Source of the DNA: Spirochaetae bacterium HGW-Spirochaetae-2
GTDB lineage: Bacteria > Spirochaetota > Spirochaetia > Sphaerochaetales > Sphaerochaetaceae
DNA length: 57,741 nucleotides
Assembly: GCA_002839355.1 (NCBI GenBank)
Contig: PGXW01000034.1
Span: 1 to 57,741 of the forward strand
Reading direction: 5' to 3'
Shown one piece after another: positions 1-57,741 of the stretch. Within the stretch, counting starts at the first letter, position 1; the number at the start of each line of letters is the position of its first letter. The notes below the pieces were generated by a model. The model did no database searches and was not told where the DNA came from. It saw only the letters and a list, made by a program, of their open reading frames with translations. A program made the translations under genes and the position numbers.

Positions 1-95
1 GGCTACTTCAAATCGATAAAAGTGAAAACCGACGCTAACTCCATGCAATTCATTCAGTTATTCGTGGTCCTCATAAAGTTAACCGGACAGTAGTG

Positions 96-131
96 ATTTT
101 GCATACAAAATTGAAATTTGGTACCAGGTTC
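96..131. repeat. R1 repeat, right half (partial copy)
   Basis: The stretch carries the right half of the R1 family: a GCATACAAAA core followed by TTGGTACCAGGTTC. The left half found in full copies is not present. Its outer end overlaps the stop codon of the Fic gene. Full copies are at 2007, 12210 and 19409. Confidence 0.65.
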
Positions 132-1083
132 ATACGTGGTATTTTCGCATCCTGCCGGACCCCTGTATTTTCAGAAGGCCTTCCGAAACCATGCGGTTGA
201 GGTCTCGGCTGGCGGTCGCGGTGGAAATCCCCTTGCACAGCTCCATGTAGGTTTTTCTATCGAACCATGTGTCCAAGTGGGCAATCAGGTGGTTTTTCCT
301 CTGTTGGTAATCGTTTGGCACAGCTTTGGTGTCATCGACAAGATCTGCTAGGGTGGTTTGGATGATCGACAACATGAATTCTATGAACGGTGTTGACTCT
401 CCGCTCCGGTCTGATGCCACCAATGCATCATAATACGACTGTTGGCGTTCGAGGATCATCGATTCGATTGGTACATAAGCGAAGATCGGATCGACTTTCA
501 TCAACAACAACGTCTGCCACAATCTTCCCATTCTCCCATTCCCATCCTCAAAAGGATGGATGAATTCGATTTCATAGTGAAAAACGCAACTCTTGATAAT
601 CGGCAGATCGTCGTCGTGTAAAAGATACTCGAAGAGATCGTGCATCAGTTGGGGAACACGTTCGGCTGGAGGAGCGATATGGGTTATTGTGTTTCCGTTT
701 GCTATGCCGACTTGTGAATTTCGAAAAATGCCCGGTTGGTCAGCCAAGCCATGGAGCATACGCGCATGTGCCTTCAGCAAATCGGAAGAGTTATAAGGAT
801 CATACGACCATACATGTTCATAGACTTTTATGGCATTTTCGACCTCAGTAATGTCGTTCTTAGGCCCAATAACCCTTTTATTGTTGATAATTGCCGTAAC
901 TTGGTCGCGAGTGAGTTGGTTGCCTTCTATTGCCAAGGTCGCTTGGATCGTCTTTATGCGATTCTGCCTTCGTAGCTTGGTATCGGGTTCGGCAAGGAGC
1001 AATCCTTTGCACACGCCGAGACTCTCCTTGATTTTTCCGTACAGGTCCAACATGTGGCTTGTAATCCGATATGGCGGTTTCAT
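130..1083 (-). CDS. Fic-family protein, probable AMP transferase with winged-helix tail
   Basis: This 317-residue protein has the complete Fic motif HPFEDGNGRMGR at residues 176-187, with catalytic His176 and the Asp and Asn/Gly/Arg residues that hold ATP phosphates. Fic enzymes usually transfer AMP to a hydroxyl of a target protein. At residues 49-54 TLAIEG matches the inhibitory [S/T]xxxE[G/N] helix, placed before the Fic core as in class II self-inhibited Fic proteins. The last 60 residues look like a winged helix, common in stand-alone bacterial Fic proteins. No separate antitoxin gene is adjacent, which agrees with built-in inhibition. The stop codon touches a partial R1 repeat. The target is unknown. 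Confidence 0.9.
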   Translation of the reverse strand: MKPPYRITSHMLDLYGKIKESLGVCKGLLLAEPDTKLRRQNRIKTIQATLAIEGNQLTRDQVTAIINNKRVIGPKNDITEVENAIKVYEHVWSYDPYNSSDLLKAHARMLHGLADQPGIFRNSQVGIANGNTITHIAPPAERVPQLMHDLFEYLLHDDDLPIIKSCVFHYEIEFIHPFEDGNGRMGRLWQTLLLMKVDPIFAYVPIESMILERQQSYYDALVASDRSGESTPFIEFMLSIIQTTLADLVDDTKAVPNDYQQRKNHLIAHLDTWFDRKTYMELCKGISTATASRDLNRMVSEGLLKIQGSGRMRKYHV

Positions 1084-1134
1084 ACCTTCATGATAGCATC
1101 AAATGATACTATCAACAAGCAATATAAACGGTAT

Positions 1135-1950
1135 CTATGCTCGGTAATCCTTACGCATCGTCTTTTTCCTTAGCGAGAGAAAACGGTTGATTGCCTTGTC
1201 GGCGATACACTTTTCCCGCATGGAAAGGAGAAACTCATTGCGGTACCACTTCAGTTCCGGCGGGCAGTTGCCCGAACGGATGAAATCTTGCATGGCACCG
1301 GACAACCGGTGGTCATTGCAGTACCGTTCGAACTCTTCGTGCAGAATCTGGGTTGGTGTCCTGAGCTGTTCATCCTTCGCAAGACAGCCCCTCCAGTCGT
1401 AGCGCGACGTCTTTTCCTGCAATTTGAACGCGTAATTGGCCAACGCGGTGTTCCTGTCGGAACCGATCAAATCGAACAGGGTATCGAAATCGGTGATTCC
1501 GTGGGCATCGCGGGATAGGAATTCATGATGCGAAGACCACCGGTATTCGTGTGGCCGTATACACAACCCGGCCTTCACGGGATTCCATGCAATGTATCCG
1601 ATGATATTCATGAGATACTGTTGGTCACATACCTCAAACCACTTGTATCGACCATCGTAGATGGTGCCGGTACGTTCATACTTGCGGTTGTAGTATCTTG
1701 AGAACTTGACATTCGCCGCCATGAAAAAATGCGATATCGGCTGATTGCCCGTTTCGACCAAGAGGTGGTAGTGGTTGTTGAGGATCGTATAATACAGGAT
1801 ACGGACATCGAACTCTTTGGCATATTTCCCCAATATCTGGGTCAGGAGCGTTTTCTCCGCATCTGTCTGGTAGATGTCATTGCGATTGTTTCCCCGTTGG
1901 GTTACGTGGAACAACAGTCCCGGTCGTTGGTGGTTGCGGTTTCTTCCCAT
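1135..1950 (-). mobile_element. RAYT / IS200-like single-strand (HUH) transposase
   Basis: The 271-residue product is a Y1-type transposase of the REP-associated (RAYT) kind. Visible signatures are FHVTQRGNNR near residues 14-23, the HUH metal site as NNHYHLLVE (His60, His62), and a YIAWNPVKAG helix near 119-128 that is likely to carry the catalytic tyrosine, followed by EYRWSSHHE. The length is typical of RAYTs and longer than about 150-residue IS200 TnpA. There is no TnpB partner and no obvious IS ends. A full R1 palindrome lies 57 bp upstream of its start and a half copy lies beyond the Fic gene downstream, the arrangement expected when a RAYT is domesticated with its REP repeats. Coding looks intact. 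Confidence 0.88.
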
Positions 1951-2006
1951 GGTTTTTTAACCCTCCATGAGAAACACGCTGCGAAATCCGATTTTGCTTC
2001 ACCTAA

Positions 2007-2064
2007 CGTGCCTGGCACCATTATTCAATTTTGCATACAAAAACCAAAGTTGGTGCCAGGTACC
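2007..2064. repeat. R1 repeat, full 58-bp copy
   Basis: A complete R1 unit. It starts CGTGCCTGGCACC, has the core TTTTGCATACAAAA, and ends TTGGTGCCAGGTACC. The outer arms are inverted repeats of each other. It lies between the RAYT gene and the histidine kinase, and the last base of the repeat is also the last base of the kinase TAG stop codon. Confidence 0.85.
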
Positions 2065-3818
2065 TACTTTTCGTACCTGGTACTTGGAATTCGCATCACA
2101 ACACAGGTGCCGAGCCCTTCGTGGCTGTGCACCTGCAAGCCGTAGGCGCTACCATATTGCAGCTGCAAGCGCTTGCTGGTGTTGGCAAGACCGATATGGT
2201 TGGCCTTTTCCACAGGAGGATTCTTCAGCTCCTTACGCAATTGTTGGAGCCGGATCGCATCCATCCCCCGACCATTGTCGATTACCGCTATCCTGATATG
2301 GGAATCCCGTTCCTTCACCTGTATGGTGATCTGTGCAGGACGCTCCAAACCGCGTATCCCATGGTATATGCTGTTCTCCACAATCGGTTGCAGCAACAAC
2401 TTCATGACCCGGACATGCTCGACCGTAGATGGAATCTGCCAGACCACGGTGAAGGCATCTTTGTAGCGGAACCGTTGTATATCCAAGTACGAGCGGGTAA
2501 TTACGACTTCTTCTTGAAAAGGAACCAGCGACTCCTCGGAATCCAACGCATAACGGAGGATGTCGGAGAGGTTTTCAATCATCGATGTCGCTTCGTTGGG
2601 CTTTCCCGTGAGTGCCATGGTACGCCAGTAGATGGTTTCCATGGTGTTGAACAAAAAGTGGGGATTGAGCTGCGATTGCAAGGCAAGCAACTCGAGCGTG
2701 CGCATATGATATCGCCGTTCGGAAAGCTGCACACTCAGGTAATCGTTGCGTAGGAATGAGGCAATCAGGTTGCGGACGATGAACCCATACACATCCCTGT
2801 GCTCGGAGGGGAGTTTGGGAAGATCCTTGCCAGCCTTCGCATTATCTATCGTCTCCACAATACTCCGGATCTCACCATAATTGCGGTTGGCTACATAGTA
2901 TGAGATCATCAGCCCGACCAACAGTGTTACCAGCACCAGTATTAACGTCAGACGGGACAACACATTCGGGACGACATACACATCGCTTTGGGGTATTAGC
3001 AGGTGGTATTCCCACGGTTGCAGTTCGCTCGGTACCGCATATGATCGGAACTGGATGCCATCGACCGTCGCTATGTTTCCATCCCACACGATTTTCACCG
3101 GTTCCTTGGAACTGTGGAAAATCAGCTGCCCGTCCGAGCCGGCAACCAACAACAACTCCCGCTCGTTGGCTACAAGATCGGCTAGGGAGCGATTGATTTG
3201 TTGTGCATGGACATTCAACACCAAGACCCCATCAGAATCCGATTTTCCAGAAGAGAAAATCTTCCGATAAATGGTCAACACCCGGATCGGATCTTCTTGG
3301 AAACTGAAGGGGCGAATATTACGGAATTCGGTCCACACAAGTTCCGGCTTGTCCTTGTGTTCGAGGTAACTGTCGTACCAGTCGATGTCTTGGAAGAAGG
3401 AAAGGCTACTGAATCTGTTGGTACTCGATATGAATTGTCCGCTGCTATTGGTGAGATACACATACAGGGAGGCAACGTTCACATTATAGTTGGTAGAGCT
3501 GTACAGCAGGTCGATGATTGCGTTCACAATTTCATAATCGGCTCCCGATATGCCCTTGCTGGAACGGGACAAGACGCTCTTGAGGCGTACGGTTATGGTG
3601 GGATTATGGCTCAAGCTGACATTGATCTGTTCCAGATCGCTAATAAGAGCTTCGGTTTTCAAGGCATACGAGCTTACCTTCTCGATATTTCGCAAGTCGA
3701 TTTCCTGCCGTACCTGCCGATTCATGATGTATCCCGAAAGGATTCCGAGTAAAAGGACTGGAATCATCACCGGAACCATGAAGAGCAGGAGGTGATGCAG
3801 AAAGAACCTTTTCCTCAT
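2064..3818 (-). CDS. YesM-type sensor histidine kinase
   Basis: A 584-residue membrane kinase of the YesM (LytS-like) group. It has a transmembrane helix near residues 8-30, a roughly 250-residue extracytoplasmic sensor, a second helix near 275-295, a HAMP-like linker, and a His_kinase domain with LQSQLNPHFLFNTM. The ATPase part has LLLQPIVENSIYHG (N box) and VIDNGRGM (G1 box). It probably senses an external sugar or a loaded binding protein and phosphorylates the neighbouring response regulator. The ATG at 3818 is chosen because it overlaps the regulator's stop as ATGA, suggesting translational coupling. An upstream ATG at 3845 is possible. The stop lies on the edge of an R1 repeat. Confidence 0.9.
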   Translation of the reverse strand: MRKRFFLHHLLLFMVPVMIPVLLLGILSGYIMNRQVRQEIDLRNIEKVSSYALKTEALISDLEQINVSLSHNPTITVRLKSVLSRSSKGISGADYEIVNAIIDLLYSSTNYNVNVASLYVYLTNSSGQFISSTNRFSSLSFFQDIDWYDSYLEHKDKPELVWTEFRNIRPFSFQEDPIRVLTIYRKIFSSGKSDSDGVLVLNVHAQQINRSLADLVANERELLLVAGSDGQLIFHSSKEPVKIVWDGNIATVDGIQFRSYAVPSELQPWEYHLLIPQSDVYVVPNVLSRLTLILVLVTLLVGLMISYYVANRNYGEIRSIVETIDNAKAGKDLPKLPSEHRDVYGFIVRNLIASFLRNDYLSVQLSERRYHMRTLELLALQSQLNPHFLFNTMETIYWRTMALTGKPNEATSMIENLSDILRYALDSEESLVPFQEEVVITRSYLDIQRFRYKDAFTVVWQIPSTVEHVRVMKLLLQPIVENSIYHGIRGLERPAQITIQVKERDSHIRIAVIDNGRGMDAIRLQQLRKELKNPPVEKANHIGLANTSKRLQLQYGSAYGLQVHSHEGLGTCVVMRIPSTRYEK

Positions 3819-4609
3819 TGCTTCAATCCATTCCGTACACGCCATTCTTTCGGGCTGATGCCATGCTGGAGGCGAAAGGCCCGTGAAAAGCTCGTGGCAT
3901 TAGAATATCCGACAGCCTCGGCGATTTCGTTGATACGCATTGACGTATCCAATAGAAGTCGCCGGGCTTCCGACATCCGCCTTGTAGCCAGATACTCGCC
4001 AAACAATTGTTTCGTATGAGTATGGAAATACGTGCTCAAGTAATTTGGATTGAGCCTGACGGAATCTGCTGCACGTTCCAAAGTCGCCTCGGCCAGATGG
4101 GTATCTATATAGCGTTTGACTGCACCGATTATCAGGGATTGTTCTTCGGTACCCGATCGAACTTCATCTTTGGGGGATCCCGGCTGCGAATCCGATGGAG
4201 AATATGGCTGCTGCGGTACGGATGGATCTTCCCTTGCCAATAATTCGGCGCCGACCGATGTGAAGATTTCAGCCAATTGTCCATATTTTGTTGGCTTGAC
4301 GATAAAATGCCGCACACCGAGGTCGATTCCCTGTCGGGCATATTCGAAATCCTTATGTCCACTGAGGATAAGGCAAATAGTCCTAGAAGAAATCTGTCTG
4401 ATTCTCCTGATGAGTTCGAGTCCGTCCATGCTTGGCATGCGTATGTCGGTCAACAGCACATCGACAGGAGTGTACGATATATGGTCTATAGCAGACTCTC
4501 CATCTGCGAACACACCAGAGACATGGAATCCCAGCTCTTCCCACGGAAAGTAGTTGTTCAATCCGTTGCGGATCTCGAATTCATCATCGACAATCACCAA
4601 TGAATGCAT
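3815..4609 (-). CDS. YesN-type response regulator with AraC DNA-binding domain
   Basis: A 264-residue protein with a receiver domain (residues 1-120; acidic VDDE near 8-11, phospho-acceptor Asp in LLTDIRMPSMDG near 56, conserved Lys in IVKPTKYG), a variable Ser/Pro-rich linker, and two AraC helix-turn-helix motifs at the end (TFSRAFRLQHGISPKEWR). It is the partner of the overlapping YesM kinase. The pair is divergent from the ABC operon starting at 4861, whose promoter in the 251-bp gap is its likely target. YesMN pairs typically activate uptake of oligosaccharides. Confidence 0.92.
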   Translation of the reverse strand: MHSLVIVDDEFEIRNGLNNYFPWEELGFHVSGVFADGESAIDHISYTPVDVLLTDIRMPSMDGLELIRRIRQISSRTICLILSGHKDFEYARQGIDLGVRHFIVKPTKYGQLAEIFTSVGAELLAREDPSVPQQPYSPSDSQPGSPKDEVRSGTEEQSLIIGAVKRYIDTHLAEATLERAADSVRLNPNYLSTYFHTHTKQLFGEYLATRRMSEARRLLLDTSMRINEIAEAVGYSNATSFSRAFRLQHGISPKEWRVRNGLKQ

Positions 4610-4860
4610 GACACCGCCCTCCCTCCGTCACACAACAGTATCATACGCCATGATTCCAGACAATCGGACCAAATTTCTGGTAATATGAAGGATTGGCAAC
4701 TATGTGAACTGTTCGATGTATACATGAACAAATGTTACCTTTCTTCACTTGTGCACAATATGGTTCCGTACACTTGCATGCTTTCCAATATCTTTGTCGG
4801 TACCGTTCGCTATATTCCAATGTTACCATGAGATAGGAAATTCTAATAAGGAGGATTTTT

Positions 4861-6174
4861 ATGAAACAACATCGAATCTTTTCGATACTGGCCGTTTCGC
4901 TTCTTGTGCTGGTAATCAGCATGCCGGCAATTTTTGCCGCAGGTGGCAAGGAAGCCCAACCGGCAGCCGACAAACCCATAGCATTACGGTTCTCTTGGTG
5001 GGGAGCCGACACCCGACACCAGGCGACTTTGGAAGCGATCGAATTGTACCAGCAGCGCAATCCGAACATCACCATCGAAGGTGAGTATGGGGCTTTCAGC
5101 AATTTCTACCAGAAGTTGTTGACCCAATTGGCCGGAAGGACCGCTCCCGATATCATCACTGTCGACTACAAGTGGGTGAGCGATCTCATGAACCAGGGTG
5201 CACCGTTTGTGAATATGAATACCCTCACCGGGGCAATCGACCAAAGTGGATTCGACCTTACCTTCGCCAATATCTATGGTGGTAAGGACGATTACTTGAT
5301 TGGGCTTCCGGTAGGACTGAATGGCATGGGGTATCTGTACAACACACGGTTCCTGGAAAAATATGGCGTCAAGTCCAGCGATGAATGGACATGGGAGACC
5401 GTCATAGAGATGGGGAAAAAGGTCCAGGCAGCCGATAAGACAAAGTATCTCATGTACAACAACGCGGAACACTGGGTATATCTGATCAAGACGATGCTCA
5501 AGCAAATCAATGGCAATACTCTGCTCTTGGACAACTACGAATTGGGATTCTCCAGAAACGAGATGTTGCAGATATTCGCATATATCGACACCATGGTCAA
5601 AACCGGTACCGTACCCCCGTTCAACGAAGGTGTATTGTACGAAACCGTATATGCGGACCAGAATCCGAATTGGCTGAACGAGAACTTCGGTATTTTCCCG
5701 ACCAGTTCATCCTTGATTCCGGGAATTGCTAAAGCCAGCAATTTCACCGTTGCCTCGATGCGTTATCCGGTGGCTAAAAATGCCAAGGACCCCGGGATCC
5801 TCGTCACACCATCCATGTTCCTCACCGTCTACAAGCAAAGTCCCAACAAGGAAGCGGCAGCTGAATTCATCAACTTCTTCCTGAATGACGAGGAGGCGAT
5901 CCGAATACTGAAGGATACCAGGGGAATCCCGACAAATTCCAAGGCAAAGAACATCCTTGTTGCGGACAATGTCATTCCACAGGTGGTTTCCGATATGGTT
6001 TCGCAAGCACTTACTGGAGTTGGGGCCGCCGAGAACGGACCGAGTTTGAATCCGGAAGTGATTGCCTTGACAAAGGACTTTGTACAGCAGGTGGGCTATG
6101 CGAAAATGACACCCGCACAAGCAACCGATGCATACATGCGGGAGCTTTCGGCTTTGGCCAAGACTATCCAATAG
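4861..6174 (+). CDS. ABC sugar-binding protein (family 1)
   Basis: A 437-residue extracellular solute-binding protein of the CUT1 type. Residues 1-26 form a signal peptide ending SMPAIFA, and the mature protein would start AGGKEAQ, without a lipobox cysteine. RFSWWGADTRHQATLEAIELY is the typical first strand and helix of family-1 sugar-binding proteins. AAGGAGG sits 9 bases before the ATG. It heads an operon with two permeases and three enzymes. A 10-bp hairpin follows the stop. The ligand is probably an oligosaccharide; the enzymes downstream hint at a uronic-acid-containing one, which is inference. Confidence 0.92.
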   Translation: MKQHRIFSILAVSLLVLVISMPAIFAAGGKEAQPAADKPIALRFSWWGADTRHQATLEAIELYQQRNPNITIEGEYGAFSNFYQKLLTQLAGRTAPDIITVDYKWVSDLMNQGAPFVNMNTLTGAIDQSGFDLTFANIYGGKDDYLIGLPVGLNGMGYLYNTRFLEKYGVKSSDEWTWETVIEMGKKVQAADKTKYLMYNNAEHWVYLIKTMLKQINGNTLLLDNYELGFSRNEMLQIFAYIDTMVKTGTVPPFNEGVLYETVYADQNPNWLNENFGIFPTSSSLIPGIAKASNFTVASMRYPVAKNAKDPGILVTPSMFLTVYKQSPNKEAAAEFINFFLNDEEAIRILKDTRGIPTNSKAKNILVADNVIPQVVSDMVSQALTGVGAAENGPSLNPEVIALTKDFVQQVGYAKMTPAQATDAYMRELSALAKTIQ

Positions 6175-6193
6175 TATTGTTTCGTTCATTCAC

Positions 6194-6226
6194 AGTCGGG
6201 CAGAGGACATGAAAACCTGCCCGACT
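6194..6226 (+). promoter_or_regulatory. Intercistronic hairpin between binding protein and permease
   Basis: AGTCGGGCAG (6194-6203) pairs perfectly with CTGCCCGACT (6217-6226), followed by TTTAT. Placed directly after the binding-protein stop, it could stop part of the transcription or protect the 3' end of the upstream message, giving more binding protein than permease. Confidence 0.75.
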
Positions 6227-6243
6227 TTATAAAAGGGATTGCC

Positions 6244-7161
6244 ATGAGACATCGCCGACCCACACGACAGCTGAAATACCGTGCGGATGACCAGAGGGCA
6301 GGATACCTGTACATTCTGCCTTGGATCATCGGGTTCCTTGCATTCCAGCTCTATCCATTCCTGGCTTCGTTCGTCTATTCGTTCACCGACTTCTCCATTC
6401 TGCGTCCGATGAAGTTCGTGGGTTTGGACAACTACAAGCGCATGTTCACCAGCGACAGACTCTTCTGGACATCGCTGAAAGCGACAGTTTTGTATGTGTT
6501 GATGGCAGTTCCCGGCAAGTTGATCTTCGCGTTGTTCATTGCGATGGTGCTCAACATGAAGCTCAAGTTCATCAATTTTTTCAGGACCATCTATTACCTT
6601 CCCTCCATTTTAGGTGGATCGGTAGCCATCAGCATACTCTGGCGGTTTCTGTTCAGCCGAAATGGAACGGTCAACTCCTTCCTCAATTCGATAGGTATCG
6701 GGTCCTTGGATTGGTTGGGAAGTCCAAACCTCGCCCTGGGAACCATGGGACTGCTTGTTGTATGGCAGTTCGGATCTTCCATGGTTCTGTTCCTCGCAGG
6801 TCTGAAAAATATCCCGCAAGAGTTGTATGAAGCGGCACGGGTCGATGGAGCCGGTCGCATCAAGACATTCACAAAAATCACCCTTCCCATGCTCTCGCCG
6901 GTGATTTTCTTCAACCTGATCATGCAGATGATCAACGCCTTCAAGGAATTCAACGCACCGTACCTCATAACCCAGGGCGGCCCGCTGAACAGTACGTATC
7001 TGTATGGGGTGATGCTGTACGAGAATGCGTTCACTTATTTGAAGATGGGATATGCATCGGCACAATCCTGGGTTCTATTTTCCATCATCATGGGCTTCAC
7101 CGCGCTGACATTTAAATCGTCGCCGTACTGGACCTATTATGAGGATGGAGGTGAATTCTAA
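6244..7161 (+). CDS. ABC sugar permease (MalF/UgpA-like)
   Basis: A 305-residue inner-membrane protein with six predicted helices beginning AGYLYILPWIIGFLAFQLYPF. The EAA loop EAARVDGAGRIKTFTKITLP, which docks the ATPase subunit, is near residue 198. It belongs to the first permease class of CUT1 transporters. AAGGGA precedes the ATG by five bases. It overlaps the next permease by one base (TAATG). No ATPase gene is present in the operon. Confidence 0.93.
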   Translation: MRHRRPTRQLKYRADDQRAGYLYILPWIIGFLAFQLYPFLASFVYSFTDFSILRPMKFVGLDNYKRMFTSDRLFWTSLKATVLYVLMAVPGKLIFALFIAMVLNMKLKFINFFRTIYYLPSILGGSVAISILWRFLFSRNGTVNSFLNSIGIGSLDWLGSPNLALGTMGLLVVWQFGSSMVLFLAGLKNIPQELYEAARVDGAGRIKTFTKITLPMLSPVIFFNLIMQMINAFKEFNAPYLITQGGPLNSTYLYGVMLYENAFTYLKMGYASAQSWVLFSIIMGFTALTFKSSPYWTYYEDGGEF

Positions 7162-8012
7162 TGCACATGGCAAGATTCAAGAAAACGACAAAAATAACCA
7201 TCAGCTACATTTTCCTTGCGATAATCGGAATCCTCATGGTCTATCCGCTCTTATGGATGATCAGCGCCTCCTTCAAGACAAACAACGAGATATTCAGCTC
7301 GATCGGACTGTTGCCCAAAGAGATCATGTGGAACGGATATGCCGACGGATGGCGCGGAAGCGGCCAGTACTCGTTCAGCCTGTATTTCTCCAATACGTTC
7401 ATGTTGGTAGTGCCAACGGTTGTATTCACCGTCATCTCCAGCCTGCTGGTGGCTTATGGATTCGCCCGGTTCAGGTTCCGGGGTAAGAAGGTCCTCTTCG
7501 CATTGGTGATCGCCTCCTTGATGTTGCCTAACGAGGTCGTCATCATCCCCCGGTACATGGTGTTCAACTCCCTGGGTTGGCTCAACACCTACCTGCCGTT
7601 CATAATCCCAGCGGCTTTCGCGACCTACTCGTTCTTCATCTTCATGTTGGTCCAGTACGTCCGTTCGATTCCACGTGAATTGGATGAATCGGCGCGTATC
7701 GACGGATGCAACAGTTTTCGCATCCTCTATGAAATCATCCTACCGTTGACTAAACCGGCTATCATCTCGGTGATCATCTTCCAGTTCGTGTGGCGTTGGA
7801 ACGATTTCCTCAATGCACTGATCTATATCAGCAGCGTACGTAAGTATCCGGTCTCGTTGGCCTTGCGAATGTCGCTCGATGTGACCGATACGATCAGTTG
7901 GAACCAGACGATGGCCATGTCGGTACTTTCGATGCTGCCACCGGTACTGCTGTTCTTCATGGCACAAAAATATTTTGTGGAGGGAATCTCCACGACCGGA
8001 TTGAAGGGGTGA
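7161..8012 (+). CDS. ABC sugar permease (MalG/UgpE-like)
   Basis: A 283-residue second permease with the usual six helices, starting after a short basic segment (MHMARFKKTTK). The EAA loop reads ESARIDGCNSFRILYEIILP and the protein ends in GISTTGLKG, the characteristic end of MalG-like permeases. It pairs with the previous permease to form the channel. The start overlaps the upstream stop by one base, so translation is probably coupled. Confidence 0.93.
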   Translation: MHMARFKKTTKITISYIFLAIIGILMVYPLLWMISASFKTNNEIFSSIGLLPKEIMWNGYADGWRGSGQYSFSLYFSNTFMLVVPTVVFTVISSLLVAYGFARFRFRGKKVLFALVIASLMLPNEVVIIPRYMVFNSLGWLNTYLPFIIPAAFATYSFFIFMLVQYVRSIPRELDESARIDGCNSFRILYEIILPLTKPAIISVIIFQFVWRWNDFLNALIYISSVRKYPVSLALRMSLDVTDTISWNQTMAMSVLSMLPPVLLFFMAQKYFVEGISTTGLKG

Positions 8013-8015
8013 TGC

Positions 8016-9761
8016 ATGGCTACTGCCGATTTCTCTGTCCGCGGGCTCGAACTGCATAGTCTCTATGCATGGGATTACGAATGGATTGTCAAGTGTCTCG
8101 ATTTCATGCAAAGCGAGGATTTGAACGCCCTCATGTTGCATCGAAACGACTTCATAGACCTCATCGTCTATCCAGGAACCTATTTCGGTTGTGACGATAG
8201 CCCCTGTGAATCGATCTTCGACCGATACCGGCAAATATTCAGGACACTATACAAGTACACCCCGACCCGACGTTCGGGTCCCTACCAACGGCGAGCGTTT
8301 CTCAAACGGGTTCTTCAGCAAGCTGCGAAACGCGGAATCTCCGTCTACGTCGAGAACAAGGAACTCTACTTCCCCGAGATAATCCTCGAGTTTTACCCGC
8401 ACCTGGTCAAGGAGGGAAAGATTTGTGCGAGCGATCCGTTCTGGTGGGATTTCATTAAAATCAAATACACCGAGTTCTTCGAGGAGTTTCCCGAAATAGC
8501 GGGGATCATCACAGCTCCCGCAACCGGTGAGAGCAAGGTTTCGATCACCAGCAACCGGTGCACCTGTGAACGTTGCCAGTCGACCACCCGGGCCGAGTGG
8601 TTCGATACGTTACTGCGCGCCATGTATGGTCCCATCAAGGCAGCGGGAAAGAAGCTGATCGTCCGGGACTTCGTATTCGACCCGGAAGCCCATCATGAGA
8701 TTGCCTCGGCCATGGAACAGTTGCCAGAGGATGTGGTGATTTCATTGAAGAACACACCACACGACTACTATCCCACCTTTCCTGCCAACTCACGCATAGG
8801 CAATGTAGGAAATCACGCCCAGTGGATCGAGTTCGATGCGATGGGCCAGTACTTCGGCTGGGGGGTAGGCATGGCCGATTTGAGCAACGACTATCGTACC
8901 CGGATGCGCCAAGCGAAGGAGAAGGGGGCCGAAGGAATCTTTTTCCGTACGGACTGGGAGAGTCTCGACGGCCATACGGTATTCCGGAGTGCCAACCTCG
9001 TGAATCTGTATGCGGGTTCGGCCCTGGCACGGGACCTCGGAACCGAAAATCGGGTGATCCACGAACGCTACATGGCCAAAAGCGGATGGTTCGCCGAGGG
9101 TATCACTGCCGCTCAGCGTGCCGCGGCTGTCGCTTGGTTCTCATCGATTTCCGAAAAGACCTGGGAGGTGACTCGCCGGACGCCGTTTGTCGATGACAAT
9201 GTGTTCAGCGATTCCAGCCTCATGCCGGTCAGTTACGAGCATGCCTTCTGGTTGGCCGAAGAAAAGAATTCTCTGAAAGCATGGGTTCCACAGAAGGCCG
9301 AGTCACTGCAGCCGACCTGGACAGCCGTGCTCAATGCTATAGCCGAAAAGGATGATGCGCTCTCGATGGTCGATGCCCTGGTGCGACTAAGCGAATATCC
9401 TCCGATAGGTATCGATGTGCAAAAAGCGCGTGAATACCACGGGTTGCTGAAGGTGAACCGCAGCTATGTCCAGTTGTTCCAATCGGTTGTCACGGCATTG
9501 TTCCTTGTGCGTTATGTGATTGAGACCGAAGAAGACCGAACGGGTGAACACTACCGGCAAGCACTCGGTACCGACCTTCCCGAAAGCTTGCGCAGGCTAC
9601 AGGAGTCGATTCCTGCATTGCTGGACTTCCAGACGGCAACCGACTATCATCCCCACACCATCTACACATTGCTCGATCCCGACCGCGTCTCCTGTCTCTA
9701 CCGGGATTTGCTGAGAAAATTGGAAAGCCATGAATTGACCAAGGAGTTGTTCGATGAGTGA
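8016..9761 (+). CDS. Putative glycoside hydrolase, distantly GH67-like (paralogue A)
   Basis: A 581-residue cytoplasmic protein without signal peptide; I do not recognise an established family with certainty. It shares its whole layout with the gene at 10553: an N-terminal FSVRGLELHS, a HRNDFIDLIVYP segment, a C-x-C-x2-C site (Cys182, 184, 187), then KNTPHDYYPTFP and WIEFDAMGQYFGWG. The last two resemble the KNGPxDF and EFQ stretches that carry the catalytic Asp and Glu of GH67 alpha-glucuronidases, from memory. By that comparison Asp250 and Glu272 would be the acidic pair. Its place after sugar permeases fits an intracellular glycosidase. It starts 3 bases after the permease stop, with AAGGGG upstream. 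Confidence 0.6.
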   Translation: MATADFSVRGLELHSLYAWDYEWIVKCLDFMQSEDLNALMLHRNDFIDLIVYPGTYFGCDDSPCESIFDRYRQIFRTLYKYTPTRRSGPYQRRAFLKRVLQQAAKRGISVYVENKELYFPEIILEFYPHLVKEGKICASDPFWWDFIKIKYTEFFEEFPEIAGIITAPATGESKVSITSNRCTCERCQSTTRAEWFDTLLRAMYGPIKAAGKKLIVRDFVFDPEAHHEIASAMEQLPEDVVISLKNTPHDYYPTFPANSRIGNVGNHAQWIEFDAMGQYFGWGVGMADLSNDYRTRMRQAKEKGAEGIFFRTDWESLDGHTVFRSANLVNLYAGSALARDLGTENRVIHERYMAKSGWFAEGITAAQRAAAVAWFSSISEKTWEVTRRTPFVDDNVFSDSSLMPVSYEHAFWLAEEKNSLKAWVPQKAESLQPTWTAVLNAIAEKDDALSMVDALVRLSEYPPIGIDVQKAREYHGLLKVNRSYVQLFQSVVTALFLVRYVIETEEDRTGEHYRQALGTDLPESLRRLQESIPALLDFQTATDYHPHTIYTLLDPDRVSCLYRDLLRKLESHELTKELFDE

Positions 9762-10542
9762 GATGCGCAGGTCTTCCATCAAGCGGCTGTTCGACCTGGA
9801 CGGCATGCGGGCACTGGTGATAGGTGGAGCTGAGGGCATAGGGTTCGCGATCGCACGGGCCTTTGGAGCGTTCGGTGCGCAGGTTGTCTTGGCGGATAGG
9901 AATGAACCGCTCATGCGACAGAGCCGGGATCGACTGACTGCGGAAGGTTGCGAGGCCGAATGCCATCCTGTCGATGTCGCAAAAATGGAATCCGTGCAGA
10001 TGCTGGCTGATTTCTGCATACAAGGTGGTGGTATCGATATCGTGGTGAACAGCGCTGCGATAACAAGACGCCAGGAAGTCCTGGATATGGATGAACAGGC
10101 ATGGCGGAGCATTGTGGATGTGAATTTGCATGGAGCGTACCATGTGGGCAAGACCTTTGCCGAAGTTATGAAGAGCCAGAATCGTGGTGGACGGATGATT
10201 TTCCTTGTTTCCACCGGAGCGTATAGGGCAGCGGCGAATTTTGGCGCCTATAGTGCCAGCAAGGCAGGTGTGGTCATGCTGACCAAAACGTTGGCGTTGG
10301 AGTTGGCACCATATGGGATACTGGTAAATGCCCTGGCACCGACGGCTACCGACACGAGTTTCACCGCCGACTACTATGCCGCAAACCCATCGAAACGCGA
10401 TGCAGTGGCCGCGAACCACCCCTTGGGACGGATTGCGGTTGCCGATGACTACATGGGGGCGGCAGTATATTTGGCAAGCGAAGCGTCATCGTTCGTAACC
10501 GGATCGATGTTGGTTGTCGACGGTGGCAAGACAGCAAAATAG
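9754..10542 (+). CDS. Short-chain dehydrogenase/reductase (SDR)
   Basis: A 262-residue classical SDR that oxidises or reduces a hydroxyl/keto group with NAD(P). The dinucleotide motif is VIGGAEGIGFAIA (G24-x3-G28-x-G30), NSAA is at residues 99-102, and the catalytic residues are Ser153, Tyr166 and Lys170 (YSASK). ADRN after the second strand, with Asp48, favours NAD. The C-terminal PLGRIAVADDYMGAAVYLAS segment is typical of sugar or sugar-acid SDRs such as gluconate or mannonate dehydrogenases. It overlaps the upstream gene by 8 bases and lies between the two GH67-like paralogues, so its substrate is probably the sugar they release. Confidence 0.92.
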   Translation: MSEMRRSSIKRLFDLDGMRALVIGGAEGIGFAIARAFGAFGAQVVLADRNEPLMRQSRDRLTAEGCEAECHPVDVAKMESVQMLADFCIQGGGIDIVVNSAAITRRQEVLDMDEQAWRSIVDVNLHGAYHVGKTFAEVMKSQNRGGRMIFLVSTGAYRAAANFGAYSASKAGVVMLTKTLALELAPYGILVNALAPTATDTSFTADYYAANPSKRDAVAANHPLGRIAVADDYMGAAVYLASEASSFVTGSMLVVDGGKTAK

Positions 10543-10552
10543 GAGCAATATT

Positions 10553-12208
10553 GTGGACTTTTCATTCAGGGGTGTAGAACTGCATTCGAATCGGATGTGG
10601 CAATTGTCTCATGTGGAACGCACATTGGATTTCATGCGGCGGTATGATATGAACGCCTTGATATTCCACCAGAACGACCTGGTGGACCAGCTGGTGTTTC
10701 CCCATGCGATATTTTCCGATTCCCTCATGTGGAAGCGCTGGCCGGTCAGGATGCATACCATCTACAACAATCGGAAATATATAAATAAGATCATAGCCGA
10801 TTCAGCGAAGGTCGGAGTTGGCCTCTACCTTGAGATCAAGGAGCTCTCCTTTCCCGAAATGATCTTCGAGACAGTCCCGGGTCTGCTCAATGCCGACGGT
10901 ACGGCCTGTCCACAGAATCCGTTCTGGTTTGAATTGCTGCGGATACGATTCGTCGAACTATGCGAAGCCGTTCCTGGTTTGGCTGGAGTGATCGTGAGCA
11001 TCGGGAGCAGGGAAAGCCGGTTGTCCCTTGCCTCTGGTGGTTGCGGATGTGAAAAGTGCAAGCATGCCAAACGGGAAGATTGGTATCTGCAAGTGACCCA
11101 GGTGATGCATGACGTACTGTCGACCCATGGCAAACGCCTGATCATGCGGGATTTCTCCTACACGGCTGATGAACAGGGTATCATCATCGATTCTGTACAG
11201 GCCTGTTCGTCGGAAATCGGTGTTGCCATGAAGGTGACGCCCCACGATTTCTACCCAACTTTTCCAACCAATCCGAAGATCGGCTTGGTTCCGCAGAACC
11301 CCCAATTCGTCGAGTTCGACACCTGGGGGCAATTCTTCGGGCTGGGCGTCTTCCCCTCTTCAATAGTTGGAGACATCGCCGCGCGCATGGCCGAGTGCAA
11401 GGAAAAAAATGTGTACGGAGTATGGTTCAGGACCGACTGGGAGGTGATGTACGAATGCAGCACGGCCAATTCCCTGAACGTCGTGAACCTGTATGCTGGT
11501 GCGCTCTTGTCGAAAGATACCACCACGGCCTTGGATGATGTTTTTCGCAAGTGGGTGGGTGATGGTTTGGTCTCGTCCTTGGTTTCCGGATCGTACAACC
11601 AGATTCCACAGAAGACGAACAATCCCGATGCGTGGCGCAGCTTGAGAGTGTTGATGGAGGCCGGTTGGGAAGTCATGCGGACTTCATCGTATGTTCGTGG
11701 CCATGTATTCATGGAGGATGACCAGATCCCCGATTCCGTGGAACGTGCCTACGACATGATGGTCCGCATCCATGGACGCGATGCATGGGATCCCGGAGCC
11801 TCGGCCCTGGTGGCTCCGACAGAAGAGAACCTTGAGGCGATTCGGGCAGAGAAGCAGGCATCCCAAGAACTGGTGCGAAAACTCTCCACCCTTTGCCCTC
11901 CGGACTCGTTGGGACTAGCACCCGAAGTGACTCGACAGCTGGAAACCCTGCTCAACCTGTATATCATCTATGTGGACATGATAGCGGCTGCCAGTGACGC
12001 GGTGTTCACCACAGCGATCGCACAGAATACCAAGAGGCAAGCGGATATCCTCCGGGCCCGGGAATCGCTGGCTCCACTACTTGCGATACGGGGAATTATC
12101 GAACAGGTGTTCGCCGAAGGTTCATACCCCCACTACATACACTGGCTGCTCGATGAATTGCGCATTGACAAGTTGTACCAGGAGTGTGCGATCGCACTTG
12201 CGTACTGA
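10553..12208 (+). CDS. Putative glycoside hydrolase, distantly GH67-like (paralogue B)
   Basis: A 551-residue paralogue of the gene at 8016. A GTG start at 10553 is chosen because AGGAG lies 8 bases before it, overlapping the SDR stop, and the protein then begins VDFSFRGVELHS, matching the paralogue's DFSVRGLELHS; a TTG at 10514 is unlikely. Shared features are HQNDLVDQLVFP, C-x-C-x2-C (Cys164, 166, 169), TPHDFYPTFP with Asp232, VEFDTWGQFFG with Glu254, and FRTDWE. The Asp-Glu spacing of 22 is the same in both. Two different paralogues in one operon suggest two linkages or two steps on one oligosaccharide. Function is inference. Confidence 0.6.
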   Translation: MDFSFRGVELHSNRMWQLSHVERTLDFMRRYDMNALIFHQNDLVDQLVFPHAIFSDSLMWKRWPVRMHTIYNNRKYINKIIADSAKVGVGLYLEIKELSFPEMIFETVPGLLNADGTACPQNPFWFELLRIRFVELCEAVPGLAGVIVSIGSRESRLSLASGGCGCEKCKHAKREDWYLQVTQVMHDVLSTHGKRLIMRDFSYTADEQGIIIDSVQACSSEIGVAMKVTPHDFYPTFPTNPKIGLVPQNPQFVEFDTWGQFFGLGVFPSSIVGDIAARMAECKEKNVYGVWFRTDWEVMYECSTANSLNVVNLYAGALLSKDTTTALDDVFRKWVGDGLVSSLVSGSYNQIPQKTNNPDAWRSLRVLMEAGWEVMRTSSYVRGHVFMEDDQIPDSVERAYDMMVRIHGRDAWDPGASALVAPTEENLEAIRAEKQASQELVRKLSTLCPPDSLGLAPEVTRQLETLLNLYIIYVDMIAAASDAVFTTAIAQNTKRQADILRARESLAPLLAIRGIIEQVFAEGSYPHYIHWLLDELRIDKLYQECAIALAY

Positions 12209-12209
12209 G

Positions 12210-12267
12210 CGTGCCTGGCACCATTTTTCAATTTTGTATACAAAAACCAAAGTTGGTGCCAGGTACC
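12210..12267. repeat. R1 repeat, full 58-bp copy
   Basis: A complete R1 unit with the perfect 14-bp inner palindrome TTTTGTATACAAAA and outer arms GCCTGGCACC and GGTGCCAGGTACC. It starts one base after the TGA of the upstream plus-strand gene and overlaps the 3' end of the minus-strand HAD gene, so it fills the whole convergent gap. Confidence 0.88.
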
Positions 12268-12842
12268 AGCAACGCTTTCATTCCGGCTGCTTTTGCCCCC
12301 GCCACGTTGGTTTCCATATCGTCGAAGAACAAGATCGAACCGGCGGGCACACCCGATACCGAGACCGCGTGTTCGAATATCCTCGGATCGGGCTTGTTGA
12401 TCCCCAATTGCCCCGAAATGACGAGGTGGTCGAAGTGGCGGGTCCAATCTTGGCCCTCGACAATCGTATGGTAGGTGGCCGTCGACATGTTGGAAACCAT
12501 CATGGTCACCATACCCGAGGCATGCAATTCCTCCACCCACCGCAGCATGAAGGGCCGCATATGGGAAAATCCCTCGGTGTCGATCTGTTGCAAGCGGGGA
12601 ATCGCCGAGGAGCGGGGAACCGAACTGCCGCAGGAATCGAGGACCAAGGACCAGTATTCGGTGACAGTCACCTCATCGGAGTCCAGCTGGTTGCGAAAAC
12701 GCGCCCAGGCTGCCTTGAATGGTTCGGGCGGGACATGGGCGACCTCGGCAAGCCGAAGCATGCCGCTCGGATCGATGAAATCCGCCAATACTCCGCCAAA
12801 GTCGAATGCGAACGCTTGGATACCCGGTGTCGGTGTGTGCAT
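12228..12842 (-). CDS. HAD-superfamily hydrolase with repeat-encoded C-terminus
   Basis: A 204-residue HAD phosphatase-like protein of subfamily IA (YihX/epoxide-hydrolase-like). Motif I is FDFGGVL, with the nucleophile Asp but Gly where phosphatases often have the second Asp. Motif II is MMVSNMS, motif III Lys is in GINKPDPRIFE, and motif IV is FFDDMETN. The ATG at 12842 fits the fold start; upstream in-frame codons add a hydrophobic stretch unlike the family. The last 13 residues, from about LVPGT, are encoded by R1 (12210-12267), so the natural C-terminal strand and helix seem replaced. Possibly still active. Confidence 0.8.
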   Translation of the reverse strand: MHTPTPGIQAFAFDFGGVLADFIDPSGMLRLAEVAHVPPEPFKAAWARFRNQLDSDEVTVTEYWSLVLDSCGSSVPRSSAIPRLQQIDTEGFSHMRPFMLRWVEELHASGMVTMMVSNMSTATYHTIVEGQDWTRHFDHLVISGQLGINKPDPRIFEHAVSVSGVPAGSILFFDDMETNVAGAKAAGMKALLVPGTNFGFCIQN

Positions 12843-13229
12843 GTGTGTACCGTTCCTTTGTGTATAGGGAAATTGCTCCCACAATTGTACCATTTTCCCC
12901 AGGTGTCCGCTATCGAAAAACCCATGCTTGAAGGTAAATAGTGCGGTAAATTGAAGCAAAAAAACCATGATATGGGGTGGGTGGAGAATTCGATTCTTGC
13001 CCCCTATTGCACCCCAACCTTTGCCAGGTCATCTCCTAACGTTGCCCAAATATGACAAAGCTGCCCCCGGCACCGCGCAACCATATACCGAAGGTCAAAA
13101 AATGTATGATTTGACTGTAACAATTGGCCGCGACAGGCTAAAATGAAACGGGAAGTGGCACCAACGCCGAATGCAAAGAGACCGTATGCAAAGAAAACGG
13201 CACAAGCACACCCGAACCAAGGAGGATCG
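12843..13229. other. Intergenic region between HAD and LacI-fusion genes
   Basis: About 390 bp without a convincing gene. It holds the divergent upstream regions of the HAD gene and of the LacI-binding-protein fusion. A TTGACT is at 13111-13116 and TAAAAT at 13139-13144, but their spacing of 22 bases is too wide for a confident promoter call. AAGGAGG at 13219-13225 is the ribosome site of the fusion gene. Confidence 0.5.
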
Positions 13230-15434
13230 ATGGCGACTATCAAGGACATCGCCCATCTTGCCGGCGTCTCGCAGGGAACAGTATCGAACGTGCTGAACGG
13301 GAAAGGCATCGTGAGCAGCGAAAAGATCCGCCTGGTGGAAGAAGCGGCGGCACAACTGGGCTATACGATCAACGAACGGGCAAAGATCCTGCGCAAGGGG
13401 AAAAGCAAACTTTTCGCAGTGATCCTGCCGAACCTGCGGTTCCGCCAATACGTCGACTTCTACGTCTCGTTCTCCAACTTCGCGGAGAACCACGGCTACT
13501 CGATCCTGCTGTTCATCTCCAACAACAACCCGGAAACCGAACTGACCATCCTCTCGAGGATCCGTTCGGCCATGGCGACAGGAGTGGCGACCTTCTCCTG
13601 CCTTCCCGCAGACTCGAGCGCCTACACCGACATCGGCTTCGCCGAGCATGAAGTGCTGTATGTGGAACGCGACCGCTCCTACGCGTGCAACTACATCGGC
13701 TTCGATTACCGTGCATGCGGCGAAGCGTTGGCACGTCTGGCATTGAAACGGCACATGAAATCGGTGGCCGTTCTCACCGACGACCCGTCGTTCTCGCATG
13801 AGGCACAGTTCATCGAAGCCTTCGACAAGACCATCGCCACGAACAACCGCTGCGTGGTCACCCATCTGCACACCGACCTGTTCCGTCGCCATTCGAGTGC
13901 ATTCCAGGTGTTCTCATCCACAATTCCCGACGGGATCTGTATCTCGACCTATGGATTTGCCCAGGCGGTGCGGGAAGTGTGGTTGAACTTCTACCAAGGA
14001 TCGGAAACCTCCATCTGCACCGTCTCTCCCATCTTCACCATGCCGGAGAGCAACTACACCAAGTACGAGTTGAACTACAGTCTGCTCGGGCGGATTGCCG
14101 CCGAAACATTGGCGGACACCACCAGGACCAAGGCATCACCCAGAAAACAACAACTAGAGAACAGCGGATTCCGCAATTGGGACGACGTGCATGTGGCCAG
14201 CGGACACCAAGGGGCCAAGAAGTTGCATGTGCTGACCATCGACAGCCCCGCCGCCGTGGCTATGCAAAGCCTCTCGCGCATCTACACCCAGACGACCGGA
14301 ACGGAGGTGAACATCTCGGTATTCTCCTACGAGGAGATCCACGAAGTACTCACCAGCATGGATGCCTCCAGCATGTACGACATCATACGCCTCGACGTCA
14401 CCTGGCTCTCCTGGTTCGCCGAGAAACTCCTGGTTCCATTGGAACAGATATATCCGGACGCCCACAAGCTCCTCGACCGGTTCGTGGAAGGACTGGGGAC
14501 ACGGTATTCGCATGTCGGGGAGACCTTGTACGCAATACCGGTATCGCCGAGCAACCAACTGCTGTTCTACCGCAAGGACCTGTTCGACAGTACCGCCTTG
14601 AAACGGCTGTACCACGAGACCTACAAGAGCAGCCTGCGACCGCCAAAGACCTTCGCCGAATTCAACCAGATCGCCGAATTCTTCACCAGGACCACGAACA
14701 TGCAGTCACCGGTCGAATATGGCACCACCACCACCTTGGGTTCCACCGGCGTGGCGGCCACCGAATACCTCACGCGGTACTTCGCCCGGACCGAATCGCT
14801 GTTCACGTCCGAAGGCAAGCTGCTGCTGGACAGTGAAGAAGCCTTATTGGCTTTGGAAGACCTGATCGCCGTCAAACCCTCGGCCCCCGAACGGTATTGC
14901 ACCTGGTGGACCAACGCCGCGCAGAGTTTCGCACAAGGCAACGTGGCCATGACGATCCTGTACAGCAACTTCGCCTCCGAGATCATCGGAAGGGATTCGA
15001 AGGTCATCAACAAGATCGGCTTTGCGGTGGTACCGGGAGCGAACCCGATCATCGGGGGTGGCTCGCTGGGCGTCAGCCGCTACAGCAAGCATCCGCAGCA
15101 GGCCTTCGACTACATCAACTGGCTGTGCAACGAACCGCTCTCCTCGGCCATGACCCTGCTCGGCAGCGTTCCCGCATGCAAGCAATCATATGAGAACTAC
15201 GAGATCGTGAACACCTATCCGTGGTTGGAGTTGGCCAAGGATTCCTTCTCGCTGTCGCATTACCAGCGCACACCACAGCCGAACAAGGGTCGCTTCGACG
15301 AACGGCGGTTTCTGAGTATCCTCGGTATGGCGGTGAAGAACGCATTCAGCGGGGTCGTCTCACCCCAGGAAGCCCTGCAGTCGGCCCAGACCCAGTACGA
15401 CGCGATTGCCCGGGAGATCACCGCATCGAGGTGA
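13230..15434 (+). CDS. LacI-type regulator fused to a solute-binding-protein domain
   Basis: A 734-residue protein with an unusual build. Residues 1-50 are a LacI helix-turn-helix (MATIKDIAHLAGVSQGTVSNVLNGKG). Residues 55-320 look like the LacI/PBP1 sensor (FAVILPNLRFRQYVDFYVSF). Residues 328-734 look like a complete family-1 extracellular sugar-binding protein (HVLTIDSPAAVAMQSLSRIY through NKIGFAVVPG). No signal peptide exists, so the binding domain is cytoplasmic and probably a second ligand sensor. The ATG at 13230 follows AAGGAGG by 4 bases; an earlier in-frame ATG at 13143 lacks a ribosome site. It faces the ABC operon 15468-19324 tail to tail, its likely target. Confidence 0.88.
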   Translation: MATIKDIAHLAGVSQGTVSNVLNGKGIVSSEKIRLVEEAAAQLGYTINERAKILRKGKSKLFAVILPNLRFRQYVDFYVSFSNFAENHGYSILLFISNNNPETELTILSRIRSAMATGVATFSCLPADSSAYTDIGFAEHEVLYVERDRSYACNYIGFDYRACGEALARLALKRHMKSVAVLTDDPSFSHEAQFIEAFDKTIATNNRCVVTHLHTDLFRRHSSAFQVFSSTIPDGICISTYGFAQAVREVWLNFYQGSETSICTVSPIFTMPESNYTKYELNYSLLGRIAAETLADTTRTKASPRKQQLENSGFRNWDDVHVASGHQGAKKLHVLTIDSPAAVAMQSLSRIYTQTTGTEVNISVFSYEEIHEVLTSMDASSMYDIIRLDVTWLSWFAEKLLVPLEQIYPDAHKLLDRFVEGLGTRYSHVGETLYAIPVSPSNQLLFYRKDLFDSTALKRLYHETYKSSLRPPKTFAEFNQIAEFFTRTTNMQSPVEYGTTTTLGSTGVAATEYLTRYFARTESLFTSEGKLLLDSEEALLALEDLIAVKPSAPERYCTWWTNAAQSFAQGNVAMTILYSNFASEIIGRDSKVINKIGFAVVPGANPIIGGGSLGVSRYSKHPQQAFDYINWLCNEPLSSAMTLLGSVPACKQSYENYEIVNTYPWLELAKDSFSLSHYQRTPQPNKGRFDERRFLSILGMAVKNAFSGVVSPQEALQSAQTQYDAIAREITASR

Positions 15435-15467
15435 AAGGCGATGGAATGGGGGTGATGCCTTGGCGCT

Positions 15468-16163
15468 TCACACCGATTTGGGCAACAAGGGCACCAGACC
15501 GAATCCCTTCTCCTCCAGCACGGAGCGGAAATCGGAATCGAGGTGGATGCAGAAGACCCGGCTCCGCTCGGATTTGACAAACAACTTCTCCAACTCTTCC
15601 AGCGTACCGTGGGTAGGGTGGTCGCTCACCTGCAGGCTCGTGTCCTGGTAGATGCGTTCGATCTTGTGTTCCAAGAATTGTTGCAGCACGGAATCCGGAA
15701 TGCCCGTCGAGTCTCCACTGTAGTAGAAGCTGCTGTCGCCGGTGTGTACGATATAGCCGAAACACCGCATGTTCTCGACATGCTCGACCTCGATCGGCTC
15801 GAAGGAGATGCCGTCGTGCTGCGGATACAGCGGCAGGTATTCGTAGTTCGACCGCTCGATGCCCATGAGATCGAGCAGCTGGACCACCGTATCCAACGGA
15901 TGGACGATGCGGATGGGTTTGTCCAACACATACCGGCAATAGGATACCAGCGATCCGAGGCTTCCCACATGGTCGCAATGCAGGTGTGTCACGATAACCG
16001 AAACCCGGTTCGCTGAAAGCAGTTCGGGAAGGTTCCATATCCGGCCGAAGGTGCTCTCCCCGCAATCGAGGAGGAAAAACTCCCCGTTTTGGGAGAAGCA
16101 TGCGTTTGAATTGTCCATGGCGGGGTTGAAAGCAGCCCCAGTACCTAAGAATGTGAGATCCAT
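15468..16163 (-). CDS. Metallo-beta-lactamase-fold hydrolase
   Basis: A 231-residue MBL-fold protein. The start MDLTFLGTGAAFN and the metal site THLHCDHVGS (HxHxDH, near residues 59-64) are clear, with further ligands in GYIVHTGDSSFYYSGDS. It resembles RNase Z/PhnP-like and sugar-lactonase-like members, which hydrolyse phosphodiesters or lactones. It is the last gene of the operon SBP-permease-permease-MBL, 13 bp after the permease, so it probably acts on the imported compound or a derived ester. The precise reaction cannot be read from the sequence. Confidence 0.85.
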   Translation of the reverse strand: MDLTFLGTGAAFNPAMDNSNACFSQNGEFFLLDCGESTFGRIWNLPELLSANRVSVIVTHLHCDHVGSLGSLVSYCRYVLDKPIRIVHPLDTVVQLLDLMGIERSNYEYLPLYPQHDGISFEPIEVEHVENMRCFGYIVHTGDSSFYYSGDSTGIPDSVLQQFLEHKIERIYQDTSLQVSDHPTHGTLEELEKLFVKSERSRVFCIHLDSDFRSVLEEKGFGLVPLLPKSV

Positions 16164-16176
16164 GATGGTGGTTCCT

Positions 16177-16998
16177 CTATTTTATGCCTGAACTGACGAA
16201 ACTGTTTATGAATCGTTTTTGGAATATGAAGAATGCGATGACCAGGGGCGCGCTGATGATAAAGGTGGCCGCGCACACGTTCGCCCATTGCATGACCGCC
16301 TCCTTCGATTTCGCGAACAACGCGAGTCCTACGGTGAGCGTGCGGTTTTCAGGAGAGTTGGTCACGATCAATGGCCACAGGAAGTTGTTCCAGTGGTAAC
16401 TGACCGACACCAGGGCGAAGGAGAGGTAGGCGGCCTTGGACGAGGGGACATACACATGCCGGATGATCTGGATGAGGTTGCACCCGTCGATCGTCGCAGC
16501 CTCGCTGAGGGCCAACGGAACGGTCTTGAACATCTGCCTGAGCAGGAATATGCCGAAGGCGCTGCCGAAGAAGGGGAGCATGATGCCCAACTTCGTATCG
16601 GTCAGACCCAGGTCGGCGAGCATCATGTAGTTGGGGCTGATCAGGACATCGTTGGGGATGATGATCTGGATGAAGATGATGATGAATATGAGTTTTTCGC
16701 CCTTGAACTTCAGCACCGCCAAGGCATAGGCCGCCAAGGTCACCGTGACGAACTGCACCGAATAGGTGGCTACGACGACAATCAGCGTATTGAGGTAGTA
16801 TCGTCCGAAGGGCACGGCGTTCCAGACATACTTGAGATTGTCCAGCGTCGGTTTCGTCTTCGGGAGAATCGACATGGTGTACGAGGCTTCGGTGAACGCG
16901 GTGCCGACCATCCAGATGAGGGGAATGAGCCAGATGATGCCGAGGGCCATGCCACCGATAGTGAAGGCCGGGTGAAAGTGCTTGTGTCCGGTTTTCAT
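16177..16998 (-). CDS. ABC sugar permease (MalG-like)
   Basis: A 273-residue permease with six helices, an EAATIDGCNLIQIIRHVYVP docking loop and the end FINSFVSSGIK. It is the second permease of the operon and follows the first by 13 bp, with AGGAGGGA upstream of its start. Length is normal for the family. No ATPase subunit gene is nearby. Confidence 0.92.
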   Translation of the reverse strand: MKTGHKHFHPAFTIGGMALGIIWLIPLIWMVGTAFTEASYTMSILPKTKPTLDNLKYVWNAVPFGRYYLNTLIVVVATYSVQFVTVTLAAYALAVLKFKGEKLIFIIIFIQIIIPNDVLISPNYMMLADLGLTDTKLGIMLPFFGSAFGIFLLRQMFKTVPLALSEAATIDGCNLIQIIRHVYVPSSKAAYLSFALVSVSYHWNNFLWPLIVTNSPENRTLTVGLALFAKSKEAVMQWANVCAATFIISAPLVIAFFIFQKRFINSFVSSGIK

Positions 16999-17011
16999 AT
17001 GCAGGTCCCTC

Positions 17012-17899
17012 CTAGTTGTAGTGGATCTTCCGATCGCTCTTGACGAATTGCAACATGGCTATCGCAAGCATGATCACCAGCATGATCACCGTCAGTGCCG
17101 ATGCCTTGGCCTGGTCGAACCATGCGAAGCCCTGCTGGTAGATATAGAACAGCAGCATCGTGCTGGCATTGTTCGGTGCCCCCTCGGTCATGATCACAAT
17201 GTGGTCGACCAGCTTGATGCTATTGGTCAACGCGATGGTGGAGACGAACAGCAATGTCGGTCCCAACAACGGCAGGGTGATCTTCTTGAATGCTGTCCAG
17301 CCGGTGGCTCCGTCGATCCGCGCCGCCTCGTACAGTTCACCCGAAATGTTCTGCAATCCGGAGAGGAAGAAGATCATGAGGTAGCCCGCCTCTTTCCAGA
17401 CATACATGAACGCCATGGCCGGTTTGACGCTTTCCTTGTAGGAGAGTACGTTCATGGGTTGCATGCCGAGCTTGAGCAGGAACTGGTCGAGCATGCCGCT
17501 GTCGGCCATATAGATGAACATCCAGATGCTGGCAATGGCTATCATGGGCATGACCACCGGGTAGAAGAACGAGGTGCGCAGGAATCCGACCCCCTTGCGC
17601 TTGTGGTTCACCAGCGATGCGAGCGCCAAGCCCAACACCATGCTGGGGATGACGGTCATGAGGGAGAAGGCGACCGTATTGCCGATGATCTTCCAGAAAA
17701 TCGCCGAACCGAACAGGTCCACGTAGTTCTTCAGCCCGATGAATTCGGGTTTCATCATGCCCAGCTCATACCGGGTGAATCCGAGGTATATGCTGCGGAA
17801 GATGGGAAATACGGTAAATGTGAGCAAGAATACCAGCGATGGAGCCAAGAGGGCCCATGCGGTAAGGTTGGTCTTTACGGTCCGTTTCATCTTTTTCAT
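17012..17899 (-). CDS. ABC sugar permease (MalF-like)
   Basis: A 295-residue permease with helices starting LTAWALLAPSLVFLLTF and the docking loop EAARIDGATGWTAFKKITLP. The ATG at 17899 is chosen because translation from the earlier start at 17989 would run through the intercistronic hairpin and add residues unlike the family; ATG 17890 is an alternative. Neither has a strong ribosome site. It forms the channel with the MalG-like permease next to it. Confidence 0.9.
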   Translation of the reverse strand: MKKMKRTVKTNLTAWALLAPSLVFLLTFTVFPIFRSIYLGFTRYELGMMKPEFIGLKNYVDLFGSAIFWKIIGNTVAFSLMTVIPSMVLGLALASLVNHKRKGVGFLRTSFFYPVVMPMIAIASIWMFIYMADSGMLDQFLLKLGMQPMNVLSYKESVKPAMAFMYVWKEAGYLMIFFLSGLQNISGELYEAARIDGATGWTAFKKITLPLLGPTLLFVSTIALTNSIKLVDHIVIMTEGAPNNASTMLLFYIYQQGFAWFDQAKASALTVIMLVIMLAIAMLQFVKSDRKIHYN

Positions 17900-17952
17900 T
17901 GGTTTAGTATCCCATACGGTCGTGGCGAACACCAGTAGACTTCGGAAAAGGT

Positions 17953-17980
17953 TGCCGGAACCAAAGGTATGGTTCCGGCA
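17953..17980 (-). promoter_or_regulatory. Intercistronic hairpin after binding-protein gene
   Basis: TGCCGGAACC (17953-17962) and GGTTCCGGCA (17971-17980) form a perfect 10-bp stem with an 8-base loop. It lies between the minus-strand binding-protein stop and the permease start, the same position as hairpins in the other transport operons here. Confidence 0.75.
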
Positions 17981-17998
17981 GTAAGGCAATACAGGTGC

Positions 17999-19324
17999 CT
18001 ATTGGTACTTCTTCAAAACTTCGTCGGCTTGGGCTTGCGCGTTGCGCATGGCCTGGGCTGCGGTTGCTTCACCGGTCACGGCGCTCTGGATGTTGTCGTT
18101 CAGGATTCTCCACATGCGCGAGGCTTCATAGGTGGTGAGTTCGGGTTTGGCATAGGGAATCTGTTCGAAGGCGACTTTGGCCTGGGGCATGCGTGCCCAG
18201 TAGTCCTTCATCAGCTGCGTGTCGAACGACGATGCGCGTGGTGCGACATAGCCGGTGTCGATATTCCATTGGGCCAACCGTTCGGGCGATGTCGCGAACT
18301 TGATGAATTCCCAAGCGGCCTTCTGGCGTTCCGGGGAGATGCCGGCACTGATGTAGAAGTTTCCACCGCCAGTGGGGGCACCGAGCTGCTTGTTGCCCGG
18401 CAGGAATGCGGTGCCGAATGCAAACTTGGCATTGTTGCTGATGTTGGTCAGGTTGCCGGTGGTGTGGTAGATCATGGCCACCTTGCCGCCAAGGAATTGG
18501 GTCGGCAAATCGGTCCACTGGACGATTCCGCCCTGCATGACCTTATACTTGTTCTGCAAGTCCAACCAGAACTGGAGTGCCTCCACATTCTCCGGTGTGT
18601 CGAAGTAGGCTTTCTTGCCGTCTTCGCTCATGAGGTTCTTGCCGCCGATGCTGTTCTGCAAGGCGAATCCGGTGAATCCCCATTGTGCGCTGCCGGAGTT
18701 CAAGGCCAAGCCGACACCATAGCGTTCGACGTTGCCCGCCGCATCGCGCTTGGTCAGCTTGGTGGCGTAGTCGACCAGTTCAGCCCAGGTCGTTGGTGGC
18801 TTGTTGGGGTCCAATCCGACTTCCTTGAAGGCATCCTTGTTGTAGAACATGACCATGGTGCTTCTCTGGAAGGGGATGCTGTAGATCTTGCCGTCGACAA
18901 AGGAGTCCTCCATGAATCCTGGGAGGAAGTCCTCGATATAGGCCTTGCCTTGGGCACCATCGGCTGCGATGAAACCGTCCAAGGGGATTGCGACACCGGT
19001 CGAGGCCATGCTGAACCGCTGGGTCGCCAGGTTGATGAAGAAATCGGGCGGGTTCTTGCCCTGGATGGCGGTCTGGATCTTCACGACCGTGTCATCGTAG
19101 TTGCCGGTATAGACCGGTTTGACGGTCACGTTCGGGTTGACCGCCTGGTAGTCGAGGCTCAGTTGGTCGATCAGTTTTGTCAACGGACCTCCTACCATGA
19201 CCGGGTAGAAGAAGGTCAGTTCCATCTTCTCGGATGTTTTCGCTTCCTGGCCGCCGGCTGCTCCGATCGTAGCCATGGTGATGATGCCCAGGATAAGCAC
19301 CAGTGCTATCAGTTTGTTTCTCAT
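17999..19324 (-). CDS. ABC sugar-binding protein (family 1)
   Basis: A 441-residue binding protein. The signal peptide is MRNKLIALVLILGIITMATIGA and the mature end reads AGGQEAK, the style seen in the other binding proteins of this window. The ATG at 19324 follows AAGGAGG by five bases; the longer reading from 19357 is rejected. TFFYPVMVGGPLTKLIDQL and the MIYHTTGNL and YISAGISPERQKAAWEFIKF segments are typical of family-1 proteins for glycerol-phosphate or oligosaccharides. First gene of its operon; probable target of the LacI-binding-protein fusion. Confidence 0.92.
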   Translation of the reverse strand: MRNKLIALVLILGIITMATIGAAGGQEAKTSEKMELTFFYPVMVGGPLTKLIDQLSLDYQAVNPNVTVKPVYTGNYDDTVVKIQTAIQGKNPPDFFINLATQRFSMASTGVAIPLDGFIAADGAQGKAYIEDFLPGFMEDSFVDGKIYSIPFQRSTMVMFYNKDAFKEVGLDPNKPPTTWAELVDYATKLTKRDAAGNVERYGVGLALNSGSAQWGFTGFALQNSIGGKNLMSEDGKKAYFDTPENVEALQFWLDLQNKYKVMQGGIVQWTDLPTQFLGGKVAMIYHTTGNLTNISNNAKFAFGTAFLPGNKQLGAPTGGGNFYISAGISPERQKAAWEFIKFATSPERLAQWNIDTGYVAPRASSFDTQLMKDYWARMPQAKVAFEQIPYAKPELTTYEASRMWRILNDNIQSAVTGEATAAQAMRNAQAQADEVLKKYQ

Positions 19325-19408
19325 GGGTTCCTCCTTGTGGTACCTTCGTGTCCACATCCCAATTATATGACCATGAATTGAAACGTGTCAATTATTATTT
19401 TCAACGAA

Positions 19409-19465
19409 CGTGCCTGGCACCATTTTTCAATTTTGTATACAAAAACGAAAACGCGTGCCAGGTAC
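19409..19465. repeat. R1 repeat, full copy
   Basis: A complete R1 unit with the inner palindrome TTTTGTATACAAAA. The right arm reads ACGCGTGCCAGGTAC, a variant shared with the copy at 21353. The two copies bracket the PIN/ImmA/XRE module. Confidence 0.85.
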
Positions 19466-19483
19466 ATGCTTTGGTAACAATTG

Positions 19484-20053
19484 CTAGTTAGGCCAAATTA
19501 CTTGGTTGAAGGATAGCTCGTTCCTTCCGCTTGATAGCCAAATGGCTTTGGCGTCATCTCTTGATAAATCGATTTGATCCTTCGTTGCAAAATTTTTCAA
19601 GATCTCCGGGATCCCAACACACTGGATGTTGAAACCTCCTATTCCGGTATTGAGAATTCTGTCGACTTTTGGTTGCAGCTTTTGTTCATCGGTCGCAAAA
19701 ATTGGTATTGATCGAGCTTTCGCCATGGCCAAGGAGTGGATCTCTCCACGATGCCTAAGTGGAAATTTGGGATGAATCATTATCGCTTCAAGTTTGGCGA
19801 CACTTTGCCGGTAAAGAATCGACTCGATCGGATCAAGTGCATGTTGATCAATCATTAGCAGAGTTCCCTTGGATATCAAACGATGAATTTGATCCTTCAC
19901 CTCTTGTGGCCAAACGATCTCTTCGTATACGTACCGGTGAATGTATATTTTTTCTGCCAGGAAGGGAACCAGCAGTTCAAGGAAATTTTGGTGTTCAACT
20001 TTGCCAATTTTCAGGCAGATGTCGGTATCTACAATGATTTCCTGAAATATCAC
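19484..20053 (-). CDS. PIN-like domain protein (putative RNase toxin)
   Basis: A 189-residue protein with PIN-like features: an N-terminal acidic strand IIVDTDICLKIG (Asp9, Asp11), YEEIVWP (Glu44/45), RGEIHSLAMAKA (Glu104) and IFATDEQKL (Asp122). This acidic set would hold metal ions for RNA cleavage. It is the last gene of a three-gene set and overlaps the ImmA/IrrE gene by one base. PIN-like proteins beside XRE and ImmA/IrrE genes occur widely in toxin-antitoxin-like loci. Whether this one is toxic is not shown. It lies between R1 repeats. Confidence 0.72.
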   Translation of the reverse strand: MIFQEIIVDTDICLKIGKVEHQNFLELLVPFLAEKIYIHRYVYEEIVWPQEVKDQIHRLISKGTLLMIDQHALDPIESILYRQSVAKLEAIMIHPKFPLRHRGEIHSLAMAKARSIPIFATDEQKLQPKVDRILNTGIGGFNIQCVGIPEILKNFATKDQIDLSRDDAKAIWLSSGRNELSFNQVIWPN

Positions 20054-20886
20054 TACTCGGATTCCTCCTGGTTCCCTTTAACCCCATCGGGAGGGAAGAG
20101 ATACTGTTCAACATCTGCAGATAGTCCCAACTGGTTCGGCTCGATTCCAACCATTTCCAGCAGGTAGTCGAGCTTGTCCCTTGTGATCAAATCGCTTTCG
20201 AATGCCTGCATGGCAAGATCAAGAAGATTCCCCAATTTCTTTTTCTTAGTCGGATGAGGGAGCCCATAACCAAGACGTTGGCGCCAATGGTCAATGAATT
20301 GCTCAGGTTGTCCCAGCAGTTCGATTGCTTGTTTTCGAGTGATGATTTCTATTTCAAACAAGCGCTTTACCATGCTTCGGTACGGGACAGTGAACGAGTT
20401 TGCAAGTTGTAGGACGGTCTTAATCCCAATTTTCTCAGGCTTGATTGAAAACATGGTGATTTCAGCTTTGAGCAATGTCGCTTGAACAAGAAATTCCGCT
20501 GCGAATCTATTTGCCTTCTGTTCGTTCAATTGAGTTCCACTGATCTCTGTCCCCTCGATATCTTTGGAAAGGATCAATTCTTCATGCCCATTGAACCAAA
20601 TATGATACAGCTCGTGCGCTGCAACAAACACCTGCTCTTCAAGTGGTATGGAGGTATTTATGCAACTGAAAACCTTGTTTTCATATTTTCCAACGAATCC
20701 CCAAATATCGGTTCGGCTAAACGGGAATAGCAGAACATTGCTGTGCTGTTCCAAGATTGTAACTATGTAGGTTCCGATGATATCACTCGCCTTGTTGCAT
20801 TCCATGAGCTTCTGTGTGGCACTCAAGGAAATATCCCGGGCAATTTTGGCATCCAATCTGGGTAATACCTTCGTCGAATCATGCAT
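20053..20886 (-). CDS. ImmA/IrrE-family metallopeptidase
   Basis: A 277-residue COG2856-type protein. The zinc site is AAHELYHIWF (His91, Glu92, His95), with the third ligand probably Glu122 in NEQKANRFAAEFL. Such peptidases usually cleave a partner HTH repressor, as ImmA does with ImmR. The gene overlaps the XRE gene upstream by 8 bases and the PIN gene downstream by one, so the three are almost surely co-translated. The likely role is to inactivate the XRE protein or act as part of an antitoxin complex, by family knowledge. Confidence 0.9.
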   Translation of the reverse strand: MHDSTKVLPRLDAKIARDISLSATQKLMECNKASDIIGTYIVTILEQHSNVLLFPFSRTDIWGFVGKYENKVFSCINTSIPLEEQVFVAAHELYHIWFNGHEELILSKDIEGTEISGTQLNEQKANRFAAEFLVQATLLKAEITMFSIKPEKIGIKTVLQLANSFTVPYRSMVKRLFEIEIITRKQAIELLGQPEQFIDHWRQRLGYGLPHPTKKKKLGNLLDLAMQAFESDLITRDKLDYLLEMVGIEPNQLGLSADVEQYLFPPDGVKGNQEESE

Positions 20887-21226
20887 CCAGCAATTCCTCC
20901 AACAACAGTATTTCCTTTATGGCTGCGTTGAGGTGATTGAATTCCTCTTGTGTTTCTTCGTTTGTTATCTGTCCCATGAATCCGAAAGCCAATTGTGTCG
21001 GAGCGTATGGGGTTGGGGATTTCAACAGGTTGTCTATACCAACATGCAAGGATTTGGCTATTGCCTGCAACTCCATTGCATTTATGGCTTTTGCACCGTT
21101 GATTATCTTGCTCATGACTTGTTTTGAAATATGCAGGTCATCAGCAAGACTTTGTTGTGAACGATCCTGCTCTTCAAGCAATCTGGCAATATTTGCTCCT
21201 ATTTGCTTAAATATATCATGATCCAT
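20879..21226 (-). CDS. XRE-family transcriptional regulator
   Basis: A 115-residue protein with a helix-turn-helix at residues 8-62 (QQSLADDLHISKQVMSKIINGAKA) and a short acidic C-terminal part (ETQEEFNHLNAAIKEI) that may contact the peptidase. The ATG at 21226 is preceded by AAGGAGA; the longer frame adds an AT-rich upstream stretch and is rejected. First gene of the XRE-ImmA/IrrE-PIN set, and probably its autorepressor and antitoxin. Confidence 0.88.
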   Translation of the reverse strand: MDHDIFKQIGANIARLLEEQDRSQQSLADDLHISKQVMSKIINGAKAINAMELQAIAKSLHVGIDNLLKSPTPYAPTQLAFGFMGQITNEETQEEFNHLNAAIKEILLLEELLDA

Positions 21227-21352
21227 TTCGTTTCTCCTTGAACATATGATGTTCGGTAATCGAGAAAAAGTCAATGAAATAGTAGAGGAATTATATATAT
21301 ACATCAAGTGGTCAACAAAACGTTAACCTGTATCAGGTCGAAGGAGGCGAAA

Positions 21353-21408
21353 GTACCAGGTACCATTTTAAAATTTTGCATACAAAAACGAAAACGCGTG
21401 CCAGGTTC
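21353..21408. repeat. R1 repeat, nearly full copy with changed left arm
   Basis: The left arm reads GTACCAGGTACC instead of GTGCCTGGCACC, the core is TTTTGCATACAAAA and the right arm is CGCGTGCCAGGTTCC. It lies upstream of galM and downstream (by position) of the XRE promoter. It pairs with the copy at 19409 around the XRE-ImmA-PIN module. Confidence 0.75.
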
Positions 21409-21458
21409 CTTGTCATGACAACGATTCCATCGTAGAATATGGCAATCGGAGGCGCTTT

Positions 21459-22487
21459 ATGATCGACAAGCGGGTGTATGGGAATACTTCAGGGTATGGC
21501 GACCAGGTGATGCTCTACACGCTGCAAGCGGGCGAATACACCATGAACGTATCGACCTACGGCGGCATCATCGTCAATCTGATCGCACCGGACAAGCACG
21601 GCCGGAAAGCCGATATCGTACTGGGATATTCGACCCTGGGCGAATACGAACGGAGCACAACCTACTTCGGCGCCCTGATCGGCCGCTTCGCCAACCGCAT
21701 CAAAGACGGCAAGTTCAACATCGACGGCAGGAACTACCACGTCCCCGTCAACAACGGACCGAACGCCCTGCACGGCGGCCCGGAAGGCCTGCACACCAAG
21801 ATATGGAACGTCCTGACCAGCGAAGTGGACGGCGCCCCGGCACTGCACCTCTCCTACATCAGCGAAGAGGGCGAGATGGGCTTCCCCGGAACCCTGAAAG
21901 TCCACGTCGATTACATCCTCTTCCCCGAAGGCAAGCTGGAGATCACCTACGCGGCCATCTGCGACCGGGTGACCCCGGTTAACCTCACCAACCACGCCTA
22001 CTTCAACCTGGCCGGCGACGGCAACGACGTGCTGGACCACGAGATCCAACTCTACTGCGACAAGTACCTGCCGGTGGACGACACGCTGATACCGACCGGA
22101 GAGATCCGATCGGTGGCCGGCACCCCGTTCGACTTCACCGCCGGCAAGCGCATCGGCAAGGATATCGACGAAGCAGGCGGCTACGACCACTGCATGGTAC
22201 TCACCGATACGGGCGACCACCTCAAGAAGTGCGCGTATGTGGCCGAACGCAAAACCGGCCGTACCATGCGCGTCTCGACCACCATGGAAGGGGTGCAATT
22301 TTACAGCGGCAACTTCCTCAACGGTACCGATATCGCCCGCGACGGCAATCCGTACTACCAATACGCCGGTTTCTGCCTGGAAACCCAGCACTTTCCCGAC
22401 GCGATGAACCACGACAACTTCCCCAGCTGCCTGCTGCATCCCGGCGAGACCTACAAGCACACGACCCTGTTCGAATTCAACGTCTAA
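21459..22487 (+). CDS. galM: Aldose 1-epimerase (galactose mutarotase)
   Basis: A 342-residue GalM-family protein that interconverts alpha and beta anomers of aldoses. Visible residues are GRFANRIKDGKF near 66-77, NNGPNALHGGPEGLHTKIW near 94-112 with the catalytic His, NLTNHAYFNLAG with the second His near 177, and the catalytic Glu in FCLETQHFPDAMNHDNFP near 311. The gene stands alone after an R1 repeat, with GGAGG 9 bases before its ATG. Codon use is strongly GC-rich at third positions, unlike the genes on both sides, which suggests high expression or a different history. Confidence 0.95.
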   Translation: MIDKRVYGNTSGYGDQVMLYTLQAGEYTMNVSTYGGIIVNLIAPDKHGRKADIVLGYSTLGEYERSTTYFGALIGRFANRIKDGKFNIDGRNYHVPVNNGPNALHGGPEGLHTKIWNVLTSEVDGAPALHLSYISEEGEMGFPGTLKVHVDYILFPEGKLEITYAAICDRVTPVNLTNHAYFNLAGDGNDVLDHEIQLYCDKYLPVDDTLIPTGEIRSVAGTPFDFTAGKRIGKDIDEAGGYDHCMVLTDTGDHLKKCAYVAERKTGRTMRVSTTMEGVQFYSGNFLNGTDIARDGNPYYQYAGFCLETQHFPDAMNHDNFPSCLLHPGETYKHTTLFEFNV

Positions 22488-22511
22488 GTTTTAGATGAAA
22501 AATACGGTATC

Positions 22512-22549
22512 GGTACATGTCTTTGCCTATGGTTTCCGTAACATGTACC
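22512..22549. terminator. Hairpin in the galM-gntR convergent gap
   Basis: GGTACATGT (22512-22520) and ACATGTACC (22541-22549) form a perfect 9-bp stem with a 20-base loop between two convergent genes. There is no clean T-run, so termination is a guess from position. Confidence 0.45.
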
Positions 22550-22598
22550 TAATCGGTAGAAATGCTTAGGTGATTAAAATTGCTTAGGTTGTGGGGCG

Positions 22599-23288
22599 TT
22601 ACATTTTAATATAGGTCATATTCAAGACGCTGAGTCGATGTAAAAGATTTTGCCGAGCATCTTTTATGTGATTGTGCATTATTGTCTTTGCTTTTTCGGT
22701 GTTTCCATCAGAAATTGCTACAAGTAGTGCCTTGTGTTCCTCAAGACTCTTATGGTGTTCATTGAGTAAGCCAATGCGATTACTCACCATGATTATGTCA
22801 AAATTGACCACCATGTTGTAGAGGAAACTGTTTTTGCTAAATTTCATTATACTGGAATGGAAGAGAGCATCTAGTTGGATAATTCTTAATACATTATCAA
22901 TTTTAACAGCCTCTTCATATTCGTTGAGGATATTGGAGAGTTCCTGAATCATCTGACCATCCACATGTTCAGCTGCCTTCTGGGCTCCTAAAGGTTCAAG
23001 CTGCAATCTAATATCATAGAGATCGGCGATTTCCATAAGGCTCAACTGTTTTACGTATACTCCACGATTCGGAGTGGATTCCAGCAGATTCTCCTGTATA
23101 AGTTTATTGAATGCTGCGAGCAGAGGAGTACGCGATACTCCAAGCTTGTCCGCAAGTTCCTTTTGGTTCAACCGATTTCCAGGAATCAAATCACCGGATA
23201 CTATCATTTTTTTCAAATCGTCATACACTCGTTGGCTTAAGGCAGCAGTATCCTGGTTGGGTTGTGGTTTCATATTGCTCTTCTTCAA
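22599..23288 (-). CDS. GntR-family regulator with FCD domain
   Basis: A 229-residue FadR-type regulator. The winged helix covers residues 15-85 (ELADKLGVSRTPLLAAFNKLIQENLLE), followed by an all-helical FCD ligand domain (EIADLYDIRLQLEPLGAQKA; LDALFHSSIMKFSKN; HHKSLEEHKALLVAI) with metal-binding-type Asp and His residues. Such regulators often respond to sugar acids. It is divergent from the transketolase-dehydrogenase-TRAP operon, which is its probable target. Confidence 0.93.
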   Translation of the reverse strand: MKKSNMKPQPNQDTAALSQRVYDDLKKMIVSGDLIPGNRLNQKELADKLGVSRTPLLAAFNKLIQENLLESTPNRGVYVKQLSLMEIADLYDIRLQLEPLGAQKAAEHVDGQMIQELSNILNEYEEAVKIDNVLRIIQLDALFHSSIMKFSKNSFLYNMVVNFDIIMVSNRIGLLNEHHKSLEEHKALLVAISDGNTEKAKTIMHNHIKDARQNLLHRLSVLNMTYIKM

Positions 23289-23761
23289 TCTTTCGGCTCC
23301 TACTATAGCTCATGACCTCGTTGATCGACCCATACTTAGACTGCTGACCACAAGAATCGGTCTTCAATCTTTGCCGATCGTATGATACCCTCATTTCCCA
23401 TTGCCCCTTAGGCACTGTCGCATCTAACGTACGGGCGGCAATAGTGCATGAACTTCACGGCAATATACCATCTTTTTTAAATCAGAATACAGTATTGTAT
23501 GCAAATTATTCAATAGAAATATACATTGGATAATCAAATTGTTCACCAATTAAGCAAAATTTCCAAAAAGCAACCTATAAAAAACAAAAATCGTCACAAA
23601 TAAAGCCAAAAAAATAAATAAATATAATAATTATAGGTCTTAAATACAAAGGTATATATAAAAAAATACAAAAGTATATAAAAATGAATTTAAAAGGTTG
23701 ACAAATGGTATTTTTGTTTTATGCTGGACGAACAGTGTTTATTCGCAGAGGGAGAGAGAGC
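23289..23761. promoter_or_regulatory. AT-rich divergent control region of the transketolase/TRAP operon
   Basis: About 470 bp without a gene. The segment 23460-23700 is very AT-rich. AATACAGTATT at 23486-23496 is a palindrome with an odd centre, and overlapping ATACA-GTAT-TGTAT repeats the symmetry; this is the best candidate GntR site. The ribosome site GAGGGAGAGAG precedes the ATG at 23762. Confidence 0.45.
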
Positions 23762-24613
23762 ATGGATAAGATAAGAGAAAAATATGCGATGAGGGTTGAA
23801 AGACTTGAGCAGGTTGCTCGGGAGTTGCGCAAGAGGATCGTCACCATGGTCTATCATGCCCAATCTGGACATCCCGGAGGATCCCTTTCGGCGGCTGATA
23901 TCGTGACAGCATTGTACTTCGATATCATGCGAGTCGATCCTGAAAAACCGAAAGACCCGAATAGAGATCGTTTTATCATGTCAAAGGGTCATGCTTGTCC
24001 TGCATGGTATGCAAGCCTGGCTATGAAGGGATATTTCGATGAAGAACATCTGAAGACTTTAAGAAGATTTGGAAGTATTTTACAAGGTCATCCGGATATG
24101 AAGAAGACTCCTGGTTTGGATATGAGTACCGGTTCGTTGGGGCAAGGAGCCGCCGCATCGGTGGGGATGGCTCTTGATGGAAAACAAAGGAAGAATGACT
24201 ACCATGTCTACACGATTCTCGGAGATGGCGAACTTGATGAAGGTATAGTTTGGGAGTCTCTGTTGGTAGCCAATAAATACAAGTTGGATAATCTCACTTA
24301 TATCATCGATTACAACAAACTCCAGCTCGATGGAACCCTCGAACAGGTGATGCCGCTGGAACCGCTCATCGATAAGTTCAAGGCATTCGGTTGGCATGTG
24401 ATCACTATCGATGGTCACGACATGATGGCAATTCTGCAAGCTTTCGAAACAGCCAAGGAAGTCAAGGGAAGACCAACAGTAATCATTGCACACACTATAA
24501 AAGGTAAAGGTGTTTCGTTTATGGAAAATGACAAGAATTGGCATGGGCAAGCTCCCAATACACTGCAGTATGAACAGGCAATGGTTGAATTGGAGGGAGC
24601 ACGGAATGAGTAG
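23762..24613 (+). CDS. Transketolase, N-terminal (TPP-binding) subunit
   Basis: A 283-residue split transketolase part. GHPGGSLSAADIVTALYF is at 36-53, and the thiamine diphosphate motif runs GDGELDEGIVWESL to IIDYNKLQLDG. It covers the pyrophosphate-binding domain of a full transketolase. The ATG at 23762 has a ribosome site; the in-frame start at 23705 does not. It overlaps the C-terminal subunit by 8 bases, so both make one enzyme moving two-carbon units between sugar phosphates, or a related ketol transfer specific to this operon's substrate. Confidence 0.93.
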   Translation: MDKIREKYAMRVERLEQVARELRKRIVTMVYHAQSGHPGGSLSAADIVTALYFDIMRVDPEKPKDPNRDRFIMSKGHACPAWYASLAMKGYFDEEHLKTLRRFGSILQGHPDMKKTPGLDMSTGSLGQGAAASVGMALDGKQRKNDYHVYTILGDGELDEGIVWESLLVANKYKLDNLTYIIDYNKLQLDGTLEQVMPLEPLIDKFKAFGWHVITIDGHDMMAILQAFETAKEVKGRPTVIIAHTIKGKGVSFMENDKNWHGQAPNTLQYEQAMVELEGARNE

Positions 24614-25568
24614 TATCCAAATGCAAAAGGCAAGCAAGCCGACAAGAAGAAGCGCTGCGGAAAGAATGGTAGAGTATGGAGCAATCGATAATGAGTTTAC
24701 TGTGATGGAAGCGGATATTGGCAAATCGACGAATTCATATCTATTTGGAGAAGTCTATCCGGATCGGTATTTCCAAATGGGAATCGCAGAATTGAACATG
24801 ATGTCTGCTGCTGCAGGCATGGCCGCAGGAGGCCGTCCCGTTGTGGTATGCGGCTATGGTGTGTTCCTCTCTATGAGAGCGCTGGAGTCGGTACGGAGCA
24901 TGATTTGTTATCCAAATCTAAACGTGAAACTTTTTGCTTCCCATGGCGGTATTACTGCCGCTATTGACGGCGTTAGCCATCAATCGACAGAAGATATTTC
25001 ACATTTGGGTACTCTTCCGAACATGCGGATACTGGTTCCTTGCGATACGATTTCAACCCAAGCATGTTTTGATCTTGCTATGGAAAATCCGGGGCCGTTC
25101 TATATGCGTTATATTAGGGACGCGATGTATGAGGTCTATGGTGGGGAGCAGGATTTCAGGATTGGTGGATCGAATATTATCAAGAAAGGTTCCGATATCA
25201 CTATTGTTTCATATGGAGATTTGTTGTTCCAAGCAGTCGAGGCTAGCAATGAGCTGTTCAAGATGGGGATTGATACTGAAATCATCGACGCCTACAGCGT
25301 TAAGCCGATAGATTGGGTATCGATTAAAAAATCGATTCAGAAGACTAATCGGCTCATAGTCCTGGAAAACCATCAACGTCGGAATGGAATTGGCTACGAA
25401 TTGGCTTACCGTGCAATGAGTGAGGGAATGGTTTGTAATTTTATATCGATGGGACTTGATGATACCTTCGCCGAGACAGGAGATTATCCAAGTTTACTGA
25501 ATGCATATGGGCTTTCAGCTTTTCATGTAGTTGCCAATGCGAAGAAAATGATGGGAAAAGCCAGATGA
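24606..25568 (+). CDS. Transketolase, C-terminal subunit
   Basis: A 320-residue second half with the pyrimidine-binding domain (EADIGKSTNSYLFGEVYPDRYFQMGIAELNMM, Glu of the TPP proton relay) and the C-terminal transketolase domain (IIDAYSVKPIDW). The ATG at 24606 overlaps the N-subunit stop and follows GGAGGGAG. Split transketolases like this often sit in sugar or polyol catabolic operons beside their own transporter and dehydrogenase, as here. Confidence 0.93.
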   Translation: MSSIQMQKASKPTRRSAAERMVEYGAIDNEFTVMEADIGKSTNSYLFGEVYPDRYFQMGIAELNMMSAAAGMAAGGRPVVVCGYGVFLSMRALESVRSMICYPNLNVKLFASHGGITAAIDGVSHQSTEDISHLGTLPNMRILVPCDTISTQACFDLAMENPGPFYMRYIRDAMYEVYGGEQDFRIGGSNIIKKGSDITIVSYGDLLFQAVEASNELFKMGIDTEIIDAYSVKPIDWVSIKKSIQKTNRLIVLENHQRRNGIGYELAYRAMSEGMVCNFISMGLDDTFAETGDYPSLLNAYGLSAFHVVANAKKMMGKAR

Positions 25569-26593
25569 AAGTATTGAAATTCACAAAAGTTGGGGCTTAT
25601 GCATATGAAGAATTGGATATGCCTTCCATGCAGGATGACCAACTGCTGATTAAGGTAGAATGTGCAGGGATTTGCCATAGTGATATCGTCAGCTTCACGG
25701 GAATGCATCCGTACAGGATTCCTCCTGTGGTGACAGGTCATGAGTTTAGTGGTGTTGTGGTTAAAGCTGGTGTGAAGGCTGGTAAAGGGTTTTCCATCGG
25801 AACACGGGTAGCCGTCGAACCTCATATTGGATGTGGTGTCTGCCAATACTGTAGAGAAGGTCATTATAATATTTGTCAGAATAAAAGATTGATTGGTGTA
25901 GATGATTGGAGTGGCAGTTTTAGCGAATATGTGGTGGCATACCCTTCAATGTGCATCAAGATGCCCGACTCAATGACATTTGACGAAGGGGCATTGCTGG
26001 AACCTTTTTGTGTCGGGGCACATGCTGCCCGTTTGACTCAGCTTTCTGAGAAATCCTCCGTAGCTGTTCTAGGATGCGGTACAATCGGTATTATGACGAT
26101 TGTAAGCTTGAAACAGCTTGGTGTAGGGACAATTATCGGTTCGGATATTTCCGAAATCAAGGGATCTTTCGCTACAAGCCAAGGTGCGACACATATGCTG
26201 AATCCCATGAGGATGAACATTGTCGATAGTATTCTCTCAATCACCAATGGTGAGGGAGTCGATGCAGTATTCATCGCATCCAGTTTTCCAGGTGTATTTG
26301 AACAGGCATACGGAATTTCCAAGAGGAAGGGTAGGGTCATTATCATTGCATTGTTTGAAAAGCCCGTAGTATCGGATATTACTCCTGTACAACAAGGGGA
26401 ACGGGTTATCCTGGGAAGCAATATGTATACAATGGACGACTATCGCTGGGCTATTTCCAAATATGAGACAGGAAAGCTCGACCTCGCACCGTTGGTAACT
26501 AGAAGAATTCCATTTCTAGAAGCTGGAGAAGTGATTCGAGAACTTTCGCAAGGAAAGCATGGAGACGAAGTCAAGATCATGATTTCAATCTGA
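25565..26593 (+). CDS. Zinc-dependent medium-chain alcohol/polyol dehydrogenase
   Basis: A 342-residue MDR enzyme. Catalytic zinc ligands are Cys37, His59 and Glu60 (GICHSD and TGHEF). The structural zinc lobe is complete: Cys90, Cys93, Cys96 and Cys104. The nucleotide fold has VLGCGTIGIM. It probably oxidises a secondary alcohol of the imported compound with NAD, like sorbitol, threonine or galactitol-1-phosphate dehydrogenases. It overlaps the transketolase stop by four bases (ATGA). Confidence 0.93.
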   Translation: MKVLKFTKVGAYAYEELDMPSMQDDQLLIKVECAGICHSDIVSFTGMHPYRIPPVVTGHEFSGVVVKAGVKAGKGFSIGTRVAVEPHIGCGVCQYCREGHYNICQNKRLIGVDDWSGSFSEYVVAYPSMCIKMPDSMTFDEGALLEPFCVGAHAARLTQLSEKSSVAVLGCGTIGIMTIVSLKQLGVGTIIGSDISEIKGSFATSQGATHMLNPMRMNIVDSILSITNGEGVDAVFIASSFPGVFEQAYGISKRKGRVIIIALFEKPVVSDITPVQQGERVILGSNMYTMDDYRWAISKYETGKLDLAPLVTRRIPFLEAGEVIRELSQGKHGDEVKIMISI

Positions 26594-26653
26594 TATCCAT
26601 ATCGTGTAATAATGCCCGGAAAGGGTATTAAAATAAAAAGTGAGGAAAGGAAA

Positions 26654-27643
26654 ATGAGGAAATCTGTAATCGTTCTTTTAATGGTTTGCGTGTTGTCCGG
26701 TTCATTGTTTGCCGCTGGACAAACTGACACAGCAACTGCCAGGCCTATGGTGATTAACGCGGCACACTCAATGCCAACCACGTATCACTACCATGATGGT
26801 ATGATGAAGTTTGCGGAAGAGGTGGCAAGTCGATCGAATGGTACTATTGAAATTGAAATCTATCCCGCTGCTCAACTTGGGGAAGAAGTGTCCACCATGG
26901 AACAATGTAAGATGGGTGCTATTCCTATCGTCCTGACTGGTGTTTTTGATTCCTATGTTTCACGTGCAGGTGTATTCAATCTCCCGTTCTTGTTCCGTGA
27001 TGGTGAACATGCCAATGCAGTATTGAATGGTCCAATCGGTCAAGAAGTTTTCAGCGATTTCTCAAAACACGGCATGAAGGTTATTTCAGTTTGGGAGAAT
27101 GGTTTCAGGCAAATAACAAACAACCGTCGCCCAATCAATTCTGTCAATGATATGGTAGGCTTAAAGATTAGAACACCCCAGAGCCCAGTGTGGATGAAGG
27201 CAGTTGAGTCTTTTGGCGCAACCCCTACTCCCATGCCGTTTGCGGATGTTGCGACCGCTATCGTTCAAGGACTGGTTGATGGTCAGGAAAATGCAATCCT
27301 TCATATCCTTGCAAATAAAACCTATGAAGTGCAGAAATATCTTGCTGTAGTGAATTATATGTACGGTTCCGCACCTTTGTTGGTAAATGAAGCGTGGTTC
27401 AAAGGCCTTACAGAAACACAGAGGACTATTATTGTCGAGTCTGCTGCTGTGGCCAATACCTACATGCGGGATGTTGCCAAGAAGGCGGATCAGGATGCTA
27501 TCAAATTCTTCGAGAGTCAGGGGCTGAAAGTTACGTACCCTGAACTGGATGGTTTCCGTGCAAAAGTCGAACCATTGTATAAGAGCGAATGGTCCAAGCA
27601 ATATGGAGCCGATTTAATTGACAGTATCAGAAACATGAAATAG
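26654..27643 (+). CDS. TRAP transporter substrate-binding protein (DctP family)
   Basis: A 329-residue periplasmic binding protein. The signal peptide is MRKSVIVLLMVCVLSGSLFA and the mature protein starts AGQTDTA. MVINAAHSMPTTYHYHDGM and YPAAQLGEEVSTMEQCKMG are family marks. The region LKIRTPQSPVWMKAVESFGATPTPMPF contains the conserved Arg that holds the ligand carboxylate, so the substrate is probably an organic or sugar acid. AGGAAAGGAAA precedes the ATG; the start at 26612 is rejected. Confidence 0.93.
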   Translation: MRKSVIVLLMVCVLSGSLFAAGQTDTATARPMVINAAHSMPTTYHYHDGMMKFAEEVASRSNGTIEIEIYPAAQLGEEVSTMEQCKMGAIPIVLTGVFDSYVSRAGVFNLPFLFRDGEHANAVLNGPIGQEVFSDFSKHGMKVISVWENGFRQITNNRRPINSVNDMVGLKIRTPQSPVWMKAVESFGATPTPMPFADVATAIVQGLVDGQENAILHILANKTYEVQKYLAVVNYMYGSAPLLVNEAWFKGLTETQRTIIVESAAVANTYMRDVAKKADQDAIKFFESQGLKVTYPELDGFRAKVEPLYKSEWSKQYGADLIDSIRNMK

Positions 27644-27664
27644 CCTGTTCACGGGTGTGAAAGA

Positions 27665-27701
27665 AGCCTACCAGAATCACAATTTGTTGGTTCTGGAGGC
27701 T
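27665..27701 (+). promoter_or_regulatory. Intercistronic hairpin between dctP and dctQ
   Basis: AGCCTACCAGAA (27665-27676) pairs with TTCTGGAGGCT (27691-27701) with one bulged base. It follows the binding-protein stop, as in the other transport operons of this window. Confidence 0.68.
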
Positions 27702-27722
27702 GTTAATTAAAAGGTGGTAGAG

Positions 27723-28187
27723 ATGAAGAAGAGAAAAGGTGATTACCTGAAGAGGTTCAATGAATATGTGCTCATGGGAGTATTCTTAGCTATGATTATT
27801 GTAATCGGTTTACAAGTTGTAGCCAGAACCTTTTTTAGCAATGCCTTTGCTTGGGTAGAAGAAGTGGCTCGATACTTGTTTGTAATTTTGGTTTTAGGCG
27901 GAGCTGCGCTAGCATATGAAAATGGGCTTTGGGTCAATGTCGATATCTTTAGCAATAAGCTTTCGAAAAAGGGAAGAATAATCATGGATTTGATCATCAA
28001 CTGTATTTCCCTATTTTTCTTCGTAATGATTTCTTACCTAAGCTACATACTATTTACGAAGAGCGCAGGGCAATTGACACCAGCTCTGATGATCGAGGTG
28101 CGATATGTTTATCTCGCTGTTCCTGTTTTCTTTACTCAGATGGTATTTTTCTCATTGAGAAAGATATACAAGGATATCAAAGCATAG
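27723..28187 (+). CDS. TRAP transporter small permease (DctQ family)
   Basis: A 154-residue membrane protein with four predicted helices, including MGVFLAMIIVIGLQVVARTFF and the family motif WVEEVARYLFVILVLGGAALAYENG. It joins DctM to form the transport unit. The ATG at 27723 follows AAGGTGG by 3-4 bases; the GTG at 27714 lies inside that ribosome site and is rejected. Confidence 0.92.
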   Translation: MKKRKGDYLKRFNEYVLMGVFLAMIIVIGLQVVARTFFSNAFAWVEEVARYLFVILVLGGAALAYENGLWVNVDIFSNKLSKKGRIIMDLIINCISLFFFVMISYLSYILFTKSAGQLTPALMIEVRYVYLAVPVFFTQMVFFSLRKIYKDIKA

Positions 28188-28256
28188 CGTAGGAACGGCT
28201 TAAGTATCTTCACAATACTGGTCCATGCGGCCAAAGAAAGCAAGAAGGTGATTATT

Positions 28257-29534
28257 ATGGTAACTGCAGTATTATTGATATTTTTCTTTGGCACAATTTT
28301 TACCAAGCTTCCAGTAGCCATCGTGTTGGGATTCTCGGCACTTGCATCGATTATGGTTCAAGGGACTATTCCGATGACAGTAATCGTATCGAGAATGTTT
28401 GCAGGGCTTGATTCATATACGCTTATTGCAATTCCGATGTTTATATTGGCAGGGAACCTATTGAATGAATCTGGCGCTACGACTCGGCTATTCGATTTTG
28501 CCGATACGTTGGTAGGTCGATTCCGCGGGGGTCTCGGGCATACGAATATTCTTGCAAGTGTTCTTTTTGCCGGATTGTCGGGTTCTGCAGTTGCCGATAG
28601 TGCCGGACTTGGTCGAATTGAAATTGAATCGATGGAAGGGAAGGGGTATCCAATCGATTATGCGGCAGCCATTACTGTATCATCTGCTGTGATTGGCCCA
28701 ATAATCCCACCAAGTATTCCTATGATCGTATTTGGAGCTATGGCAGGAGAATCTGTCATAAAACTATTTGCTGGAGGGATTATTCCCGGTCTCCTTACTG
28801 CTTTTATGCTGATGATAGCCGTATTTATAACATCAAAGTGGATTCCCAATTTTCCTGCACCATTTCATGCGAGTCTTGGCCAAATCTGGCATGCTTTCAA
28901 ACGTGGGATTCTGGCACTTATTGCACCTATAATTATCTTGGGAGGAATTTTCTCCGGGCTCTATACTCCGACAGAAGCTTCAGTCATGACTGTCTTCTAT
29001 GTGCTCGCTATCGAGGTTTTCGTCTATAGGCAAATGAAGATTGCCGATTACAAACGTATCATGCTACAAACGATTATCGACACAGGTGCAGTGGTTCTTA
29101 TCATATCTATGGCAAATGCTTTCGGTTGGGTACTTGCGATTCAAAGGATTCCCAACATGCTCACCGTTGGATTGGAATCATTGAATGTACATCCATATGT
29201 TATCCTGATGCTCATCAATATTATTTTATTATTCCTTGGATGTTTTGTTGAAGGTCTTGCCGTGATGGCGATACTTATTCCGGTTCTGGTGCCGCTTATT
29301 CAGCAGCTTGGACTGTCAACTGTCCACTTTGGTGTCCTCATGGTGTTTAACTTAATGTTGGGTACGGTAACGCCACCATTGGGGATGAGTTTATTTGTTA
29401 TTAGTAATATAACCAAGTTGAGTGTGGGAAAAATTGCACGTGCGACAGTGCCCTTCTTTATTCCATTGATCATTACCTTGGTCATTATCACATTGTTCCC
29501 ACAACTGGTGCTATTCATTCCTAATCTGTTGTAA
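28257..29534 (+). CDS. TRAP transporter large permease (DctM family)
   Basis: A 425-residue membrane protein of at least eleven helices that carries out sodium-driven import. FAGLSGSAVADSAGLGRIEI, GPIIPPSIPMIVFG and LGTVTPPLGMSLFV are the two conserved substrate/ion-site loops of the family. Start ATG 28257 has AAGAAGGTGA upstream. Last gene of the operon; a hairpin follows. Confidence 0.94.
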   Translation: MVTAVLLIFFFGTIFTKLPVAIVLGFSALASIMVQGTIPMTVIVSRMFAGLDSYTLIAIPMFILAGNLLNESGATTRLFDFADTLVGRFRGGLGHTNILASVLFAGLSGSAVADSAGLGRIEIESMEGKGYPIDYAAAITVSSAVIGPIIPPSIPMIVFGAMAGESVIKLFAGGIIPGLLTAFMLMIAVFITSKWIPNFPAPFHASLGQIWHAFKRGILALIAPIIILGGIFSGLYTPTEASVMTVFYVLAIEVFVYRQMKIADYKRIMLQTIIDTGAVVLIISMANAFGWVLAIQRIPNMLTVGLESLNVHPYVILMLINIILLFLGCFVEGLAVMAILIPVLVPLIQQLGLSTVHFGVLMVFNLMLGTVTPPLGMSLFVISNITKLSVGKIARATVPFFIPLIITLVIITLFPQLVLFIPNLL

Positions 29535-29547
29535 CGTGTTGAAGAAG

Positions 29548-29616
29548 AATAAGGCTCATCAAAAGATGTATGTTAATTCGAACGTATCGAAGAATACTAT
29601 CAAGATGAGTCTTATT
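29548..29616 (+). terminator. Terminator-like hairpin after dctM
   Basis: AATAAGGCTCATC (29548-29560) pairs with GATGAGTCTTATT (29604-29616) at 12 of 13 positions, with a 43-base loop. It ends the TRAP operon and is in the gap to the convergent EEP gene. Confidence 0.6.
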
Positions 29617-29712
29617 GCTTTAGACTTTGCCGTATAGCCCCTGCGTTATCGCCCGGAATTTGGATGATGCCTTCTCGCCGGCCACCGTGTCGCAATATCG
29701 TCTCAACCGATC

Positions 29713-30465
29713 TCAGGAAGTCTCGACAGAAAAAACCGCGATTACCGGCCAATGGTCGCTTATCGCCGCACGTTGATAATAGAAGTGGGGGACACAGGCG
29801 AGCAGAGGGCGGAACTCCCCCTTGCAGACAATCTTGTCGATTGACTCGTTCATATGGATTTCTTCTGTCATGGTAGCGCAGGGGAATGTCGATTCCTGGA
29901 CTGTCCCCAACAACCCGAAGACATCCTGGAACCCTTGCTGCCCCAACTGGCGGACAGGATGTACCGGATCGTTGAAATCACCGCAGAGTATCGCCATCTC
30001 ACCGTCATGGACCAATTCTTGAAGGGCTTGCCCCATGCGGATCACCTCGTGGTGCCGATAGGAACATCCCGTGGCACATTCGTCCGCATTCTCCTGGTGT
30101 GTCAAATGAACTGTCGCAATGAAGAGGGTACGGTCACAACCTGGAATCCGAAGGCGGACCCAGAACATCCTTCGGTCGACTTCGGGCATCTCCAGGTCAA
30201 CCGCGCCATGCCCGATTTTTTCGAATAGGGAGCTATCGTAATAGATGTTTCCCTCGCGATGCCACCCGGGTAGGGTGTCTTCGATCCGCTTGTGGTGTGG
30301 CATAAAACCATCGAGCTCACGCAATGTCGAGTCCCTTACTTCCTGGAAGCAGCAGATATCGGGTCGATACATATCCAGGAATTTTCCGACTGCCGGGGAA
30401 CGGATATCCCATAGCTCGGTGTTCCAAAGGTTCGCTGTCAACAGGGAGAATCGGAATGGGTACAT
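29713..30465 (-). CDS. Endonuclease/exonuclease/phosphatase (EEP) family protein
   Basis: A 250-residue EEP-fold hydrolase without signal peptide. Metal and catalytic residues are visible: TANLWN near 10-15, CCFQEVR with Glu near 42, HLTHQEN, CGDFND with Asp and Asn near 162, and SDHWPVIAV with the final Asp-His pair near 238. Members cleave phosphodiesters or phosphomonoesters (nucleic acid, sphingomyelin, inositol phosphates). In an ABC sugar operon an ester-phosphate or small phosphodiester substrate is more likely than DNA, but this is inference. It starts 9 bp after the 696-residue gene. Confidence 0.9.
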   Translation of the reverse strand: MYPFRFSLLTANLWNTELWDIRSPAVGKFLDMYRPDICCFQEVRDSTLRELDGFMPHHKRIEDTLPGWHREGNIYYDSSLFEKIGHGAVDLEMPEVDRRMFWVRLRIPGCDRTLFIATVHLTHQENADECATGCSYRHHEVIRMGQALQELVHDGEMAILCGDFNDPVHPVRQLGQQGFQDVFGLLGTVQESTFPCATMTEEIHMNESIDKIVCKGEFRPLLACVPHFYYQRAAISDHWPVIAVFSVETS

Positions 30466-30474
30466 GATCGTCTC

Positions 30475-32565
30475 CTAGTCTGAGAATATATCCGGATACC
30501 GTCTTTCAATCTTCTGATAGGCGCCAAGCCCCAAAACGGTGACCCATGCTATGTCGATATCGAAACTTCCATGCTTATGGGAGGTCCGGTCGAAATAATC
30601 CCAGTCGGTGTGGTTGATCTGTTCCGGTTGCCAACCGATATCTTCGGGACCCCGGCCCAACAAGTCGTCTTCGGTGGCGATCAGCTGGCGGCAGGCGTCG
30701 AGCATCAACCGGCCTTGGTCCCTGAAGAATTCTTCTCCCGAATGTTCCCAAAGCCGAAGGTATCCATAGGCGATCAACATGCCGTAGAAATCGAGATGGT
30801 GATGCGCCACAGACACGCTGGTCATCCCCGTGGTCGCGAAATTCTTCTCGGCAAGTGGTGCGGATTCGGGAAATTCGCGGTCGTATTGCCATATCCACGT
30901 GGCGACGAATTCAGCTGACTTGCGGGCATACTCGAGCCATTTGGTGTTCCCCTTCCGCTCGTACAAGTCGAGGAACATGTTCATCAACGTGACCCCCGCT
31001 TCCTTGTCGCACGAGTCGGCGTCCAAGGTATCCCCGAAATACTCGCCTGAATCAACCAGTTGTCCGTAGTAGCGGGTCGCGCGCTGCAAAGCCTGCGCAA
31101 CTCCATCGCCCGGTGCCATGTAGGGTTCGATCGCACACAGGAATGAGACGATGTAGGCACCGTTGGTACCCAAGCTGTTCACCGCTCTGCCTTCGGGTGA
31201 CCACCACCTGCCGAAGGATCCGTCCCGACGACCTGTGAACTGATGTTTGATATAAAAACGTGCGACACGTTTCGGCAATTCGATGAATTCCGTGCGAGTG
31301 TGGCCTGCTTTCTTCAGGATTTCATACAGCGAAATATAACTTGTCATGACCTCGCCATTACAGCGGGCATTGATAAGGTGGCGGAAATCATCATGCTCGG
31401 ATATTCCCAGATACCCACCCCAAATCTTGCGTTTCCGATCATAGCAATCCTGGTGGACACCGGGAGCCCGTTCACCTTGGAGAAAGAAGTTGCCGATCAT
31501 AATCGACAAGTCGATCGGTGAGCAGGTGGGAGTTCCCATTCGTCCGCACACGGCTTGCAACATCTTTTCCTCGGCTTGTGTCAAAGGAGATGCCTCTGCA
31601 CGTGCAAGGATTACCGCGGCTTCCAGACTCTTTACGAGAAATGATCCCGCCGTGTACTCATAGACATCCTGGAGGCTCCCATTACCTCTTCCCATTACGA
31701 GACAGGCGGTTTTACCAGATTCGATCGGTTCGACGAGCGACAGGAGGTGCAGGAATTTCAGCTCCCGGTACTTCTGCCAGGAAACCGGCGCCAATTCGCG
31801 TGAATCTGAAGGAGCCGACCGGCGGTATGCGTTCACAAACTCTCGATACAAGCCGAAGGGACCATTGTCGCCAAGCGATCCCTCTAAAATATGGAAGGTG
31901 ATGGTAAGCCGCAGCGGTTCCATCCCCTCCGCCTGGTGGTACCATGTGCTACTTTCGGAACAAGTGGCAGCATCGAGTGTCTTTTTGCCAGTGTACCGTT
32001 TCGGAGATTCGTAGCCGGGTTCCCAGACGGTTGTTTCGGCTCCGGCAGATGAAGTTCTGGTAGAAGCGGAGATGGGGAGCCTAGGACTGCGCGAAGGATC
32101 GCAACACATGGCGAAGCCGCGGTCGCCGGCAGTGAGTATGGTTGCTGCCGGTAGTGGTGTCCGTGACTCGATGAATGCCCACTCGTTCTCCAGGGGTGTC
32201 TTGCGGGGAAAGGCCCCCTTGCCCGCAAGATTGCCCTTGTAGAGTACCGCGGGTACAAACAACGTAGGTTCGTGGGGAAAGGGCGCCGAAAAGGTATGAG
32301 CGATTCGATAGTCTGCGGATGCGTGAAGGACAGTCTCCCGGGTAATGGTGATACAACCGTTCAAGGTATCCAGGGAATCTTCGATGGTGGCGGCAAGCGT
32401 TTCGTGATGCGAGAACGTCGCGAGGATACCCCGTTCTGTTGCAACGAGCCGATCGGGCTCCAAGGCGATGGAATCCACGATCAGGCGATATTCCAGCGAG
32501 CACACGACGTTCCCGTTTTCCCGGTGTCGCAATACCACGTGATTGTTCTTGGTTTCGTACAGCAT
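30475..32565 (-). CDS. Large alpha/alpha-barrel glycosidase-like protein
   Basis: A 696-residue cytoplasmic protein. The first 250 residues are beta-rich; the rest has repeating aromatic helices typical of six-hairpin toroids (WWSPEGRAVNSLGTNGAYIVSFL; MNMFLDLYERKGNTKWLEYARKSAEFVATW; HHHLDFYGMLIAYGYLRLWEHSGE). I do not recognise a named family. Asp and Glu residues such as DADSCDKEAG and DIGWQPEQINHTDWDYFD are plausible active-site segments. The ABC operon context supports action on an imported oligosaccharide. It starts three bases downstream of the permease remnant's stop codon. Confidence 0.6.
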   Translation of the reverse strand: MLYETKNNHVVLRHRENGNVVCSLEYRLIVDSIALEPDRLVATERGILATFSHHETLAATIEDSLDTLNGCITITRETVLHASADYRIAHTFSAPFPHEPTLFVPAVLYKGNLAGKGAFPRKTPLENEWAFIESRTPLPAATILTAGDRGFAMCCDPSRSPRLPISASTRTSSAGAETTVWEPGYESPKRYTGKKTLDAATCSESSTWYHQAEGMEPLRLTITFHILEGSLGDNGPFGLYREFVNAYRRSAPSDSRELAPVSWQKYRELKFLHLLSLVEPIESGKTACLVMGRGNGSLQDVYEYTAGSFLVKSLEAAVILARAEASPLTQAEEKMLQAVCGRMGTPTCSPIDLSIMIGNFFLQGERAPGVHQDCYDRKRKIWGGYLGISEHDDFRHLINARCNGEVMTSYISLYEILKKAGHTRTEFIELPKRVARFYIKHQFTGRRDGSFGRWWSPEGRAVNSLGTNGAYIVSFLCAIEPYMAPGDGVAQALQRATRYYGQLVDSGEYFGDTLDADSCDKEAGVTLMNMFLDLYERKGNTKWLEYARKSAEFVATWIWQYDREFPESAPLAEKNFATTGMTSVSVAHHHLDFYGMLIAYGYLRLWEHSGEEFFRDQGRLMLDACRQLIATEDDLLGRGPEDIGWQPEQINHTDWDYFDRTSHKHGSFDIDIAWVTVLGLGAYQKIERRYPDIFSD

Positions 32566-32567
32566 GA

Positions 32568-33301
32568 TTACCCTTTGATTCCCGACATCGCAATTCCCGC
32601 AATAATTTTCTTTCTAAAGAATGCATAGAATATAAACTGTGGGATGGAAGCTATCAATGCCCGGTGTCGTTGATCACGATCAACGGCCAGAGAAAGTCGT
32701 TCCAGGCGTTGATGAAGGAGAGGATGATGACGGTCGCCATGGCGGCTTTTCCCAACGGGACGATTATTGTGGCGAATATGCGATACCGGTTGGCGCCATC
32801 GATAAAAGCGGCCTCCTCGAGTGCCGAAGGTATTCCCTCGAAGAATTGTTTGAGAATGAAGATGCCGACGGGCATTGCCAACCGTGGAAGCATCGCTCCC
32901 GCAAGCGTGTCGACGAGACCAAACGCATTGAATTGCTGGTACAGAGGGATGATCAACACCTGGAATGGGACCATCATGCCGGCCATGACTGCCCAGAAGA
33001 GGATTTCCTTTCCCCTGAACTTGATCTTGGCAAAGGCGTAGGCAATAGGTGCATCGACCAACAGGGTCAGAAACATGGTTGAGAATGAAATCGTCATCGA
33101 GTTGGCCATCCAGTGCATGATCTGCGTGGATCCGAATGCCTTCCGATAGTTCTCGAGCGTCGGGTTCCGTGGCCACAGGCGGAGGGTGGACGATATCACA
33201 TCGCTCTCGAGCTGGATCGACGTGATAACCAGCCAAACCAATGGGAATATCCAGATAAGGAGGATAAGGACTTCAAAGGAGCGAAAAAGGATTTTCTTCA
33301 T
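32568..33301 (-). pseudogene. ABC permease (MalG-like), frameshifted near the C-terminus
   Basis: Starting at ATG 33301 the frame encodes a normal MalG-like permease (MKKILFRSFEVLILLIWIFPLVWL, docking loop EEAAFIDGANRYRIFATIIVP) but stops at 32654 after WPLIVINDTGH, 215 residues. The expected end ALIASIPQFIFYAFFRKKII and GIAMSGIKG is present in another frame up to 32568. About 30 residues that normally lie between NDT.. and the last helix are missing, so a small deletion with frame change near 32655-32660 is the simplest reading. The channel would lack its last helix. An assembly error is possible but would also have to delete sequence. Confidence 0.85.
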
Positions 33302-34179
33302 GATCGCTCCTTGCCCAGCGCCGCGTACTGGATGACCGAAATGACCAAAATGATAAGGAACAGCATATAGGCCATGGCCGCGGAGTAGCCCATCTTGAAG
33401 TACCGGAAGCCTGCTTCGTAGATATATTGGGTCAAGACCCTGGTTCGACCGTGGGGGCCTCCGCCAGTCATGACATACACTTGGCCGAATACATTGAACG
33501 AGGCGATCACCTGGAGGATCAGACACAGTGCGGCGGTAGGTTTCACCAGTGGAATAGTGATCCTGAAGAGGGTTTGGAAGTAGTTGGCTCCATCTATCTG
33601 CGAGGATTCGTATATCTCTTTTGATATCTGCTTGATTCCCGCCGAGAAGAGGATCATGTTGAATCCAGCTGTCCACCAATAGGTGGCGATTCCCACCGAC
33701 CACATCGCCTGTTTCGGATTGGTCAGCCAGCCCACCGGTTCTCCACCGAGTTGTCGCACAATCTGGTTGAGCAATCCGTAGTCGCGTTGCATCAACCAGG
33801 CCCAAAGGGTTCCCACAACGGTCATCGAGAGGATATAGGGGATGAAGAAGACATTTTCAGATACTTTGCGGAGTGGGGAATTGCCGGTGACCAGCAGTGC
33901 CATGGAGAATCCGAGCACCATCAGGACCGGAGTGGTGATGAGTACGAATTCGACCGTATGCCAAAGGGAGCTGAAAAAGAGTTCATCTTGGAACAGTCGA
34001 CGATAGTTCGCCCATCCGGCGAAAGCTCCCGAGGACAGGATGTCCCAATTGAAGAAGCTGATGAACAAGCCGAACCCGAGGGGGAAGACCATGAACACCA
34101 GGTAGACCAAGAGGAATGGCAGCGCGAATATGATTCCGTCCCTCGTATCCTTGTTTCCTGGAATTGCCATACAAAACAT
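33298..34179 (-). CDS. ABC sugar permease (MalF-like)
   Basis: A 293-residue permease with six helices (GIIFALPFLLVYLVFMVFPLG; VYVMTGGGPHGRTRVLTQYIYE is a typical signature) and docking loop ESSQIDGANYFQTLFRITIP. It overlaps the following, broken permease by four bases. It looks intact, so only its partner seems damaged. Confidence 0.93.
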   Translation of the reverse strand: MFCMAIPGNKDTRDGIIFALPFLLVYLVFMVFPLGFGLFISFFNWDILSSGAFAGWANYRRLFQDELFFSSLWHTVEFVLITTPVLMVLGFSMALLVTGNSPLRKVSENVFFIPYILSMTVVGTLWAWLMQRDYGLLNQIVRQLGGEPVGWLTNPKQAMWSVGIATYWWTAGFNMILFSAGIKQISKEIYESSQIDGANYFQTLFRITIPLVKPTAALCLILQVIASFNVFGQVYVMTGGGPHGRTRVLTQYIYEAGFRYFKMGYSAAMAYMLFLIILVISVIQYAALGKERS

Positions 34180-34193
34180 CCTTTATGTCGATG

Positions 34194-34221
34194 TTGGGCA
34201 GAGGATAGACCCTCTGCCCAA
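34194..34221 (-). promoter_or_regulatory. Intercistronic hairpin after binding-protein gene
   Basis: TTGGGCAGAGG (34194-34204) and CCTCTGCCCAA (34211-34221) make a perfect 11-bp stem with a six-base loop, between the binding-protein stop (34240) and the permease start (34179). Confidence 0.78.
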
Positions 34222-34239
34222 CTGCAGTATACACGTAGT

Positions 34240-35526
34240 TCAATAGGAAGCGATGATGCTGTTGATTTTGGTTTCCATCGCTTGTAGGGCGGTCTTGACG
34301 TTCTGGTTTTTGGCGACCGCATACTCGAGCATATCGGAGGTTGTGGAATAGACTTCTTCCCAAGCCGGAGTGGCAGGAGGTGCGAACGCGAACGATGCGG
34401 CATCGGCATAATCCTTCCTGTGTGGCAACGAGGTGAATGATTCCTTTTCGTACACAGAATGTCGGGTGGGGATATGGCCGGCTTTCGCCCACATGTCGCC
34501 ATGTTCTGTCATCCACAGGATGAAAGTGAGCGCGGCGTCGAGCTTCGCGGGGTCTTGCGTGCGTTGCACAGGAATCGCCAAGGTGTGCGAACCCGACCAT
34601 GCCGCCGGTTTGCCCAACATCGGTGGAAGGCCTACTGCCTTGAAGTTCAGGCCCGTCTGCTTCTCGAATGAACCGGTTGCCCATACGCCGTTGAAATGGA
34701 TCGCTGCCTTTCCCAGACGGAATGCATTGACAGCACCGTCGTAGTCAAGTCCTGCGGGGGTTGTCTTGTGCACCTGCACCATGTCGACAAGTGCCTTGAG
34801 CGCCTTCTCTCCGGCGACGTTGTTGAAATTGGCCTTGGAGTTGTCGGCGTTCAGGAAACTGGTTCCCTGCTGTTCAAGCATCGACATGAACAATCTGGTG
34901 AGGGTGTACGCCTTGTAGGTTGCTGTGGTGTTGTCTACAGCCAATCCCATCGCCCCGGTCTTCGCTTGGACTGCCTGGGCAGCGGCGATGACTTCGGCAT
35001 AGGTTTGGGGGACTTTGGTGATGCCGGCTTCGGCGAACAAATCCATGTTGTAGTACATGATCAATGCATGCACATCAAGTGGCAACGCATATGTCTTGCC
35101 GTCGTATTTCACCGCCTCGAGTGGTGCTGCGACAAAATCATCCAACGGTGCGTTGTTCTTTGCGAGCAGGTCGTCCAATGACAAGAACACTCCCCGTGGT
35201 ACATAACCGAGCAGGTTGCTCTGGTGTACGACCACCACATCGGGAGCATTCTTGGCCGACAGGGCGGTGGTGAGCTTGGTGTAATAGTTGTCGAATTTCA
35301 CCGTATCCGTCTTGGCGACGATATCGGTATGGGTTCTGTTGAACTCGTCGACCATGGCATCGAAGAATTCGCCGTCACCACCGGTGAAAAGCGACCAGAA
35401 GGTCACCTCGATCGGGCCCTCCTGCTTTTTCTGTTCCTGGGATCCTGCGGCCCAGAGCGTGGATAGCATCATCAGTCCAATCAGAGCAATTGCGATGAAC
35501 GCCCGTTTGCGATTATGTGTTCTCAT
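34240..35526 (-). CDS. ABC sugar-binding protein (family 1)
   Basis: A 428-residue binding protein. The signal peptide is about residues 1-26 (RAFIAIALIGLMMLSTLWA) and the mature end starts AGSQEQK. VTFWSLFTGGDGEFFDAMVDEFNRTH and YYNMDLFAEAGITKVPQTYAEVI are typical family-1 segments. ATG 35526 follows AGGAGA; the LacI gene's stop lies just upstream, so regulator and transporter are probably one transcript. Confidence 0.93.
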   Translation of the reverse strand: MRTHNRKRAFIAIALIGLMMLSTLWAAGSQEQKKQEGPIEVTFWSLFTGGDGEFFDAMVDEFNRTHTDIVAKTDTVKFDNYYTKLTTALSAKNAPDVVVVHQSNLLGYVPRGVFLSLDDLLAKNNAPLDDFVAAPLEAVKYDGKTYALPLDVHALIMYYNMDLFAEAGITKVPQTYAEVIAAAQAVQAKTGAMGLAVDNTTATYKAYTLTRLFMSMLEQQGTSFLNADNSKANFNNVAGEKALKALVDMVQVHKTTPAGLDYDGAVNAFRLGKAAIHFNGVWATGSFEKQTGLNFKAVGLPPMLGKPAAWSGSHTLAIPVQRTQDPAKLDAALTFILWMTEHGDMWAKAGHIPTRHSVYEKESFTSLPHRKDYADAASFAFAPPATPAWEEVYSTTSDMLEYAVAKNQNVKTALQAMETKINSIIASY

Positions 35527-35536
35527 AATCTCCTCC

Positions 35537-36562
35537 TTAGTGTGTGGCATTGTTGTCCATATGATTAGCCAAGGTGGACTCCCGAAGGATCAATCTTGGT
35601 TTCATATTCACTGTAGTGTAGGGGTAGGCGGGATCTTCGATGTGGCGAACCAATTCCTCCACCGCCTTTTGTCCGAGCCGGTTCTTGGGAACCTCGACCG
35701 TCGTAAGCCGTGGTTGCATGAATTGGCTCATAGCCAGATTGTCAAAGCCGAACACCTCGACATCATCGGGAACCGAAAGCGAATTCTCATGCAATGACTT
35801 GAGTGCTCCGATAGCGAGCAGGTCGTTGAAGCAGACTACCGCGGTAAACGACAGGCCCCTGTTGAGGGCTTGGTTGACCCGGGCATAGCCATCCTCCATA
35901 TGTCCCGAGGAGGACAGGATGTAGGATTCGTCGATTTCCAGGTTGTGCGCATGGTATGCCTGCGTGAGGCCTTGTAGCCGGTCTATGGTATTGCTGATAT
36001 TCTTGGGGCCGGCGATATAGAGGATTTTCCTATGGCCGTGTCGCAGCAGATGGTCGACCGCCAGGGCTTGTCCCTCCACGTCCCCGTGCAGTATGGAGTG
36101 ATCCTGCATGCCATCGACATACCGTCCCACAAATATGTAGGGGATGGTCAGCTCGCGGTAGAGGGCAAGGTTTTCCTCATCGTTGTATACCGGGGCGATA
36201 ACCAGGCCATCGACCTGGCGACCCAACAGCAGGCGTATCGCATCCCGTTCATTCGCCGCCTGTTCTTCGGTGTTGATGAGCAGGATGCTGTAGTTCGCTT
36301 TCCTGGCCTTCTCCTCAATACCTTGGATGACTTCGGCGAAGAAGGGGTTGGCGGAATCGGCGGAGATTATGCCGATGGTCCTCGAGCGGTTCGACCGCAT
36401 GCTGCCTGCGACCACGTTGGGGATATAGCCCATTTCGTTGGCAATCCGACGGATGGTGACGCGGGTTGCTTCGCTAATCCGACTGTCCTCACGCAGGGCC
36501 CTGGAGACAGTGTTGATCGAGAACCCGGTTCTATCGGCGATATCTTTTAATTTCACGTTCAT
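35537..36562 (-). CDS. LacI-family transcriptional regulator
   Basis: A 341-residue repressor. Residues 1-50 hold the helix-turn-helix and hinge (LKDIADRTGFSINTVSRALRED; YIPNVVAGSMRSNRS), the rest is the PBP1-like sugar sensor (GIISADSANPFFAEVIQGIEEKA; VCFNDLLAIGALKSLHE). It is the first gene of the ABC operon at 29713-36562. Two identical palindromes upstream are its probable operators, implying autoregulation. Confidence 0.95.
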   Translation of the reverse strand: MNVKLKDIADRTGFSINTVSRALREDSRISEATRVTIRRIANEMGYIPNVVAGSMRSNRSRTIGIISADSANPFFAEVIQGIEEKARKANYSILLINTEEQAANERDAIRLLLGRQVDGLVIAPVYNDEENLALYRELTIPYIFVGRYVDGMQDHSILHGDVEGQALAVDHLLRHGHRKILYIAGPKNISNTIDRLQGLTQAYHAHNLEIDESYILSSSGHMEDGYARVNQALNRGLSFTAVVCFNDLLAIGALKSLHENSLSVPDDVEVFGFDNLAMSQFMQPRLTTVEVPKNRLGQKAVEELVRHIEDPAYPYTTVNMKPRLILRESTLANHMDNNATH

Positions 36563-36566
36563 GGAT

Positions 36567-36576
36567 TAACGTTAAC
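36567..36576. promoter_or_regulatory. LacI-type operator, proximal
   Basis: Perfect palindrome TTAACGTTAA four bases upstream of the LacI gene start, where bound repressor would cover the ribosome site or promoter. The identical sequence recurs at 36652, 85 bp away centre to centre, about eight helical turns, a good distance for looping. Confidence 0.75.
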
Positions 36577-36651
36577 ACAACATTTGGGTGCACGCAACAA
36601 AAATATGCTAAAAATGCTTGATAATTGGAATATATACCATGAATATCCAGT

Positions 36652-36661
36652 TTAACGTTAA
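36652..36661. promoter_or_regulatory. LacI-type operator, distal
   Basis: Second perfect TTAACGTTAA, with flanking T/A symmetry. With the proximal copy it brackets the likely promoter of the lacI-ABC operon. Confidence 0.75.
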
Positions 36662-37263
36662 TCCGAAAGTGATTATTTGTCTGTTTTTAGAAGTATGTAC
36701 AATGAAAAATGCACAACTGTCCGAGCTGGAGATGAAAAAAAAGATAGGGGGATGGTTTCACAAGGGAACGGTGGATGCGAGCACGTGCGACTTATGGAAT
36801 GTGGAAGATCCGCGCGAGTCGATCCGGTGATGGCATTTCATCGCACAGCCCGGATATCCTATCCTTTGTCACCAGTTGGGTAATATGTGCTGCATAATCG
36901 GGAAAACGGTGGATCTTATGCCATAAGTGCAGCACTATTTTGCATAATTTCATAGAAATTACTACTATATTGTACACATAAGTTGTGTTACTATCATGAC
37001 ACCCCTTTGGCAAGCCGCAAGCTTGCACCACACACGAACACCTCGACGAATCGCCGGACCTTCGGAAAAACTACCGGAGCACCAGTTGTCATGACCGTTC
37101 AAACAGTCGGTCAGCACAACTGGCGCCACGGTATAGAATGACTATATAAATATATACAATAAAACAAATTAAAATAAATTTTCATTGACAAACAGCCCCG
37201 CGTACCCAACAATAGGGGAGTGTCCTGATCAGGAGGTGCAACGTATATTTAAGGAGGCTACCA
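36662..37263. other. Intergenic region upstream of the lipoprotein gene
   Basis: No convincing gene. A 15-bp imperfect inverted repeat (CCAGTTGTCATGACCG near 37082 with CGGTCAGCACAACTGG near 37108) may be a hairpin. An AT block at 37140-37186 precedes TTGACA at 37187-37192, a likely -35 element for the lipoprotein gene. A perfect 12-bp palindrome TCCTGATCAGGA at 37223-37234 could be an operator. A 70-codon frame at 36618-36830 lacks support. Confidence 0.5.
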
Positions 37264-37698
37264 ATGCAACAACGAGTTCTACTTGCACTCTTGCTGATCT
37301 TATTTCTGGTACTTATCGGCTGTACCGGGTGCGACCCCAACCAAACGGGAACAATCGACCTTACCCGGGATGCGAGTGTGCTCACCACACCGCTGGGGTG
37401 GATTCCCCAAGACAGCTATACCATCGATGCCCCGCCCATGGGCTCCTTCGAAATCGCACGTCTCGACGTCATTTCCCTGGACAACAGTGATTTTTCAGTG
37501 AATTTCTACGATGCCGAAGACAACACCATTGAACATGGCATATTCACATTCGAAGCGAATTCGGTGGTCTACCAGGGCTACTTCCTGGATGACCAGACAC
37601 TGCTGATCACCGCGACAGAGGAAACGGAACCGGTACTGTCCCTGACCGACCGAACCACCGGCGAGAAGATGTTCTTCTCGATGGGGGGAAGCGAATAG
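37264..37698 (+). CDS. Small lipoprotein, function unknown
   Basis: A 144-residue protein with a lipoprotein signal: basic start, hydrophobic LLALLLILFLVLIGC and lipobox LIGC with Cys at residue 20. The rest is a beta-rich, acidic domain without a motif I recognise (SYTIDAPPMGSFEIARLDV; GEKMFFSMGG). AAGGAGG lies six bases before the ATG. It is monocistronic, with its own terminator. Probably anchored in the outer or inner membrane facing the periplasm. Confidence 0.8.
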   Translation: MQQRVLLALLLILFLVLIGCTGCDPNQTGTIDLTRDASVLTTPLGWIPQDSYTIDAPPMGSFEIARLDVISLDNSDFSVNFYDAEDNTIEHGIFTFEANSVVYQGYFLDDQTLLITATEETEPVLSLTDRTTGEKMFFSMGGSE

Positions 37699-37736
37699 CA
37701 CCCCAAGAATTACCGGAACCGAAACAACATACCTGG

Positions 37737-37814
37737 GGCTGGCTGCCGTATCCGAATTAAATGAGGCTACAATGTGTTCAAAGGGTGAGATTTTTTGGCA
37801 GCCAGCCTTTTTTT
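37737..37814 (+). terminator. Rho-independent terminator with long loop
   Basis: GGCTGGCTGCC (37737-37747) and GGCAGCCAGCC (37797-37807) pair perfectly over 11 bp and are followed by TTTTTTT (37808-37814). The 49-base loop is unusually long. Confidence 0.8.
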
Positions 37815-37819
37815 CCAAA

Positions 37820-37863
37820 CGTACCTGGCACCGATATTGAAAAATGTATACAAAATTTTTACG
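37820..37863. repeat. R1 repeat, degenerate copy
   Basis: The left arm CGTACCTGGCACC and the core TGTATACAAAA are preserved, but the right arm is lost. Located just after the lipoprotein terminator. Confidence 0.6.
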
Positions 37864-37990
37864 TATATTCGCAACATGTTGCAAGAACGTAAATATCTTG
37901 TACGTTACGTTTCCAGAACTAGTTCGGAAATCAAATTGACTCATCGGAGCCCATGCCGTACTCTTATATTAAACGTAGGAGGACAAGCAC

Positions 37991-38956
37991 ATGAACATAG
38001 CAATTCTGGGAGCTGGAACAATCGCACGGAAAATGGCACAAGCAATCAATGGAATGGATAGTGCCAAGTTGTACGCGGTGGCATCGCGTTCGCTGGATAA
38101 GGCAAAAGCCTTTGCCGCGGAATTCGGCATTCCCCATGCCTACGGCTCCTATGAGGACATGGCCTCCGATCCGAACGTGGAACTGGTGTATATCGCGACT
38201 CCCCACTCGCACCACTTCGAGCACATGAAGCTGGTGTTGGAGCACGACAAGCCGGTGCTGTGTGAAAAACCGTTCACCGTGAACGCCAAACAGGCACGGG
38301 AGATCATGGAACTTGCCAAGCAGCGCAAGCTGTTGGTCGCCGAAGCCATGTGGACACGCTATCTGCCGATGCGGTCGATGCTCGACGATATATTGAAATC
38401 GAAAACCATTGGTGATGTCCAATCGCTGACGGCTAACCTGGGCTACGAGATGACCCAGAAGGTTCGCCTGACGGAACCGGCCCTAGCCGGTGGTGCGTTG
38501 CTGGATGTGGGTGTCTATACGGTAAACTTCGCATTGATGGTCCTGGGTGATGCTATCAAGCGCATCGATTCGTCCGTGCTGCTCACTAAAACCGGTGTGG
38601 ATGCCCAAAGCAGCACAACCCTGGTCTACGACAAGGTCCTGGCCATGCTGAACTCTAGTATGATGGCAAACACCGACCGCCGCGGGATGATCTATGGTCC
38701 CAAAGGCTACATTGAAGTGCAGAACATCAACAACCCCGAATATATCCGCGTCTTCGACCCCGTGCACAAGTTGCTGAAGGAACTCAAGCAACCACAGCAG
38801 ATCAACGGATTCGAGTACCAGGTCCAAGCCTGCATCGACGCCATAGAAACCGGGAAGACCGAATGCCCGCAGCACCCGCATGCGGCGATCCTTGCAGTCA
38901 TGGACATCATGGACGAGCTGCGCCGCCAGTGGAACCTGCGCTACCCGTTCGAATGA
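37991..38956 (+). CDS. Gfo/Idh/MocA-family oxidoreductase
   Basis: A 321-residue NAD(P)-dependent sugar dehydrogenase. The N-terminal Rossmann motif is ILGAGTIARKMAQAI, and the catalytic EKP is in KPVLCEKPFTVNAKQA near residue 95. LVAEAMWTRYLPM and GALLDVGVYTVNFALMVLGD are typical of the dimeric dihydrodiol/xylose dehydrogenase branch. TAGGAGGACAAG precedes the ATG. It stands alone between two R1 remnants. Substrate unknown. Confidence 0.93.
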   Translation: MNIAILGAGTIARKMAQAINGMDSAKLYAVASRSLDKAKAFAAEFGIPHAYGSYEDMASDPNVELVYIATPHSHHFEHMKLVLEHDKPVLCEKPFTVNAKQAREIMELAKQRKLLVAEAMWTRYLPMRSMLDDILKSKTIGDVQSLTANLGYEMTQKVRLTEPALAGGALLDVGVYTVNFALMVLGDAIKRIDSSVLLTKTGVDAQSSTTLVYDKVLAMLNSSMMANTDRRGMIYGPKGYIEVQNINNPEYIRVFDPVHKLLKELKQPQQINGFEYQVQACIDAIETGKTECPQHPHAAILAVMDIMDELRRQWNLRYPFE

Positions 38957-39020
38957 CGTACCAAGAAGCGTATGAGGGGACGTAGGAACCGTAGCAGCAA
39001 TTGGGGAAAAGCCGGCCGGT

Positions 39021-39060
39021 TAAATTTTGCATACAAAAAACAAAGTTGGTACCAGGTACC
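39021..39060. repeat. R1 repeat, right half
   Basis: AAATTTTGCATACAAAA followed by TTGGTACCAGGTACC. The left arm is absent. The final C is the third base of the TAG stop codon of the minus-strand GGDEF/HD-GYP gene, the same arrangement as at the histidine kinase. Confidence 0.78.
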
Positions 39061-41912
39061 TACGAAGTAAACGCCTTGACGACCTCCGGATCGAAATGCG
39101 TCCCGGCACAGGCGCGAATCTCGTCCATGGCGACAGCGACATCCATTGGCGGCTTGTAGGAACGCTCGCTGGTCATGGCATCGAACGCATCGGCGACATG
39201 GATGATACGCGCCTGGATGGAAATCGCCTCGCCGGCGAGCCCGCGGGGATAGCCCAAGCCGTCCCAACGCTCGTGGTGCTCGAGGATGATGGTGGAGATA
39301 TCGATGAATTCACTCGCAGTCGAAAGGATGCGGTATCCCGTTTCGGGATGGCGGCGCACCTCCTCCCATTCCTCGGAGGTGAGGGCACCGGTCTTGTTGA
39401 GGATATGCTCGGGAATACCGATTTTACCGATATCGTGCATGAGACCGGCGATCCTGATCCGATTGACCTCCCGCGAGGAGAAGCCCATCTTGCGCGCGAT
39501 CGTCTCGCTGAGCTCGCTGACACGCTTGGAATGCTGCGACTCCCTGTCGCTCTTGGCGAATAGGGAATTGATCACCAACCCGATGGTCTTGTTCTTGGCA
39601 CTTGAACTCTCGTAGAGCTTGTGGCGGTACATCATGTCCTCGGCCTTCTTGAAGACGGACATGAAATCGTCGCCCATGGTCTTGCGCGTCTGGCAGCCGA
39701 AGGAGATGGTGAGTTGGAACGAGTCGATGCGCACATCCTTGGCACGCGACTCGATCTCCCCCATGATACGCTCGCTCTCGGCGGCATCGGTGTGGGGGAG
39801 TAGCAGGACGAACTCGTCGCCACCGTAGCGGGCCACGATATCGCCTGGACGGGCGATATGGCTGAGCAACCCGGCAGCCTGGCGCAACACCATGTCCCCG
39901 GCTTCGTGGCCGAAGGAATCGTTGACCAGCTTCAGCCCGTTGGTATCGGCGATGATGATGGAGACGGGAAGGTAGGATGCGTCGTCGAAGCGTTTGAGGG
40001 CATTCTCGAGATACCCGCGGTTGTACACACCGGTAAGGTAATCGTGGTTGCGTTGGAAGACCAACCGCTCGGAGGCCCGTTTGGTGTCGGTGATATCGCG
40101 GCAGACGACGACCGAACCGACAATCGCCCGGTGCTGGTCGCGAATCGGTGAGAAGCTGTAGCTGCCTATCCACGATTCTCCGGTATCCTTGCGCCGCAGG
40201 GTGAACTCGGCATGGGTGACACACTCGCCGGCGAGGGCACGCGAGACAGCCCATTGCTCGATGGGGGCGGCACTGCCGTCCGAAAGGTATATGTCGAAGA
40301 TGGCGGGGTATTCGGCCAAGGTTTTCTTGCAATCGGCCTCGTCGGCGAAGCGGTGGTAGGTGACGAATGCCTGGTTGAACATGATGAACCGCCCGTCCGT
40401 ATCCGAAATGAAGACGGCATCGGTCATGCTGTCTATGGCGGCATGGAGGGTGGCGTTGCTCGCCGCCAGGGATTCGCGCATCTTCTGTTGGTCCTCGAGT
40501 GCGAGCAGCACGATCCTGCGGGACTCCTCGGCCTCCAACAGCAACCTGCGGATCTCATCCTCGGCAGCCTTGCGCTCCGTGACATCGAAGAAGATCGCGA
40601 GGGTATCGCCTCCGCCAAAGTCGGTGCCGGTGATTTCCATGGTCCTGATATCGCCGTTCTTGCAGGTCACCTGGTAATCGGCGTGGGGCCCCAGGCGGGT
40701 AGCGGGACCACGTCCGACCTCCTCCTGCTCCCACCGGGTCCTGACGAGACGGCGGTATTCGGGATCGGGATAGGCCAGGTGGTACCACCTGTCGAGCGTG
40801 TGGATCTCCTTAAGGGTATAGCCGAATACCGACTGCCACCTGTGGTTGACCGCCACGATCTCTCGCTTGGCGTCAAAGATTCCCATGGGCAGCGGAGCGC
40901 ATTCGAACAGTTCGGTGAACCGTTTCTCGCTTTCGGCCGATGCCGTCTCCGCACGCTTGCGTCGTGCGATCTCCCGCTTCAATACCCATATCCAAGACGC
41001 CAACCCGAAGAGCACCACCACAAGCACACCGGCGGCCTGCCACAATCGGGAATAATCGACACCGTATTCATAGCGGATAGGCAACCAGCGCCGGTAGATC
41101 TCATCGCGTTCGGCTGAGCTGATCGTGGCCAGTGCCTTGTCGAGGATTCCCGCCAGGATCTCCCAATCCTTGCGCACGGCCATGGACTGCGCATTGACAT
41201 ACGGCGTGGTCCCGGCGATTTTCAAGGTGGTGGACAACTTGAGTTGGGTGAGGTAGTGGCCGACCACTAGCATGTTCTCGATATAGGCGAACACCTCGCC
41301 CTTCTGCAACCGGTCCAATCCCTGCCGCACATCCTGCACCGGTACGAGCTGGATATCCGGGTAATCGCGGGGAATCCAATCGAAGACCGCATAGTTCTCC
41401 ACCACAGCGACACGCTTGCCCGCCAATTCGTCCATATCGTTGATATAGGCGACATTCGTCCGGGTCACGATCACAATGGGGATATCCATATACGGCTTGG
41501 TGAACGCCCAGAAGAACTCCCGGTTGGGTGTGGCGGCCACAGACGGGGTCATATCGATCTCCCACGACTTCAAGCGCCGAAACGATTCCTGCCAACTCAA
41601 GCCGCTCACCGTGAGGAACGTGATACCCAACCGTTGCTCCAACAGCTGTAGGTAATCGGACGTCATTCCGGACGGCTCACCCTGGTCATCGACGAACTCG
41701 ATTGGTGGCCATCCGGGATCCTGGGCCACACTGACAAACGGATGCTTTTCGAGCCACGCGACCTCATCGGGTGTGAGCATGGTGCGGAAGCCGATGCTGT
41801 CGGTACCATCTTGCCCGAAAGCCATGGATACGGCAACCAGCAGGAACACACCGACGAGCACCACCATGCGTCTGTAATGAGCTGTAGTCCCTTGTGTTGC
41901 TAGCCTGTACAT
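39060..41912 (-). CDS. Periplasmic-sensor PAS-PAS-GGDEF-HD-GYP cyclic-di-GMP protein
   Basis: A 950-residue signalling protein. After a signal anchor (residues 16-33) comes a bacterial family-3 solute-binding sensor (about 50-275; FVSVAQDPGWPPIEFVDDQGEPSGM), a transmembrane helix (about 288-312), two PAS domains, a GGDEF domain with an intact ARYGGDEFVLLLP site, and an HD-GYP domain with GLMHDIGKIGIPEHIL and HHERWDGLGYPRGL. Both cyclase and phosphodiesterase signatures are complete, so it could make and degrade cyclic di-GMP depending on the ligand. The ATG at 41912 has GGGGAG upstream; 41969 is an alternative. Its stop codon lies on an R1 repeat. Confidence 0.95.
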   Translation of the reverse strand: MYRLATQGTTAHYRRMVVLVGVFLLVAVSMAFGQDGTDSIGFRTMLTPDEVAWLEKHPFVSVAQDPGWPPIEFVDDQGEPSGMTSDYLQLLEQRLGITFLTVSGLSWQESFRRLKSWEIDMTPSVAATPNREFFWAFTKPYMDIPIVIVTRTNVAYINDMDELAGKRVAVVENYAVFDWIPRDYPDIQLVPVQDVRQGLDRLQKGEVFAYIENMLVVGHYLTQLKLSTTLKIAGTTPYVNAQSMAVRKDWEILAGILDKALATISSAERDEIYRRWLPIRYEYGVDYSRLWQAAGVLVVVLFGLASWIWVLKREIARRKRAETASAESEKRFTELFECAPLPMGIFDAKREIVAVNHRWQSVFGYTLKEIHTLDRWYHLAYPDPEYRRLVRTRWEQEEVGRGPATRLGPHADYQVTCKNGDIRTMEITGTDFGGGDTLAIFFDVTERKAAEDEIRRLLLEAEESRRIVLLALEDQQKMRESLAASNATLHAAIDSMTDAVFISDTDGRFIMFNQAFVTYHRFADEADCKKTLAEYPAIFDIYLSDGSAAPIEQWAVSRALAGECVTHAEFTLRRKDTGESWIGSYSFSPIRDQHRAIVGSVVVCRDITDTKRASERLVFQRNHDYLTGVYNRGYLENALKRFDDASYLPVSIIIADTNGLKLVNDSFGHEAGDMVLRQAAGLLSHIARPGDIVARYGGDEFVLLLPHTDAAESERIMGEIESRAKDVRIDSFQLTISFGCQTRKTMGDDFMSVFKKAEDMMYRHKLYESSSAKNKTIGLVINSLFAKSDRESQHSKRVSELSETIARKMGFSSREVNRIRIAGLMHDIGKIGIPEHILNKTGALTSEEWEEVRRHPETGYRILSTASEFIDISTIILEHHERWDGLGYPRGLAGEAISIQARIIHVADAFDAMTSERSYKPPMDVAVAMDEIRACAGTHFDPEVVKAFTS

Positions 41913-42132
41913 GTGCTGCTCCCCATTGTATATCCCTGTGACCGCTTCCCCTCGCGAATAGCCATCCACGGTCTACCACGATGTAACACACTACCACACA
42001 TGGGAGTAAGTATCCAGTTTGTCCGCCGGAGGCGCCTGGGAGGAAGATGTTAGGTGTTGGGGAAAAGGGAGCTTGTGACGACGTGAAAAGTTTGAGTTCT
42101 TGGGTTCTTTTTCGATTGCTAGGAAAGTATAT

Positions 42133-42252
42133 GTGGGGAAAAGTCTTTCCCCACGCACCTGGTGGCGGGTGGTTTCACCACCGGACGCCGTTTCTCTTCT
42201 TGCTCCCATACTGTCCGCAAGGAAACGGCGGCCAATGCGGTGCTCCCCTTTC
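42133..42252. repeat. R2 structured repeat, copy A
   Basis: A roughly 120-bp element with three hairpins: GTGGGGAAA/TTTCCCCAC (42133-42154), GGTGG/CCACC near 42170-42182, and CGCCGTTTC/GAAACGGCG flanking TCTTCTTGCTCCC. It ends GGTGCTCCCCTTTC. Copies B (45120) and C (54166) share the second half almost base for base, but here the first hairpin has a different sequence that still pairs perfectly. Confidence 0.8.
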
Positions 42253-42279
42253 AAAGAAAGACTCCCTAAGTGTGAGAGC

Positions 42280-42430
42280 GCCAAACGGTGCCAGGGATGC
42301 AACGCTTGAAGGAGCTAGGCTCCTTCATGCCTGGCACCGCCTTTGGCTACTTGAAAGGGGAGTCTACGGGTGCGAGACCTCTCGGATTACGTCGAAGAGG
42401 GAGCCAGGTGCGGGGCACCTAGCACCCTAT
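42280..42430. repeat. R3 repeat, copy 1
   Basis: A long repeat nearly identical to 57446-57580. It begins with a large palindrome: GCCAAACGGTGCCAGG pairs with CCTGGCACCGCCTTTGGC around a GAAGGAGC/GCTCCTTC stem. The GGTGCCAGG/CCTGGCACC arms are the same as R1 ends. Its tail forms part of the left inverted repeat of the ATPase cassette. Confidence 0.8.
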
Positions 42431-42467
42431 TACCCGGCATCGTCTTCTTGACCACTCTTCAAGCGCG
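42372..42467. repeat. Left 96-bp inverted repeat of the ATPase/TOPRIM cassette
   Basis: Aligned by hand without gaps to the reverse complement of 44919-45014: about 80 of 96 bases agree, with most differences C/T or G/A. It begins GCGAGACCTCTCGG and ends TTGACCACTCTTCAAGCGCG. Confidence 0.78.
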
Positions 42468-42531
42468 TTGCATCCACCGATATCCTTCAGTATCGACAAT
42501 ATTGGTGCCAGACACCAGAAAGGAATTACAA

Positions 42532-43149
42532 TTATAGAATAGACTCGATCGCATTTTTGAACATCGAAAAGCTATGGGAGGTGTTATGGTGAATATCCAT
42601 ATGTTGGGCAATTTCCCGTGCGCATTCGGATTTTCGGAGGCCAGTCGAGAAATAGCCAGCTCGCTGTAAAATACGTTCCAAAGCCTCCCAAGTCCCTCCC
42701 TTGATCGCATCAGGATTGCGATATTTCGCTTGTTTGGGTATGGTGGCAGGTACTCTCGGATACGCTGTACGGACAGCATTCCAATCACCAAAGAACCATG
42801 CTTCAAGCTCCTCGATTACGATACGATTGATCACCTCGAATTTCCGACCTTCCGACGAACTTGATCTTGTGATCAACCCAGCCGAATGAGCGTGTATTTC
42901 CAATTGCTGTTTTAGTTCGATACAATTGTCATCATCCCGATCGACGAGTACAATAATCGACCAAGCCTCTGGTATCCAAGATCTGAATCCACGCAATCTG
43001 ATTGGGAGTTCTTTCAACAGTTCATCTTTACATTGAAAAGGGAAAACCTGGTAATTAATTTCTCCTAGCATCTGCGGAAGAATTTGCTCCAACGTAACTT
43101 GCATCGAATATTCTTCTACGAATACGAGTAGTTTTTCCAGCATCCTCAC
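42532..43149 (-). CDS. DUF4276-like TOPRIM protein (putative defence nuclease)
   Basis: A 205-residue protein with a TOPRIM-like layout: a first strand ending in acidic residues (LLVFVEEYS, Glu12/Glu13) and a second with DRDDDN (Asp70, 72, 73, 74). [17 protein letters not shown] is typical of the DUF4276 group, from memory. The GTG start overlaps the ATPase stop as GTGA; ATG 43143 is an alternative. TOPRIM proteins beside OLD-like ATPases usually act as nucleases of anti-phage systems (OLD, Gabija, PARIS). The role here is inferred from that pairing. Confidence 0.75.
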
Positions 43150-44384
43150 GCACCCTTGATAGTGGTTTTAGGCGCGCCTGAATTGACCATAGGATCTCCG
43201 AATCCAAAATGCCCTTCCATCCAGAGATGCCCGAGCGAGGACCCCGCCTGTATTAATTCTGGTATTCCTGTGATATCCGATGCTCTTACCGCCTGTGTGA
43301 AGCCATGTTCGTCCCGGTAGAGCACACGAACTTCCTCAGCCCTCATGGCATTGAGCAGAAATGGGGAATGGCTGGTAATGAGCAGTTGGGAATTTTCCGA
43401 TGCGGCCCGACACTCCTCGGCCAATTCGGGTAAAAGTCGCGGGTGGAGGAAATTTTCCGGCTCCTCGATACCAACAAATCTTGGTGGTTCAGGATCATAC
43501 AGCACCGTAAGGTACGCCAGCATTTTCATGGTCCCATCCGAAGCGAATTTGGAGAGTACCGGTTTCTCGAACGGTGCATCCTTGATTTGCAGCAACAGTC
43601 GACCATCCGGCATTGGCTCTGCATCCACGCGTTCCAAGTGTGGAATACGTTTGCGAAGAACAGTAAAAATCTTCTCCAATCGATGTGGGTGCATTTCCTT
43701 CAAGTATTGGATTACATTGGGCAGGTTGTCTCCACTCTTGCTCAATCGTTCCTGTGGTCCCGCCTCGGGCTGGTTCTTGGTTTGATCGATAGACAAATAC
43801 GAGACATACCAAGTAGTGATGAATTCACGCAACGCCGCAACCCGGGGATGGTCTGTCAGCTGCCCAAGCGTGTTGACTGCAATGAGATCTGGGGAACGCA
43901 GGTTTGACTCTGTACGAATATCATCTGCCTCTGGGACTTCTCCGCTAATCGCACGGCCGATTCCTCTCTTGAATTCGAGAAACCGAAAAGGTTGTCCCTT
44001 GCTTGCGCGACGCCACTGCAACCATTCCTCAACCACTTCAGGTCCTTTGATTCCCTCGTCGATAGCCAGATGGTAGGTGATTTTCGGAGTTTTTGGTGAT
44101 TCCCTATACGTGAGTTCAAATACTATCGGTCCGTCCTCTCCACGTGTCTTGAGTTCCTTACCTTTTCCCCGGCGATCCCAAGCATGCCTGAGTCCAAACT
44201 GGAAACACTCGGAGAGGAAGTTGAATACATCGAATATCGTTGACTTTCCGCTCCCGTTTGGACCTAAAAGAACAGTCAAAGGAGTCAGTTTGTCCAATGT
44301 GACGTCCTGTAAGGACCGGAAATTCTGGACTTTCAACGATTCGATTCTTGGAATGCCATTTTCTTTCGACGACATCGATTCCAT
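43146..44384 (-). CDS. OLD/RecF-like AAA ATPase
   Basis: A 412-residue SMC/ABC-type ATPase. It opens with [20 protein letters not shown] and Walker [10 protein letters not shown] (41-49). The C-terminal half has an SDGT signature-like segment (282-285), Walker B VGIEEPE (304-310), the D-loop region [13 protein letters not shown], and the switch histidine ITSHSP (336-341). There is no long coiled coil and no TOPRIM domain of its own; that is supplied by the next, translationally coupled gene. Pairs of this kind are candidate phage-sensing and killing systems. Confidence 0.9.
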
Positions 44385-44657
44385 TTTTTCATCCCTTGTA
44401 CATCATACTAATCGCAATATACAGTTTTTCCCGATGATCCGATTTGACTTCCACGGTGGAATATCTTGAAGCCGTAAGCCCGAACACCTTGAATATCATA
44501 CTCTAGCAGAAACAGTTAATTGCCACAAGAATAACCTTTTCCCATGAGAAGTTACGACTGCAAATCATTCGAATTGACCTCGTGGGTTAATTATGCAATT
44601 ATCAACACGATGGAATCGGCTTTGGCATAACGGTAAGGAGAGTACGAGGAGTATCAT
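44385..44657. other. Divergent promoter region of the cassette
   Basis: A 273-bp gap between the ATPase (minus) and the HigA-like gene (plus), rather AT-rich with no gene. It must hold both promoters; I see no clear operator. AAGGAG and GAGGAG lie before the HigA-like ATG. Confidence 0.5.
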
Positions 44658-44927
44658 ATGAGCTTATTGTCAAGCATTCCCACGGGGAAGATAATCAAAG
44701 ACTATCTTGACGAACATACCATAACACAGAAGGAATTGTCTGCAAGAACCGGTATCAGCGAAAAGCACCTGTCCCATCTGCTCAATGGAACGAGCCGTTT
44801 GACCGAGGATGTAGCATTGAAACTTGAAATGGTCTTAACTGGTATCCCCGCCTCATATTGGCTGAATTATGAAGCCAAATACCGTGAAGCAGTTGCAAGG
44901 GAGAGGGCAGGGATGAAGCGCGCTTAA
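44658..44927 (+). CDS. HigA-like XRE antitoxin/regulator without toxin partner
   Basis: An 89-residue helix-turn-helix protein of the HigA type: PTGKIIKDYLDEHTITQKELSARTGISEKHLSHLLNGTSRLTEDVALKLE and then IPASYWLNYEAKYREAV, the conserved HigA tail. HigA normally follows a HigB RNase gene, which is missing. It is divergent from the ATPase and may control the cassette. Its last codons (KRA-stop) lie within the right inverted repeat, so the repeat or its recombination has shaped its end. Confidence 0.85.
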   Translation: MSLLSSIPTGKIIKDYLDEHTITQKELSARTGISEKHLSHLLNGTSRLTEDVALKLEMVLTGIPASYWLNYEAKYREAVARERAGMKRA

Positions 44928-45014
44928 AGAGTGGTCAAGAAAACGATGTTGGGTGATGGGGTGCCAGGTTTCCTATACCTGGCTCCCTCTTCAACTTAAT
45001 CCGGGAGGTTTCGC
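44919..45014. repeat. Right 96-bp inverted repeat of the ATPase/TOPRIM cassette
   Basis: The inverted partner of 42372-42467. It runs from CGCGCTTAAAGAGTGGTCAA to CCGGGAGGTTTCGC and overlaps the end of the HigA-like gene. Beyond it, 45030-45105 continues with sequence matching, in reverse, the tail of R3 near 57561-57610. Confidence 0.78.
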
Positions 45015-45119
45015 ATCCTTAGGTTGTAACCAAATTCCTTCGAGAGGTTTACCTTTGCAGGACATTTCTAAATAAGAATGAAGGTTCTACCTGACTCTCT
45101 CTTTGAGGATTGTCCATGA

Positions 45120-45245
45120 GGGGAAAAGGGAAGGCTGCGCCAGATGAGCCTCCCATCCCCACGCACCTGGTGGCTTATTGCCGTTTCTCTTCTTGCTCCC
45201 ATACTGTCCGCAAGGAAACGGCGGCCAATGCGGTGCTCCCCTTTC
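45120..45245. repeat. R2 structured repeat, copy B
   Basis: Same orientation as copy A. The first hairpin has GGGG/CCCC and AGGCT/AGCCT stems (45120-45160). The middle GGTGG/CCACC hairpin is deleted as a unit, while the GCCGTTTC/GAAACGGC hairpin and the GGTGCTCCCCTTTC end are kept. Confidence 0.8.
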
Positions 45246-45259
45246 GGAACCTATTCCAA

Positions 45260-45301
45260 TAATCAATTTTGCATATAAAACGTAAGTCGGTACGAGGTAG
45301 C
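45260..45301. repeat. R1 repeat, degenerate right half
   Basis: AATCAATTTTGCATATAAAA followed by a decayed arm TCGGTACGAGGTA. It ends a few bases from the stop codon of the LacI gene at 45306, as other copies do. Confidence 0.55.
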
Positions 45302-45305
45302 AAAA

Positions 45306-46391
45306 TTACTTCAAGCGCATTACTGAGTCCCGAATCACCAACTCGGGTCTGATAGAAAGCGCTACTCCGTAGGTTTCTTCTTGGTTCACCATTGCATCAA
45401 CCATAAGTTGACAAGCCTTTTGCCCAAGATTGTATGAGGGCATGTGGACAGTGGTAAGAGCGGGAGTAATCATGGACGACAGTGGAATGTCATCCAGTCC
45501 AATCACGGAAATATCTTCAGGAACACGGATATTCATTTTCTTTAGTTCGTTTATGATTCCACAGGCGATAAGATCGTTCACTGCTAGAATTGCGGTGTAT
45601 TTTTTCTTTCGGTCCAGCAGAATTCTAACCAGATCTTGTCCCACCTCGAATTCGTACAATCCATCTTCAAACTCATATTCATACGGTGCTATGATGATAT
45701 CCTCGTCGGTGAATTCGTGATGATACTCATCCATTGCCAGCCGACAGCCTTTTATAGTGCTGCTACGTGATTGTTTACTCAAGGGTGTGGTAATTATTGC
45801 GATATTTTCATGTCCCATAGAAATAAGATGTTTCATCGCTACCCGGCCTGATTCAATCATATCCGTTTTTGCCACAATAAATGTGTTTTGATCCTTAAAG
45901 TTTGATTCAAATACACATACTCTACCACCGTTTGAAATAAATTGGGTCAGTGATGTCGCAGAATCATCAACGGAGGCAATCATGAGTCCCATGATTCTTT
46001 TCTGCAAAAGTTGTTTGATCAGGTTGCGTTCCATAAGGGCATTTCGCTGTGAACTGAAGGTGGAAATCGTGTATCCCAAAGTGGCTGCTTTTTGTGATAT
46101 GCCATGGATCAGTTGGATATAGAAAGGATTCTGGTACGATGGGATGACTATGCCGATAGTTGGATTGAATTTCGTTTTCAACATTTTACCTAAAAGGTTT
46201 GGCGTGTATCCGACCGTCTCTACAGCGAGTTGTATCTTTTTTCTGGTCGCCATACTCACTGGATAGTTACCACCACTTAAAGCTCTGGATACGGTCGCAA
46301 CAGAGGTTCCCGCAACTCGTGCCACGTCTACAATCGTTGATTTTTCTCTCTTTACGTTTGATTCATTCTCTTCCACTGTCTCACTCTCCAT
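45306..46391 (-). CDS. LacI-family transcriptional regulator
   Basis: A 361-residue repressor. The helix-turn-helix is at about 18-40 (TIVDVARVAGTSVATVSRALSG) and the sugar-sensing domain follows (IGIVIPSYQNPFYIQLIHGIS; ILAVNDLIACGIINELKKMN; VIGLDDIPLSSMITPALTTV). It is divergent from the TRAP/NagBA operon starting at 46737; operator-like palindromes in the 345-bp gap make that operon its likely target. Confidence 0.95.
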   Translation of the reverse strand: MESETVEENESNVKREKSTIVDVARVAGTSVATVSRALSGGNYPVSMATRKKIQLAVETVGYTPNLLGKMLKTKFNPTIGIVIPSYQNPFYIQLIHGISQKAATLGYTISTFSSQRNALMERNLIKQLLQKRIMGLMIASVDDSATSLTQFISNGGRVCVFESNFKDQNTFIVAKTDMIESGRVAMKHLISMGHENIAIITTPLSKQSRSSTIKGCRLAMDEYHHEFTDEDIIIAPYEYEFEDGLYEFEVGQDLVRILLDRKKKYTAILAVNDLIACGIINELKKMNIRVPEDISVIGLDDIPLSSMITPALTTVHMPSYNLGQKACQLMVDAMVNQEETYGVALSIRPELVIRDSVMRLK

Positions 46392-46549
46392 ATATCGTAC
46401 GATAATATTCTAGAACAACATGTTTGGTATATCAATTCATTATAGAAAAAAATAGAAAGAAATATAGAAAATTAATAGAAAATATAATTTACGAACCTAA
46501 TCAATCTTGAATTTTCTTAAACCCAAATAAATTGATTATAACATTAAAA

Positions 46550-46563
46550 AAACATTAATGTTT
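46550..46563. promoter_or_regulatory. Palindrome AAACATTAATGTTT, candidate operator
   Basis: A perfect 14-bp palindrome within the AT-rich gap between the LacI gene and the TRAP operon. It may be an auxiliary site for the LacI regulator or another factor. Confidence 0.5.
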
Positions 46564-46623
46564 ATAAGTAAAGATTTAAATGGAATTAAAATTTCTATTG
46601 ATTATTAATAAGAAAAAAATAAC

Positions 46624-46650
46624 TTGACAGTAAACGTTTGCAATGATAAT
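46624..46650 (+). promoter_or_regulatory. Promoter with LacI-type operator for the TRAP/NagBA operon
   Basis: TTGACA (46624-46629) is a consensus -35, and GATAAT (46645-46650) is a plausible -10 with a short 15-base spacer. The spacer contains the LacI-type half-symmetric AAACGTTT (46632-46639), so repressor binding would block polymerase. The start of DctP lies about 85 bp downstream, with AAGGGAGG before it. Confidence 0.7.
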
Positions 46651-46736
46651 CCTAATACAGGGTGTGTTGAAACTAGCATACCCTCATCGCATCAATCTGA
46701 TCCGCGTATCGTGGAAAAGAAAAAGGGAGGTTTTTT

Positions 46737-47753
46737 ATGAAAAAACTGATGGCGATTTTTCTCGTGATTTTAGTGGCGACAAGTATTTTCGCCGCGGCTC
46801 AGGCAGAAAAAGCTTCTTCAGTCGGCAAAATAGTCGAATTGAAGTGGTACCAACCTGAACCTGATGGGCATCCATGGACTGATGTTGGGTACATGATTGC
46901 CGAGGAGATTGAAAAGAATTCAAATGGAACATTGAAAGTGACGATGTATCCAAGTGGAGTCTTGGGAACACAAGCTGAAGCCATCGATATGTTACGTACA
47001 GGTTCATTGGCCCTTCTGACTTCAGGTCCCAGTATCCTTGCATCGTTTTATGACCCCGTCCAGATAATGTCCCTTCCGTACGCATTCGATAATGCGGCTC
47101 AGGGGTATGCCTTTTTCGAATCACCAGCCGGCCAGAAGATATTTACTGATATTCAAGCAAAGAGTGGAGTGCGTACCCTTGATGTCTGGTATTTCGGAGA
47201 CCGTAATCTGACTATCAATAAAGTCAATGTGAGAACACCCGCTGATCTTACAGGGAAAGCCGTCCGTTGTATGGATACACCGGTTGCAAAAACTGTTGTC
47301 GGTTCACTCGGTGCCAGCCCTGTGCCTATCAATTTCAGTGAGTTGTACATGGCTCTTCAGACAGGTGTTGTTGTTGGTCAGGAGAACCCTGTCCCTACAA
47401 TCATTGCGCAGAAGTTTTACGAAGTTCAAGATACTTTGGTGTTGACCAGGCACTCGGTCCATTTGGGTACCGTCCATGCTTCAGAGATGATATGGAAGAG
47501 TCTCACAGACGATCAGCGTAGTGTGATTGCAACAGTGTTGGCAAAATATCGTCCAGTCATTGAAGAAAGAATCAACAAAAACACCAAGGAAGGACTCGAC
47601 TTCCTTCGAAGCAAAGGTATGACGATTCTTGAACCTGATTTGACTCCTTTCCGAGCGAACGCAAAGAAAATCATAGCCTCCACCTTCGGTAACGATAAAG
47701 AGTGGATGTCAGTGATTAACGGTCTTGAGACTTTTAAAGCTTCTTACAAGTAG
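46737..47753 (+). CDS. TRAP transporter substrate-binding protein (DctP family)
   Basis: A 338-residue binding protein with signal peptide MKKLMAIFLVILVATSIFAAA. LKVTMYPSGVLGTQAEAIDML and the ligand-arginine region GKAVRCMDTPVAKTVVGSLGASPVPI are family marks. The conserved Arg suggests an acidic substrate such as a sugar acid. First gene of a seven-gene operon ending with nagA. Confidence 0.93.
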   Translation: MKKLMAIFLVILVATSIFAAAQAEKASSVGKIVELKWYQPEPDGHPWTDVGYMIAEEIEKNSNGTLKVTMYPSGVLGTQAEAIDMLRTGSLALLTSGPSILASFYDPVQIMSLPYAFDNAAQGYAFFESPAGQKIFTDIQAKSGVRTLDVWYFGDRNLTINKVNVRTPADLTGKAVRCMDTPVAKTVVGSLGASPVPINFSELYMALQTGVVVGQENPVPTIIAQKFYEVQDTLVLTRHSVHLGTVHASEMIWKSLTDDQRSVIATVLAKYRPVIEERINKNTKEGLDFLRSKGMTILEPDLTPFRANAKKIIASTFGNDKEWMSVINGLETFKASYK

Positions 47754-47764
47754 ACAAGAAGACT

Positions 47765-47808
47765 CCGACAAGTGGCCGTCGCAATAAATGCCCGGTCACT
47801 TGTTTCGG
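47765..47808 (+). promoter_or_regulatory. Intercistronic hairpin between dctP and dctQ
   Basis: CCGACAAGTGGCCG (from 47765) pairs with CCGGTCACTTGTTTCGG (to 47808) with a mismatch and small bulge. Same position as in the other four transport operons. Confidence 0.68.
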
Positions 47809-47839
47809 ATTTAAACTCAAGATCATCAAGGAGTCTTTT

Positions 47840-48349
47840 GTGAAGAAACTATTGGCGATTCTCAACTCTTTCGAAGATTACGTAGCCCCCGCGTTTTTCG
47901 CTATCATGTGTGTTGCCGTGGCTGCTCAGATTTTCTTCAGGATGGTGTTGAAGAGACCGCTTCTCTATACTGAAGAAATCGCAAGATTCTCATATGTTTG
48001 GTGCGTATATATTTGTATAGCAATGGGAGAAAAATACCAGGATCATTTCGCAGTCGATGTCTTCGTAAAATTTCTCAAAGGAAGACCCAATTTGTTGCTA
48101 CATGTAATAGAAAAGGCTCTCGGTAGCTACATGTTCGCCGTCATGTTTTTCTGGTCAGTAAAATTCTTCTCGTTTCAAAAGATTTTACAATCCCCTGCCT
48201 TCGGAATTTCCATGAGTGTCGTCGCCGCCTCAATGTGTGTTGGTTTTTTTCTGGCTTTCATCCGACGAGGGTTCCATCTTGTTGTGGCTGTCAAACTTCT
48301 CTTTAAGAAAACAGTGTCCGAACAATCTGTCGACACGGTAAAGGAGTGA
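47840..48349 (+). CDS. TRAP transporter small permease (DctQ family)
   Basis: A 169-residue, four-helix membrane protein with the conserved RPLLYTEEIARFSYVWCVYICIAMGEKYQDHFAVD segment. The GTG start follows AAGGAG by 7 bases. It joins DctM in the membrane complex. The C-terminal tail is charged and short. Confidence 0.92.
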   Translation: MKKLLAILNSFEDYVAPAFFAIMCVAVAAQIFFRMVLKRPLLYTEEIARFSYVWCVYICIAMGEKYQDHFAVDVFVKFLKGRPNLLLHVIEKALGSYMFAVMFFWSVKFFSFQKILQSPAFGISMSVVAASMCVGFFLAFIRRGFHLVVAVKLLFKKTVSEQSVDTVKE

Positions 48350-48355
48350 GCGTAT

Positions 48356-49642
48356 ATGGAACCTGTGACTCTGTTCTTCCTGGCATTTGTTGTTCTTTTG
48401 GTTATACGCACCCCTTTGTACCTATGTCTGCTCGGTTCATCCTTGGTGTATTTCAATTTCAACACCGACCTTTCACTAATGACAGGTATGAGCAAAATGA
48501 TGAACGCGCCCAACTCTTTCACTTTGTTGGCTGTACCCTTTTTCATCCTTGCTGCCCAGATTATGAACAACGGGGGTGTGACCGATAGGATTTTCGGATT
48601 CTCGAAACAACTTTTCGGTCATTTTAGGGGAGGGTTAGCCTATGTAAACGTCTTTTCCAGCCTCATTTTCAGTGGTATTAGTGGATCGGCCCTCGCCGAC
48701 GTCGGAGGCTTGGGAGTCATCGAGATGAAGGCAATGCGTGATGAGAATTACGATGACGATATAATCCTTGGTGTAACTGGAGCCAGCAGTACTGTCGGTC
48801 CGATCATACCACCGAGCATTCCCTTCGTCATTTACGCCTCTATGGCGGGAGTTTCTGTCGGAGGCATGTTCTTGGCGGGCATAGGTCCTGGGATTCTTCT
48901 AAGTATTGTACTGTGCATTTATATTTATTTCATTGTGAAAAAACGGAATTATCCCAAGCATAAGAGAGCTACCCTCAAAGAGATAGTTACCTCATTCTGG
49001 GGAGCCTTACCCGCGTTGTTGTTTCCTGTGATTATGCTCGGCGGAATCTGGGGAGGAATGTTCACCCCGACCGAGGCTGCCCTTATCTCAATCACGTATG
49101 GACTCATCGTATCCTGCCTGGTGTACCGAGACATGAAGATCTCGAGCTTACCGAAGTTACTACTCATCTCGGTACGGCAAGTCGGTCCATCCATTGCGGT
49201 CGTTGTTACTGCGTCCTTGTTCGCATGGATTTTGACCTATGAGAAAGTAGACAAGGTTATTGTGCAGTTCATCCTCTCATTCACCTCGAACAGGATCATC
49301 ATTCTCATGATAATTAATATTTTCCTTCTTTTTCTCGGTATGTTCGTCGAAGTCGTGGCGGCAATCATGATAACATTGCCGATTCTCACCCCGCTTATGT
49401 TGATTGCGGGTATCCACCCCATCCACATGGGAATCATCCTCACCTTGAATATGATGATAGGATTGTTGACACCTCCCGTAGGATTTTCACTCTATATGCT
49501 CTCATCGACGTCTGGGCACCCCTTGAACAAAGTCGTCAGAATGGTAATGCCTTGGTGGATACCACTGTTTTTCTCATTGTTACTTGTCACTTATGTAGAG
49601 CCGGTCACCATGTGGCTGCCGAGATTGTTGGGATTCGCATGA
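48356..49642 (+). CDS. TRAP transporter large permease (DctM family)
   Basis: A 428-residue polytopic permease. FSGISGSALADVGGLGVIEM, GPIIPPSIPFVIYASMAG and IGLLTPPVGFSLYMLSS are the conserved transport loops. It starts six bases after the DctQ stop. Paralogue of the DctM at 28257. Confidence 0.94.
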   Translation: MEPVTLFFLAFVVLLVIRTPLYLCLLGSSLVYFNFNTDLSLMTGMSKMMNAPNSFTLLAVPFFILAAQIMNNGGVTDRIFGFSKQLFGHFRGGLAYVNVFSSLIFSGISGSALADVGGLGVIEMKAMRDENYDDDIILGVTGASSTVGPIIPPSIPFVIYASMAGVSVGGMFLAGIGPGILLSIVLCIYIYFIVKKRNYPKHKRATLKEIVTSFWGALPALLFPVIMLGGIWGGMFTPTEAALISITYGLIVSCLVYRDMKISSLPKLLLISVRQVGPSIAVVVTASLFAWILTYEKVDKVIVQFILSFTSNRIIILMIINIFLLFLGMFVEVVAAIMITLPILTPLMLIAGIHPIHMGIILTLNMMIGLLTPPVGFSLYMLSSTSGHPLNKVVRMVMPWWIPLFFSLLLVTYVEPVTMWLPRLLGFA

Positions 49643-49691
49643 GGTCTTAAATTATTAATTAATTTGTTGGAAAAGTACAAAAGGAGAGAAT

Positions 49692-50771
49692 ATGAAAATG
49701 AAAGTTGGTGTAGTTGGTGCCGGTTTATACGGCAGTGTCTTGATCAATGCCTATTATGGTGCCCACAGACGGTCAGAGATCGATTTCGTTGCAGTCGCTG
49801 ATGTGAAACAGGATGCTTTGGATAAAGTCGCTAAAACTTACGGAATACGGGGATATCTGGACTATAATGAAATGTTCGATAAGGAACAACTCGATGCAGT
49901 CGCAATTGTCACCCCAGATTTTCTGCACGAGGCTTGTGTTCTCGATGCGGCTAATAAGGGCATACATATTCTCGTTCAGAAACCACTATCAACCGATATT
50001 GAAGCCGCCAAGAGGATGATCGCTTGTGCAAAAGCCAACAAAGTGATGCTTTACGTTGATTTTCACAAACGTTTCGATCCGGGACACATGCAGTTGAGAA
50101 GGGCGATAAAAGAAGGGAAACTGGGACAAATCGAATATGGCTATGTTTGTATGGAAGACAAGATTCTTGTACCAACCGAGTGGTTCAAGACCTGGGCGCA
50201 TAATAGTTCTCCCGCTTGGTTCCTTGGAATCCATTTCTTCGACCTCATCTACTGGTTGCTAGGAGAAAAACCCCACAAGGTTTACGCAACTGGACATAAG
50301 AAGAAGCTGGTCTCCTTGGGAATAGATAGCTACGACTCTATCCAAGCAAAATTTGAGTTCCCTAGTGGCGCAACCATTTCTGTCGATTCTTCATGGATAA
50401 TTCCCAATAGTTTCTGTTCAGTCGTCAATCAACAGATTCGAATCGTTGGAACCGACGGTATGCAGGAGGTCGATAGTCAGGATAGAGGAGTGGTGGCCGC
50501 CTACGAGAGCAGTGGTTCTAGCTTGGTGATAAATCCCTATGGACAGCTGCAGGTGGACGATCCCGTTGCTGGTTCGATACCAGTTGGATATACAGTTGAA
50601 TCGATGCTCTACTTCCTCCGCCTAGTCAATAAAATGATAACTGACGGTATTGGTTTGAAGGACCTGAAAGCTGAATATCCAACCGGAGACGAAGCTTTGG
50701 TGTCTACAATAATGTGTCAGAAAGCTCACGAAAGTGTGGAATATGGAAGAATTATGGATCTTTCCTACTGA
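49692..50771 (+). CDS. Gfo/Idh/MocA-family oxidoreductase
   Basis: A 359-residue NAD(P)-dependent dehydrogenase. The nucleotide motif is VGVVGAGLYGSV at 4-15, and the catalytic Lys lies in HILVQKPLSTDIEAA near 95-100 (QKP replaces the usual EKP). DFHKRFDPGH and WFLGIHFFDLIYWLLGEKP fit the substrate domain with its His. AAAAGGAGAG precedes the ATG. In this operon it probably oxidises a hydroxyl of the imported amino-sugar derivative. Confidence 0.92.
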   Translation: MKMKVGVVGAGLYGSVLINAYYGAHRRSEIDFVAVADVKQDALDKVAKTYGIRGYLDYNEMFDKEQLDAVAIVTPDFLHEACVLDAANKGIHILVQKPLSTDIEAAKRMIACAKANKVMLYVDFHKRFDPGHMQLRRAIKEGKLGQIEYGYVCMEDKILVPTEWFKTWAHNSSPAWFLGIHFFDLIYWLLGEKPHKVYATGHKKKLVSLGIDSYDSIQAKFEFPSGATISVDSSWIIPNSFCSVVNQQIRIVGTDGMQEVDSQDRGVVAAYESSGSSLVINPYGQLQVDDPVAGSIPVGYTVESMLYFLRLVNKMITDGIGLKDLKAEYPTGDEALVSTIMCQKAHESVEYGRIMDLSY

Positions 50772-50862
50772 TTATCAGTTTGATAATGTGATGCCCCAAC
50801 AACTGTAGAGGGGGAGAGTATAATCCCCTTCGATTGTAATTTGTGTAGTAAAAGGATGAGTC

Positions 50863-52134
50863 ATGGGAGAGAGTCTGTACGAAGCGATAGGACAAGTGAA
50901 AATTCCTCGGATGGTAAGAATTCGTCAGCATTTCGAGGATAATCGGATTGAAGATCCAGTTTCGGTTGTAGAAGAGCAAATGGAACGGTCGGAAATTTTG
51001 GAAACAATCAAGCCAGGGATGCGAATCGCCATTACCGCTAGCAGCCGTCCTATACACAATCTCGATATCATACTCAGAACGATTGTCCGTATTCTGCGAC
51101 GTCATGGTGCCGAACCCTTTGTAATTCCAGCCATGGGAAGCCATGGTGGTGGAACTGCGGAGGGGCAGAAGCACATCCTAAATTCATATGGTATAACGGA
51201 GGAACGTGTTGGCTGTCCAATTCTTTCTTCTATGGAGACTGTTTCTGTCGGAACTTCGCCGGAGGGTCACCCTGTTCATATCGATGCATTGGCGAATGCT
51301 GCACAGGGAATTATTGTTGTCGGCAAGATTAGGCCTCATTCGGGGTTTTCAGGTCCCTATGAGAGCGGACTAATGAAAATGATGACTATCGGATTGGGCA
51401 AGCAACATGGCGCAGCAGTCTGCCATAACGCGGGAGCTAAATATCTCGCCAAATACATTCCCATGTTTGCGAATGTCATTTTAGAGAATTGTAATATCCT
51501 CTTTGGAGTTGGTATCATTGAGAATGCCTATCATAAAACATATCTAATTGAATGCATCCCAGCCAAAGACATACCCTCTCGAGAGCCTGCTTTATTGCAA
51601 AAGGCTTATACTTTATTACCCAGACTTATGTTCAAGGATGTAGCTGTTCTGGTTCTCGATGAGATAGGCAAGAATATCAGCGGTGACGGGATGGATCCCT
51701 ATATAACGACACGTTTCGGCACTCCTTATGTAACCACCGAGGAAAGTATTCAAAAGGTGGCCATTCTTGATATATCGGCTGAGAGCCATGGAGGTATGCT
51801 CGGTGCCGGTTGGGCTGATGTCTGTACGAGGCGAATGTTCGACAAGTGTGCATTGGAAGAGAGTTATGTGAACGCAATCACTGCGACGATTTTTGACGGA
51901 GTGCGAATTCCCATGATTCTTAAAAACGACTATTACGCCATAGCTGCTTGCATTCGTGGGAGTGTGGATATCGATAGGGAGAATATCCGTCTGGTTCGGA
52001 TGCACAACACTCTCGAAGCCTACGATATCGAAATATCGGAAAGCATGATTGAAGATGCATGCAGGAATCCTGACATAGAGATTCTTGGAGACCTTGAAGA
52101 ATTGGAGTTCGATGAAAACGGGAATTTGTGGTAA
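50863..52134 (+). CDS. LarA-like (DUF2088) racemase/epimerase homologue
   Basis: A 423-residue protein resembling the nickel-dependent lactate racemase LarA family. ITASSRPIHN matches the substrate Arg region, AMGSHGGGTAEGQ the catalytic His loop, and GKIRPHSGFSGPYESGLMKMM the His/Lys region that carries or faces the nickel-pincer cofactor in LarA, as remembered. LarA homologues epimerise alpha-hydroxy acids, including sugar acids. No larB/C/E cofactor genes are nearby. Its neighbours suggest epimerisation of an acidic amino-sugar intermediate, a guess. Confidence 0.78.
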   Translation: MGESLYEAIGQVKIPRMVRIRQHFEDNRIEDPVSVVEEQMERSEILETIKPGMRIAITASSRPIHNLDIILRTIVRILRRHGAEPFVIPAMGSHGGGTAEGQKHILNSYGITEERVGCPILSSMETVSVGTSPEGHPVHIDALANAAQGIIVVGKIRPHSGFSGPYESGLMKMMTIGLGKQHGAAVCHNAGAKYLAKYIPMFANVILENCNILFGVGIIENAYHKTYLIECIPAKDIPSREPALLQKAYTLLPRLMFKDVAVLVLDEIGKNISGDGMDPYITTRFGTPYVTTEESIQKVAILDISAESHGGMLGAGWADVCTRRMFDKCALEESYVNAITATIFDGVRIPMILKNDYYAIAACIRGSVDIDRENIRLVRMHNTLEAYDIEISESMIEDACRNPDIEILGDLEELEFDENGNLW

Positions 52135-52164
52135 TCAAAATTTTAATATAAAGATAGGTTTAAC

Positions 52165-52896
52165 ATGGAAGTTATTACGAAAGAGAATGAAGTTGAAATG
52201 GGGAAATTTGCTGCTACAGTTGGTGCCGAGGCCATCAGGTCTGCAATTTTGAAAAATGGTGAGGCTCGGATTATCCTTGCGACCGGAGCTTCTCAATTCG
52301 AGATGCTGCGTCATCTGGTCACGATGGATGTTGCATGGGAGAAAGTTTCAATGTTCCATTTGGATGAATATTGTAATCTCGCGATGACGCACGCAGCCAG
52401 TTTTCGGAAATATCTGAAAGAACGATTTGTCGACATAGTCCATCCAAAAGAAGTTCACTATGTCGATGGAGAGATTGATATCGAGAAGCACATCGAGCAA
52501 CTTACCCGCTCAATGAGAATAAAACCAATCGATGTCGCATTCATTGGAATTGGTGAGAACAGCCATATCGCTTTCAATGATCCCCCGGCCGATTTTCTTA
52601 TCGATGATGCTTATATTGTGGTGGATCTGGATGAAGATTGTAAACAGCAGCAAGTTTCGGAAGGATGGTTCCACTCGTTGGCGGAGGTTCCTGAGAAAGC
52701 CATTTCGATGACAGTCCATCAGATTCTTCAAGCAAATAAGATTATCTGTTCTGTTCCTGGCATCCGCAAGGCAAAAGCAATGAAAAATACTCTGGAGAGT
52801 GATGAAATTACTCCAATGGTTCCGGCGACGATCCTTCGAAGTCATCCTGACTGTGTCATCGTGTTGGATAGGGATGCCGCTTCGTTACTTGCATAA
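52165..52896 (+). CDS. NagB-like glucosamine-6-phosphate deaminase, variant active site
   Basis: A 243-residue sugar-phosphate isomerase-fold protein. MFHLDEYCNL gives Asp67 (equivalent of E. coli Asp72) and FIGIGENSHIAFNDPP gives His134. At the position of E. coli Asp141 there is Asn132, and Glu148 is replaced by Asp139. Similar GENGH...NDPP proteins exist as a NagB-like subfamily, so it may still act on glucosamine-6-phosphate or on a related amino-sugar phosphate. It precedes nagA by 26 bp. Confidence 0.82.
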   Translation: MEVITKENEVEMGKFAATVGAEAIRSAILKNGEARIILATGASQFEMLRHLVTMDVAWEKVSMFHLDEYCNLAMTHAASFRKYLKERFVDIVHPKEVHYVDGEIDIEKHIEQLTRSMRIKPIDVAFIGIGENSHIAFNDPPADFLIDDAYIVVDLDEDCKQQQVSEGWFHSLAEVPEKAISMTVHQILQANKIICSVPGIRKAKAMKNTLESDEITPMVPATILRSHPDCVIVLDRDAASLLA

Positions 52897-52922
52897 TACT
52901 GTTACCCGTCTGGAGGTTGGAT

Positions 52923-54110
52923 ATGAAACGAACCGCAATAGTTGGTGGAAAACTCGTGACTCCTTACAGAACCGTTTCCGACATGGGTTTGGTCATGGAA
53001 GGTGGGAAAATTGTCTCATTCTTCAAAGGTGAGGAGATTCCCGACAATTGCCAAATATTGGATGCCAAGGGTAATTATGTTAGTCCCGGGTTCATCGATA
53101 TGCATGTTCATGGAGGAGGGGGTCACGACTTCATGGACGGTACTGAGAGAGCAATAATTGAAGCAGCGAAAACCCATATGATGCACGGCACTACTTCAAT
53201 CGTCCCAACGACGTTGACTTCAACCGACGAAGACCTTTTCAATTTCCTTGAAGTCTATCGCAGTGCTAAGAAAATGATGACCGATGGGCCAAGCCTTTTG
53301 GGTGTACATCTGGAAGGTCCGTACTTCGCGTTGTCCCAACGGGGAGCTCAGGACCCAAGATATTTACGTGTGCCCGTAAAGAAACACTATATGGAGATTC
53401 TCAATCATTCCAACGATATCATACGGATGTCGGTTGCTCCCGAATTGGATGAGGAGTATGCATTGGTGGCAGAACTAAAAAGTCGTCATATTTTGGCGGC
53501 TGTAGGACACTCCGACGCGGTGTACCAACAGGTTGCTGAAGCATTCGAGCGAGGATATACCCATATCACCCACCTCTATTCGGGAATGTCCTCTCTCCAC
53601 CGAAAGAACGCTTTCAGATATCTGGGTGTGGTGGAGAGCGCCTTTCTGATTGATGATATGACTGTTGAAATCATAGCGGATGGGAAACACTTGCCGATTG
53701 AATTGCTCAAGTTGATTCTGAAATGCAAACCTATGAATAAAATTTCATTGATCACCGATTCGTCACGGGGAGCAGGTATGGCGGATGGCCAACACGTGTT
53801 GTTGGGCAGTCTCAAAAACGGGCAGGATTCAATCATCGATGGTGGTGTCGCGTTCACCCCAGACCGCTTGTCTTTTGCAAGCAGCGTTTGTACCACCGAT
53901 AGATGTGTACGTACGATGTACAAATCAGTCGGGGTGCGTATCGAGGAAGCTGTCAGTATGATGACAATCAATCCAGCCAGGGTTATGGGAATCGATGCTA
54001 CAAAAGGATCTCTCGACTTAAGAAAAGACGCTGACATCTGTATTTTCAATGATAATATCGAACTATCACACGTAATTGTCAACGGAGAAATCCGCTGGGC
54101 TGCAAGCTGA
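52923..54110 (+). CDS. nagA: N-acetylglucosamine-6-phosphate deacetylase
   Basis: A 395-residue amidohydrolase-fold enzyme that removes acetate from GlcNAc-6-phosphate. Metal and substrate residues: MHVHGGGGHDF (HxH, near 60), GVHLEGPYF (metal Glu near 127), VGHSDA, THLYSGMSSLHR (metal His near 219) and the catalytic Asp in LITDSSRGAG near 278. TGGAGG lies six bases before ATG 52923; the TTG at 52917 is rejected. With the NagB-like gene it gives the end of an amino-sugar pathway. Confidence 0.92.
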   Translation: MKRTAIVGGKLVTPYRTVSDMGLVMEGGKIVSFFKGEEIPDNCQILDAKGNYVSPGFIDMHVHGGGGHDFMDGTERAIIEAAKTHMMHGTTSIVPTTLTSTDEDLFNFLEVYRSAKKMMTDGPSLLGVHLEGPYFALSQRGAQDPRYLRVPVKKHYMEILNHSNDIIRMSVAPELDEEYALVAELKSRHILAAVGHSDAVYQQVAEAFERGYTHITHLYSGMSSLHRKNAFRYLGVVESAFLIDDMTVEIIADGKHLPIELLKLILKCKPMNKISLITDSSRGAGMADGQHVLLGSLKNGQDSIIDGGVAFTPDRLSFASSVCTTDRCVRTMYKSVGVRIEEAVSMMTINPARVMGIDATKGSLDLRKDADICIFNDNIELSHVIVNGEIRWAAS

Positions 54111-54165
54111 CAAATGTGACTTCGGGTTCATGATGGTTTTTTCTTTACAAAGAATATCATTTGAT

Positions 54166-54308
54166 GTGGGGGGAAGAGAAGGCTGCGCCAGATGAGCCTC
54201 CCATCCCCACACACCTGGTGGCGGGTGGTTTCACCACCGGACGCCGTTTCTCTTCTTGCTCCCATACTGTCCGCAAGGAAACGGCGGCCAATGCGGTGCT
54301 CCCCTTTC
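54166..54308. repeat. R2 structured repeat, copy C
   Basis: The most complete R2: GTGGGG/CCCCAC with inner AGGCT/AGCCT (54166-54210), GGTGG/CCACC (54224-54238), CGCCGTTTC/GAAACGGCG (54242-54286) and the GGTGCTCCCCTTTC end. It marks the boundary between the GC-balanced nag operon and the AT-rich insert. Confidence 0.82.
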
Positions 54309-54635
54309 GGGTTTTTTATCTGATAGTCGAAGTTCACACGAAGAACTCGTATAGCAGTTGTAGTATCAATAATTGAACAAGAAGCTATTAATAGACTAAA
54401 CACATGTTAAATGTTTCTATAAAATGTATGGTTTTTAAAAGATTTTTTGTATTTTTTTTCTGGACTTTTATTTCTGGCAGATCATAGAATTAATCATACT
54501 CAAGGTATTCGACATATTTTGTAGTTTTTCATTTCTGGTTCATAATTATATTTCTAATGTCAAATAGAATTGGTGCTGTGCTGGGTATATGCAATCATGT
54601 TTTTGTTTTAATCAATTCCAATTGTAGGAGAGAAT
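54309..54635. other. AT-rich region before the two-gene insert
   Basis: About 330 bp with no gene and strong A/T bias, including a poly-T tract near 54440-54465. It probably holds the promoter of the gene at 54636 (TGTAGGAGAGAAT before the ATG). The base composition changes at the R2 end. Confidence 0.55.
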
Positions 54636-55211
54636 ATGTCAAAGTATACTAAATTGAGTGCTGCAGAAGGGATAAAGAAAAATAATGGATTAAGAGAAGC
54701 GTTAATATTACTAGGGAAGAATCAATATCATAATAAAAAGAGACTGCAAAATGAAAACAAGAAGAGCTTGGTAGAAAATTCTTACTATAAGATTGGAAGA
54801 AAACTCATTGCAAAGAAGTTTGGCAGATTCAATTTAAATGCTATCAATTACATGGTATATCCTAATAAGAAAAAGAGATCATTAGAATCTTTTTATTACT
54901 GGTTCTACCATGAAAAGAAATATCATTCATTTTTTAATCAGATAATTATTAATCTCAAGAAGATAGATGGACAATATCAGGTGGAATCACAATCCCTAAT
55001 CAATAAATTAATAGATGATTACAATTGTTCCAATTGTGTTGTATATTCCGATATTTTACTACATGAGCCTAAAAAAACACTAGACTTACATGTTAATACC
55101 TACAGTGAGAGAGAACATAATCCGGTAATGCAAATATTAGCTCAAATTGCAGTAGTTGATCAAAAACATGATGTTGAGGGAAATAGCTATGAAACGATTT
55201 ACACCAATTGA
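54636..55211 (+). CDS. Unknown basic protein of AT-rich insert (gene 1)
   Basis: A 191-residue, Lys/Asn/Tyr-rich soluble protein. I recognise no family. Visible traits are a basic N-terminal half (RKLIAKKFGRF, NKKKRSLESFYYWFYHEKKYH) and an ending with possible acidic site DLHVNTYSERE. AGGAGAG precedes the ATG. It overlaps the next gene's start by 23 bases, so the two are one transcript. Codon use is far more AT-rich than its neighbours, a sign of transfer. Confidence 0.6.
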   Translation: MSKYTKLSAAEGIKKNNGLREALILLGKNQYHNKKRLQNENKKSLVENSYYKIGRKLIAKKFGRFNLNAINYMVYPNKKKRSLESFYYWFYHEKKYHSFFNQIIINLKKIDGQYQVESQSLINKLIDDYNCSNCVVYSDILLHEPKKTLDLHVNTYSEREHNPVMQILAQIAVVDQKHDVEGNSYETIYTN

Positions 55212-55926
55212 GTGGCAATCATTTTCTCAAAAGAAGAATATTGAACAGATACTGAAGAGATTGGATTCAGTTAATAGTTTTGGCGTATCCATCATATGGG
55301 AAATGGTTCTTATAGTATTTAGCGTAGGTCTTACAAATGTTTTCCAGGAGATTTTGTCACCGAGAGAATTAAAGAATGGTCAGATAATAATTTATAGTTT
55401 AGCATTTCTTCCAATAGTAATATTTTTTATATGTTTTGCTTGGTCCTTCTATAAAAGGAAAAGACTACCAATGCAACTATCACCGAGAAACTTCATTGAC
55501 CAGTTTGATAATGAAATTTGCTATAATGCATTCATGGCTGAATCGTTTTATTCTATGTTACTTGAAACTAATCCTAGTAAAGAGAATTCCCCAATCGCAC
55601 ATGCCTATGAAGAAACGAAACAATTTTACTATATAGAGGCCAGTTATTATTTTATGAAAGCCACACAAGCATTGTGCCCGTTCTATTTTATGAAAGAGAA
55701 AGTTGTCTCAACAGACCCAGAAATGATTATTGGCAAAAAGTTAATTGCTTATGCTCGATATGAGAATATTCTTTCATTACTAAAAAAAATATTCTTATAC
55801 CTTGAAGCTAATGAGAACATTCTTGAAGGATTGCCTGAGCAGAATTCAGTCATCGCCACAAACAAGAAGATGGTAAGTAACCTTAAAGCAATACAAGAGA
55901 AAAGCTCCTGTGATTTCTTAGAATAA
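55189..55926 (+). CDS. Two-helix membrane protein of AT-rich insert (gene 2)
   Basis: A 245-residue protein with two predicted membrane helices close together (SIIWEMVLIVFSVGLTNVF near 34-52 and IIIYSLAFLPIVIFFICFAW near 66-85) and a long helical cytoplasmic tail. I recognise no family. The ATG at 55189 has GAGGGA upstream, unlike the earlier in-frame start. Soluble protein plus small membrane protein in a transferred AT-rich pair resembles sensor-plus-pore layouts of conflict systems, but nothing specific supports that function. Confidence 0.6.
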   Translation: MKRFTPIEWQSFSQKKNIEQILKRLDSVNSFGVSIIWEMVLIVFSVGLTNVFQEILSPRELKNGQIIIYSLAFLPIVIFFICFAWSFYKRKRLPMQLSPRNFIDQFDNEICYNAFMAESFYSMLLETNPSKENSPIAHAYEETKQFYYIEASYYFMKATQALCPFYFMKEKVVSTDPEMIIGKKLIAYARYENILSLLKKIFLYLEANENILEGLPEQNSVIATNKKMVSNLKAIQEKSSCDFLE

Positions 55927-56134
55927 TCATGGAAATATCTTAAAGCTTTTCTGTAAATAGATAGTTGCTTTTACAATATTACGTTACCCTTTTCGAGAAA
56001 CTACTTCAATAGTTAACTCAAAGCACCACTACGATAAATTATTCACATTTTCAAATACAATTATCGTAATGATATCCCAACGGCATATGAAGCCAAATGT
56101 AGTCAAATGTCACCATTTCACACCAAAATGACAG

Positions 56135-56165
56135 TATAGTGATATCACCATACCATCATGGTGAT
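56135..56165 (+). promoter_or_regulatory. Promoter -10 and overlapping palindromes before the ROK gene
   Basis: TATAGT (56135-56140) is a good -10 element. It overlaps the palindrome GTGATATCAC (56139-56148), and ATCACCAT/ATGGTGAT (56144-56151, 56158-56165) spans the start codon. Transcription would begin only about ten bases before the ATG, so the message is nearly leaderless. The palindromes are likely autoregulatory sites. Confidence 0.55.
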
Positions 56166-57444
56166 GTATACTTCACCCATGGCAAGCCCGAACGAGACAC
56201 CACGACAGGAAACGCAGAAACCTGGGACGAGGAACCAGAACAACAAATCGGTCCGCTCCAGGAATATCAAGCGCATCCTGCTGTTGGTGAAGGACCTGGA
56301 ACCCGTGTCGCTGGACACGCTGGTGCAAAAATCGTCGCTGACATACCCCACCGTCCTGGGAATCATCAAACAGCTGGAGAAGGACGCGCACGTGGAGAAT
56401 ATCGCGTATGCTCCCACCACCGGTGGCCGCCAGGCGGTGTTGTACGGCATTTGCGGTATAGCACGGTATGTGCTGGCGCTGCATCTCGACGGTGAGACGG
56501 TGGATATCACCATAACGAACATCCGGGACGGGAAGATCTTCCATGCCACCGAGCAGGTGCCCCAGGCTGGTGCGAGCCATGAGACCCCGCCAGCAGCCCA
56601 AGAGCCATCACCGACAACAACCGTGGAGCAGCACTCGCTCGCGCCCCGGATCGCAGCGGTGGTGCAGGATATCCTGAGGAAGACCCGCCTGGAGCTGACG
56701 AGCCTGGTGAACATATGCATCACGTACCCGGAGGGAACGCAGCTGGACATGCATGCGCTCGCGACGCACTTGGGCGAATACCTGCATGCCCCGGTGGAGG
56801 CGGTTCCCGACCGCACGGTGCTCAACTACCTCGAACGGCGCAGCTACCACATTTCGTCACTGCACCGGTATATATTCGTGCTGTACGACAAGGAACTGAG
56901 CCTGTCGGTGTACCGGGGGCCGGTGGAGACGACCGATGCACTCGCGGGGCGCACCTATTTCGGCCACATGACCATGGATATCGCAGGGGCGGCATGCACC
57001 TGTGGGAACCAGGGCTGCCTGCAATCGTATATGGCGGGCGATGGTCTGCTGCAGGCCTATCGTACGGCGGTGGAGCAGCACGGACTGCAGTACAGACCCA
57101 TGGTGGAGCGCGACAGCGACCTGTTCCATGCCGTGCTCGCCGAGAGCTACAAAGGCGACAAGGCGGCACGTACGGCGATCGACCACGCTATCCGCATGCT
57201 TGCCGTTGCCCTCGCGAATGTCATCAAGATCGAAGGCATTGCGACCATCGTCCTTTCCGGCGTGTTCACCAGCACCGACATCCAATACAAGCGCTTGCTG
57301 GAACGCTATATCGCCGAGTACCTGCCCGAGGATTTCCCCACCGCCGCGGTGATTATCCTGGGAACAACCTCCCCAGGCGATTGTTCGTATGCGGCATGCC
57401 TTATGATGAATGCACAGTATTTCAATCAGCTGAATTTCGAGTAA
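56158..57444 (+). CDS. ROK-family transcriptional regulator (NagC/XylR-like)
   Basis: A 428-residue protein with an N-terminal winged helix (about 32-75; LDTLVQKSSLTYPTVLGIIKQLEKD) and a ROK sugar-sensor domain. The ROK zinc site is kept: CTCGNQGC with Cys280, 282 and 287, but Gln follows where Glu is usual. The kinase loop and catalytic Asp of ROK kinases are degenerate (LHLDGETVDITI; VPDRTVLN), so it is a sensor, not a kinase. No ribosome site precedes the ATG at 56158. It may respond to an amino sugar of the nearby nag operon. Confidence 0.88.
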   Translation: MVMYTSPMASPNETPRQETQKPGTRNQNNKSVRSRNIKRILLLVKDLEPVSLDTLVQKSSLTYPTVLGIIKQLEKDAHVENIAYAPTTGGRQAVLYGICGIARYVLALHLDGETVDITITNIRDGKIFHATEQVPQAGASHETPPAAQEPSPTTTVEQHSLAPRIAAVVQDILRKTRLELTSLVNICITYPEGTQLDMHALATHLGEYLHAPVEAVPDRTVLNYLERRSYHISSLHRYIFVLYDKELSLSVYRGPVETTDALAGRTYFGHMTMDIAGAACTCGNQGCLQSYMAGDGLLQAYRTAVEQHGLQYRPMVERDSDLFHAVLAESYKGDKAARTAIDHAIRMLAVALANVIKIEGIATIVLSGVFTSTDIQYKRLLERYIAEYLPEDFPTAAVIILGTTSPGDCSYAACLMMNAQYFNQLNFE

Positions 57445-57445
57445 C

Positions 57446-57610
57446 GCCAAACGGTGCCAGGGATGCAACGCTTGAAGGAGCCAGGCTCCTTCATGCCTGG
57501 CACCGCCTTTGGCAACTTGAAAGGGGAGTCTTCGGGTGCGAGACCTCCCGGATTGAGTTGAAGAGGCAGCCAGGTAGCACCTTCATTCTTATTTAGAAAG
57601 GTCCTATGGA
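57446..57610. repeat. R3 repeat, copy 2
   Basis: Starts two bases after the ROK gene stop. The first 130 bases match 42280-42410 almost completely, including the GCCAAACGGTGCCAGG arm and the TCGGGTGCGAGACCTC stretch. It continues with ACCTTCATTCTTATTTAGAAA, which recurs inverted at 45050-45080. The palindrome arms are those of R1. Confidence 0.8.
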
Positions 57611-57642
57611 GGTAAGCCTCTTGAACTGGCGTTGAACAGTTA

Positions 57643-57718
57643 GTAGTACAAGTAGACCGAACTAATTCATATTCGAAAAGGAATTAGTTCGGTCTGTACC
57701 GAAATCAGTTTGTACTAC
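57643..57718. repeat. Large cruciform-type inverted repeat
   Basis: AGACCGAACTAATTC (57654-57668) and GAATTAGTTCGGTCT (57681-57695) pair perfectly over 15 bp, and GTAGTACAA/TTGTACTAC (57643-57651, 57710-57718) extend it. There is no T-run, so a recombination or mobile-element site is as likely as a terminator. The window ends 23 bases later. Confidence 0.65.
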
Positions 57719-57741
57719 ACCTTCGGTTCAGCCTCCAGAAC

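Follow-up and report, generated by a model that had tools for sequence, protein, structure and literature searches.

Among domesticated bacterial transposases, RAYTs are the best known. To our knowledge, the dispersal of REPs has been tied only to some RAYT groups, mostly in gammaproteobacteria. GTAG-tagged REPs are the partners of RAYT (TnpA_REP) proteins of groups 2 and 3 (PMC8266576). Such REPtrons, in which a group 2 or 3 RAYT is found with GTAG-tagged REPs and with REPINs (BIMEs), have been described in E. coli, Pseudomonas and Stenotrophomonas (PMC3116915, PMC8266576). An earlier survey reported no REP-like sequences near genes of another branch, subclass 2.1, which is RAYT group 1 and corresponds approximately to the TIRYTs (PMC6006769). 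The TIR families of TIRYTs (TIRtrons) have a motif that is mostly GGGGWSAS; they were seen in a few species, and some are moderately abundant (PMC3733652). CGTC-tagged REPs, which have no associated transposase, were reported also from Spirochaetes (PMC3733652), and insertion sequences that target REPs have been described (PMC1525189).

Here we describe a spirochaete locus in which a RAYT is flanked by copies of a dispersed palindromic repeat, designated R1. The window, i.e., the whole stretch of DNA analyzed (57,741 nucleotides), corresponds to contig C86 in a draft genome of 3.6 Mb (G000). It was compared with a sister genome (G001, about 92% identical), a genome of the same genus (G002, 72-77% identity) and a genome of another genus (G007). 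In addition, 139 genomes of the family were searched with an R1 covariance model and with an exact arm-arm pattern. A sequence-only reading of the window had proposed a RAYT flanked by its probable REP repeats in a spirochaete, and this proposal is supported by the co-occurrence of gene and repeat, by further arm-flanked loci and by the protein fold. We consider it probable that R1 is a REPIN-like family dispersed by the group 1-like, or TIRYT-like, RAYT encoded at 1135-1950. The RAYT-REP partnership would then extend to an enzyme branch for which the earlier survey reported no REP-like sequence.

The RAYT gene is located on the minus strand (1135-1950). As had been read from the sequence, it is an intact open reading frame for a TnpA_REP-like HUH (Y1) protein; the product has 271 amino acids, an HUH motif (H60-Y-H62) and a candidate catalytic tyrosine, Y119 (YIAWNPVKAG). 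The protein contains a Pfam Y1_Tnp domain (E=4e-10), and the residues of the HUH motif and of the downstream catalytic tyrosine region (H60, H62, Y119 and N123) do not vary across an alignment of 35 sequences. Against the NCBIfam equivalog model NF047646 (REP_Tyr_transpos), it scores 67.3 bits (E 1.3e-18), below the curated cut-off of 80 bits, and is a relative of this family rather than a member by the cut-off rule. The closest structural match of an AlphaFold2 model (mean pLDDT 88.9) is 4er8, the complex of E. coli TnpA_REP with a REP hairpin, with a Z score of 16.9 over 155 residues; the best IS608 chain follows with 11.0. The same structure, 4er8, is the top Foldseek match of the model and the only convincing PDB match by sequence. 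The predicted fold is thus closer to TnpA_REP than to IS200/IS605 TnpA.

The stretch that corresponds to the tag-reading residues of TnpA_REP, W94/Q95, reads IYDGRYK in the window RAYT, and WQ is not conserved. Going by published descriptions, the protein resembles those of group 1, subclass 2.1 and the TIRYTs, and not groups 2 and 3, the REP-binding RAYTs of gammaproteobacteria. Like TIRYTs, it is a long Y1 protein with flanking inverted repeats unrelated to GTAG REPs; such terminal inverted repeats without GTAG also flank the RAYT of the sister genome, where they are R1 copies, and a RAYT of the other genus. Another TIRYT feature, a C-terminal helix-turn-helix, is present in some relatives of the window RAYT (HTH_23/HTH_28), but none was detected in the window RAYT itself, whose C-terminal third is modelled as helices. 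A Fic-domain protein is encoded at 130-1083 (minus strand), between the RAYT and a half R1 at 97-131, and no Fic gene was seen beside the RAYT in the sister genome.

Alignment of 20 copies defined R1 as an arm (GTRCCWGGYAC), 10 nt, a core (TTTTGYATRCAAAA), a further 10 nt and a second GTRCCWGGYAC arm. Among 148 half-units taken from two genomes, 146 have a spacer of exactly 10 nt between arm and core, and the sequence of this spacer is variable. The symmetric design that had been proposed for R1 held for the arms, the core and the spacing; its inner part was less regular than claimed, as the two copies that adjoin the RAYT carry TTTTGCATACAAAA and not the perfect TTTTGTATACAAAA. R1 occurs in a short form of 56 bp and a long form of 129-130 bp. 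The latter has two cores 73-74 bp apart, and its center has a constant length (59-60 nt) and a sequence that is unrelated among several copies; the sites concerned include C103:3640 of the sister genome, set against C69:36433-36506 of the window's genome. Single-stranded R1 DNA folds far better than shuffled sequences (z -4 to -12). Separate small hairpins are possible for each arm and for the core, a structure that is compatible with the alignment and shows little covariation. A single long hairpin was unsupported: the 10-nt spacers showed no covariation across the long palindrome, and shuffles did as well or better.

The layout of R1 is that of a REPIN-like doublet, i.e., two inverted short palindromes that are dispersed and mostly intergenic (27 exact arm-arm copies, about 40 by the model). 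The locus is like REPtrons in that an HUH gene lies between dispersed intergenic palindromes paired in inverted orientation, and the fold and catalytic residues of the protein match as well. It is unlike them in several respects. The GT[AG]G tetranucleotide is absent beside the arm from the consensus of 148 R1 halves, the residues that would read such a tag are not conserved, the arm is an 11-nt palindrome bordering an interior that is rigid in length and contains a conserved core of its own, copies number about 40 and not hundreds, and the protein seems to belong to a different group. Because both the GTAG tag and the tag-reading residues are missing, R1 is not a canonical GTAG REPIN and only has a similar layout. 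The arm motif also differs from that of TIRtrons (mostly GGGGWSAS). Like the CGTC-tagged REPs, R1 is a short palindromic repeat in spirochaetes, but it has no CGTC tag and does have an associated transposase gene.

The two R1 copies next to the RAYT had both been recognized in the sequence-only reading. A full short-form copy, confirmed at 2008-2063 (77.6 bits with the covariance model), lies 57 bp upstream of the RAYT start codon, and the half copy claimed at 96-131 is a right half at 97-131 (core, 10 nt and an arm with one mismatch), recovered by both pattern search and covariance model. A lone arm, GTACCTGGTAC (2073-2083), adjoins the full copy. Three more full short-form copies are located at 12211-12266 (77.3 bits), 19410-19465 (74.1 bits) and 21353-21408 (69 bits; one mismatch in the right arm). 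Pattern search also identified a left half with a decayed core (37821-37857). A gene segment unlike its counterpart in the sister genome is bordered by a right half (39025-39059) on the left and by a remnant (45256-45300) on the right. Extra copies are present as claimed, but the stated minimum of seven more copies or remnants is reached only if the lone arm is counted. The core pattern (at most 2 mismatches) has 9 matches in the window versus 0.9 expected, and the arm pattern (at most 1 mismatch) has 17 versus 1.7; none of 100 shuffles reached either count. The covariance model detected four full copies and two halves in the window at E < 0.001, plus weaker remnants. We rejected the possibility that a gene insertion had divided a single R1 into the halves at 37821 and 39025, as the intervening gene is also found in the sister genome beside a full R1.

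Within the family, the exact double-arm pattern occurs 27 times in the window's genome, 28 times in its sister, 28 times in the genome of the other genus, once in G024 and not at all in the other 135 genomes; a reversed control of the pattern gave 0 matches. The covariance model responded strongly in the first two genomes, weakly in the third and nowhere else among the 139. Each of these three genomes carries an arm-flanked RAYT that does not adjoin dprA, and the association between arm-arm repeat and arm-flanked RAYT is significant (Fisher p = 2e-6), with only about two independent origins behind this value. The same-genus genome has neither RAYT nor R1, and family genomes that have only a dprA-coupled RAYT contain no dispersed arms. 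The sequence-only reading had named two observations that would speak against it, R1 copies abundant in relatives without a RAYT and a RAYT paralogue with a different repeat. Neither was found in the family search: repeat number tracks the arm-flanked RAYT, and the paralogue in the window's genome, which is dprA-coupled, has no flanking repeat of any kind.

In the other genus, the repeats have the arms of R1 and a different interior, often GAAATTG...CAATTTC. One RAYT of this genome is flanked on both sides by TTCGTGCCTGGCACGA, with 16-nt perfect inverted arms, and the other by GTGACAGGCACGA-type sequences, and the R1 core was found only in the window's genome and its sister. Since arms are kept there with a different interior, the GTRCCWGGYAC arm by itself, rather than R1 as a whole, is the conserved REP-like unit. 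Among 86 related RAYT loci, arms flank 7 (0.1 expected), including loci of Clostridia; in these Clostridia, the double arm has only 0-3 copies per genome, so that arms flank the gene there and are hardly amplified. Natural controls are thus available in the form of same-genus species with and without the RAYT, a repeat-free paralogue within the window's genome, and a second genus in which the arm is shared and the interior differs, and they make the role of the RAYT as repeat maker, and the part that it reads, directly testable.

This distribution bears on the possibility that R1 is a MITE of another, conventional transposon, with the RAYT being merely one gene that lies between copies. The two fixed sizes (56 and 129-130 bp) with inverted ends do resemble a MITE and its internal-deletion form, and the two forms replace each other between the sisters at one orthologous site (long in the window's genome, short in G001). 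Yet the presence of the repeat across the family follows that of arm-flanked RAYTs, the arms flank related RAYTs in another phylum, no target duplication was seen around R1 at aligned sites, and no other arm-flanked gene was met in the course of these comparisons. We regard a MITE origin as unlikely.

The RAYT paralogue of the window's genome is located on contig C4 (L201:1495-3787), directly behind dprA. Arm-flanked and dprA-coupled RAYTs fall in one clade, which comprises 35 of the 86 sequences. The start of each coupled gene coincides with or adjoins the dprA stop codon, often with an overlap; such pairs occur on contig C4, in Sphaerochaeta species, in one other spirochaete and in several Bacillota (loci L201, L071, L072, L074, L082, L083, L085, L086, L088 and L186-L196); Pfam confirmed that the neighbor is DprA in five examples. 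Except at L086, arm repeats were not found near dprA-coupled RAYTs, and the literature searched contained no paper that names DprA and RAYT together. The arrangement suggests that the dprA-coupled RAYT is a domesticated single-strand nuclease whose function is linked to the uptake or recombination of DNA, and that the clade has a housekeeping function in the handling of single-stranded DNA. Because many members of the clade are encoded directly behind dprA, one could further propose that the clade acts on transformation single-stranded DNA and that R1, rather than a single-stranded hairpin REP, is a double-stranded recombination site with the geometry arm-10-core(-59/60-core)-10-arm, serving as a landing or exchange site that yields R1-bordered segments. 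This proposal is speculative, and in our judgment improbable.

In the window's genome, the covariance model gave 88 strand matches, which correspond to about 40 R1 sites because each palindrome is counted on both strands. Although open reading frames occupy 93% of the DNA, 41 of 55 cores lie outside them. Of 41 full sites, 37 are on seven contigs that together amount to 9% of the genome. A location at the replication terminus was considered and set aside, as the GC skew of the R1-rich contigs has no clear switch. Such clustering, together with near-invariant arms and core, the fixed spacer and the stable inheritance of sites, is what might be expected if R1 were a double-stranded site, under selection, for a dimeric regulator or a chromosome-organizing protein, with an indirect link to the RAYT. 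However, the same-genus genome has no copies even though the region is partly syntenic, R1 presence follows the RAYT, the other genus keeps arms and not the core, and many copies are halves or decayed, making this explanation very unlikely.

Approximately 20 R1 sites with orthologous flanks could be compared between the sisters, and almost all were occupied in both; thus, R1 dispersal is old, with no sign of present activity at these sites. One counterpart in the sister genome is so diverged that its core is unrecognizable. Syntenic stretches without R1 occur in the same-genus genome, whose 72-77% identity is too low to define exact empty sites, and an 8-kb segment between R1 copies of the window's genome is missing from it. 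The arms of the sister genome are shifted as a whole towards GTACC-GGTAC, a joint shift that suggests that R1 copies evolve in concert.

R1 copies also coincide with differences in gene content. The window segment 39025-45267 (6.2 kb) is replaced in the sister genome by a different 9.4-kb segment between R1 copies (L167 4603-14045), and a 1.5-kb segment lies between two R1 copies of the sister. The R1-bordered segment holds a sensor/cyclase gene and an AAA/DUF4276 pair in the window's genome, and a GntR/ABC transporter/kinase set in the sister. Overall, 18 of 48 ends of synteny blocks between the two genomes are within 80 bp of an R1, versus 4.2% expected (p about 4e-13). Because alignments tend to break off within variable repeats, this figure is too high, but several of the ends reflect real structural differences, the 39025-45267 and 1.5-kb segments among them. 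These observations would fit a cassette-like recombination site for gene-segment exchange, on which the RAYT or a recombinase acts. But homologous recombination at repeats, or insertion into already variable regions, predicts the same pattern, the junctions are not uniform, and we consider a dedicated exchange site quite improbable. That R1 is mainly an RNA element at gene ends (a terminator, or a processing or stability hairpin) is scarcely credible: placed sites do lie between convergent (16) and co-directional (17) genes far more than between divergent ones (4), and one long form encloses a terminator-like hairpin, but short R1 has no U-tract, an Rfam search of the window gave no match, spacer pairs do not covary, and the tie to the RAYT would be unexplained.

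Several points weigh against R1 being a REPIN-like family dispersed by the RAYT. No fresh insertion was caught in the sister comparison, the full copies are clustered in about 9% of the genome, and the RAYT of the sister genome has an in-frame TAG; the lack of a GTAG/GTGG foot on R1 and of conserved WQ residues in the protein also speaks against it, and the rigid 10-nt and 59/60-nt spacings would fit a double-stranded protein-binding site as well. The TAG precedes the end of the reading frame by about 36 codons (L033 near 903), so that this RAYT may be shortened or inactive. In favor of the RAYT reading, the sister RAYT (88% amino acid identity to that of the window) lies between two R1 copies in surroundings that differ from those in the window. 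A block with the RAYT and a half R1, one end of which is in the R1 core and the other close to the RAYT stop, is common to both genomes within unrelated flanks; it represents a moved or rearranged unit and does not amount to proof of transposition.

With R1 taken as a REPIN-like family, two self-complementary GTRCCWGGYAC arms, inverted around a lineage-specific interior, would form the REPIN-like unit. We infer that the RAYT dispersed R1 in the past and that it binds and cleaves the repeat: the protein would bind the arms as folded single strands, e.g., on the lagging-strand template, its tyrosine would nick beside them, and strand transfer or replication would seed copies at intergenic sites. 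The copies would now persist mostly by vertical inheritance, evolving in concert within a genome; they would also delimit gene segments that have been exchanged and be struck by an insertion sequence.

As with the described insertion sequences that target REPs, an insertion sequence end lies within R1 at all three contig ends found in the sister genome (positions concerned: C124:1-98, C119:1-97 and C38:57995-58091, L203-L205, and the C103 end). A difference is that this element may be ISL3-like, judging by its ends. One site in the sister genome shows both junctions, together with an 8-bp repeat, AAAGTTGG. An insertion sequence end inside R1 also explains the half R1 found upstream of the sister RAYT. 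Finally, the window contains a second, longer non-coding repeat, which has no Rfam match and consists of 105-131 nt blocks, up to 99% alike and some of them inverted (42148-42478, 44911-45245, 54164-54308 and 57445-57625). Its blocks lie around the gene pair for DUF4276 and AAA ATPase proteins (42532-44384), with further occurrences at 54 and 57 kb.

Follow-up and report, generated by a model that had tools for sequence, protein, structure and literature searches.

A stand-alone copy of the candidate defence pair HEC-01 beside a probable antitoxin fragment in a spirochaete genome

The best overall explanation of the locus described here, which we hold at a probability of roughly 85%, is that it carries a stand-alone copy of HEC-01, a candidate defence pair for which a mechanism can be proposed, with the remnant of a HigA antitoxin gene beside it and dispersed repeats bracketing both. 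The locus lies in a stretch of 57,741 nucleotides (the window) of Spirochaetae bacterium HGW-Spirochaetae-2. What is new is one more copy of HEC-01, standing alone; the system itself has already been catalogued as a candidate. That the ATPase gene and its DUF4276 partner form a defence-type ATPase-TOPRIM pair is well supported, and the evidence is documented below: the identity of the genes, their predicted folds and catalytic residues, their pairing, and the restriction or BREX neighbourhoods. The features of the locus, in window coordinates, are as follows.

42148-42252, plus strand: outer dispersed repeat module, left copy (a 99% identical copy lies at 54204-54308)
about 42279-42365, plus strand: module with a strong hairpin, immediately preceding the left inverted-repeat arm (folding z -6.0)
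42364-42475, plus strand: inverted repeat, left arm, a copy of a dispersed intergenic repeat
42532-43149, minus strand: HEC-01B, DUF4276 protein of putative TOPRIM type, 205 aa with a GTG start or 203 aa with an ATG start
43146-44384, minus strand: HEC-01A, OLD/ABC-type ATPase, 412 aa, intact ORF
44658-44927, plus strand: HTH-only HigA-like ORF, 89 aa
44911-45022, minus strand: inverted repeat, right arm, of the same dispersed family as the left arm
45106-45245, plus strand: outer dispersed repeat module, right copy, in direct orientation relative to the left copy

Identity and predicted folds of the pair

The three open reading frames of the preliminary description, an ATPase, an overlapping DUF4276 gene and a divergent HigA-like HTH gene, were found again at the same places. 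The GTG start of the DUF4276 gene overlaps the stop codon of the ATPase gene (GTGA); an alternative ATG start at 43143, two codons downstream, agrees with the start in the relatives and gives the 203-aa product. The pair had been thought to match no system that could be named, a view overturned by PADLOC, in which the ATPase matches HEC-01A (PDLC04182, E 5.4e-162, residues 12-397 of 412) and the adjacent gene of the same operon matches HEC-01B (PDLC04202, E 6.9e-86). The matches span almost the whole of each protein, and gene order and coupling are the same as in HEC-01. In Pfam the two are AAA_21 (E 6.7e-29) and DUF4276 (E 1.5e-30), respectively. HEC-01 stands for Hma-embedded candidate 1, with HEC-01A and HEC-01B as its components in PADLOC-DB, and it has been named as present in a strain of Desulfovibrio piger (PMC12724379). 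Several HECs were antiviral in assays (PMC12988326); our literature search found no anti-phage test of HEC-01 itself, the tests mentioned being of some other HECs (PMC12988326).

The structure-based searches that had been proposed for both proteins place the DUF4276 protein among the TOPRIM domains of OLD and PARIS and the ATPase near PtuA and OLD. The AlphaFold2 model of the ATPase (pLDDT 87.7) resembles Septu/retron PtuA and the OLD nuclease, a likeness that also reflects the general ABC/SMC head common to those structures. Its [14 protein letters not shown] and SHS motifs are intact, and the catalytic motifs show little or no variation among the relatives compared; across 49 sequences the Walker A residues G41, N43-G44, G46-K47 and T49, together with E308-N311 and H339, do not vary at all. 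A sequence search of the PDB with the DUF4276 protein returned no match. Its predicted model (pLDDT 92.4), on the other hand, retrieved OLD TOPRIM structures (6nk8/6njw) at ranks 1 and 2 of a Foldseek search, the first at E 2.5e-4, and aligned with the OLD TOPRIM domain 6nk8 at a VIA-align Z of 11.0 (169 residues aligned, rmsd 4.2) and with chain 8ux9_A of the PARIS complex at a Z of 10.1, both values exceeding those of the unrelated structures ranked below them. Neither D70 nor E116 varies among 68 sequences, and each of E12, E13 and D72 is conserved in at least 90% of them, so that a TOPRIM fold match coincides with the conserved E12/E13 pair and a DxD motif (D70, D72). The predicted structure thus supports the DUF4276 protein as a TOPRIM protein of the OLD/PARIS type, with a putative catalytic function suggested by the fold and the conserved residues.

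Comparison with other ATPase-TOPRIM systems shows both likenesses and differences. As in PARIS (AriA-AriB), where the two functions are split between genes (PMC10568477, PMC9122126), the ATPase and the putative TOPRIM protein are encoded by separate, coupled genes; the partner here, however, matches DUF4276 only, whereas the TOPRIM protein AriB belongs to DUF4435, and the ATPase fits HEC-01A far better than AriA (E 5.4e-162 against E 3e-30). With OLD and Gabija (GajA) the pair shares an OLD-type ATPase and the TOPRIM fold, but the two are unfused, and the three genes between the repeats include no UvrD-like GajB helicase. A mad3-like ATPase adjoining a mad4-like protein recalls MADS, a candidate rejected on NCBIfam equivalog scores far below the cut-offs (121.7 against 420 bits for MAD3 and 13.8 against 160 bits for MAD4). 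AbiL (AbiLi-AbiLii) and RloA-RloB likewise combine an ATPase with a small partner gene, and AbiLi matches the window ATPase at E 6e-30; this candidate was rejected as the DUF4276 partner has no AbiLii or RloB match at E 0.1, and a real AbiL-like pair occurs in a relative, G004.

Relatives and their neighbourhoods

A scan of GTDB genomes yielded 80 related loci whose ATPases are 61-86% identical to that of the window and which span Pseudomonadota, Desulfobacterota, Chlorobi, Spirochaetota, Chloroflexota, Acidobacteriota, Archaea and others. In 76 of the 80 a DUF4276 match lies directly downstream of the ATPase gene, mostly with an overlap of 1-4 bp, a count that takes in a few partial matches, at contig ends or with frame breaks. 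In two relatives (L040 and L042) BREX pglZ directly follows the gene of the HEC-01A-like ATPase and no DUF4276 match is present; this may be a one-gene variant, so the ATPase may sometimes act without its DUF4276 partner. In the ATPase tree the window copy groups with sequences from Chlorobiaceae, Desulfobacterota, a spirochaete, a Fibrobacter and an Endozoicomonas, a case of transfer across phyla. The plasmid or phage carriers are only distant relatives (below 41% identity), except for one copy at 66% on a Meiothermus megaplasmid.

Many of these relatives sit inside BREX or restriction operons, unlike the window copy, which stands alone with an unrelated HTH ORF adjoining it. BREX PglZ was found within the fetched flank of 15 of the 80 loci, the commonest gene order being pglX, ATPase, DUF4276, pglZ, and the clade beside the window copy's group in the ATPase tree contains such BREX-embedded copies. 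At the other loci, for which 113 neighbours were compared, type I methyltransferases and specificity subunits were the most frequent defence families with six members each, as raw counts taken without a control set, and in one spirochaete relative (L048) the gene immediately upstream of the pair encodes a type IIG restriction enzyme. TOPRIM-linked OLD-ABC modules have been described as back-up effectors inside BREX (PMC12839542), and the pglX/pglZ, type I and type IIG neighbourhoods of HEC-01 fit these published modules (PMC12839542). A search of the host genome for PglZ found none, so the window copy stands alone and, being outside the usual restriction context, could be inactive.

These distributions also bear on whether the pair might be a DNA-repair or housekeeping ATPase of the RecF/Rad50 kind with an accessory protein. 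The ATPase does have weak matches to RecF, SMC and Rad50, but the pair is absent from 59 of the 61 genomes searched, including both genomes of the same genus and all other genomes of the same family in that set, and identities of 80% and more are seen across phyla. Taken together with the restriction and BREX neighbourhoods, this patchiness and cross-phylum identity fit a defence function rather than that of a core gene, and a housekeeping role is extremely improbable. The earlier suggestion of a defence-type OLD ATPase coupled to a TOPRIM protein is well supported, and the pair is patchily distributed and absent from related genomes.

The adjoining HTH frame and the repeats

The HTH gene and the ATPase gene diverge across a shared intergenic stretch of 273 bp (44385-44657), and the preliminary description had counted the former as part of the gene set. 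The relatives do not support this, as an HTH homolog was sought beside each of the 80 and found beside none, and the ORF has the look of a truncated HigA. Its nearest homolog is the N-terminus of a 313-aa HigA-like M78-peptidase protein encoded after a HigB-like toxin gene in genome G024, to residues 4-85 of which it is 79% identical. Similarity to G024 at the DNA level covers 44673-44902 and ends 9 bp short of the right repeat arm (44911), which begins inside the final five codons of the ORF and supplies those codons and the stop. The ORF scores 41.5 bits against the HigA model, below the cut-off of 47.7. The description of a HigA-like regulator without a toxin was accurate: the ORF has neither a HigB gene beside it nor a peptidase domain, on which grounds a complete HigBA system (HigA with M78 peptidase) was rejected, and a search for a HigB relic upstream gave chance matches only. 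As judged from sequence, the ORF is probably the N-terminal relic of a HigA-M78 antitoxin, truncated at the repeat, and it is unlikely to be a component of the HEC-01 set.

In another genome (G004, L118:6585-8957) an AbiLi/AbiLii (RloB) pair is immediately preceded by a related 88-aa HigA-like HTH ORF. One might therefore suppose that ATPase-TOPRIM pairs of this family have adopted the short HTH protein as a functional regulator or antitoxin which silences the pair until infection, and the window ORF is indeed open and divergent from the ATPase gene. Yet the homolog is missing beside all HEC-01 relatives, the closest homologs are long proteins that join HigA to a peptidase and are accompanied by a HigB gene, the homology ends at the repeat, and no operator-like inverted repeats were found between the HTH and ATPase genes, which leaves this an unlikely reading built on a small sample of two cases. 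HTH proteins of this kind occur in five of 393 genomes of the phylum, and their rarity makes the chance of adjacency to a pair hard to judge. It is very doubtful that short HigA-derived HTH proteins lacking toxin and peptidase domain have been adopted repeatedly in this family to regulate different ATPase-TOPRIM pairs, HEC-01 here and an AbiL-like pair in G004. A scan for sigma-70-like promoters gave a result too near chance to use.

The inverted repeats first described as 96 bp long and about 83% identical are real, although their length needs correction: the arms align without gaps over 112 bp at 82% identity, with a local score of 72, where 200 shuffles gave at most 14. They belong to more extended groups of repeat modules, which include the strong hairpin at 42280-42365; outside them lies a direct repeat of 66 bp (42187-42252 and 45180-45245) that is 100% identical. 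The inverted-repeat unit has at least four further copies, partial or nearly whole, on contig C34 (82% over 103 bp), at window position 57530 and on contigs C40 and C17, as counted by sequence searches in a draft genome of 86 contigs. Besides its copy at 54204-54308, the outer module has less similar copies on contigs C4, C9, C44 and C17, and the hairpin module recurs together with the start of the arm (42279-42409) at 57445-57575. As this last case illustrates, this genome's intergenic repeats are mosaics in which several hairpin modules combine in varied ways. No Rfam match was found in the window, and the repeats are thus not a curated RNA family; nor was the repeat arm found in 40 related genomes. 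Given this absence and the copies elsewhere in the genome, they are species-level intergenic repeats rather than ends made for a cassette; that is, they are dispersed intergenic repeats which happen to bracket the insertion, and they may have aided the arrival or retention of the pair through homologous recombination.

The repeats had previously been taken as the borders of a mobile element. In such a reading, the three genes and the inverted repeats would form a transposable cassette, the repeats serving as MITE-like ends for a transposase acting in trans and the HTH protein as its regulator. The repeats do bracket exactly these three genes, which are absent from a genome of the same genus, and the HTH gene is divergent from the ATPase gene. 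Against this, the interval between the arms holds no ORF for a transposase or recombinase, no target-site duplication was found at their outer edges, and the repeats are not exclusive to the element, recurring elsewhere singly and in mosaics with other modules. The right arm, moreover, is not outside the HTH gene but overlaps its end, and none of the 80 relatives carries that gene. A transposable cassette is accordingly most doubtful, and the reading of the locus as a mobile cassette bounded by repeats should be dropped.

A clean empty site was likewise not found. The same-genus genome (G001) lacks the pair and has both the left neighbour gene (79%) and the LacI-TRAP block (90%, DNA), but the two have exchanged order, and short repeats occur at several ends of the rearranged blocks. 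These flanks show gain or loss within a rearranged region and offer no clean insertion site. Over window positions 39024-57448, compared with contig C16 of that genome, it is the SBP-PAS-GGDEF-HD gene and the LacI-TRAP block that have changed places. Two AT-rich ORFs (191 and 256 aa) at 54636-55926, with no Pfam or PADLOC match, sit between the outer-repeat copy at 54204-54308 and a ROK gene, and are absent from the matching region of G001.

Proposed function and meaning

By analogy with PARIS and OLD (PMC9122126, PMC10568477), the most likely function of the HEC-01 pair would be that of a sensor ATPase which releases a TOPRIM nuclease on infection. In this model HEC-01A probably forms oligomers, binds ATP and keeps hold of HEC-01B or controls it; a putative phage-derived trigger would then be sensed and the TOPRIM protein released from the putative complex, whereupon it would cut nucleic acid, its putative substrate being DNA as in OLD and Gabija or tRNA as in PARIS. 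The presumed anti-phage effect would follow from this cutting, which would stop phage growth, probably at the expense of the cell.

The locus is, then, largely ordinary: a member of HEC-01, a probable antitoxin fragment and repeats scattered through the genome. It adds a stand-alone copy to HEC-01, a predicted structure which supports DUF4276 as a TOPRIM protein of the OLD/PARIS type, and relatives that sit between pglX and pglZ. With close relatives embedded in BREX, HEC-01 is a sensible candidate for testing in a back-up effector role alongside BREX and restriction.
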